A stretch of DNA of 32,399 nucleotides, from NCBI RefSeq assembly GCF_000422425.1, contig NZ_AULT01000058.1, positions 1 through 32,399 of the forward strand. The letters run 5' to 3'. Positions 1 to 32,399 of this stretch are shown here, in pieces. Both the position numbers and the translations under genes were made by a program. Under the pieces are notes generated by a model. The model did not search any database and was not told where the DNA came from. It worked only from the letters and a program-made list of their open reading frames with translations. Source of the DNA: Oceanospirillum beijerinckii DSM 7166 (GTDB taxonomy: Bacteria; Pseudomonadota; Gammaproteobacteria; Pseudomonadales; Halomonadaceae). Numbering within the stretch: the stretch's first letter is position 1; each line of letters starts with the position of its first letter.

Positions 1-242
1 TGCTCAATCCTGCGACTGGAAAATACTCCGGTGGCATAAGCGTAGATGAGCAGGGATAGTAGTAAAGAAGGGTGATAGGCTGCACTGCCTCTCCCGCGAT
101 ATGCTCCCTGGATGGCTTGCAAATCCAGACTATCGACAACCTCTACAATAAAGCGAGCTAAATGATCTTCAGGCAGCCAGTCATCAATAGATGGAGGAAG
201 TAGATAAGGCGTTTGACGATCGATGGTACGAAAGCGACTCAT
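1..242 (-). CDS. IS1182-family transposase, N-terminal fragment cut by window edge
   Basis: Reading leftwards from an ATG at 242, 80 codons are open to the window edge. The product starts MSRFRTIDRQTPYLLPPS and contains DWLPEDHLARFI and YHPSLLLSLLIYAYATGVFS. This is the typical N-terminal (DUF772-like) part of IS1182/IS5-superfamily DDE transposases, which cut and join the element's ends. The catalytic residues would lie further left, outside the window, so it cannot be judged whether the enzyme is intact. There is no gene between it and urtA, which points the other way. The family call comes from recognising the motif only. Confidence 0.85.
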   Translation of the reverse strand, partial: MSRFRTIDRQTPYLLPPSIDDWLPEDHLARFIVEVVDSLDLQAIQGAYRGRGSAAYHPSLLLSLLIYAYATGVFSSRRIE

Positions 243-322
243 GATATATCCTGCTGGAACCTGAAAAGGGCTATTATCCTAGATCTGGGTGAAATGGGCT
301 AATAGTCCGACAGCCTGCTAGA
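1..322 (-). mobile_element. IS1182-type insertion sequence, transposase-proximal end
   Basis: The transposase start lies at 242, so the 5' end of the element must lie a short way to its right. The stretch 298-318 (gctaatagtccgacagcct) just upstream is a plausible terminal inverted repeat. The other end is outside the window, so neither the repeat pair nor a target duplication can be confirmed. The right boundary given is an estimate. It sits directly beside a cluster of GTTAAC palindromes (321-432). Confidence 0.45.
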
Positions 323-432
323 AAAGTGTTAACCGTTTTCCATGCTCTACGCAATAGTAACTGCTCTGAATCGCGTATTCCTTCGTTCGCATCTGTGGTC
401 TTGGTTAACACTTCTCAGGAGAAATGTTAACC
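321..432. repeat. GTTAAC inverted-repeat cluster (hairpin)
   Basis: Positions 403-432 form a nearly perfect 30-bp palindrome: ggttaaca, ttctc, then gagaa, tgttaacc. The left arm is repeated in inverse at 321-334 (gaaaagtgttaacc against ggttaacacttctc at 403-416, one mismatch), so a 68-bp segment is framed by inverted repeats. A second small palindrome, aggct-gg-agcct, follows at 433-444. It could be an old terminator, an IS target site or an element end; the sequence does not decide. Confidence 0.55.
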
Positions 433-720
433 AGGCTGGAGCCTATATCATCCATTGACTGACCTCTTTATTTTGGGACAGTACCCGATGATTTTAGTCT
501 TGCCCATTATTTGCCGTCAGTGTTTAGAAGGCTAAATACAGCGATCAGTCTTTATCTCATCACCACCTACGTCAAATGACGTACCCCTCTGCGTCATCCA
601 CCCCATACCGCACTCGCGAGCAATTCCCAATAATCAATGGGCAGATTTCGGACGGTGTTTAGCGCTTTTGCTCTGCACCTAACCCCAAGAATTAAAAAGC
701 ACGCGATAGGAAGGTTCGGC
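433..720 (+). promoter_or_regulatory. urtA upstream region
   Basis: No gene is seen between the palindromes and urtA. An in-frame extension upstream of the urtA start exists (from 637) but has no ribosome site or signal-peptide logic. The region holds the operator-like repeat at 568-583 and a further half site (gcgtca, 591-596). I did not find a convincing GG-N10-GC sigma-54 promoter or a GCAC-N7-GTGC NtrC site here, unlike in front of ureD. A -10-like element around 603-609 is possible but weak. AGGAAGG just before 721 is the urtA ribosome site. Confidence 0.4.
568..583. promoter_or_regulatory. Candidate NarL/LuxR-type 7-2-7 operator upstream of urtA
   Basis: TACGTCA-AA-TGACGTA is a perfect inverted repeat of two heptamers separated by 2 bp. 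This is the geometry described for NarL-type response regulators (TAC-starting heptamers, 7-2-7). It is centred about 145 bp before the urtA start. The only LuxR/NarL-type response regulator in the window is encoded beside the ure genes (13364-14407), so it is the obvious candidate ligand. That link is inference. Confidence 0.5.
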
Positions 721-2007
721 ATGAAAATTAAAAAGCTGGTTTCGGGTATGGCGTTAGCGATGGGCGCGTCTATGGTCAGTTATGGCGCATTGGCGGCAGA
801 TACCATTAAGGTGGGTGTGCTGCATTCGCTGTCTGGCACGATGGCGATCAGTGAGACGACACTGAAAGACACGGTTCTGATGATGGTGGAAGAGCAGAAC
901 AAAAAGGGTGGTCTGCTGGGTAAAAAGCTGGAAGCCGTAGTCGTTGATCCGGCCTCTAACTGGCCGTTGTTTGCTGAAAAAGCCCGTGAGCTGCTGACCA
1001 AAGATAAGGTGGATGTGATCTTTGGTGGCTGGACGTCGGTATCCCGTAAGTCGGTACTGCCGGTGATTGAAGAGCTGAATGGCCTGATGTTCTATCCCGT
1101 GCAGTATGAGGGTGAAGAGTCCTCGAAAAACGTATTTTATACCGGCGCGGCACCGAATCAGCAGGCAATTCCAGCGGTGGATTACCTGATGAATGAGCTG
1201 GGTGTGGAGCGCTGGGTACTGGCCGGTACGGACTATGTTTACCCTCGTACCACCAACAAGATTCTGGAAGCTTACCTGAAAGCTAAAGGCGTTGCTGACA
1301 GCGATATCATGATCAACTACACGCCGTTTGGTCACTCTGACTGGCAGTCGATTGTGTCTGATGTGAAGAAGTTCGGCAGTAAGGGTAAGAAGACTGCAGT
1401 TGTCTCCACTATTAATGGTGATGCCAACGTACCTTTCTATAAAGAGCTGGGTAACCAGGGCATCTCTTCCGAAGATATTCCGGTAGTGGCTTTCTCTGTC
1501 GGTGAGGAGGAGCTATCCGGTATCGATACCAAACCACTCGTAGGTCACCTGGCGGCGTGGAACTATTTCCAGAGTGTTGATAGCGAAGCCAACGAAAAAT
1601 TTATCACCAACTGGAAAACCTTTATCGGTAATCCAAAACGTGTGACCAATGACCCGATGGAAGCGACTTATATCGGCTTCAATATGTGGACTCAGGCGGT
1701 GAAAAAAGCCGGTACTACGGATGTTGATGCCGTCGAGCAGGCGATGATTGGCCAGAAAAGCCCTAACCTGACCGGTGGCGTCGCAGTAATGAACAAAAAC
1801 CACCACCTGAGTAAGCCGGTGCTGATCGGTGAAATTCAGGATGATGGTCAGTTTGAGGTGGTTTGGGAAACTGAAGGTGTCGTACCGGGTGATGCCTGGT
1901 CTGACTTCCTGCCGGGTTCTAAAGATCTGATCTCTGATTGGACCTCGCCAATTAAGTGCGGTAACTACAACACGGTAACCCGCACCTGTTCTGGTCAGAA
2001 CTTCTAA
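721..2007 (+). CDS. urtA: Urea ABC transporter, periplasmic urea-binding protein UrtA
   Basis: UrtA captures urea (or short amides) in the periplasm and delivers it to UrtBC. The start at 721 is chosen because AGGAAGG precedes it and the product then begins with a classic signal peptide: MKIKKL, a hydrophobic stretch, and a cleavage site after ALA near residue 25. The mature part starts ADTIKVGVLHSLSGTMAIS, typical of type I solute-binding proteins of the branched-chain amino acid/urea/amide group. At 428 aa it is full length; Cys residues occur only near the C-terminus (KCGNYNTVTRTCSG). It heads urtABCDE, and the gap to urtB contains a hairpin that may keep UrtA levels above those of the membrane genes. 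AmiC-like amide binders are the main alternative, but urease genes next door favour urea. Confidence 0.95.
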   Translation: MKIKKLVSGMALAMGASMVSYGALAADTIKVGVLHSLSGTMAISETTLKDTVLMMVEEQNKKGGLLGKKLEAVVVDPASNWPLFAEKARELLTKDKVDVIFGGWTSVSRKSVLPVIEELNGLMFYPVQYEGEESSKNVFYTGAAPNQQAIPAVDYLMNELGVERWVLAGTDYVYPRTTNKILEAYLKAKGVADSDIMINYTPFGHSDWQSIVSDVKKFGSKGKKTAVVSTINGDANVPFYKELGNQGISSEDIPVVAFSVGEEELSGIDTKPLVGHLAAWNYFQSVDSEANEKFITNWKTFIGNPKRVTNDPMEATYIGFNMWTQAVKKAGTTDVDAVEQAMIGQKSPNLTGGVAVMNKNHHLSKPVLIGEIQDDGQFEVVWETEGVVPGDAWSDFLPGSKDLISDWTSPIKCGNYNTVTRTCSGQNF

Positions 2008-2081
2008 TACCTCTGCCAGGTGATTGATCGAGATAGATCTGACTTATTTAGATTAGAGCTACCTCGATCCACTTAGCGACC

Positions 2082-2127
2082 AAACCCACAAAGCATCCTG
2101 TTTCAATCGCATCCGCTTTGTGGGTTT
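2082..2127 (+). terminator. Long hairpin between urtA and urtB (partial terminator or mRNA stabiliser)
   Basis: aaacccacaaagc (2082-2094) pairs perfectly with gctttgtgggttt (2115-2127), a 13-bp stem with a 20-nt loop. No strong U-run follows, only tct and then ggcggtttt. A leaky terminator or 3'-end protector after the binding-protein gene is common in ABC operons and fits here. Confidence 0.6.
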
Positions 2128-2200
2128 TCTGGCGGTTTTATCTCCCTTATTTCTTTCGATTAGCCGCTTTTTACGCGATAAAGCGCAATGGAGTACTGTT

Positions 2201-3874
2201 GTGAAACGCTATCTCGCCCTCTGCTGTTGTGTGTTGGGGTTGCTGCTCAACCCTGCTTTGAATCCTGCTTTTGCTGAGGCGGATCAGCCTCATTCTGTTA
2301 CTTCGACTGAGCCTTCGCCTGAAGCAGTAGTTGGCCGTTCTCCCAAAGTTCAAATGCTATTAATCGAGCTGACAGAGAAAAGTCTGAATAAGGCGGTGCC
2401 TGTTCTGGAAAAATTGGAGCAATCCGGTGGTGAAGCCATGCTGCCGCTGTTCCGTACCATGCTGGGCGGCAACCTCTATTTTATTAAAGCCAGTCGTCAG
2501 GTGGTTGCTCTGGTGGAAACCGCATCCGGTGATGCCTTTGCTGATGTCTTTACTGGTCAGGCTTTGCCCGACGTGGCTAAGAAGCAAACTAAAAAGATCC
2601 GGGTGAATAACCGTCTGCGTGGTTATCTGCGTGATGCCATCGCTCGAATCCAGTTGTCGTCGTCTGATCCTTTTGCCCGCGAAAAAGCGGTACGTAATCT
2701 GCTGTCCGAGCTGGATCAGCCCACTATTGAGGCGATTCAAAGCGCGCGGGTAAATGAGCCAAACACTGCCGTGCAGGAGATGATGGATCTGGCGCTGGCG
2801 ATGCACAAGCTGACCAATGCCGCTTTAGCAGTGGATCAGCTGGAGGCCATTGAAGCCCTGTCCGGTAGTTTAGAAAGTGAAGTGCGTAATCTGCTGGCGC
2901 GGGTATCAGAGAGCGAAAACTACGAACCAGCCGTAAATAAAGCTGCGGCCAGTGCGCTGGTGAAAATTCAGGATAAGGTGGAGTTTTACGCCTTTATCGA
3001 TCAGCTGTTTTTTGGCCTGAGCCTGGGTTCTGTACTGCTACTGGCGGCCATTGGCTTGGCTATCACCTTTGGCGTTATGGGTGTGATCAATATGGCCCAT
3101 GGCGAGATGATTATGCTCGGTGCTTACACCACTTATGTGGTGCAGTTGATGTTGCCCAATCATATCGAGTATTCCCTGTGGCTGGCGATTCCACTGGCGT
3201 TTATTGTCTCCGGTCTGATGGGGGTATTGATTGAGCGTGGTGTGATTCGTTTCTTACACGGTCGACCGCTGGAAACCCTGTTAGCCACCTTTGGTATCAG
3301 CCTGATTTTACAACAGCTGGTCCGCACCATTTTCTCACCGTTAAACCGTCAGGTGGCGTCTCCTGAATGGATGAGTGGCTCCATTGAGATCAACCCTGTG
3401 TTGTCGCTGACCCTGAACCGTCTATACATTCTGGCTTTTGCCCTGCTGGTGTTTTTCCTGCTGCAACTGATTCTGAAGAAAACCTCGCTGGGTCTGAATG
3501 TGCGTGCGGTCTCACAAAATCGAAATATGGCGCGCGCTATGGGCGTACGCTCGGATTGGGTGGATGCCATGACCTTTGGCCTGGGTTCCGGTATTGCCGG
3601 TATCGCGGGTGTAGCTTTGAGCCAGCTGACCAATGTGGGTCCTAATCTGGGCCAGGCCTATATTATCGATTCCTTTATGGTGGTGGTGTTTGGTGGTGTC
3701 GGTAACTTGCTAGGCACGCTGGTCGCCGCATTCTCGTTGGGTATCGCCAATAAGTTTCTGGAGCCTGTCACCGGTGCCGTACTGGCCAGTATTCTGGTTC
3801 TGGTGTTTATCATCCTGTTTATTCAGAAACGCCCTAAAGGTCTGTTTCCTCAGAAAGGGAGGGCTGCGGAATGA
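2201..3874 (+). CDS. urtB: Urea ABC transporter permease UrtB with periplasmic N-terminal domain
   Basis: One of two membrane subunits of the urea channel. I take GTG at 2201 as the start: GGAG lies 7 nt upstream and the product then begins MKRYLALCCCVLGLLL, a signal peptide ending near AFA|EA. A longer in-frame reading from 2120 would overlap the hairpin and has no ribosome site. The 557-aa protein has an N-terminal helical soluble region of about 240 residues, usual for proteobacterial UrtB, then a LivH-type permease. The permease begins around FGLSLGSVLLLAAIGLAITFGVMGVINMAHGEMIMLGAY and contains the conserved VFGGVGNLLGTL region. Its last 4 nt overlap urtC (ATGA), implying translational coupling. 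Confidence 0.95.
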   Translation: MKRYLALCCCVLGLLLNPALNPAFAEADQPHSVTSTEPSPEAVVGRSPKVQMLLIELTEKSLNKAVPVLEKLEQSGGEAMLPLFRTMLGGNLYFIKASRQVVALVETASGDAFADVFTGQALPDVAKKQTKKIRVNNRLRGYLRDAIARIQLSSSDPFAREKAVRNLLSELDQPTIEAIQSARVNEPNTAVQEMMDLALAMHKLTNAALAVDQLEAIEALSGSLESEVRNLLARVSESENYEPAVNKAAASALVKIQDKVEFYAFIDQLFFGLSLGSVLLLAAIGLAITFGVMGVINMAHGEMIMLGAYTTYVVQLMLPNHIEYSLWLAIPLAFIVSGLMGVLIERGVIRFLHGRPLETLLATFGISLILQQLVRTIFSPLNRQVASPEWMSGSIEINPVLSLTLNRLYILAFALLVFFLLQLILKKTSLGLNVRAVSQNRNMARAMGVRSDWVDAMTFGLGSGIAGIAGVALSQLTNVGPNLGQAYIIDSFMVVVFGGVGNLLGTLVAAFSLGIANKFLEPVTGAVLASILVLVFIILFIQKRPKGLFPQKGRAAE

Positions 3875-5115
3875 GTCAGTCTTTGTCTTCTATCGCTCGC
3901 TTCTCTGCCAGTGATCTATTTAAAGGGAAAGGCCAGCCCGGTGGTCGAGTCGCACCCTTTGTGGTGATCCTGTTGGCGGTGACGGTGCTAGCCTCAGCAG
4001 CCAATCTGCTGCTACCAGAAAGCTCGCCGTTTTATGTCAGTACCTACACTATCACGCTATTAGGTAAGTATCTGAGTTATGCCATGCTGGCGTTAGCGGT
4101 GGATGTGATCTGGGGTTACTGCGGCATTCTGAGCCTGGGCCACGGGGCATTTTTTGCTCTGGGTGGCTATGCGATGGGCGTGTACCTAATGCGCCAGATT
4201 GGTGACCGTGGTGTTTATGGTCACCCGGAACTGCCGGACTTTATGGTGTTTCTGGATTGGAGTGAACTGCCCTGGTACTGGCTGGGTATGGACCAGTTCT
4301 GGTTTGCCATGCTGATGGTGCTGGCAGTACCGGGCTTGCTGGCTTACATCTTTGGCTGGCTGGCGTTCCGTTCCCGTGTCACCGGTGTTTATCTCTCTAT
4401 TATGACGCAGGCGCTGACTTATGCGCTGTTGCTGGCCTTCTTCCGCAACGAGATGGGTTTTGGCGGCAACAACGGTTTGACCGACTTTAAAGATATTCTC
4501 GGTTTTGACCTGCAGTCGGATACTACCCGTGTGGCTCTGTTTGCCATTACCGCATTGATGCTGGCACTGACCTTTATCACCAGCCATTGGATTATGCAGT
4601 CCCGCCTCGGCAAGGTTGTAGTTGCCATCCGTGATGGTGAAGCACGGGCCCGTTTTCTGGGTTATCGCACCGATAACTTTAAGGTTTGGCTGTTTGTTTA
4701 CTCTGCCATGATTGCGGCCATTGCTGGCGCGTTATATGTGCCACAGGTGGGCATTATCAACCCCGGTGAATTCTCTCCGATTAACTCCATTGAGATTGTG
4801 ATCTGGGTGGCTGTGGGTGGTCGCGGCACTTTGATCGGTGCCATCGTCGGTGCCCTGCTGGTCAACTACGCCAAAACCCGTTTTACCGCCATTATGCCGG
4901 ACGGCTGGTTATTTGCGCTGGGTGCCTTGTTTGTGCTGGTGACCTTGTTCCTGCCAAAAGGTCTGGTGGGTGTATTCAGCCAATTAACAGAGCGCTGGTT
5001 CCTGATGAGAAATCGTTCGCAGGTTAAAAACAGTTCTGCTGAAGAGTCCGATAAGCCGCTGAGCACTGGGGCACAAGCCAGTGCAGGAGTGCAAACTAAG
5101 GAGGCCAGCGTATGA
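3871..5115 (+). CDS. urtC: Urea ABC transporter permease UrtC
   Basis: Second membrane subunit, LivM-like, 414 aa. It overlaps the end of urtB by 4 nt. Hydrophobic segments run from about residue 30. Diagnostic stretches are VDVIWGYCGILSLGHGAFFALGGYAMG, the EAA-like loop VVVAIRDGEARARFLGYRT that contacts the ATPases, and VGGRGTLIGAIVGALLV near the end. The last ~35 residues are a hydrophilic Ser/Glu/Lys tail. Its stop overlaps the urtD start in another ATGA. It works with UrtB, UrtD and UrtE in the inner membrane. Confidence 0.95.
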   Translation: MSQSLSSIARFSASDLFKGKGQPGGRVAPFVVILLAVTVLASAANLLLPESSPFYVSTYTITLLGKYLSYAMLALAVDVIWGYCGILSLGHGAFFALGGYAMGVYLMRQIGDRGVYGHPELPDFMVFLDWSELPWYWLGMDQFWFAMLMVLAVPGLLAYIFGWLAFRSRVTGVYLSIMTQALTYALLLAFFRNEMGFGGNNGLTDFKDILGFDLQSDTTRVALFAITALMLALTFITSHWIMQSRLGKVVVAIRDGEARARFLGYRTDNFKVWLFVYSAMIAAIAGALYVPQVGIINPGEFSPINSIEIVIWVAVGGRGTLIGAIVGALLVNYAKTRFTAIMPDGWLFALGALFVLVTLFLPKGLVGVFSQLTERWFLMRNRSQVKNSSAEESDKPLSTGAQASAGVQTKEASV

Positions 5116-5957
5116 GCGCATTAGAAAACCTGACCGCTGAAGGTAAAGAGATGTTACGTCGGGATCAAGTCTGGCCGTTTTTGATGCCAAAGCAGCAGGC
5201 AGTGGATGTTTCCCATCAGGTGATTCTGTATGTGGAAGGCCTGAATCTGAGCTTTGATGGCTTTAAAGCACTGAATGACCTGAACCTTTATATCAATGAT
5301 GGCGAACTGCGCTGTCTGATCGGAGCCAATGGCGCGGGTAAAACCACGTTGATGGATGTGATTACCGGTAAAACCCAGTGTGACTCCGGCACGGTTTATT
5401 TTGGTCAGAACCATAATCTGCTGGAACGATCTGAGCCGGAAATTGCGGAATTGGGCATCGGCCGTAAGTTCCAGAAGCCGACCGTCTTTGAAGCCCATAC
5501 GGTATTCGACAATCTGGAGCTGTCCCTTAAAACCAATAAAGGCGTGATGCCGACACTGCTGGCCCGATTAACACCCACGCAGCTGGATCGAATTGATCAG
5601 GTGCTGGAGATTATCGGCCTGAAAGAGCAGCGTTTTCTGCTGGCAGGCGCTCTGTCTCACGGCCAGAAACAGTGGCTGGAGATCGGCATGTTGCTGGTCT
5701 CCGAACCGCGTTTACTGCTGATTGATGAACCCGTAGCCGGTATGACCGCTCAGGAAACGGAACGTACCGCTGAGCTGCTGACCTCTCTGGCCGGTGAGCA
5801 CACGGTGATTGTCGTGGAACATGATATGGAGTTTGTGCGCAGTATCGCCCGTACGGTGACGGTGCTGCATCAGGGTTCGGTGCTGGCCGAAGGCACGATG
5901 GATCAGGTGCAGAACAATAAGGATGTGATCGAAGTTTATCTGGGGGAAGAGGCATGA
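5112..5957 (+). CDS. urtD: Urea ABC transporter ATPase UrtD
   Basis: LivG-like ATP-binding subunit, 281 aa. Walker A is GANGAGKTT (residues 71-79), the ABC signature LSHGQ (181-185) and Walker B LLLIDE (201-206), followed by the switch His in VVEHDMEFV. The ~40 residues before the ABC core are a hydrophilic extension. LSHGQKQWLEIGMLL is the form typical of UrtD. The gene overlaps urtC and urtE by 4 nt each. Together with UrtE it powers urea import. Confidence 0.95.
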   Translation: MSALENLTAEGKEMLRRDQVWPFLMPKQQAVDVSHQVILYVEGLNLSFDGFKALNDLNLYINDGELRCLIGANGAGKTTLMDVITGKTQCDSGTVYFGQNHNLLERSEPEIAELGIGRKFQKPTVFEAHTVFDNLELSLKTNKGVMPTLLARLTPTQLDRIDQVLEIIGLKEQRFLLAGALSHGQKQWLEIGMLLVSEPRLLLIDEPVAGMTAQETERTAELLTSLAGEHTVIVVEHDMEFVRSIARTVTVLHQGSVLAEGTMDQVQNNKDVIEVYLGEEA

Positions 5958-6661
5958 TCTCGATTAATAACGTCAACCAGCTCTACGGCGGTACTCAGAT
6001 TCTGTGGGATCTGAACCTGGAGATCGAAGCCGGTTCCTGCACCTGCATTATGGGTCGTAACGGTGTGGGTAAGACCACGTTGCTGAAGTGCCTGATGGGG
6101 CTGTTACCGATCTCTGATGGCGAAATTCTGCTGGATGGTGAGCCACTGCACAGTCGGAGTGCGGAGTTCCGAGCACCAGCGGGTATCGGTTATGTGCCTC
6201 AGGGACGGGATATTTTTCCTATGCTCACCGTAGAAGAAAACCTGCGTATCGGCCTGCCGGTGCGTAAAAGCCGAACCGGTGACAGTACCGGTGAGATCCC
6301 GGAAAAAATCTTCGAGTTATTTCCGGTATTAAAAGAGATGCTGCACCGTCGTGGCGGTGATCTATCCGGTGGGCAGCAACAGCAGCTGGCCATTGGCCGG
6401 GCGCTGGTACTGGAACCCAGAGTGCTGATTCTCGATGAACCCAACGAAGGCATCCAGCCCAATATCGTAAAACAGATCGGTGATGTGATTCTGAAACTGA
6501 ATGAAGAGGAAGGTCTGACGGTGATTCTGGTGGAGCAGAAGCTGGGCTTTGCTCGTCGGGTGGGCAAAGAGTTTCGCCTGATGGAAAAAGGCCGGGTGGT
6601 GGCCAGTGACAAGATGGCTAATCTGAATGATGAACTGATCAGACAGTATCTGGCGGTATAA
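5954..6661 (+). CDS. urtE: Urea ABC transporter ATPase UrtE
   Basis: LivF-like ATP-binding subunit, 235 aa. Walker A is GRNGVGKTT (residues 34-42), the signature LSGGQ (137-141) and Walker B VLILDEP (157-163). DEPNEGIQPNIV is the UrtE-typical form of the loop after Walker B. It is the last gene of the five-gene coupled block. About 250 nt separate it from ureD, and that gap carries its own promoter elements, so urt and ure are probably separate transcription units. Confidence 0.95.
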   Translation: MISINNVNQLYGGTQILWDLNLEIEAGSCTCIMGRNGVGKTTLLKCLMGLLPISDGEILLDGEPLHSRSAEFRAPAGIGYVPQGRDIFPMLTVEENLRIGLPVRKSRTGDSTGEIPEKIFELFPVLKEMLHRRGGDLSGGQQQQLAIGRALVLEPRVLILDEPNEGIQPNIVKQIGDVILKLNEEEGLTVILVEQKLGFARRVGKEFRLMEKGRVVASDKMANLNDELIRQYLAV

Positions 6662-6735
6662 ATACAAAGGGGAAAAATCGGCAAAAGCTGCAAATTTAGA
6701 GCAACTACACTTTTGGCCGCATTATTGCTTCATTA

Positions 6736-6787
6736 GGTTACGGGTGACTAGTGCTACTGCCGCAAAAAGCAACGTAGCACTGTAACC
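6736..6787. other. Nested hairpin in urt-ure spacer
   Basis: ggttac (6736-6741) pairs with gtaacc (6782-6787), and inside it gtgctac (6751-6757) pairs with gtagcac (6774-6780). No U-run follows, so it is not a clear intrinsic terminator, though it sits where the urt transcript should end. Confidence 0.45.
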
Positions 6788-6850
6788 TACTGAAAATAAA
6801 AATGATTTATTGCACCTACAATGCCCCAAATATAGGCAGTAAGAAAAATA

Positions 6851-6867
6851 AGCACTATTTTGGTGCG
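6851..6867 (+). promoter_or_regulatory. NtrC-binding site upstream of ureD
   Basis: AGCACTATTTTGGTGCG fits the GCAC-N7-GTGC pattern of NtrC (GlnG) sites and differs little from the well-studied enterobacterial glnA enhancer sites. A weaker half-match, TGCACC, lies 40 bp upstream (6811-6816), about four helical turns away. Together with the sigma-54 promoter just downstream, this indicates activation of the ure operon under nitrogen limitation. Confidence 0.75.
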
Positions 6868-6877
6868 TTTTTTCAAT

Positions 6878-6893
6878 AGGTGCATGGTTTGCA
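6878..6893 (+). promoter_or_regulatory. Sigma-54 (RpoN) promoter for ure operon
   Basis: AGGTGCATGGTTTGCA has the GG-N10-GC spacing (GG 6879-6880, GC 6891-6892) and a perfect TTGCA -12 element; the -24 box matches in GG and the final C. Transcription would start near 6903, which rules out the in-frame GTG at 6880 as the ureD start and leaves a very short leader. Confidence 0.7.
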
Positions 6894-6909
6894 GGACATC
6901 CTTATTACC

Positions 6910-7836
6910 ATGAATCGGATGACAGTGTTACCTACCGAACAGGCTTCCCATTGGGAGGCCCGACTGGCACTCAAGCTGGCCCGTACTCTGCGCGGATCAG
7001 TATTAAAAGGTTGTGAGCATAAAGGTCCGCTTTATGTACAGAAGCCCTTTTACCCGGAGGGGCGGGATCTGGCGCACCTTTATCTGCTGCATCCACCGGG
7101 CGGGATGGTTTCGGGCGATACCCTGACCATCTCTGCTGATGTGGATGAACAAGCTTCAGCTCTGATTACCACACCGGGTGCTGGCCGGGTTTATAAGGCC
7201 CGTGCTGATAAAAGCCTGCAGCATCAGATACTGCGCTTTGATCTGGCGGATGATGCCTCCCTCGAATGGCTGCCGCTGGAAGGCATCATCTACCCTGGAG
7301 CTCAGACACAGCTGGATACTCAGGTGCATCTTACCGGCAACGCCCGCTATATCGGCTGGGAAATCACCAGTCTCGGCCTGCCCGCCTGCCACCAACCCTT
7401 CTCTCCCGGCAGCCTGATGAAGCAAAACCTGCAGATTTTCCGCGACGGTAAACTTTGTCTGCGCGAACGGTTAGTGGTGGATGGCGATCAACAGGAAAAC
7501 GGCATGCTGCAGAGCCTTGCGGGGCTGAGAGGCTATCCGATTACCGCCATGATGGTGGCCGGGCCGTTCGATGCGCCCTCTTTTAATGCTGGGATAAACG
7601 ATGATGAAACCGCACTGGAAAACCTGATCTGCAGGTTGCGGGATTGCTGCGAGCAACACAAATCTCTCGATGAGGACTTTCTCGCGGGTGTCACCCTGAA
7701 TCACGGCTTTGTGATGGTGCGCTATCTGGGGTACTGCTCGGAAAAGGCCCGCAAACTCTTTATCGAATGCTGGAAGCAGGTTCGCCCTGAGCTACTCAAC
7801 CGGGATGCCTGTGAGCCGCGTATCTGGGCCACTTGA
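6910..7836 (+). CDS. ureD: Urease accessory protein UreD
   Basis: UreD binds apo-urease and, with UreF and UreG, guides nickel into the active site. The family match is clear: HKGPLYVQKPFYPEG followed by LYLLHPPGGMVSGDTL, TTPGAGRVYKA, and LEWLPLEGIIYPGA. The start is uncertain. ATG 6910 and ATG 6919 are both in frame and downstream of the predicted sigma-54 start point; neither has a good ribosome site. From 6910 the product is 308 aa, a normal size. It is the first gene of the ure operon, followed by a 108-nt gap with short repeats and then ureA. Confidence 0.93.
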   Translation: MNRMTVLPTEQASHWEARLALKLARTLRGSVLKGCEHKGPLYVQKPFYPEGRDLAHLYLLHPPGGMVSGDTLTISADVDEQASALITTPGAGRVYKARADKSLQHQILRFDLADDASLEWLPLEGIIYPGAQTQLDTQVHLTGNARYIGWEITSLGLPACHQPFSPGSLMKQNLQIFRDGKLCLRERLVVDGDQQENGMLQSLAGLRGYPITAMMVAGPFDAPSFNAGINDDETALENLICRLRDCCEQHKSLDEDFLAGVTLNHGFVMVRYLGYCSEKARKLFIECWKQVRPELLNRDACEPRIWAT

Positions 7837-7841
7837 ATAGT

Positions 7842-7892
7842 CTGAATAAAAAGCATCTGAATTCAAAACGACTGAATTAAAAGCACCTGAAT
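7842..7892. repeat. Direct repeat in ureD-ureA spacer
   Basis: A 21-bp unit, ctgaataaaaagcatctgaat (7842-7862), recurs at 7872-7892 with two mismatches, a 30-bp period. The unit itself begins and ends with ctgaat. It is one of several short tandem duplications in this window and has no evident function. Confidence 0.6.
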
Positions 7893-7944
7893 CGCCAAAG
7901 TAAAAAATGACCTGCCCGGCAGGATCAAATAGCAAGAGGTCACT

Positions 7945-8247
7945 ATGGAACTACTGCCAAGAGAGAAAGATAAGCTGCTGATCTTTACTGCAGCCCTGCT
8001 GGCGGAACGACGCCTGAACCGTGGACTGAAACTGAATTACCCGGAGGCGGTTGCCTTTATCACCATGGAGATCATAGAGGGTGCCCGTGACGGTAAAACC
8101 GTTGCTGAACTGATGAGCTACGGCAAAACCCTGCTCAATGCGGATCAGGTGATGGAGGGCGTACCGGAACTGATCCATGAGGTTCAGGTAGAAGCCACCT
8201 TCCCCGACGGCACCAAGCTTGTCACCGTTCACCAGCCTATCTGCTAA
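7945..8247 (+). CDS. ureA: Urease subunit gamma UreA
   Basis: Smallest structural subunit of urease, 100 aa and full length. It starts [23 protein letters not shown] and contains [10 protein letters not shown] and the ending VTVHQPI, all diagnostic. AAGAGG precedes the start. It is 12 nt upstream of the fused beta-alpha gene, with which it forms the (UreABC)3 trimer in the cytoplasm that hydrolyses urea to ammonia and carbamate. Confidence 0.97.
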
Positions 8248-8259
8248 GGAGAGATCACC

Positions 8260-10359
8260 ATGACTGATAAGGATTCACAAACCTCTGACCTCTTTATTCC
8301 CGGCGAAGTAAAAGCCGCAGCAGGGCAGATTACGCTTAACGAAGGCCGCAAGGTGATCGTCCTTCGTGTCGAAAACACCGGCGACCGTCCGATTCAGGTA
8401 GGCTCCCATTATCACTTTGCGGAAACCAATCCGGCACTGAGTTTTGACCGAGAAGCCGCCAAAGGCTTCCACCTGAATATCGCCTCCGGCACTGCGGTTC
8501 GTTTCGAGCCCGGTCAGGGTCGTGAAGTTCAACTGGTGGAATTTGCCGGAAGCAAAACCATTTATGGTTTCCGCGGTGAAGTGATGGGCCCGCTTGAAGA
8601 CGCAGGCAGCTCGGACACCAGCGCTGAAACATCCTCGGTGACGATGGACCGCACCGCCTATGCTCAGATGTTTGGCCCAACAGTCGGTGACAAGGTCAGA
8701 CTTGGCGATACTGATCTCTGGATTCAGGTCGAGAAAGATTTCACCGTTTATGGCGATGAAGTGAAATTCGGTGGCGGCAAGGTGATCCGTGATGGCATGG
8801 GTCAGAGTCAGCAGGTAAATGAACCCACCGATGGCAGCGAAGGCGCTATGGATCTGGTAATCACCAATGCCGTTATTCTGGATCACTGGGGTATCGTCAA
8901 AGGAGATGTCGGTATCAAGGCCGGTCGTATCGTCCGTGTCGGTAAAGCCGGTAACCCGGATGTTCAGGCCAATGTGGATATCATCGTTGGTCCGGGCACC
9001 GAAGTGATCGCCGGGGAAGGCTCGATTCTGACCGCTGGCGGCATCGACGCCCATATTCACTTTATCTGCCCGCAGCAGATCGAAGAGGCCCTGATGAGCG
9101 GTGTCACCACCATGATCGGCGGCGGCACGGGACCTGCCACCGGCACCAATGCGACCACCTGTACACCGGGCCCCTGGTATATCGGCAAAATGCTGCAAAG
9201 TACCGATGATATGCCGATGAATCTGGGTTTCCTCGGTAAAGGCAATGCTTCTCAGCCAGAAGCGCTGGAAGAACAATTGGAAGCCGGTGTCTGCGGCCTG
9301 AAACTGCATGAAGACTGGGGCACAACACCGGCTTCTATCGACTGCTGCCTGAGCGTGGCGGAAAAGTATGATGTACAGGTGGCGATTCATACTGACACCC
9401 TGAATGAATCCGGTTTTGTCGATGACACGATTGGCGCGTTCAAAGGCCGTGTTATCCACACCTATCACACCGAAGGGGCTGGCGGTGGTCACGCGCCGGA
9501 TATTATCCGCGCCTGTGCTTACCCCAATGTGCTGCCCTCTTCCACCAACCCGACCCGCCCTTACACGGTCAATACGGTGGATGAACACCTCGATATGCTG
9601 ATGGTCTGCCATCACCTCGACAGCTCGATTCCAGAAGACGTGGCTTTTGCTGATTCCCGTATCCGCAAGGAAACCATCGCCGCCGAGGATATTTTCCACG
9701 ATCGCGGGGCTTTCTCCATGATCTCCTCCGATTCCCAGGCGATGGGCCGTGTCGGTGAAGTGGTTACCCGTACCTGGCAGACGGCTCACAAGATGAAAAC
9801 TCAGTTTGGCCTGCTGCCGGAAGATCAGGATGTGGGCTGCGATAACTTCCGTGCCCGCCGTTATGTGGCCAAGTACACCATCAATCCGGCGATTACTCAC
9901 GGTGTCTCTCACGAAGTCGGCTCTATTGAACCGGGCAAGCTGGCGGATCTGGTGCTGTGGAAACCCGCTTTCTTTGCGACTAAGCCTTCGATGATTATCA
10001 AGGGCGGTATGATCGCCGCGGCCCCTATGGGTGATCCGAATGCCTCTATCCCGACGCCACAGCCGGTGCATTACCGCCCTATGTTCGGTGCTCATGGCAA
10101 AGCGGCCAGCCAAACCTCCGTCACCTTTGTTTCCAAAGCGGCGCTGGATAACGGCATCCGGGAAAAACTGGGCCTTAACCGTGAACTGGTAGCCTGCGCT
10201 AATACCCGCAACATCAGCAAAAACGATATGGTGCTGAACAACTGGCAGCCGGATATCACCGTTGACCCGCAAACCTATGAGGTACGCGCTGACGGTGAAC
10301 TGCTGACCTGTGAGCCTGCGACTGAACTGCCGCTGGCACAACGTTTTAATCTGTTCTGA
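8260..10359 (+). CDS. ureBC: Fused urease beta-alpha subunit (UreB-UreC)
   Basis: A single 699-aa product. Residues ~10-110 are UreB ([27 protein letters not shown], ...AVRFEPGQ). A Ser/Thr-rich linker of about 16 residues (112-128) leads into UreC at [12 protein letters not shown] (129 on). All catalytic residues are present at a constant offset of 131 from Klebsiella UreC: nickel ligands H265, H267, H377, H403 and D491, the carbamylated K348, and H350, C450 and H451. The frame is continuous and there is no ribosome site before the internal Met 129, so this is a true fusion and not a sequencing join. GGAGAG precedes the start. Separate ureB and ureC are the usual bacterial form; Helicobacter instead fuses gamma and beta. 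Confidence 0.95.
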
Positions 10360-10428
10360 TGGTGGGTTTTAAATACTCTATTACAGCAGATAAGCCAGCT
10401 ATTAAGGACAGTGAATAGGAAAACCAAG

Positions 10429-11016
10429 ATGCTTGAAATTTACGAACGCCTGGGCACCGAAAAAGCAGGCCCTATTTACGCTACAGTGACTCTGAATCAT
10501 GAGCAGAGGGATCGCGGCCGGCTGCGCCTGACCAGTGCCGATGGTGAAGAGGTGCGCGTATTTCTGGAGCGCGGCACCGCCCTTCAGGTAGGTGAATATC
10601 TGAGATCCCACTGCGGAAAGATCGTCAAGGTAGAAGGAGCCATCGAGCCCGTGACCGAAGCCCGTTGCGATGACTGGCACACCTTTGCCCGCGCCTGTTA
10701 TCACCTGGGCAACCGGCATGTGAAGTTGCAGGTCGGTGAACGCTGGCTGCGCATCACACCGGATCATGTGCTGGAGGAGATGCTGGAGCTGTTGGAGCTG
10801 ACCATAGTGCATACCGAAGCCGTGTTCGTGCCGGAAAACGGCGCTTATTTTAAAGGCCTCGGCGGTCATTCTCACGGTCATGATCATGGACATTCCCATG
10901 GCCATGATCATGAGCATGAGCACAGTCACGATTACAGTCTCGATCATTCGCATAGCCATGGTCACTCCCACAGCCATGATCATTCCCATGAGCCGGGACA
11001 TCACCATGAACACTGA
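10429..11016 (+). CDS. ureE: Urease nickel metallochaperone UreE with His-rich tail
   Basis: UreE carries nickel to the UreDFG-urease complex. ATG 10429 follows AGGA and gives MLEIYERLG, the usual beginning; GTG 10411 in frame is possible. Of 195 aa, the first ~145 form the UreE core (RGRLRLTSADGEEVRVFLERGTALQ, then CYHLGNRHVKLQV). The last ~50 residues are a GHSHGHDH-type tail with about 23 His, able to bind several nickel ions. The gene's end overlaps the ureF start by about 11 nt. Confidence 0.93.
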   Translation: MLEIYERLGTEKAGPIYATVTLNHEQRDRGRLRLTSADGEEVRVFLERGTALQVGEYLRSHCGKIVKVEGAIEPVTEARCDDWHTFARACYHLGNRHVKLQVGERWLRITPDHVLEEMLELLELTIVHTEAVFVPENGAYFKGLGGHSHGHDHGHSHGHDHEHEHSHDYSLDHSHSHGHSHSHDHSHEPGHHHEH

Positions 11017-11735
11017 GCCGGATAGCGCTTCTGTATCAGCAGCGCCAGCGATGACCGATCTGAGTCTGGTGCGCCTGATGCATCTGGCTTCCGTCAGTCT
11101 TCCGGTGGGGGGGCTATGCCTTCTCTCACGGCATGGAGTACGCCATAGACGCAGGCTGGATTCGCAAAGCGGATCAGGTGGAACATTGGGTTCGGGAACA
11201 GCTGCATCTGGGGCTTTCGGGCACGGATATTCCTTTGCTCAGGCTGTCGATGGAGGCCTGCGTTCAGGAAGACTGGCCCGAGTCAAAGCGTATTAAAGAG
11301 TTAAAGCGCATCAATGAGCTGACACTGGCCTGCCGGGAAACCCATGAACTGACCCTGACGGATACCGCTATGGGTGAAGCTCTGATGCGGCTGATGAACA
11401 GCCTGCAGATGGCTCAGCCCTTCAGCAAAAGTGAACCTGTGAGCTTTGTCTGCTTGTTCGCTTTGGCAGCATCTCTCTGGCAGATCCCCTATCGGGCAGC
11501 AGCCAGCGGCTTTCTCTGGTCCTGGCTGGAAAACCAGATCGCGGCTGCCACCAAGCTGGTGCCATTGGGGCAGACACAGGCACAACAGCTGCTGGTTGCT
11601 CTGCAACCGGAGCTGGCCGCCGTCATCGAACAGGCTGAAAAGATTTCTGAAGAGGAGATTGGTGCAGGCTTGCCTGCTTTAGCCATCGCCAGCTCTCAAC
11701 ATGAACATATGTATTCCCGACTCTTTCGTTCCTGA
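11006..11735 (+). pseudogene. ureF: Urease accessory protein UreF, split by a single-base frameshift
   Basis: UreF acts with UreD and UreG in nickel insertion. The N-terminal part reads from ATG 11006 (MNTEPDSASVS..., then SLVRLMHLASVSLPVGG). The rest, YAFSHGMEYAIDAGWIRKAD to SRLFRS, lies in the next frame and ends at 11735. The shift falls exactly in a run of seven G at 11107-11113; with six G the frame is continuous and gives a normal 242-aa UreF with the conserved PVGGYAFSHGMEYA motif. As written, the first frame runs into a stop at 11296. Possible causes are a homopolymer sequencing error, a real inactivating or phase-variable slip, or ribosomal/polymerase slippage. All neighbours are intact, which favours error or slippage over decay. 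Confidence 0.88.
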
Positions 11736-11845
11736 TCCTTGCTATAGAACTCTGTGGGATAACTGCAGATAAAGCAGCCGGTGGCTACAGCCGGGAGGCA
11801 TCAGAACGACACAGAACCGGATAAAAATTAAAACGAGGAGATCTT

Positions 11846-12493
11846 ATGACCAAACCAAAACAAACATTACGCGTCGGTGTGGGTGGCCCGGTAGGCTCAG
11901 GTAAAACAGCGCTGCTGCGTTCATTGTGCGCGGCCCTGCGTGATCACTACGATATTGCCGTAGTCACCAACGATATCTATACCAAAGAAGACGCAAAATT
12001 CCTCACCGAACATGAAGCACTCAGTGCTGACCGTATTATCGGTGTCGAAACCGGAGGTTGTCCTCATACCGCCATCCGGGAAGATGCTTCCATGAACCTT
12101 GCGGCTATCGACCAGCTGGTTGAACGCCACGGCGCACTGGATGTGGTGTTTGTGGAAAGTGGCGGCGACAACCTGAGCGCCACCTTTAGCCCGGAACTGT
12201 CAGACCTGACCATCTATGTGATCGACGTATCAGCCGGTGACAAGATTCCCCGTAAAGGTGGCCCCGGTATCACCAAATCCGACCTGCTGATTATCAACAA
12301 AACCGATCTGGCTCCGATTGTGGGTGCGTCCCTTGAGGTGATGGATCGTGATGCTAAACTGATGCGCGGTGAACGGCCTTTTATCTTTTCCAATCTGAAA
12401 GTGGCGCAGGGGCTGGATGATATTATTCAGTTTATCGTCACCGAAGGTATGTTGGAGCAGAAAACCTTGCCTGCCGCAGAAGCGGTGGTTTGA
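11846..12493 (+). CDS. ureG: Urease accessory GTPase UreG
   Basis: SIMIBI-class GTPase that delivers nickel and couples GTP hydrolysis to urease activation. It is 215 aa and full length. P-loop GGPVGSGKT is at residues 13-21, the nickel-binding Cys-Pro-His at 72-74 ([11 protein letters not shown]), ESGGDNL around 104-110 and the guanine-specificity NKTD at 151-154. GAGGAG precedes the start. A 110-nt gap separates it from ureF, and AT-rich DNA (12494-12558) separates it from the permease gene. Confidence 0.97.
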
Positions 12494-12558
12494 ATAATAA
12501 AATATATTTTTAACTATTTGATTTAAATATAGAATTTGTATTTTTATAGGATATTGGC

Positions 12559-13125
12559 ATGAAAAAGATTTTAGCAACACTGGCCTTTTTGGCACCTGCA
12601 ACGGCTATGGCGCATAGTGGACATGAAGTATCGGGCTTTCTGGCCGGTTTAAGTCACCCTGTTGGCGGTCTGGATCACCTGTTAGCGATGGTTGCCGTTG
12701 GCTTATGGGCAGCCCGTATGGGCGGTAAAGCACAGTGGACTGTGCCTGCTGCGTTTGTGGTGACTATGCTGCTGGGTGGCGTTTTGGCAGTATCCGGTGT
12801 GGCGGTGCCTTTTGTTGAAGGTGGTATCGTCCTGTCCGTAATTGCGATGGGTGTCCTGTTGGCCTTTGCCGTTAAATTCCATCCAGCAGTCTGTGCTGCT
12901 TTGGTGGCGGGTTTTGCCCTGTTCCACGGTGCGGCTCACGGTACAGAAATGCCGCTGGAAGCCAGTGGTCTGGCATACGGTGTGGGCTTTGCTCTGGCTA
13001 CAGCTGCTCTACATAGTGTGGGTATCGTTCTGGCAAAAGCCAGCATTCAGATTAAAGCCGAGCTGGCGACACGTATTGCTGGTGGTGCGATTGCGGTGAC
13101 CGGTTTAGCGATGGTGGCGGCATAA
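12559..13125 (+). CDS. ureJ: HupE/UreJ-family nickel permease
   Basis: A 188-aa inner-membrane protein with a signal-like start (MKKILATLAFLAPATAMAHSG) and the family signature HPVGGLDHLLAMVAVGLWAA around residues 32-52. A second His-rich stretch, FHGAAHGTEMP, follows; these His are thought to bind nickel. The family imports nickel or cobalt for hydrogenase (HupE) or urease (UreJ). The position after ureG supports nickel for urease. AGGA in tataggatattggc is the ribosome site. A hairpin with a U-run lies about 80 nt after the stop. Confidence 0.9.
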   Translation: MKKILATLAFLAPATAMAHSGHEVSGFLAGLSHPVGGLDHLLAMVAVGLWAARMGGKAQWTVPAAFVVTMLLGGVLAVSGVAVPFVEGGIVLSVIAMGVLLAFAVKFHPAVCAALVAGFALFHGAAHGTEMPLEASGLAYGVGFALATAALHSVGIVLAKASIQIKAELATRIAGGAIAVTGLAMVAA

Positions 13126-13207
13126 TATCAAGCGGCATGCCGACTATACGGTAGATAGCAGTGTTTTGCAGTTTCGAATAATCTGTGTAATTCGGTTGGT
13201 ATAACGT

Positions 13208-13236
13208 AAGCCCTGGCTATTTCAGTCGGGGCTTTT
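13208..13236 (+). terminator. Intrinsic terminator after ureJ
   Basis: aagccc (13208-13213) pairs with gggctt (13229-13234), followed by a short T tract. It is suitably placed to end the ure operon before the convergent regulator gene. Confidence 0.6.
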
Positions 13237-13277
13237 GCTTGCTATAAGCCTCAAGACATCTGTTACAGTTATACAAG

Positions 13278-13345
13278 AGCGCCTGTTACAAAAGAGCGCC
13301 TGTTACAAAAGGGTGTTTGCTACAAAAGAACGTCCGATACGAAAT
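13278..13345. repeat. 17-bp tandem repeat between convergent genes
   Basis: Four adjacent 17-bp units: two identical copies of agcgcctgttacaaaag (13278-13294, 13295-13311), then ggtgtttgctacaaaag and a more degenerate aacgtccgatacgaaat. A related stretch precedes them at about 13254-13277. No coding function is seen; it lies in the spacer between ureJ and the response regulator. Confidence 0.8.
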
Positions 13346-13363
13346 AAACGTCAGATAAAACGG

Positions 13364-14407
13364 CTACTCGACCGCTAATAAACGTAATGCAATTCCTGCC
13401 GCTGCGGTTCGGTTTTCGACGCCCAGCTTCGGAAAAATCTGCTCCAGATGCTTGTTAACGGTTCTGGGGCTCATGGTCAGGATTTCAGCCGCTTCCCGGT
13501 TCGTTTTGCCATTCGCGATCCAGTACAACACTTCAGATTCCCGTTCTGTCAGGTTCAGTTTTTCTTTCAGCATGGTCGAGCCTGTGGCGCGTTGGCCATC
13601 AATCAGTTTAAGTAATTTCTCGCCATTTTCCTGATGGCTGATCAGTTTAATCTCCAGTGGATAGTTTTTGGGGCTATCTGGCAGTGGGTTGTCCGTAGTA
13701 ATACTAGGCTTTGTATTTGAACCTGAAGGGAGCGGTGGCCCGACGAGCTTGAGTTGCTGGTTCAGATCAGGCCTATGGGTCAACCATTGTGCAATTTGTG
13801 GTGCCAGCTGTGTGCTCTGCCAGTGTTCATCCGCACCAGATCGCGCCAGCAGAGCATAGGTTTGCGGTGTGGCCCATCGAATATGGCCTGTATCGTTGAC
13901 TGTCATCAGATGCTGACCGGTACTGTCCAGTGCGGACTGGGCGCTATTGGTTAATCTGGCATTGGTCAGATGAACCTTCATTCGGGCTAATAGCTCATTG
14001 GGATTAATCGGTTTAGTCAGATAATCCACACCACCGGCTTCCAGGCCGCGCACGATATCATCGGTTTCGGTCAACCCGGTCATAAATATCACGGGGATAG
14101 CGGCCAGTTCCGGGTCGGCTTTTAGCTGCTGGCAGGTTTCAAAGCCATCCATATTGGGCATGATGGCATCCAATAGAATCATATCCGGCCTGACTTTACG
14201 GGCGATGGTCAGAGCCTGCCGCCCCTCCAGGGCGACAAGTACATTAATGCCTGCACTTTCCAGGGTGTCATTAATCAGGCTTAGTGTATCCGGGGAATCA
14301 TCTACCACCAGCACCATATCGCATAACGGCGTTTGACTGGACTGAGCCTGAGAAATACTTCTGGTGTTGAGGGTTGACTGCGTAGCCGTCAGGTCCGGTA
14401 TGGTCAT
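13364..14407 (-). CDS. LuxR/NarL-type response regulator, partner of the adjacent kinase
   Basis: A 347-aa DNA-binding response regulator. The receiver spans residues ~30-145, with acidic pocket VDD (35-37), phospho-acceptor D80 in MILLDAIMPNMDGF and K132 in YLTKPI. Residues ~160-275 are a PAS-like or unassigned middle region (NDTGHIRWATPQTYALLARS), which plain NarL-type regulators lack. A LuxR helix-turn-helix lies at ~284-345 (LTERESEVLYWIANGKTNREAA, then SPRTVNKHLEQIFPKLGVENR). Its start overlaps the kinase stop by 4 nt, so the two are a translationally coupled pair. Target genes are not shown by the sequence; the 7-2-7 repeat before urtA and the neighbouring ure genes suggest urea or nitrogen-compound uptake. 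Confidence 0.9.
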   Translation of the reverse strand: MTIPDLTATQSTLNTRSISQAQSSQTPLCDMVLVVDDSPDTLSLINDTLESAGINVLVALEGRQALTIARKVRPDMILLDAIMPNMDGFETCQQLKADPELAAIPVIFMTGLTETDDIVRGLEAGGVDYLTKPINPNELLARMKVHLTNARLTNSAQSALDSTGQHLMTVNDTGHIRWATPQTYALLARSGADEHWQSTQLAPQIAQWLTHRPDLNQQLKLVGPPLPSGSNTKPSITTDNPLPDSPKNYPLEIKLISHQENGEKLLKLIDGQRATGSTMLKEKLNLTERESEVLYWIANGKTNREAAEILTMSPRTVNKHLEQIFPKLGVENRTAAAGIALRLLAVE

Positions 14408-17400
14408 AGTGATGACTCCTTCCGTTCAGAATGCTTGGCGATATAGTCGGCAATGGCGGCTAACTGGAAGCCATTCACCATCTGCTGTAGAGCGTCGAGG
14501 TGTTTAGCGGGTACAACAGCGCCTGAAGCCTGAGAGTGTTGCGGGTGTTGAGGGTGTTGAGATTGAGGATAAGCAGACGGCTCTTGCCATAAAGGGGATT
14601 CTTCCCATAAATGGCGTTCTTCCCAGAGCTGCTCCAGAACCTGTCGCACCCCCTTGGCAAACCCGGTATCTGCGTAGGCAATCAGCTCGGCGATGAGAGG
14701 ATGATCTGGAATAAACTCAGGGGCTGATTCAGGGGGCGGTTCAGGAACTGGTTCAGAATTTGATCGAGGGATCGATTCAGAGACACGCTTTGAAACTGGT
14801 TCCAGAATAGGCTCTGACACCGGTTTAGCCGCTGGTGCTGAGATCGATTGCTCATCTGTTTTCCGCCAGCTCCATTGCAGATTCAGTTGCTCGGCCAGTT
14901 TATCCAGTAACTTATGATTGGCGATCGGTTTAACCAGATAATCGTTATACGCGGCTTGATCTTCTGCCGCCCGATAGTGTTCCTGGGCATCGGCAGACAG
15001 CATCACAATCGGTTCTCTGACCTCGCGTTCTCTAAGCTTGTGAGCCAGCTCCAGGCCATTAATACCCGGCATAGAGACATCTAACAAGAAAAGATCCGGC
15101 GAGCGCTGACCATCCAATTGATCCAGCAACTTAAGACAGCTTTCGCCATCATGAGCTTCCAGGGTAATAAAGCCCAGTGGCGTGAGCAGATCCGATAACA
15201 GCCCTCGCAGGATAGGGTCATCATCGACCAGACACAAGGTTCTCTGATAGCCCTCATAGCCGACAAGGGTTTTCTGCTCGGTCACTTCAGTATTGTCCTG
15301 ATCACCCTGACTGACCCAGGGCAGCATAAGTACCACGGTAAACTCACTGCCTTGATTAACCCGGCTGTTAACCTGCAGATCACCGCCCATAATTTCCGTC
15401 AGCAGACGCACAATGGTTAAGCCCAGACCTGTACCGCTCTGACTGGCGGTATCACGATTTCTGACCCGCTCAAACGGATCAAAAATCCGCTGCAGGTAAT
15501 CATCATCAATGCCAGGGCCAGTATCTTTAATGGTAAACTCAGCCACCTGATTGCGGTAACGTACGGAGAACTCAACCTCGCCCTGAACGGTATACTTCAC
15601 CGCATTGGACAACAGGTTAATCAGTATCTGACGCAGGCGTTTTTCATCGGTCATCACAAACTGAGGCAGTGGGCTGTGGATCTGGCAGTTGAACTGAATC
15701 CCTTTCTGACCGGCCTGCATGGCAAACATGCTACTGAGCTGATCCAGTAACTGAGGCAGATCTACCTGAGTGCGGTACAGATCCAGTCGGCCCGCTTCAA
15801 TACGGGAAATATCCAGTAAGCCTTCGATCAGATCGGTCAGATATTGCCCGCTACGCTGGATAATATCTAAACCATTCTTATGCCCTTGTGGCGTATCCGG
15901 TTTATCGTTCAGCAGCTGAGCATAGCCCAGAATAGACTGTAGCGGCGTTCTCAGTTCATGGCTGATACCGGTCAGATATCGACTTTTTGCTGCATTGGCC
16001 CGTTCTGCCAGCTCTTTGGCTTGCTGTAATGCCAGATCGGTTTCTTGGTGGGCTTCAATCTCATTGATCAGCTTTCGGGTCTGACGATTGGATTCTTTCT
16101 GTGCCACCACCCGACTTTCGTGGGCGAGCAGAAACAGCCAGGAGACGACACCGGATGCGATCAGCAAAGTAAAAAACAGGCTCCAGATCACTTGTTCCAG
16201 CAGTAAGGTTTCTGCGGCCGTTTCTGGCTGCATCTGCCGGTAGACTACCGCTAATAAAGCCGCATTCAACAGATTAACCAGTAACAGCAGACCACCAAAA
16301 CGGGCCAGACGGGAATTGACTCTATGGCTCCAGCGCTGAGGCAGGAATAAAGAGAAAAACTGTATCGCCTGACGGGATACTCGACCTTCCGGTTTGCAGC
16401 TGTCCATACAGCGCACATCCAGTGAGCAGCACAGGGAGCAGATCGGCAGGTCGTAAGCCGGGCAGAAACTCATATCTTCCGCTTCAAAGGCATTCTCACA
16501 GATGCCGCACTTCAACACCGTATGAGCGCCGACAGCGTGGGGGTGTGGTGCCGGTTTAAAGGCCGACAATGTGTTTTCCCGTTCTGCCTCGATTAAAGGC
16601 AGTAGCTCCGGGGACTGACGGGCGATATAAAATCGTCCTTGAGTGAGCCAGGCGATTAAAGGCACAGAGATAAAGCATACGGCGAGGCTAAGGAAGTGAC
16701 TGAGGTTTTTACTGACCTCACCAAATACGCCGAGATAACTCAGTACGCCTAGTCCGGTGGCCAGCAGCATAGAGCCTGTGCCTACCGGGTTGATGTCGTA
16801 CAGATGGGCCCGTTTAAACTCCACATAATCGGGACTTAACCCCAGAGGTTTATTGATCATCAGATCAGCCGCCAATGAACCGAGCCAGCTGACCGCTACA
16901 ATGGCAAAGATTCCCAGAATCGCTTCCAGTGCCTGATAAATACCCAGCTCCATCAGTAATAACGCGATGGTGACATTAAATACCAGCCAGACCACACGTC
17001 CGGGGTGAGAGTGAGTCAGACGAGAGAAGAAATTTGACCAGGCAATGGAGCCCGCATAGGCATTGGTGACGTTGATCTTCATCTGAGACAGAATCACCAT
17101 CAGTGCGGCTAATAGCAGCGCAATACCCGGTGACTGGGTCAGATAATAAAACACCCGTTGGTACATCTGGGTCGGGTCGGTGGCCAGCTCAAAGCTCATG
17201 CCCTGAGAGATCGCCAGATAGGCCAGAAAAGAACCCAGCAGCATCTTAATGACGCCTGGAATCACCCAGCCTGGCCCGGCCAGAATCAGCCAGAACCACC
17301 AGCGTTTCTTATTCTGCTCGGTTTTCTCCGGCATAAATCTCAGGTAATCCACCTGCTCACCAATCTGGGCAACCAGGGCAAAAAATACCGATGCGGCGGC

Positions 17401-18072
17401 TCCAAACAGCAGAATATTAAACTCGCCGGAATCCGGCAGATGCTGAGGCGTGAATTGTGTCCAGTCGCCCAGCTTGTCGGACTCATACACGATCACGACA
17501 AACAGTGCGGCCAGTTGCAATACCAGCCAGATATTCTGTGTGCCCACCTGAAAGCGACTGATGGTGGCGATGCCATGGGTCACAATGGGAATCACCGCTA
17601 CCGCACAGAGGAAATACCCCAGTGCCAGCGGAATCCCCAGTAAAGCATTTAAAGCAGAGGCCAGAATCACAGCCTCAATAGCAAAAAAGATAAAGGTAAA
17701 GGAGGCATAAATCAGTGAGGTAATGGTTGATCCCAGATAGCCAAAACCCGCACCACGGGTGAGCAGGTCAATATCTAAACCGTGGCGGGCCGAGTAATAA
17801 CTGATAGGTAGACCTGTGATAAAAAACAGCAGGCAAACTGTCAGCATCGCCCAAAGCGTGTTGGTAAAACCGTAGTTCAGTGTTACTGCAGCAGCGATGC
17901 CCTCTAAGGCGAGAAATGCCGTCGCACCCAGCGCGGTTTTAGCCACTCGCTCAATGCTCATATGACGGGCAGAGTGTGCGGTAAAGCGCAGGGCAAAGTC
18001 TTCTAAGGTCTGATCCGCAACCCACTTATTGTAATAGCGGCGAACCCTGAAAATCCGCTGTGATGCAGGCAT
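14404..18072 (-). CDS. Permease-fused hybrid sensor histidine kinase (NCS1-like transporter + Cys-rich module + HK + REC)
   Basis: A 1222-aa membrane protein. Residues ~40-480 contain about 12 hydrophobic segments resembling an NCS1 purine/cytosine/allantoin-type symporter (TRGAGFGYLGSTITSLIY, MKINVTNAYAGSIAWSNFF). A Cys-rich module follows at 522-559 (CGIC...C...CSLCC...C...C), probably metal-binding. Two more membrane helices lie at ~592-612 and 627-650. HisKA has H705 in SHELRTP; HATPase has N823, DTGPG 850-854 and GTGLGL 880-885. The receiver spans ~944-1062 with D998 and K1048. A Ser-Glu-Pro-rich linker (1085-1118) and a helical tail end the protein. SLC5 transporter-kinase fusions such as CbrA and CrbS/MxtR are known; here the transporter part looks different. 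It may sense its transported ligand, and urea-cluster context suggests a nitrogen compound. The ligand is not known. Confidence 0.9.
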   Translation of the reverse strand: MPASQRIFRVRRYYNKWVADQTLEDFALRFTAHSARHMSIERVAKTALGATAFLALEGIAAAVTLNYGFTNTLWAMLTVCLLFFITGLPISYYSARHGLDIDLLTRGAGFGYLGSTITSLIYASFTFIFFAIEAVILASALNALLGIPLALGYFLCAVAVIPIVTHGIATISRFQVGTQNIWLVLQLAALFVVIVYESDKLGDWTQFTPQHLPDSGEFNILLFGAAASVFFALVAQIGEQVDYLRFMPEKTEQNKKRWWFWLILAGPGWVIPGVIKMLLGSFLAYLAISQGMSFELATDPTQMYQRVFYYLTQSPGIALLLAALMVILSQMKINVTNAYAGSIAWSNFFSRLTHSHPGRVVWLVFNVTIALLLMELGIYQALEAILGIFAIVAVSWLGSLAADLMINKPLGLSPDYVEFKRAHLYDINPVGTGSMLLATGLGVLSYLGVFGEVSKNLSHFLSLAVCFISVPLIAWLTQGRFYIARQSPELLPLIEAERENTLSAFKPAPHPHAVGAHTVLKCGICENAFEAEDMSFCPAYDLPICSLCCSLDVRCMDSCKPEGRVSRQAIQFFSLFLPQRWSHRVNSRLARFGGLLLLVNLLNAALLAVVYRQMQPETAAETLLLEQVIWSLFFTLLIASGVVSWLFLLAHESRVVAQKESNRQTRKLINEIEAHQETDLALQQAKELAERANAAKSRYLTGISHELRTPLQSILGYAQLLNDKPDTPQGHKNGLDIIQRSGQYLTDLIEGLLDISRIEAGRLDLYRTQVDLPQLLDQLSSMFAMQAGQKGIQFNCQIHSPLPQFVMTDEKRLRQILINLLSNAVKYTVQGEVEFSVRYRNQVAEFTIKDTGPGIDDDYLQRIFDPFERVRNRDTASQSGTGLGLTIVRLLTEIMGGDLQVNSRVNQGSEFTVVLMLPWVSQGDQDNTEVTEQKTLVGYEGYQRTLCLVDDDPILRGLLSDLLTPLGFITLEAHDGESCLKLLDQLDGQRSPDLFLLDVSMPGINGLELAHKLREREVREPIVMLSADAQEHYRAAEDQAAYNDYLVKPIANHKLLDKLAEQLNLQWSWRKTDEQSISAPAAKPVSEPILEPVSKRVSESIPRSNSEPVPEPPPESAPEFIPDHPLIAELIAYADTGFAKGVRQVLEQLWEERHLWEESPLWQEPSAYPQSQHPQHPQHSQASGAVVPAKHLDALQQMVNGFQLAAIADYIAKHSERKESSL

Positions 18073-18457
18073 AAGCAGCCACTTCTCTAAATTAAAGGTT
18101 CAAGAAAGATATTCTTCAAAAGATAAAAAGCTCAAAAGCATCGTGACTTACCGCCCTGTTTTAGGGCGCTCGAACAGCAGGCAGCCGTTAACATGCACTC
18201 TGTTGGCGCATGATTGAGACAGTTCCTGAGCTTTTGGGCTTATAGTGTGTGTTTAGCAAGAGAAGTTGCAGGCTTTGTGCCAGTTGGCAGTATAAGAAAG
18301 GTAGTATTTCGGAAGATTAAGTGCTTACAGGTGAATGTACGTGGTAAATGGCGCAGTGTTATAGGCAAAGAAATGCGTAAGGTAATATAGGCGCTAAATA
18401 AATGACAATTAATAGGGCTCTGGAGCTCCAAAGCCCTATTTTTAAGCCTTTGAAAAC
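18073..18457. other. Kinase upstream region, no gene seen
   Basis: This 385-bp spacer holds no convincing coding region. It contains the kinase gene's leader with a small hairpin (cgccct 18152-18157, agggcg 18163-18168) and, at the bcp side, a terminator. No second copy of the TACGTCA 7-2-7 repeat is visible, so there is no sign of autoregulation through that motif. Confidence 0.4.
18411..18440 (-). terminator. Terminator hairpin after bcp
   Basis: aatagggct (18411-18419) pairs with agccctatt (18432-18440), and the loop is itself the palindrome tggagctcca. It lies 18 nt past the bcp stop. The T-run is better on the plus strand (atttttaa) than on the minus strand, so it may act in both directions. 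Confidence 0.65.
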
Positions 18458-18922
18458 TTAAAGCGCCTGTGCGGCTTTCAACACTTCTTCAACGTGGCCT
18501 TTTACTTTCACTTTACGCCACTCCTGAGCCAGTTTGCCTTCGGCATTGATCAGGAAGGTGCTGCGCTCAATGCCCATGTACTCTTTGCCGTAGTTCTTTT
18601 TCAGCTTGATCACATCGAACAGTTTGCACAGTTCTTCTTCTGGGTCGCTGATCAGCTCAAAAGGAAACTCGTGTTTGGCTTTAAAATTGGTGTGTACGCG
18701 CAGGCTATCGCGGGATACTCCGAAAATCACGGTATTGGCCGCTTCAAAATCTGCGCTATGATCTCGAAAATCTTGACCTTCGGTTGTACAGCCTGGCGTA
18801 TTATCTTTCGGATAGAAGTAGATCACGACATTTTTACCGGCCAGCCCACTCAGGGTTACCGTGGTCTCATTAGTGGCTTGGGCGGTGAATTCAGGTACCG
18901 GCATGTCGACAGCAATAGTCAT
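18458..18922 (-). CDS. bcp: Peroxiredoxin of the BCP/PrxQ type
   Basis: A 154-aa cytoplasmic thiol peroxidase that reduces hydrogen and organic peroxides. The peroxidatic Cys is C45 in YFYPKDNTPGCTTEG; the conserved Arg is in GIERSTFLI. The resolving Cys found five residues later in E. coli BCP (C50) is Gln here (GQDFRD), so resolution must use C99 (ELCKLF), another protein or a small thiol. The gene stands alone; its leader has a direct repeat and its terminator lies at 18411-18440. Weak GGGATA serves as ribosome site. Confidence 0.93.
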   Translation of the reverse strand: MTIAVDMPVPEFTAQATNETTVTLSGLAGKNVVIYFYPKDNTPGCTTEGQDFRDHSADFEAANTVIFGVSRDSLRVHTNFKAKHEFPFELISDPEEELCKLFDVIKLKKNYGKEYMGIERSTFLINAEGKLAQEWRKVKVKGHVEEVLKAAQAL

Positions 18923-19313
18923 GGCAGTGTTATCCCTTTTTATAAGCAGTAAAAAAACTATAAGCAGTAAAAAGCTGAGCCTTCGATACTCAGCGGGTTA
19001 TACGACCGACCCAAACAAAAAATATTCCGTTGCCTGAGGGTTTATTACCAATCGGTGTGGTAAGGGCATATCGGCGTTTGGGTACTTGGTGTCATTATGC
19101 CGGGAAGCGTGGGGGGAGTGTAGTGCAAACAGGCGCTTACACGGTATTTTCTTAGTGATTCAGTCAGACTTTATCTATCTTGATTTAACAGGCCTGTTTT
19201 TGTGGCTTATTCCTGCTTACATGCTGAGTAAAAGCGGTGTGGCGCTTGTGTTCAGACATAGGCAAAAGTAACATTGGGCTTTCATTTTTTTCGTGCTTTT
19301 TCGGAGATGGCAG
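18923..19313. other. bcp-dapA divergent spacer
   Basis: This 391-bp region lies between the divergent bcp and dapA genes and should hold both promoters. A 15-bp direct repeat, tataagcagtaaaaa, occurs at 18941-18955 and 18959-18973 with an 18-bp period, in the bcp leader. A 61-codon reading frame (19086-19271, TTG start) has no ribosome site and no recognisable features, so I do not call it a gene. I see no gcvR, which often precedes dapA in related bacteria. Confidence 0.45.
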
Positions 19314-20195
19314 ATGATCAAAGGCAGTATTGTTGCGTTGGTAACCCCGATGACAACCTCAGGAGAGATTGATTGGCAAGCGCTGCATCGCCTGGTGGAG
19401 TTTCACCTGGAAAACGGTACTGATGCTATTGTTGCAGCAGGGACCACAGGTGAACCGACTACGATGTCATTTGATGAGCACTTTGATGTCATCCGAAAGG
19501 TGGTAGAACAGGTCAATGGCCGTATTCCTGTGATTGCGGGGACAGGCGCCAACTCAACATCTGAAGCGGTTGAGCTGACTCAGTTTGCTAAAAAAGTGGG
19601 TGCAGATTACTGTCTGTCTGTGACGCCTTACTACAACAAACCGACTCAGGAAGGTTTATACCAGCACTTCAAAGCGGTAGCTGAAGCCAGCGATCTGCCG
19701 GTGATTCTGTATAATGTTCCGGGTCGTACCGCAGTGGATCTGCACAATGAAACGGTAGTGCGCCTGAGTAAGCTGCCAAACATAGTGGCCATTAAAGATG
19801 CGACGGGTGATGTAGAACGCGGTAAAGAGTTGATGGAGCGTCTGAAAGACACAGACTTCCTGCTGTTCTCCGGTGATGATTTGACCGCAGCTGACTTTAT
19901 GCTGCAGGGTGGTCATGGAAATATCTCTGTAACCGCGAACGTTGCACCCCGTCAGATGTCTGAACTGTGTGCGGCAGCCCTGAGTGGCGATGCGTCTACC
20001 GCACACCAGATTAACACTCGACTAATGCCTCTGCACCGTGCGTTGTTCGTTGAATCCAACCCGATTCCAGTGAAGTGGGCGGTTCATGAGATGGGGATGA
20101 TAGAAACGGGTATTCGTCTACCGTTGACGATGCTTTCGCCTCAATATCATGCGACTGTACGGGAAGCGATGCAACACGCTGGTATTATTGGTTAA
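19314..20195 (+). CDS. dapA: 4-hydroxy-tetrahydrodipicolinate synthase DapA
   Basis: Condenses pyruvate with aspartate semialdehyde, the first committed step to lysine and diaminopimelate. ATG 19314 follows GGAG by 8 nt and gives [13 protein letters not shown], a 293-aa protein of normal length. Schiff-base K161 lies in [10 protein letters not shown]133 in [10 protein letters not shown]138 in the same stretch and the Thr pair in [10 protein letters not shown] at 44-45. bamC follows, the usual order in gammaproteobacteria (dapA-bamC). Confidence 0.97.
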
Positions 20196-20237
20196 TTGAA
20201 TACCGGTTAACTGCACTGGTTAAAAGGTATCGGTTAA
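20190..20237. repeat. Four ggttaa repeats after dapA
   Basis: ggttaa occurs at 20190, 20205, 20218 and 20232, spaced 13-15 bp apart, forming a degenerate tandem array that begins at the dapA stop. It resembles the other short arrays in the window and has no evident function. Confidence 0.5.
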
Positions 20238-20355
20238 GCAAACCTGGATAAGCATTCAAACAGACAGGCTCGCGGTTCTCCGGCTCAGTGCTGGAGAGTC
20301 GGCCATTTTCATTGGGCAGCTCTGTTTGGGTATGTATTAATAGATAGGAATACGC

Positions 20356-21369
20356 ATGTCCCGACAGGACTCTTTATTAAAGGTAACCGGTAGCCTTTTG
20401 GTCGCCGGTTTCCTGCTTTCTGGTTGTAGCTCTTCTGGTTATTATTACGATCGTAAGACTGACTACGTAAAAGAAACACTTCATCCCCCTCTGGAGTTGC
20501 CTGCAAACGCAGACAAGTCCCGTTTTCGTGAGTTGATGCCTTTACCTGAAGTTGCGGCTCTGGAGCAGCTGGATGCTGAGTTTGAAGTACCGCGCCCAGA
20601 TCCTCTGCCTGTGGTTGATGAAGAGGTGCCTGCAGCTGAGATGATGACCTATGCAGGCAAAGGCGGTGTTAAACCACGCCTGTGGCTGGCTGTATCAGAA
20701 AACCCTGCGGTTACCTGGCCGTTATTACAGCAGGAGTTCCAGCGTTTAGATTGGGCTGTGCAAAAGTCAGATCCATTTACGGGACAGCTGCGTTTTAAGA
20801 CCAATAACTCTTTGAATGGCCAGGTGGTTGAAGCGCGGTTACGTCAAGGTCTGCGCGGCAGCTACAGTGATCTTGAGCTGATTGATAACCGGGGACAGGT
20901 GCGTACGGATAATGCTGCCAAGACGGTATTAAATCAGCTGAAAGAAGGTTTGCTGGCGCCTCGTACCGATTCTCAGAGTGTATCCTGGTCGGCTCAAAAT
21001 CTTAGCCGTAGTAAAAACGTAGAGCTGAAAACTGTGGCAGGTCAAGAACCTGTACTGAGCATTCAGCTGGATGCGGATCGTATCTGGATTGGTCTGGAGC
21101 TGCTGCTAGCTGAACGTTTCGATGAAGCGAATGAGAAGCTCATCAACTCTGATGTTGAGAAACGTGAGTTTACTTTGGCCTGGGTGCCAAGCAGTGAACG
21201 GGGTACTATTTTACCATCCTGGATCGGTAGCGCTGATGAAGAAGATATTTACCAGCTGCAGTTAACGGGTACTAATCCGGTTGAGATACGGGTAAAACAA
21301 AATGGTCAGCCCGCCGATAGCAGGCATGCGCGTCAGCTTCTGGGTGCAGTGCGTCGCTTACTGAACTAA
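20356..21369 (+). CDS. bamC: Outer membrane assembly lipoprotein BamC
   Basis: BamC (formerly NlpB) is a lipoprotein of the BAM complex, which folds beta-barrel proteins into the outer membrane. The product is 337 aa with a lipobox LLSGCSSS (lipidated C24) after a short hydrophobic signal. An unstructured segment follows, with the conserved beginning YYYDRKTDYVKETLHPPLELP that in E. coli lies across BamD, and then two helix-grip domains (WLAVSENPAVTWPLLQQEFQRLDW and IWIGLELLLAERFDEANEKL). AGGA precedes the start. It lies downstream of dapA and ends in a GC-rich hairpin. Confidence 0.95.
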   Translation: MSRQDSLLKVTGSLLVAGFLLSGCSSSGYYYDRKTDYVKETLHPPLELPANADKSRFRELMPLPEVAALEQLDAEFEVPRPDPLPVVDEEVPAAEMMTYAGKGGVKPRLWLAVSENPAVTWPLLQQEFQRLDWAVQKSDPFTGQLRFKTNNSLNGQVVEARLRQGLRGSYSDLELIDNRGQVRTDNAAKTVLNQLKEGLLAPRTDSQSVSWSAQNLSRSKNVELKTVAGQEPVLSIQLDADRIWIGLELLLAERFDEANEKLINSDVEKREFTLAWVPSSERGTILPSWIGSADEEDIYQLQLTGTNPVEIRVKQNGQPADSRHARQLLGAVRRLLN

Positions 21370-21393
21370 GTACCCGAACATAAATATTCCGAT

Positions 21394-21420
21394 ATTTTCC
21401 GGCCGAAGCGGCCGGAAAAT
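21394..21420 (+). terminator. GC-rich hairpin after bamC
   Basis: attttccggcc (21394-21404) and ggccggaaaat (21410-21420) make a perfect 11-bp stem with a 5-nt loop. It is followed by aagggtttt, a modest T-run. It lies 25 nt past the bamC stop and probably ends or reduces transcription before the MBL gene. Confidence 0.6.
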
Positions 21421-21470
21421 AAGGGTTTTATGTAGGGAAAAGTACTGTATGCCTACTTAAGGTTGATCAT

Positions 21471-22250
21471 GTGACTGCATTGCGTTTCGCTTCCCTCGGC
21501 AGTGGTAGCCGGGGGAACGCTACTCTTATTGAAAAAAATAATACCCGTATTCTGATTGACTGTGGTTTTGGTGTAAAAGACACCCGTGCCCGTTTGGCTC
21601 GTTTGGGCTTGGAATTGGAACAGCTGGACGGGGTGCTGGTGACCCATGAGCATGGTGATCATATCGGAGGTGTTGGGCGCATCGCCCGGGCGTCAGGTAT
21701 GCCTGTGTTCTGTACTGCGGGCACTCATCTTACCGGCCGCTTGGGTGATGTACCGGATCTGCGTCTGATCAGCAGCCATCGCAAATTGGCTATTGGCGAT
21801 CTTGAGATCGAGCCTGTGCCCGTGCCTCATGATGCCAAAGAACCCGTACAATATGTGGTGGGGGATGGGCAGCAGCGTATCGGTATACTGACCGATCTGG
21901 GTAGTATCACGCCGCATATTCGTCACTGCTATCAGCACTGTGGAGCCCTGATTCTGGAAACCAATCATGATCCTATGATGCTCCAGCATGGCCCTTACCC
22001 GCCTAAGCTAAAACGTCGGGTGGCTGGTAACTTTGGTCATCTGAGTAATGAGCAGGCCCGAGTGCTATTGGCCGAACTGTTACACGACAAACTCCAGCAT
22101 GTCGTAGCCGCTCATATCAGTGACAAGAACAATACCTTTGACTTAGCGCGTGCTGCTTTACAGCCGGTATTAAATGTTCCTGCAGATGAGATTCCTGCTA
22201 TTGATCAGGAAGAGGGATTAGGTTGGTTTAGCCTTAAAGCCTGGAACTAA
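21471..22250 (+). CDS. MBL-fold metal-dependent hydrolase (YycJ/WalJ-like)
   Basis: A 259-aa cytoplasmic metallo-beta-lactamase-fold protein starting at GTG 21471 (AAGG 8 nt upstream). It begins MTALRFASLGSGSRGNATLIE, then LIDCGFG and the metal-binding THEHGDH at residues 58-64. A further conserved stretch, LETNHDPMML, and a C-terminal AAHISDKNNT supply more ligands. This is the YycJ/VicX/WalJ type, proposed to be an exonuclease; its substrate here is unknown. Its place after dapA-bamC is conserved in pseudomonads and relatives, where purC often follows; purC is not here. Confidence 0.9.
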   Translation: MTALRFASLGSGSRGNATLIEKNNTRILIDCGFGVKDTRARLARLGLELEQLDGVLVTHEHGDHIGGVGRIARASGMPVFCTAGTHLTGRLGDVPDLRLISSHRKLAIGDLEIEPVPVPHDAKEPVQYVVGDGQQRIGILTDLGSITPHIRHCYQHCGALILETNHDPMMLQHGPYPPKLKRRVAGNFGHLSNEQARVLLAELLHDKLQHVVAAHISDKNNTFDLARAALQPVLNVPADEIPAIDQEEGLGWFSLKAWN

Positions 22251-22302
22251 GCCTGGAGCTGATGCGACCTTAACTGTCACTTGTCAGTGAAAACGGTTTT
22301 TA

Positions 22303-22349
22303 TTTTGTAACTGAATATACTGTTTTTACAGGAGGGTTCAGTTACAAAA
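22303..22349. repeat. Perfect 13-bp inverted repeat with nested hairpin
   Basis: ttttgtaactgaa (22303-22315) pairs with ttcagttacaaaa (22337-22349). The 21-nt loop contains a second stem, ctgt-tttt-acag (22320-22331), followed by gaggg. No U-run follows the stem on either strand. It lies about 50 nt past the MBL stop and may be its 3' structure or a regulatory element. Confidence 0.55.
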
Positions 22350-22552
22350 AAATTCATATTATGTTGCTGTGCGGCAAGTGGTTGCTTCTGTTCATATTTT
22401 TCCTTCTAAAGTGATACCCCCTTTATTTATGCGGCCTTCAGGCGTTTGAAAATGGCTTGCAGGCTAAAAAAACACCTATACTGACAGTGAGCCCGGCACG
22501 TGGTGCGGGGTGTTCAGTCTAAGATCACTGGCTACGAATGGAGGGTTTGGCC

Positions 22553-22636
22553 ATGTTTAAGTCTGACGAACTATTGGATCTTTGGTGTGCTGCTCAGCAA
22601 CGCGTGATCGAATGGGAATCAACCTGGCTCGCTTAG
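22553..22636 (+). CDS. Stand-alone 27-residue Trp-rich small protein
   Basis: I do not recognise this gene, but it has the parts of a real one. GGAGGG (22540-22545) lies 7 nt before ATG 22553. The 27 codons begin MFKSDELLDLWCAAQQR and include three Trp (positions 11, 21, 25); the peptide should form an amphipathic helix. An intrinsic terminator follows at 22703-22730, and TATACT (near 22475) offers a -10 element upstream. A GC-rich imperfect hairpin (around 22491-22512) lies in its leader. Nothing co-directional lies downstream, so it is not an attenuator leader peptide. It may be a small protein, a small RNA, or both. Confidence 0.55.
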   Translation: MFKSDELLDLWCAAQQRVIEWESTWLA

Positions 22637-22702
22637 GGAGTTAATGCTGAATGTCTCTACTCAATCGCTTTGGAATTGGATGCCATATTCATTTAGCATA
22701 TT

Positions 22703-22732
22703 AGCCCGGCCATAAGACCGGGCTTCTTTTTA
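22703..22732 (+). terminator. Intrinsic terminator after small gene
   Basis: agcccgg (22703-22709) pairs with ccgggct (22718-22724), followed by tctttttat. This is a strong plus-strand terminator. It also lies just beyond the 3' end of the convergent yejM-like gene and may serve it weakly. Confidence 0.85.
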
Positions 22733-22740
22733 TGGGGAGC

Positions 22741-24648
22741 TTATTGGTAAAACATAGACATCTGTCTGATCGACTGCATACCCGCCTGGGTTGGCATAGT
22801 TTCGTTCTTAATTGTTTTATTTTCAGTATCCAGAATTTCGTAATTACCTGTTGGATAAGTCGCAATAATGCGGTCTTTGCCGACGATACCGTAGTTAAAA
22901 TAGCTGTGTACAATCAGCCAGTCCCGCTCAGCTGAGGGCTGAAAAAGGTTATGACCAACCGCATAGTCTGATGTTGGATTGGTACAGCCCAATACCTCAG
23001 TCATGATGGTAGGGGCAAGATCATAATGGGACGTACGGTGATCAATGCGCGTTTTCTCTTTTCCTGGCCACAGTATTAGCAGAGGGGTTTTACTCTGGTA
23101 GTGGCTAAAGTTACTGCCGTGTCCCCAGAAGTTCTGTTTCAGGTCGTTAAATTCTTCGCCATGATCCGATGTGATCACGACTACAGTCTCTTCAAGCAAA
23201 CCTTGATGATCCAGTTTGTCGATAAGCTGACCGATCTGCTCATCCAGGAAAAAGGCGGCATTTTTGTAACGGTTAAAATAGGGCTCAGGATCAAAGTCAT
23301 TGTTAAGCTTGATATGATCCACACGCTTCCACTGAGGCTGAAACTTCTCATACCCTTCAGGCACGTCATAGCCATGAATGGCATCTAAGAAGAGAAAGCC
23401 AAAAAACGGCGATTGCTTTGGTTTATTTTGAATAAAGTGTTCAAAGTTTTGGATCGCATTCTTGTCTCTTTCAGAAGGGCTGGGTCCTTCACTCTTTAAA
23501 CGCAGGTCAGGTACAGACGCAAATACGGTACGATCAAAGGCCGGACTGAGTAGCGTTGCAGAGCTGAATATACCCATGGCATAGCCCTGGCGTTGATGCT
23601 CTCTGATCCAGAGTGCGCCTTGCTGAGCGGAAGCGAAGCCATCCCAATAAGTTGCAGGTAGACCAAAGAAGAGAGTAAAAATCCCCCCTTTTGTCACATT
23701 ACCGCCGCTGAAGTGATCGGTGAAATACTGGGCGTTACCCTGCTGACTCAGACGATAAAGGTTTGGCGTAATCTCAGGCGTTAATGTATCTGCCCGCATC
23801 GCATCCAGCGCAATCACCAGTACATTCTTAGGCTGTTCCTGTGCGCTACACTGCAGCGGGTTGACGGGATATCGCAGGCCTTTATTACCGGTGTGGGTAT
23901 TGAACGCTGTCTCCGGGCGAATCTGTTCAGGGTCAATCCAGCCCCGCTTCACTAAGGCTCGCTTGCCGGTAGCGGGATAATAGCTGGGGAAATGCCGGGT
24001 GATACCGGTCACTTCCGTATCGTAGTGAGCCTCATACCAGACGTGTAAAATATGGCTGGTGGACAGTGCCAGTAGCCAGATGGAGAACAGAGCGTAGCCT
24101 TTACCCTTAAGTCCGGGCTGCTGTATACACCAGGCTGTACCAGATAGTACCAGTAATGTCAGGAGTACTATCGCAGCCAGGATAAGCGCGGTTACCAGCA
24201 GTGTTAGCCAGGATAACTGAATGATTTCACCTGCGCCGGGACCTGTCAGCATATCCCAGATAAAGCCGCTTAAATGGAACCGATACTGAGCATAGATCTG
24301 AGTATCGACCACCAGCAAACTGAGCCCCAGGAAGAGTATAAGAGCGGATAGTGGCAGTACCAGTTGACGATAGGGAAGCAGTAAGGCAACAGGCAGCAGC
24401 AATAGACAGCCAATAACCGGGAACAGGGCAAAGTGGCCGATGTAGGCGCTGATCAGGTAGATAATACTGTGGGGCTGGCTGACCTGAATATAGCCTAGGT
24501 ACTGACTGGCGATCAGGTATACGGCAAGGCTTGCCATAATCGCCAACCAGCTGCAGAAACGGAACCAATCCTTACGGGTAAACTGTTCGCTGGCTGACCA
24601 GCTGAAGAAGAAAGGGGTTGTCCATTTTGCAATGGTCCTATTGTGCAT
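22741..24648 (-). CDS. YejM/PbgA/LapC-like inner-membrane sulfatase-fold protein
   Basis: Probable regulator of LPS synthesis. In enterobacteria YejM/PbgA (LapC) controls LpxC stability through LapB and senses lipid A. From ATG 24648 (AAAGG upstream) the product is 635 aa: a five-helix N-terminal DUF3413-type membrane domain (FCSWLAIMASLAVYLIASQYLG to about residue 190), then a periplasmic sulfatase-fold domain (VLVIALDAMRADTLTPEITPN, VVITSDHGEEF, WGHGSNFSH). An in-frame start at 24726 would add 26 residues translated from a tandem repeat and has no ribosome site, so I prefer 24648. Real enzyme activity is doubtful in this family. The identity is by domain order only; an LtaS-like transferase is the alternative. 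Confidence 0.85.
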   Translation of the reverse strand: MHNRTIAKWTTPFFFSWSASEQFTRKDWFRFCSWLAIMASLAVYLIASQYLGYIQVSQPHSIIYLISAYIGHFALFPVIGCLLLLPVALLLPYRQLVLPLSALILFLGLSLLVVDTQIYAQYRFHLSGFIWDMLTGPGAGEIIQLSWLTLLVTALILAAIVLLTLLVLSGTAWCIQQPGLKGKGYALFSIWLLALSTSHILHVWYEAHYDTEVTGITRHFPSYYPATGKRALVKRGWIDPEQIRPETAFNTHTGNKGLRYPVNPLQCSAQEQPKNVLVIALDAMRADTLTPEITPNLYRLSQQGNAQYFTDHFSGGNVTKGGIFTLFFGLPATYWDGFASAQQGALWIREHQRQGYAMGIFSSATLLSPAFDRTVFASVPDLRLKSEGPSPSERDKNAIQNFEHFIQNKPKQSPFFGFLFLDAIHGYDVPEGYEKFQPQWKRVDHIKLNNDFDPEPYFNRYKNAAFFLDEQIGQLIDKLDHQGLLEETVVVITSDHGEEFNDLKQNFWGHGSNFSHYQSKTPLLILWPGKEKTRIDHRTSHYDLAPTIMTEVLGCTNPTSDYAVGHNLFQPSAERDWLIVHSYFNYGIVGKDRIIATYPTGNYEILDTENKTIKNETMPTQAGMQSIRQMSMFYQ

Positions 24649-24666
24649 AGCTTGAGCCTTTATAAT

Positions 24667-24714
24667 GGGATGGGCTGAATAGTGGGATGAGCTGAATAGT
24701 GGGATGGGCTGAAT
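24667..24714. repeat. 17-bp tandem repeat in yejM-like gene leader
   Basis: gggatgggctgaatagt (24667-24683), gggatgagctgaatagt (24684-24700) and a partial third copy (24701-24714). It occupies the 5' leader of the minus-strand gene and would be translated only if the more upstream start were used. Confidence 0.8.
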
Positions 24715-24995
24715 CAGCTCATGCATCCATCGATTGAGTAAGCTCTCTATATTAACATGACTGATCAGAATGCTGATTATTCCACCAGGTAAAAATTGAT
24801 CAATCCCGCTACTGTTTTACGTTGGTTTTCTTCATTGACGAGATGGAATGCTTTCTATCCGAGGCATGATAAAATACCGGCATGAGCGGTTTCAGCTGCG
24901 GTTCAGAAGCACTTTTATCGTATCGATTGTTTTTATCTATTCACTGTGATGGCGCTTGCGCTTAAAGCAGCAAAGATCTCTGTATTAGGACTAAC

Positions 24996-25364
24996 ATGAA
25001 GCCAGGACATACCGGTTTTAAACATCTGATTCACTCGACAGGCTACTCAATTAAAGGCCTTAAAGCCGCCTTGCGACATGAAGCGGCGTTTCGTCAGGAA
25101 CTGTTTTTGTGTCTGTTGCTAATCCCCAGTGCGTTCTGGTTGGGACAAACCACTCTGGAACGCTTGTTGCTGATCGCCTGCTGCTTTCTGGTCTTGATTG
25201 TTGAGTTGATCAACTCAGCCATTGAAGCGGTTGTCGACCGGATCGGTCCTGAGCACCATGAGTTATCAGGCAGAGCCAAAGATATCGGCTCTGCGGCAGT
25301 GTTTGTCGCTTTGGCTCTGACCGTGATTGTCTGGGGCAGTCTGGCTTATGAGCGCTTTTTCTAG
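24996..25364 (+). CDS. dgkA: Diacylglycerol kinase DgkA
   Basis: A 122-aa inner-membrane enzyme that phosphorylates diacylglycerol from membrane-derived oligosaccharide and LPS modification, returning it to phospholipid synthesis. It has three transmembrane helices. Catalytic residues line up with E. coli, shifted by one: E70, N73, E77 and D81 in VELINSAIEAVVDRIG, and the KD pair at 95-96 in GRAKDIGSAAVF. AGGA precedes the ATG. It stands next to the yejM-like gene, also an envelope lipid function, but divergently. Confidence 0.96.
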   Translation: MKPGHTGFKHLIHSTGYSIKGLKAALRHEAAFRQELFLCLLLIPSAFWLGQTTLERLLLIACCFLVLIVELINSAIEAVVDRIGPEHHELSGRAKDIGSAAVFVALALTVIVWGSLAYERFF

Positions 25365-25443
25365 CCCCGTTTCTTAGGCTGTATCCTTGTTGGTCTCAGC
25401 CTTTCGTTACCCCGTTTTCCCTGGGATCACCGCTTCCCCATGA

Positions 25444-25905
25444 TCACAGCTGATCCAGGGGAAGCTCTGTGGTGTGTTTCATCTCTTCCATGACAAAGCT
25501 GGCACTGACATCGGACAGGTCTGCATCGATCAGCTTTTTATACAACCGATCATAACCCTTCATATCACTCACCACCGCCTTGATCATATAGTCCAGATCG
25601 CCGCTCATACGGTGTACTTCCAGAATCTCGGGGATATTCTGCGTCACCCGCTGGAAGTTCTGTGCCCAGCCTGCATTATGTTGATTGGTGCATACTGAGA
25701 TATATACGGTTAGTGGTAAACCCACTTGCTCGGCATTCAATAACGCCACCCGCTTTTCGATCACGCCCTGTTTTTCCAGTTGTTGCATCCTGCGCCAGCA
25801 TGCGGTTTTGGAAATATTTACTTTTTCGGCCACTTGCCCCACAGACAAGGTGGCATCCCGTTGCAGTAGCTCAAGAATCGCTTTATCGGTACGGTCTATT
25901 TTCAT
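25444..25905 (-). CDS. Lrp/AsnC-family transcriptional regulator
   Basis: A 153-aa regulator. The N-terminal helix-turn-helix (MKIDRTDKAILELLQRDATLSVGQVAEKVNISKTACWRRMQQLE) is followed by the RAM ligand-binding domain from about residue 65 (VYISVCTNQHN, EVHRMSGDLDYMIKAVV). It is divergent from an aminotransferase gene, with a perfect palindrome in the shared spacer. Lrp-type regulators often control the adjacent amino-acid enzyme in response to the amino acid, so that is the likely role; the effector is unknown. Confidence 0.93.
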   Translation of the reverse strand: MKIDRTDKAILELLQRDATLSVGQVAEKVNISKTACWRRMQQLEKQGVIEKRVALLNAEQVGLPLTVYISVCTNQHNAGWAQNFQRVTQNIPEILEVHRMSGDLDYMIKAVVSDMKGYDRLYKKLIDADLSDVSASFVMEEMKHTTELPLDQL

Positions 25906-25960
25906 CTGTTCTGTTTTAAAGTCAGTAAATGGAATAAGTATTTTTAATATGGCTCTAATA

Positions 25961-25975
25961 AGGAATTATATTCCT
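25961..25975. promoter_or_regulatory. Candidate Lrp-type operator
   Basis: AGGAATTATATTCCT is a perfect 15-bp palindrome in an AT-rich spacer between the divergent Lrp-type regulator and the aminotransferase. Size, symmetry and AT-rich centre fit Lrp/AsnC sites. It lies 56 bp from the regulator start and 101 bp from the enzyme start. Confidence 0.55.
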
Positions 25976-26075
25976 GAATTGATCGTAGTAAGTGTCGAAA
26001 TACAAACAATGTTCTTCAGGGCTGCTTTTACACTGTTATAAAGCATTAGGCCGGTGGGCCATCCTGGAGAGAGTC

Positions 26076-27833
26076 ATGCAGTCGATCAGTTTTCAGCAAA
26101 TTCGCGACAATATCATTGGTGAGCATACCCAGATAGAGACCCCGTTTGGCACTAAGCCTCTGGTTTATGCCGACTACACGGCATCCGGTCGTAGCCTGAG
26201 GTTTATTGAAGACTTTATTCAGTACAAGGTACTGCCGTTTTACGCCAATACTCACAGTGAAAGCTCGTTTACCGGTCGTCAAAGTACCGTGCTGCGTGAA
26301 CAGGCCCGTCAGATGGTGCGTCAGGGGTTAAGGGCGGATGACAGCTACCAGGTGATCTTTACCGGTTCTGGTGCGACGGCGGCGATCAATAAGCTAATTG
26401 CGATGCTGAACCTGGCGCTCCCGGCTCAGCTGGATAGTGAATACGGTTTTCAGCAACAGATTGCGGAGCAGGACAGGCCCGTGGTCTTTATCGGTCCTTA
26501 TGAACATCACTCGAATGAACTGCCGTGGCGTGAAAGTATTGCCACGCTGGTACGTATCCCGCTGACCAGGCAAGGGCAGTTGGATCTGCAGGTGTTGGAG
26601 CAGAAACTACAGCAGTATCAGAATCGCAGTCTGAAGATAGGTAGCTTTTCTGCGGCGTCCAATGTCACCGGTATCAAAACCGATATTCTGGCGGTGACCG
26701 AGTTGTTGCATAGCTATCAGGCGCTGTCTTTCTGGGATTATGCCGCGGCAGGGCCTTATGTGGGCATTGATCTGCAAACCTCTCAAGCGGATGCACTGTT
26801 TATCTCACCTCATAAATATATCGGTGGGCCGGGTACGCCGGGTTTACTGGTGGTGCATAACCGGGTGATCAACAATAGCGTTCCTGCGGTGCCGGGTGGT
26901 GGTACTGTGGTGTATGTGACGCCGGAAGACCACCAATATGTCGCCGATGCTGAGCGTCGTGAAGAGGGTGGTACGCCTGCGATAGTGGAATCGATTCGTG
27001 CCGGTCTGGTATTCCAGTTGCAGCAGCAGGTGGGTACAGATGTCATTGAACACAATGAACATCGACTGATTCAAAACCTGCTGTGGCGTTGGGCGGATCA
27101 ACCCAATATTCAGGTGCTGGGTAATACGGAGGTGGAACGCCTGTCGATCTGTTCCTTCCAGGTGCTGCATCGTGACCAACAGGGCCAGAGCAAACCGCTG
27201 CATTACGGTTTTATTGTTGCGCTGCTGAATGACCTGTTTGGTATTCAGGCCCGTGGCGGCTGCTCTTGTGCAGGGCCTTATGGTCATGAGCTGCTGGGGC
27301 TGGATATGGCAACCAGTAAGGCGCTGGAGCAGCAGATTCTGTCGGGCAATGGTGTGCTGCGTCCGGGTTGGGTGCGTATCAACCTGAACTACTTTATTGA
27401 TGAGCCAACCGCAGATTATCTGGCCAGTGCCATTGAGCTGGTTGCGGAACATGGCTGGCGTTTACTGCCCTATTATCGTTTTGGTGCGCAGCAGGGCGTG
27501 TGGCGTTATCAGGGCCAGCAAACGGAACTGCCGGTTGATCTGACAGATGCACAGAGCTGGCTGTTAGGCGAAGACGATGGGCTTAGAGAAGGCAGTATAC
27601 CTAGCGAAAGCAATATGCCTGGAGAAAGCAATAAATTGCATGAAAGCAGTAAATGGGGCGCAGGCAATCAAGCCACGGCTGTGGATTATTCGGAATTGCT
27701 GGCGCAGGGGGAAGCGCGTCTGACTCAACCCCGCGGTGAGATGACTTACAGTCTGGAGTTGTCTGATGTCGCAAAAGAGCTGTGTTGGTTTGCTCTGCCG
27801 CAAGAGATGGATTTCAGGAACGAATGCTTTTAG
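26076..27833 (+). CDS. Class V aminotransferase / cysteine desulfurase-like PLP enzyme with C-terminal extension
   Basis: A 585-aa PLP-dependent enzyme. ATG 26076 follows GGAGAG; a longer in-frame start at 25992 lacks a ribosome site. Fold type I markers: VYADYTASGRSL near the start, TGSGATAAINKL, D221 in SFWDYAAAGPYVG, and PLP-lysine K247 in ISPHKYIGGPGTPG. A Cys pair (396, 398) in ARGGCSCAGPYGHELLG lies where SufS-type desulfurases keep their catalytic Cys. Beyond ~470 there is a tail of unknown role containing three 6-residue repeats (ES[N/S]xx) encoded by 18-bp DNA repeats at 27600-27653. The substrate is unknown; the divergent Lrp-type gene suggests amino acid catabolism. Confidence 0.85.
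   Translation: MQSISFQQIRDNIIGEHTQIETPFGTKPLVYADYTASGRSLRFIEDFIQYKVLPFYANTHSESSFTGRQSTVLREQARQMVRQGLRADDSYQVIFTGSGATAAINKLIAMLNLALPAQLDSEYGFQQQIAEQDRPVVFIGPYEHHSNELPWRESIATLVRIPLTRQGQLDLQVLEQKLQQYQNRSLKIGSFSAASNVTGIKTDILAVTELLHSYQALSFWDYAAAGPYVGIDLQTSQADALFISPHKYIGGPGTPGLLVVHNRVINNSVPAVPGGGTVVYVTPEDHQYVADAERREEGGTPAIVESIRAGLVFQLQQQVGTDVIEHNEHRLIQNLLWRWADQPNIQVLGNTEVERLSICSFQVLHRDQQGQSKPLHYGFIVALLNDLFGIQARGGCSCAGPYGHELLGLDMATSKALEQQILSGNGVLRPGWVRINLNYFIDEPTADYLASAIELVAEHGWRLLPYYRFGAQQGVWRYQGQQTELPVDLTDAQSWLLGEDDGLREGSIPSESNMPGESNKLHESSKWGAGNQATAVDYSELLAQGEARLTQPRGEMTYSLELSDVAKELCWFALPQEMDFRNECF
27600..27653 (+). repeat. In-frame 18-bp tandem repeat within aminotransferase gene
   Basis: Three units: cctagcgaaagcaatatg (27600-27617), cctggagaaagcaataaa (27618-27635) and ttgcatgaaagcagtaaa (27636-27653). 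They keep the frame and encode a hydrophilic linker of ES-N/S hexapeptides. Confidence 0.75.
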
Positions 27834-27984
27834 CAAAAATATGCGTCAACGCTCGCCCGATAGGGCGGTGAGCAGTCACGTCATGCTTCTTAGCCTTTCG
27901 ACATAAGGGCTAACGTTTACTCTCTCTTTGTCATATTAGTGACATATAACTGCTATTGAATGGCACTGTTAAAATAGCGAATAA

Positions 27985-28887
27985 GTGAACGATAGCGTGA
28001 TATTCTGCCAAAGTGTGTGGTGGCGTTGGGGTCAGTGCCTAAGGTGCTGTTTTAGCGTATGGCTTACGCGTACGCCTGGTTTTGGGGTTCTGATAATCCC
28101 TCTTATGTGTTTACTCTCACTGTCACTTCCAGCTCAAGCCAGTACAAAAAAATTACTGGTCATTGGTGAGGAATTTGCTCCTTATGAGTTTGTGCAGGAT
28201 GGTCAGGTTGTCGGTATCGATATAGATATCTGCGACCGTATCTTTGCCAGGCTGGGCTATGACGTTGAATACCGCATTATGCCGTGGAAACGGGCCTGGT
28301 ATCACGTGGAAAAGGGGTTGGCGGATGTGATCCTGACCACCAGTCGTAAGGCGGCACGAGAACCTTTTGTCTGGTATCCCAAAACGGATATGTGGCAGGG
28401 GGATTTTGTTTTCTTCTATCAGAAGGGGCGCTTTAAGCCTGAATTTCTGGATCTGCACTATGCCAAAACTCAGGGGCTGAGTGTGGGAATTATTCAGGGC
28501 AACTCCTATCACCAAAGTGTCTGGCAACAGTTTCCTTACGGTAACGGACGGGATTCATTTCAGGGGGATCTGACCCGGGAGACACTGCACCCACAACTCT
28601 ACCCGGTAGCGAGTCTGAAGCAGAACCTGCTCAAAGTCGCCAGCGGTCGTGTGGATGTCACCATAGCCAATAAAACCTACGGCATGTACACGGCCAAACT
28701 GTTGGGTGTTGCAGATCAGTTGGCGTATTCCACCCAACCGCTCTACAGTAAGCGTTATCCGGCAGCCTTTATCAAGCGCTCTGTACACCCTGATATCCAG
28801 CAGATCGCCACTGAGTTTGATCGGGAATTAGCTACATTTAAAAAGACACAGGAATATCAAAACATTATTGCTAAGTGGCTGAACTAG
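27985..28887 (+). CDS. Periplasmic solute-binding protein, family 3 type
   Basis: A 300-aa protein if GTG 27985 is used; the N-terminus is uncertain. A hydrophobic stretch ending LLSLSLPAQA|S is the signal peptide, and several GTG codons lie before it. The mature part has the SBP_bac_3 layout: LLVIGEEFAPYEFVQDGQVVGIDIDICDRIFARLGYDVEYR, then RAWYHVEKGLADVILTTSRKAARE. No ABC permease genes are nearby. Its stop codon directly abuts the start of a membrane c-di-GMP protein gene, so it may be a sensor's binding partner and not part of a transporter. The ligand is unknown, perhaps an amino acid. Confidence 0.85.
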   Translation: MNDSVIFCQSVWWRWGQCLRCCFSVWLTRTPGFGVLIIPLMCLLSLSLPAQASTKKLLVIGEEFAPYEFVQDGQVVGIDIDICDRIFARLGYDVEYRIMPWKRAWYHVEKGLADVILTTSRKAAREPFVWYPKTDMWQGDFVFFYQKGRFKPEFLDLHYAKTQGLSVGIIQGNSYHQSVWQQFPYGNGRDSFQGDLTRETLHPQLYPVASLKQNLLKVASGRVDVTIANKTYGMYTAKLLGVADQLAYSTQPLYSKRYPAAFIKRSVHPDIQQIATEFDRELATFKKTQEYQNIIAKWLN

Positions 28888-30834
28888 ATGCGCACCATCA
28901 CCTCTAAACTGATCCTTTCCTCTGTACTGTTTGCCATCTTAACCACGGGGATCTATACCGGGCTAACCTTGATGGCAACGGTCAGCAATGTGCGTATGGA
29001 ATTTCAACAGAGCATTGATCGCTTTAAACACGTTCATCTGCCTTCTCTGGAGGAGGCGATCTGGAACTTCAACGACAGCCAGGTGCAGCAGATAATCGAG
29101 GGTGTCACTACCTCCTCCTATATTAAGCGGGTTGAGGTGGAAGCCCTGCCCTATATGGAACTGGAGTCCGGCACCATGCCAGTGGACTCCCGCTTTATCT
29201 CACTGCCGCTCAATCGGGATGACCAGCAATTTGCCTTTATCCGGCTTTATCTGGACGAAAGTGTGCTGGAGGCCGGGATCAAGGATAAGGTGATCGACGC
29301 TCTGTATTTCCTGCTGATCTTTCTGCCACTGCAGGCGCTGGCGATCTTTTTTGTCGTTAAGTGGTCGGTGCTCGATGGTTTGCAGCTGGTGACCAGTAAG
29401 ATTACCCAACTCTCTTTTGATCGCATGGGACACCAGATCAGCTTTCCCCGTCGCCAACCCTATGAGATTGAACTGATCAAAGACAGTATTAACGATCTCA
29501 GTGAACGTCTGGAGCATGAGCAGGCTAAAGCGGTGGCTTATCAGTTGAAGCTGGAAGAGGAATCGAATTATGACTCCGTCACCCGCTTGCCCAACCGAAA
29601 GAACTGTCAGAATTATCTGAAGCAGCGTTTGGCCGCCAATGATATGGCCTCCCTGTTTGTCGTGCATGTGGACTTTATCAACTTCAAGTCGATCAACAGC
29701 CTGCACGGCAATGCTGCCGGGGATGAGTTCCTGGTCGCGACCAAAACCGCCATTGAAAACCTCTACGCGAGGGATTTTTATATCTCCCGTTACGGCAATG
29801 ATCGCTTTGTGTTGCTTAATAAAACGCCCATCACCGAAGGCAATATGGTGACGATCGCGGGTCGTTTGAAAAAACGTTTGGAAGATATGTTCCAGTTACG
29901 GGAATCCGGTGTCTCGGTTTCTCTGTCGGCGGCGATCGGTATTGCGCAATATCCGAAAGATTTTACCAATGCTGAGCAACTACTGCTCAGTGCCGAGCGC
30001 ATGGCGAAGCTATCCAAGAAAAATGCTCAGGTGGTGTTTTATCAGGGCACATTAGACAAAGAGATCAACGACCGGGATCGTATTCGTCACCTGTTGTTCC
30101 GGGCGGTACAGGATCAGGATTTTTTCCTCAATTATCAACCCATCGTTAATATCAATACAGGACAGGTCTCCGGTTATGAGGCACTGATCCGTTGGCACAG
30201 TTCAGAGATCGGTTTTGTACCGCCGGATTCATTTATCGGTATCGCAGAAGAAGAAGGCATGATTATCCCGATTGAGCAGTGGGTGATCCGTCAGGCCTGT
30301 CAGGATATCGCCCGCTTATCGGCACAGGAAGGTCGGCCTATCAATGTCGCCATCAATGTCTCTTATCTGCATTTTGTTGCGGATTCCTTTATTGATACCT
30401 TGAAGCGGGCGTTGGATGAGGCCGGTGTCTCGCCATCCCAGATCGAGGTGGAGCTGACCGAACGGATATTGGCGGAAGATGGTAAGCAGCTGGAGATGAA
30501 AATGCGTTATTTGAAGTCCATGGGGATTAAGATCTCTATTGACGATTTTGGCACCGGTTACTCTGCGCTGAACTATATAAAAGACTTCTCTTTCGATCTG
30601 CTCAAGATCGATAAGTCTTTCGTGCAGTCGATGTTATCCAACGAGAAAAATCAGGCGTTAGTGAAGAATATTATCCGCCTGGCTCACGATCTGGACATTA
30701 AGGTGATCGCTGAAGGCATTGAGCTGGATGAGCAGTACCAAAAACTGAAACTGTTTAACTGCAACTATGGCCAGGGTTATCTGCTCAGCAAACCGATGAA
30801 GTTTGACGATCTGGAACCGGGTGCCCGATTTTAA
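28888..30834 (+). CDS. Membrane GGDEF/EAL protein, probable c-di-GMP phosphodiesterase
   Basis: 648 aa. A transmembrane helix at ~10-32, a periplasmic sensor region (33-135), a second helix (~138-160), a HAMP-like linker and a coiled-coil stretch to about 225. The GGDEF domain (~226-390) has YGNDRF (302-307) in place of GGDEF, so diguanylate cyclase activity is unlikely. The EAL domain (~395-640) keeps E431 in YEALIRW, N490, the ELTER Glu (522/525), D552-D553 in IDDFGTGYS, K573, E609 in AEGIE and Q629, so it should hydrolyse c-di-GMP. The start follows the solute-binding gene's stop with no gap. By analogy with NspS-MbaA of Vibrio, the binding protein may regulate this enzyme. Confidence 0.92.
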   Translation: MRTITSKLILSSVLFAILTTGIYTGLTLMATVSNVRMEFQQSIDRFKHVHLPSLEEAIWNFNDSQVQQIIEGVTTSSYIKRVEVEALPYMELESGTMPVDSRFISLPLNRDDQQFAFIRLYLDESVLEAGIKDKVIDALYFLLIFLPLQALAIFFVVKWSVLDGLQLVTSKITQLSFDRMGHQISFPRRQPYEIELIKDSINDLSERLEHEQAKAVAYQLKLEEESNYDSVTRLPNRKNCQNYLKQRLAANDMASLFVVHVDFINFKSINSLHGNAAGDEFLVATKTAIENLYARDFYISRYGNDRFVLLNKTPITEGNMVTIAGRLKKRLEDMFQLRESGVSVSLSAAIGIAQYPKDFTNAEQLLLSAERMAKLSKKNAQVVFYQGTLDKEINDRDRIRHLLFRAVQDQDFFLNYQPIVNINTGQVSGYEALIRWHSSEIGFVPPDSFIGIAEEEGMIIPIEQWVIRQACQDIARLSAQEGRPINVAINVSYLHFVADSFIDTLKRALDEAGVSPSQIEVELTERILAEDGKQLEMKMRYLKSMGIKISIDDFGTGYSALNYIKDFSFDLLKIDKSFVQSMLSNEKNQALVKNIIRLAHDLDIKVIAEGIELDEQYQKLKLFNCNYGQGYLLSKPMKFDDLEPGARF

Positions 30835-30920
30835 TAGGTCAAACCAGATGGCGCTTTAAACGCGGAACCTGGAAAAGCCTCCTTATGTTTCAGTGTTCTG
30901 TGTTCCGTATGTCTGGTTAG

Positions 30921-30950
30921 AAAAAAGCCTCAGGGGCCGACTAGCCCCTG
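30921..30950 (-). terminator. Intrinsic terminator of the CZB gene
   Basis: On the minus strand caggggc (30950-30944) pairs with gcccctg (30937-30931), then agg and ctttttt (30926-30921). It overlaps the stop codon of the CZB-domain fragment and is a good terminator for it. Confidence 0.8.
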
Positions 30951-31432
30951 TGAGCCCCATGCTTTTCAACTACCATCTTATCCAGATTTTCGATCACATT
31001 ATCACTGGCTTGTTCGACGTCGGAGAAGGATTCAAACAGCTGCTGCTGTACCTGAGGACTTTGCTCCCAATCACCGGTGAGTGCATCCAATGCTTGCTGC
31101 ATTGATTCGTGTACCCGATGGTGCGGTGCGTCCACTGCTTTATAGGCATGTAGATGGCCAAAGTCGTTCTGAGACTCTTCGCCATCCAGCCATTTACCCA
31201 GACGGCAGTTAAATTGATTCACCCGGGCAGCCTGAGCATTTGCAGAATCCAATCCCAGATTGACGGCGGTATAGCCGTTTTGTTTGTAGATAAAGTGATC
31301 CAGTTTTGCCAGTGAGGCAAAGCTGACATCGTGAATATAGCTGATACGACTCAGGGCGCTGTCTGAAGCCGATGCCACCCGGCTAAAGCGGCTTTCAAAC
31401 TGGTCAAGATTGTCCAGTGTCGTATTGGATCT
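30941..31432 (-). pseudogene. 3' remnant of a chemoreceptor gene with C-terminal CZB (zinc-binding) domain
   Basis: Read leftwards from 31432, 163 codons are open. The first part (SNTTLDNLDQFESRFSRVAS) resembles the region after an MCP signalling domain. Then comes a complete CZB domain: RISYIHDVSFASLAKLDHFIYKQNGY, the CRLGKWLDGE Cys motif and HLHAYKAVDAPHHRVHE. An in-frame TAA at 31433-31435 cuts it off, and no methyl-accepting or membrane part is present upstream. GTG 31378 could start a 145-aa protein but has no ribosome site. CZB domains in MCPs sense zinc or HOCl. Position next to phage genes suggests that prophage integration separated it from its 5' part. Confidence 0.8.
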
Positions 31433-31552
31433 TTAAATCCTAAAAAACCAATAAAAACAAAAAGATAAATACGCATTAAAAGCGTAAGGCGCAATATAGG
31501 CGCACCACGCCAGCAAAAATACCGGATTAAACTACCACCAATCTCTGCTTTT
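31433..31552. other. Chromosome-prophage junction region
   Basis: About 120 bp, AT-rich, between the end of chemoreceptor homology and the phage lipoprotein stop. It contains a short direct repeat ggcgc-aatata-ggcgc and acgc/gcgt arms. An attachment core should lie near 31430-31450, but without the other end of the prophage it cannot be defined. Confidence 0.4.
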
Positions 31553-32023
31553 TCATTGCTGTACCACCACTGGATCAGGGGCCGTTACCACCACCGGATC
31601 AGGGGCTGTGACGACTACAGGCGCTGGCTGATCAACCACAACAGGCGCATGGGTCGAGTCACTATTGTAGCTACCGCTCACATTGTCCCCCGTATGCTCA
31701 AAGCCGGTTTTAACAATACCCGTCACTGCAGCCCAAGGTGCCGCCCCGGCAGCAACAGATCCCGCAGTGTTAATCAGTGTATTCGCCACGTCATAGCCGT
31801 TCGTTTGCTTAGGCAGGCTCAACTTGTCGCGGGGGTCTTTATAGCTCAGGCTGCACGGACCACTACAACTGATCTGTAACGTTTGTTGCTTTGCATACTC
31901 ACTCATCAGCGCCGCTTGCTGCTCTGACGTGATTTGATTGCCACTGCAGGCAACCAACGCACCACTACCCACAAGACAAAAAAAAGCCCGCACTAGGCGG
32001 GACGGGTTGCTTCTACATTGCAT
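31553..32023 (-). CDS. Phage-encoded small lipoprotein of unknown function
   Basis: 156 aa. The signal peptide ends in a lipobox, GALVACSG, with C26 as the lipidated Cys, so the protein is membrane-anchored. Two more Cys (SCSGPCSL) may form a disulphide. A Gly/Ala-rich hydrophobic stretch in the middle (TAGSVAAGAAPWAAVTGIV) is followed by a C-terminal repeat, VVVTAPDP twice. GGAG precedes the ATG, and the gene starts inside the end of the late control D gene (31-nt overlap), implying coupled expression. In P2, ogr would be here. I do not recognise the family; a cargo role such as lysis or superinfection exclusion is possible but unproven. Confidence 0.7.
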   Translation of the reverse strand: MQCRSNPSRLVRAFFCLVGSGALVACSGNQITSEQQAALMSEYAKQQTLQISCSGPCSLSYKDPRDKLSLPKQTNGYDVANTLINTAGSVAAGAAPWAAVTGIVKTGFEHTGDNVSGSYNSDSTHAPVVVDQPAPVVVTAPDPVVVTAPDPVVVQQ

Positions 32024-32399
32024 CTGTATTCTCCACTATATCTATGTGTTACACGGTCAATAGACCACTGACCATCCGCCCGGTTAAATGGGAAAGCACT
32101 CAGATTAAGCAGGCACTCTGCCGCCAGCATGGGATTGCCTGGACAATCCAATCTCAAGTAATCACCCTGCCGGGTTATCCGGTGCATCTCTGCCTTAATG
32201 GCGTCCATCGCTTTTTCTTTTGAGTCGTACCGATCCGGCAGCCGTTTACGGGGCGTACTGCCGACCTCTTCTTTTATTTCCTCTGCTTTTTCATGGTCGT
32301 ACCAATGTGCAGTGCAGCCATTGAACTGGCGTTTTTCCGGCCCGGATACCGTGCCTGTAACGTACCCAGGATAAGCCGGTATATTCTCCTGAGGATGCT
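31993..32399 (-). CDS. Phage late control protein D (P2 gpD-like), C-terminal part
   Basis: Open from the window's right edge to a TAG at 31993-31995, about 135 residues seen. The segment SKEKAMDAIKAEMHRITRQGD, then LDCPGNPMLAAECLLNLSAF and ADGQWSIDRVTHRYSGEYRCNVEAT, matches the C-terminus of P2 gpD-type proteins (alternating helix, small beta domain and 'W-I-x-R-V-T-H' strand). gpD is the tail hub/baseplate component that connects tube and spike. In P2 the D gene lies near the attR end of the prophage, which agrees with the host gene fragment just beyond. The N-terminus and the other tail genes lie outside the window. Confidence 0.75.
   Translation of the reverse strand, partial: HPQENIPAYPGYVTGTVSGPEKRQFNGCTAHWYDHEKAEEIKEEVGSTPRKRLPDRYDSKEKAMDAIKAEMHRITRQGDYLRLDCPGNPMLAAECLLNLSAFPFNRADGQWSIDRVTHRYSGEYRCNVEATRPA

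Follow-up and report, generated by a model that had tools for sequence, protein, structure and literature searches.

A permease-fused hybrid histidine kinase beside the urt-ure genes of Oceanospirillum beijerinckii: a candidate transceptor for urea or short amides

The locus and its genes

The window, i.e. the whole stretch of 32,399 nucleotides from O. beijerinckii DSM 7166 (contig NZ_AULT01000058.1) that was analysed, carries a urt-ure gene set on the plus strand, with urtABCDE spanning 637-6661, and a pair of signalling genes on the minus strand (Table 1). The open reading frames of this pair overlap by 4 nt. A first-pass annotation had proposed a hybrid kinase bearing a permease domain, a coupled receiver-LuxR regulator and a position convergent to the ure genes; both frames were found exactly where it had put them, and the orientation is as it had read it.

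Table 1. Features of the locus, in positions of the window
Feature	Position	Strand	Basis or remark
Palindrome CTACGTCAAATGACGTAC, predicted regulator binding site	567..584	.	136 bases before ATG 721, 52 before ATG 637
urtA; true start probably ATG 721	637..2007	+	TIGR03407; start from G002 protein comparison
urtB, urtC, urtD, urtE	2120..6661	+	family matches
ureD, ureA, fused ureB-ureC, ureE, ureF, ureG, hupE/ureJ	6880..13125	+	family matches
Response regulator, 347 aa: receiver (D80), middle, LuxR/GerE	13364..14407	-	ORF, Pfam, model
Permease-fused hybrid histidine kinase, 1222 aa	14404..18072	-	ORF, domain matches, homologues
Kinase receiver, residues 947-1059, D998	14896..15234	-	Pfam, residue placement
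HATPase, residues 808-916	15325..15651	-	Pfam
HisKA, residues 695-761, phospho-acceptor H705	15790..15990	-	Pfam, residue placement
Pair of long helices after the Cys module, approximate residues 588-645	16138..16311	-	AlphaFold2 model
8-Cys module, residues 522-559	16396..16509	-	invariant in 45-row alignment; looser pattern in 154/155 frames
NCS1-like permease domain, about residues 40-480	16633..17955	-	model, Foldseek, hhalign
Sigma-54-like promoter TGGCACAAAGCCTGCA before the kinase gene, lead only	18267..18282	-	scan and relatives

The 1222-aa protein is a hybrid histidine kinase: HisKA, HATPase and a receiver, all of them claimed earlier, are matched by Pfam, and the H and the D are in place. 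In an AlphaFold2 model of its residues 1-690 (pLDDT 82.3, pTM 0.81), 12 membrane helices are followed by a small strand-bearing Cys stretch and two long helices. This count, made by eye from the helix list of the model, agrees with the 12-helix permease-like domain and the two extra helices of the first-pass annotation. Its 8-Cys module is real, too: the pattern is unvarying throughout the 45-row alignment (A2), and the looser one recurs in nearly all homologous frames. No Pfam family matches the stretch after the permease (8-Cys module plus two helices) above the cut-off. Nor did Pfam or NCBIfam give a STAC match in the kinase, the presence of a STAC model in these libraries being uncertain.

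The regulator was said to have a receiver and a LuxR DNA-binding domain, and Pfam matches both (residues 32-143 and 285-338); they are present in all 37 regulator homologues. Its middle part is less easily placed. A PAS family is found neither in the window protein nor among the 25 of 43 families listed for the 37 homologues. In the model (pLDDT 87.5), residues 167-270 display, by eye, a PAS-like order of strands and helices, and the PAS-like nature of this part is unproven. The 50 matches listed in a fold search are receivers or whole response regulators, none of which identifies the middle domain.

Before urtA, a sigma-70 scan yielded a single match, on the opposite strand and near chance. 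The sigma-54 scan of the window, 2 mismatches being allowed, gave 20 sites against 21.75 expected, i.e. chance level. In the relatives, sigma-54-like sites precede the kinase gene in 21 of 110 regions, a modest excess over the opposite strand (8 of 110), with 0.7 in plain letter shuffles. As the case comes from cross-species comparison alone, the promoter counts as a lead.

The NCS1-like permease

The permease had been called NCS1-like by eye, with NCS1 versus SLC5 named as the comparison to make. Judged by profiles and model, it is a distant branch of NCS1 and not of SLC5. Foldseek ranks 1-5 for the permease model are taken by CodB and Mhp1. An hhalign comparison of the permease alignment with NCS1 gave 99.0% with E 6.6e-18 over 415 columns; this alignment included L137, a stand-alone relative from a urease cluster, which passes the cut-off of PF02133 by itself (31.8 versus 23.5 bits). 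Rerun without L137, the sensors alone gave a weaker match that was still there (98.5%, E 2e-15, 347 columns). Membership in SLC5 was rejected, hhalign yielding 0.9% (E 0.059), or 0.3% (E 0.18) with the sensors alone. The reading by eye is borne out by hhalign and Foldseek, though not by Pfam: PF02133 is matched by none of 45 family members at E 0.1, and its gathering score is not reached. A PDB sequence search with the permease region returned merely six weak matches to designed “Cake” proteins, which were discarded, and one with profile A4 returned no match.

With Mhp1 and CodB the permease shares the fold and a profile match from end to end, but it lies beyond the reach of PF02133 and is fused to a kinase. 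In a chained alignment with Mhp1, it has Lys at the position of S312 and Glu at that of Q121. The polar residues E57, E133, Q236, E239, K332, N334 and N337 are conserved in 114 of 114 sensors. The candidate pocket residues are the same in sensors linked to formamidase/amide (fmd) genes and in those linked to urea genes, so that the pocket so far does not explain the choice of ligand. Positions that separate fmd- from urea-linked sensors are scattered, mainly in variable stretches, and none coincides with an aligned pocket position. Stand-alone relatives of the permease occur in a urease/nickel operon and also beside fmdA and amiE, which suggests a substrate-related permease.

Gene neighbourhoods and the palindrome before urtA

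The permease-kinase family was found in 53 of 398 sampled Pseudomonadota genomes, about one in eight. A survey of its neighbourhoods had been set beforehand as the test on which a link to nitrogen genes could fail. The link was found: 53 of the 54 sufficiently flanked loci of the phylum sample lie near fmd or urt/ure genes, versus 0 of 40 control windows, the identity thresholds for neighbour genes having been chosen after inspection of the neighbourhoods and applied equally to the controls. These had been placed by hand and without a random generator: each of 20 kinase-bearing genomes supplied two windows, set at round positions of large contigs. Loci with short flanks had been removed (16 of 80 in the named set, 8 of 19 in the class set, 4 of 58 in the phylum set, one of these 4 lacking a permease match). 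Seven of the 11 flanked loci of the class set are positive; the negatives are L126, L134, L135 and L130, the last of which has a related cluster under the identity threshold plus a strong box. UrtA is present in 14 of 18 kinase genomes versus 73 of 351 kinase-less ones, p-values for this association overstating independence, since several of the sampled genomes are related.

The partners differ. Among six genomes of the genus, urease alpha occurs in exactly the two that carry the kinase, and FmdA has no match in any of the six, this genome included, where urea is supported by sequence as the putative local target. The proposed class of nucleobase, allantoin or urea ligands needs refinement, in that a formamide/short-chain amide cluster, rather than genes for nucleobases or allantoin, is the commonest partner. 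Of the six genomes with two copies, four keep one sensor at fmd and the other at urea genes. On the sensor tree (rows with the same label and at least 88% identity were thinned) the type of linked cluster switches only 4 times, the minimum among 200 shuffles being 19.

A palindrome, ATACGTCA-NN-TGACGTAT (box TACGTCA-NN-TGACGTA), was derived from fmd loci of other genomes. Its only exact core in the 5.3-Mb genome of O. beijerinckii lies before urtA. At 2 mismatches, the matches within the genus amount to background: this genome has 10 such places, against 20 for the reversed pattern. Six other kinase-bearing genomes have the exact core (one of them a 1-mismatch site) before urtA or porin-urtA, and in four of these the kinase is without any urt gene within 10 kb. 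The palindrome precedes urtA even at a distance of more than 10 kb from the kinase, or with the kinase on a different contig; it does so on a Sinorhizobium pSymB as well.

Compared like for like, i.e. upstream of urtA, the palindrome is found at 12 of the 21 urea-linked loci, which have no sequence in common with any other training region, and in 0 of 39 kinase-less genomes, one region of 132 bases being omitted from 40; the figure of 17 of 21 from scans of whole urea-linked loci accepts sites before a porin or the kinase gene. The box is absent from 40 of 40 regions upstream of urtA in kinase-less genomes, and none is seen at five loci where the LuxR partner is lacking. In the class sample, kinase genomes contributed 16 urtA-type upstream regions, and only 5 have exact half-sites, 3 of the 5 overlapping loci from which the box was learnt; after removal of 4 training-overlapping regions, 2 of 12 remain versus 0 of 40. 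A second cluster or a porin gene ahead of urtA accounts for some of the misses, but not for the others. No convincing site was seen at the urea-linked loci L080, L188 and L196, nor at L126, L127 and L131, which have kinase and regulator and no cluster in the sequence examined.

A candidate urea transceptor and its alternatives

Given the adjoining urea/formamide genes in many bacteria and the matching box before urtA, the permease-kinase is probably a missed sensor that reports urea or a similar nitrogen source to the cell. The mechanism that we favour, and regard as quite probable, is that of an NCS1-type transceptor for urea, elsewhere for short amides, that switches on urt-ure via the LuxR regulator. 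Urea here, and formamide, acetamide or urea in most other genomes, would bind to the NCS1-like pocket and perhaps cross through it. The change in the pocket would travel by way of the 8-Cys module and the final pair of membrane helices to HisKA/HATPase. H705 might then hand its phosphate to D998, to D80 of the regulator or to both. Once phosphorylated, the regulator would sit on the palindrome and activate urtABCDE and, conceivably on a single transcript, the urease genes that follow on the same strand. Under nitrogen limitation, the kinase gene may be expressed from the sigma-54 promoter.

The permease could also sense a non-substrate signal common to both contexts, e.g. ammonium, pH or membrane energy, which would make the system a general nitrogen-scarcity switch for amide-nitrogen genes. 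The putative pocket residues shared by fmd- and urea-linked sensors are compatible with this idea, and the sigma-54-like promoter hints at nitrogen control. A shared signal, however, would not require cluster type to track the sensor tree or most two-copy genomes to split their sensors between fmd and urea, and the stand-alone relatives in urease/nickel operon and beside fmdA and amiE also speak against it; we consider it unlikely. Still less probable is that another regulator of urt/fmd reads the palindrome, while the kinase-regulator pair merely travels along and controls something else. Binding of the regulator to the box is, of course, a prediction from sequence, and the box is missing before the window's kinase gene and from part of the urt promoters in kinase genomes. 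Yet it is also missing upstream of urtA in all 40 kinase-less regions and from the five loci lacking the LuxR partner, and it keeps its place before urtA with the kinase far off. That the permease has decayed into a mere membrane anchor of an otherwise ordinary hybrid kinase has nothing directly in its favour and is hardly credible, as all sensors retain the polar residues listed above and stand-alone versions persist in urea and amide clusters.

The favoured transceptor has its closest known counterparts in CbrA/CbrB, CrbS/CrbR and RpuS/RpuR (SLC5-STAC), where a secondary-transporter-like domain is likewise joined to a histidine kinase that controls nutrient use. It would be a variant of these CbrA-like transceptors, with an NCS1-like transporter in place of SLC5; it further differs by the 8-Cys module and two helices after the permease and by its linkage to urea/amide nitrogen genes. 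A comparison is also due with the ammonium sensor kinase, which we take to be of the Ks-Amt5 type. This kinase, too, is a fusion of transporter domain and histidine kinase for nitrogen sensing, but has the Amt fold and ammonium as ligand instead of the NCS1/LeuT fold and, presumably, urea or amides. CrbS has been termed a hybrid kinase (PMC5715377), and the fused transporter domain of the ammonium sensor kinase is described in PMC5764959. The fmdCABDEF cluster of Methylophilus methylotrophus, which is of the same kind as the fmd clusters linked to the sensor, is reported to be inducible by formamide and urea; as to its control, the pertinent part of the review mentions no more than a putative positive regulator (PMC10781810). 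In the openly licensed PMC papers searched, we found no description of the present permease-kinase system.

What is offered here is a candidate inducer sensor for bacterial urea/formamide use together with a concrete DNA box, in the eighth of sampled Pseudomonadota genomes mentioned above. Transceptor kinases thereby gain a second LeuT-fold transporter family, and the coupling of permease to kinase becomes comparable between NCS1 and SLC5. On a wider proposition we are evenly divided: NCS1-like permease, 8-Cys module and two helices may together form a transferable sensor module for carbonyl-amide nitrogen (urea, formamide, acetamide) that is probably independent of sodium. In the course of evolution it would have been joined to hybrid kinases, to kinases of other types and to a c-di-GMP GGDEF-EAL enzyme, and it would also exist as stand-alone urea/amide permease. 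For fmd and urt-ure clusters in much of the Pseudomonadota, it might be the inducer sensor that has been missing, acting via the TACGTCA-NN-TGACGTA box.

The input region occurs on plasmids as well: 524 records have it, and 342 of these belong to Klebsiella. In the 52 plasmid records listed it is named “ATP-binding protein”, “response regulator”, “ArcB” or “hypothetical protein” or carries no name, which makes a sensor role invisible in these annotations.

The sensor and its permease domain

Both minus-strand reading frames of the first-pass annotation, a permease-fused hybrid histidine kinase of 1222 residues and an overlapping receiver-LuxR regulator of 347 residues, are present as described. 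They run convergent with urtABCDE and ureD-A-BC-E-F-G-J, the genes of urea uptake and urease. In the kinase, HisKA, HATPase and receiver domains were all matched, and H705 and D998 were located; residues 1-690 gave a good structure model (pLDDT 82.3, pTM 0.81). The receiver (D80) and the LuxR DNA-binding domain of the regulator held up. Its supposed PAS-like middle matched no PAS family when the window protein was searched; the model displays, by eye, a PAS-like order of elements.

Directly after the last permease helix the sensor carries the pattern CxxC-x11-C-x7-CxxCC-x5-C-x3-C. This eight-cysteine module, already suspected, is real: all eight cysteines are invariant in a 45-row alignment, and a looser form of the pattern occurs in 154 of 155 homologous frames. 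The sole exception, the stand-alone protein of locus L137, ends about halfway through it. That the module binds a metal is a guess from its cysteines.

The permease had been called NCS1-like by eye, and profiles, structure and L137 all agree. None of 45 family members reaches PF02133 in Pfam, and the region is not convincingly covered by any other Pfam family. When a profile of the family was compared with one of 13 PF02133 proteins, the match was 99.0% (E 6.6e-18, 415 columns) with L137 included and 98.5% (E 2e-15, 347 columns) with the sensors alone. SLC5 membership was rejected: ten SLC5 proteins gave 0.9% (E 0.059), and 0.3% (E 0.18) with the sensors alone. In a structure search CodB and Mhp1 occupy ranks 1-5 (E 1.1e-9 to 1.7e-7); the top SLC5-type structure is DUR3, of the SLC5/SSS kind, at rank 7 (E 4.0e-6). 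L137, at 41-42% identity, lies above the PF02133 cut-off. Because of the profile match, the CodB and Mhp1 ranks and L137, the permease is regarded as a distant NCS1 branch.

The pocket was mapped by two chained alignments, from the window to a homologous locus (L001) and from there to Mhp1. Sensor F129, E133, K332, N334 and N337 fall on Mhp1 W117, Q121, S312, N314 and N318, the last across a one-column gap. W117, Q121 and N318 belong to the Mhp1 pocket and S312 to its sodium site. E57, E133, Q236, E239, K332, N334 and N337 are unchanged in all 114 sensors, of which 107 have F and 7 have L at position 129. A lysine at the sodium-site position would be compatible with a cycle that needs no sodium or is coupled to protons.

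Distribution and gene neighbourhood

The input region of the kinase was matched (own genome counted) in 8 of 58 relatives under a cut-off of E 0.001, six of them strongly, in 18 of 369 class-sample genomes and in 53 of 398 phylum-sample genomes. Scanning genome contigs with a pattern yielded at least 546 confirmed relatives, the best 80 of which form the named sample. Plasmids contribute 524 records, 342 of them from Klebsiella. On K. pneumoniae plasmid pKP062-1 the kinase lies beside urtABCDE and a formamidase gene, with clpK/hsp20 heat-resistance genes nearby.

The proposed link of homologues to urt/ure or other nitrogen genes is present. Of 58 phylum-sample loci read, 54 are flanked by 5 kb or more at both ends, and 53 of these carry a cluster: fmd (formamidase/short-chain amide) in 36, urea in 16, both in 1. 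The one exception, L226, is a distant stand-alone permease. At identical thresholds, fmd or urea genes turned up in 0 of 40 control windows, which were taken from kinase-bearing genomes. Flanked loci were positive in 60 of 64 cases in the named sample (51 fmd, 9 urea) and in 7 of 11 in the class sample, where 14 of 18 genomes with the kinase have UrtA versus 73 of 351 without it. Within the window's genus, two of six genomes have both the kinase and urease alpha and the remaining four have neither; FmdA was matched in none of the six.

The fmd cluster was recognised in L045 by an FmdA match (E 1.4e-187) and an FmdB-like zinc ribbon protein; the ABC genes of the cluster carry annotation as urt. 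A UrtA-like fmd protein (in L121) passes the cut-off of TIGR03407, a urea family model, so that ABC transporters of the amide type receive the name of urea transporters. A 2010 paper argued that a five-gene ABC cluster of Bradyrhizobium japonicum, next to a PF03069 gene and an aliphatic amidase gene, has an amide other than urea as substrate (PMC3098086).

Six phylum-sample genomes have two input-region matches each. Four of them (G560, G626, G647, G777) hold one fmd-linked and one urea-linked sensor; in G498 both are fmd-linked, and in G595 the second copy is the distant stand-alone permease. Over 92 labelled rows of the sensor tree the fmd/urea label switches 4 times (mean 23.5, minimum 19 in 200 shuffles).

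A palindrome before urtA

The box was learned from 61 intergenic regions that separate the kinase from a divergent transporter gene; 60 are fmd-linked and 1 is urea-linked, and the window was left out. Paired tetramers yielded the palindrome ATACGTCA-NN-TGACGTAT; one example pair occurs in 38 of 61 regions versus 0.4 in shuffles. The window has a single match at up to 3 mismatches, with 0.03 expected (a match in 3 of 100 shuffles). Against a profile of 38 fmd sites this place scores 25.8, the window's runner-up 8.6 and the top of 100 simulated windows 15.2. Comparison with the congener G002 makes 721, not 637, the probable start of urtA, which would leave 136 bases between box and start.

In the own genome the only exact core TACGTCA-NN-TGACGTA is the window's box; G002 likewise has a single one, 135 bases before urtA, the kinase there lying on a separate contig. 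The four kinase-less congeners have none. G795, G796 and G797 each have one exact core, before urtA, and no urt gene within 10 kb of the kinase. G798 has a single exact core, in front of porin-urtA, plus a 1-mismatch place elsewhere; in G799 the exact core is missing, and of its two 1-mismatch places one is before urtA. Whole-genome scans of seven genomes thus put the best site at urtA, tied in G799 with the other 1-mismatch place. In a Sinorhizobium meliloti pSymB stretch outside the training set, the only strong site lies 96 bases ahead of the start annotated for urtA.

Within 760 bases around the urtA start, the box (up to 3 mismatches) was found in 12 of 21 urea-linked loci versus 0 of 39 regions of kinase-less genomes. 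Except for L196, itself a training region and without a site, none of these loci has a 40-base word in common with the training regions. The count rises to 17 of 21 if exact half-sites (TACG-N8-CGTA) and sites in front of the kinase or of an upstream porin are also accepted; L080, L188 and L196 have none, and L030 is cut at a contig end. Among kinase genomes of the class sample, 5 of 16 urtA-type upstream regions contain exact half-sites; three of these five overlap training loci, which leaves 2 of 12 held-out regions. The corresponding count for kinase-less genomes is 0 of 40, and control windows have two in 792 kb. Box scans found no site in L132, L134, L135, L223 and L224, where the permease protein has a different output or a LuxR partner was not found, nor in L126 and L127, where the regulator is present. 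L131, also with regulator, has one exact half-site pair of low profile score, not at a promoter.

A porin gene precedes urtA in several urea clusters (L007, L030, L066, L120, L124, L188, L390); it is perhaps comparable to FmdC.

Coordinates of the features discussed
Feature	Position	Context	Basis
Box, palindrome	567-584	before urtA	pattern and profile scan
UrtB	2120-3874	window	
ureB-ureC fusion	8260-10359	window; beta 12-114, alpha 127-699	
Regulator	13364-14407 (-)	window, overlapping kinase gene	
Kinase	14404-18072 (-)	window	
Putative sigma-54 promoter	18267-18282	before kinase	
Porin	L007 1972-3147	before urtA	PF07396 match
UrtA-like protein	L121 8190-9410 (G305:C1:1530204-1531283)	fmd cluster	TIGR03407
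Input module-PAS-GGDEF-EAL	L134 7349-11020		
Stand-alone permease	L137 9089-10711	between ureG and nickel transporter	PF02133
Plasmid locus	L387 (record 48903-68756)	pKP062-1	

Proposed mechanism and related modules

Most likely, and we hold this with good though not full confidence, the pair is an NCS1-type urea transceptor that switches on urt-ure via the LuxR regulator; our confidence was lowered by a hair because part of the class-sample box evidence overlaps the training set. Nitrogen shortage may raise the kinase via the putative sigma-54 promoter, for which similar 1-mismatch sites before the kinase in eight near relatives are modest evidence. Once urea sits in the NCS1-like pocket, it would alter the kinase through the cysteine module and the last helices, and the regulator, once phosphorylated, would bind the box and activate urt-ure. 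Everything here beyond a conserved box at urtA we infer.

The scheme agrees with the Methylophilus fmd cluster, which is reported to be induced by formamide and urea and repressed by much ammonia (PMC10781810). The sensor would work in the manner of CbrA and CrbS (PMC13022988, PMC9100948, PMC5715377). They have, however, an SLC5 domain; the kinase here tested negative for SLC5 and is thus no member. The openly licensed PMC papers searched yielded no description of the system.

The input module of permease and cysteine pattern also occurs with other outputs: L134 joins it to PAS-GGDEF-EAL, which may be a c-di-GMP enzyme under urea/amide control; L135 to two PAS domains, HisKA, HATPase and receiver; L132 to another kinase. 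It stands alone beside fmdA and amiE in L133, and L137, with half the cysteine pattern, is a candidate urea permease. These fused and stand-alone versions support a portable sensor module with urea or small amides as ligand class.

As to the urea genes themselves, ureB and ureC are fused in one 699-aa frame, and G002 also has a 699-aa open frame at this place; urea-linked relatives such as L029 and L031 have two genes. UrtB bears an N-terminal extension of about 290 aa, found in other urea-type clusters too, and the UrtB-like protein of fmd-type clusters, often of 308 aa, is without it.
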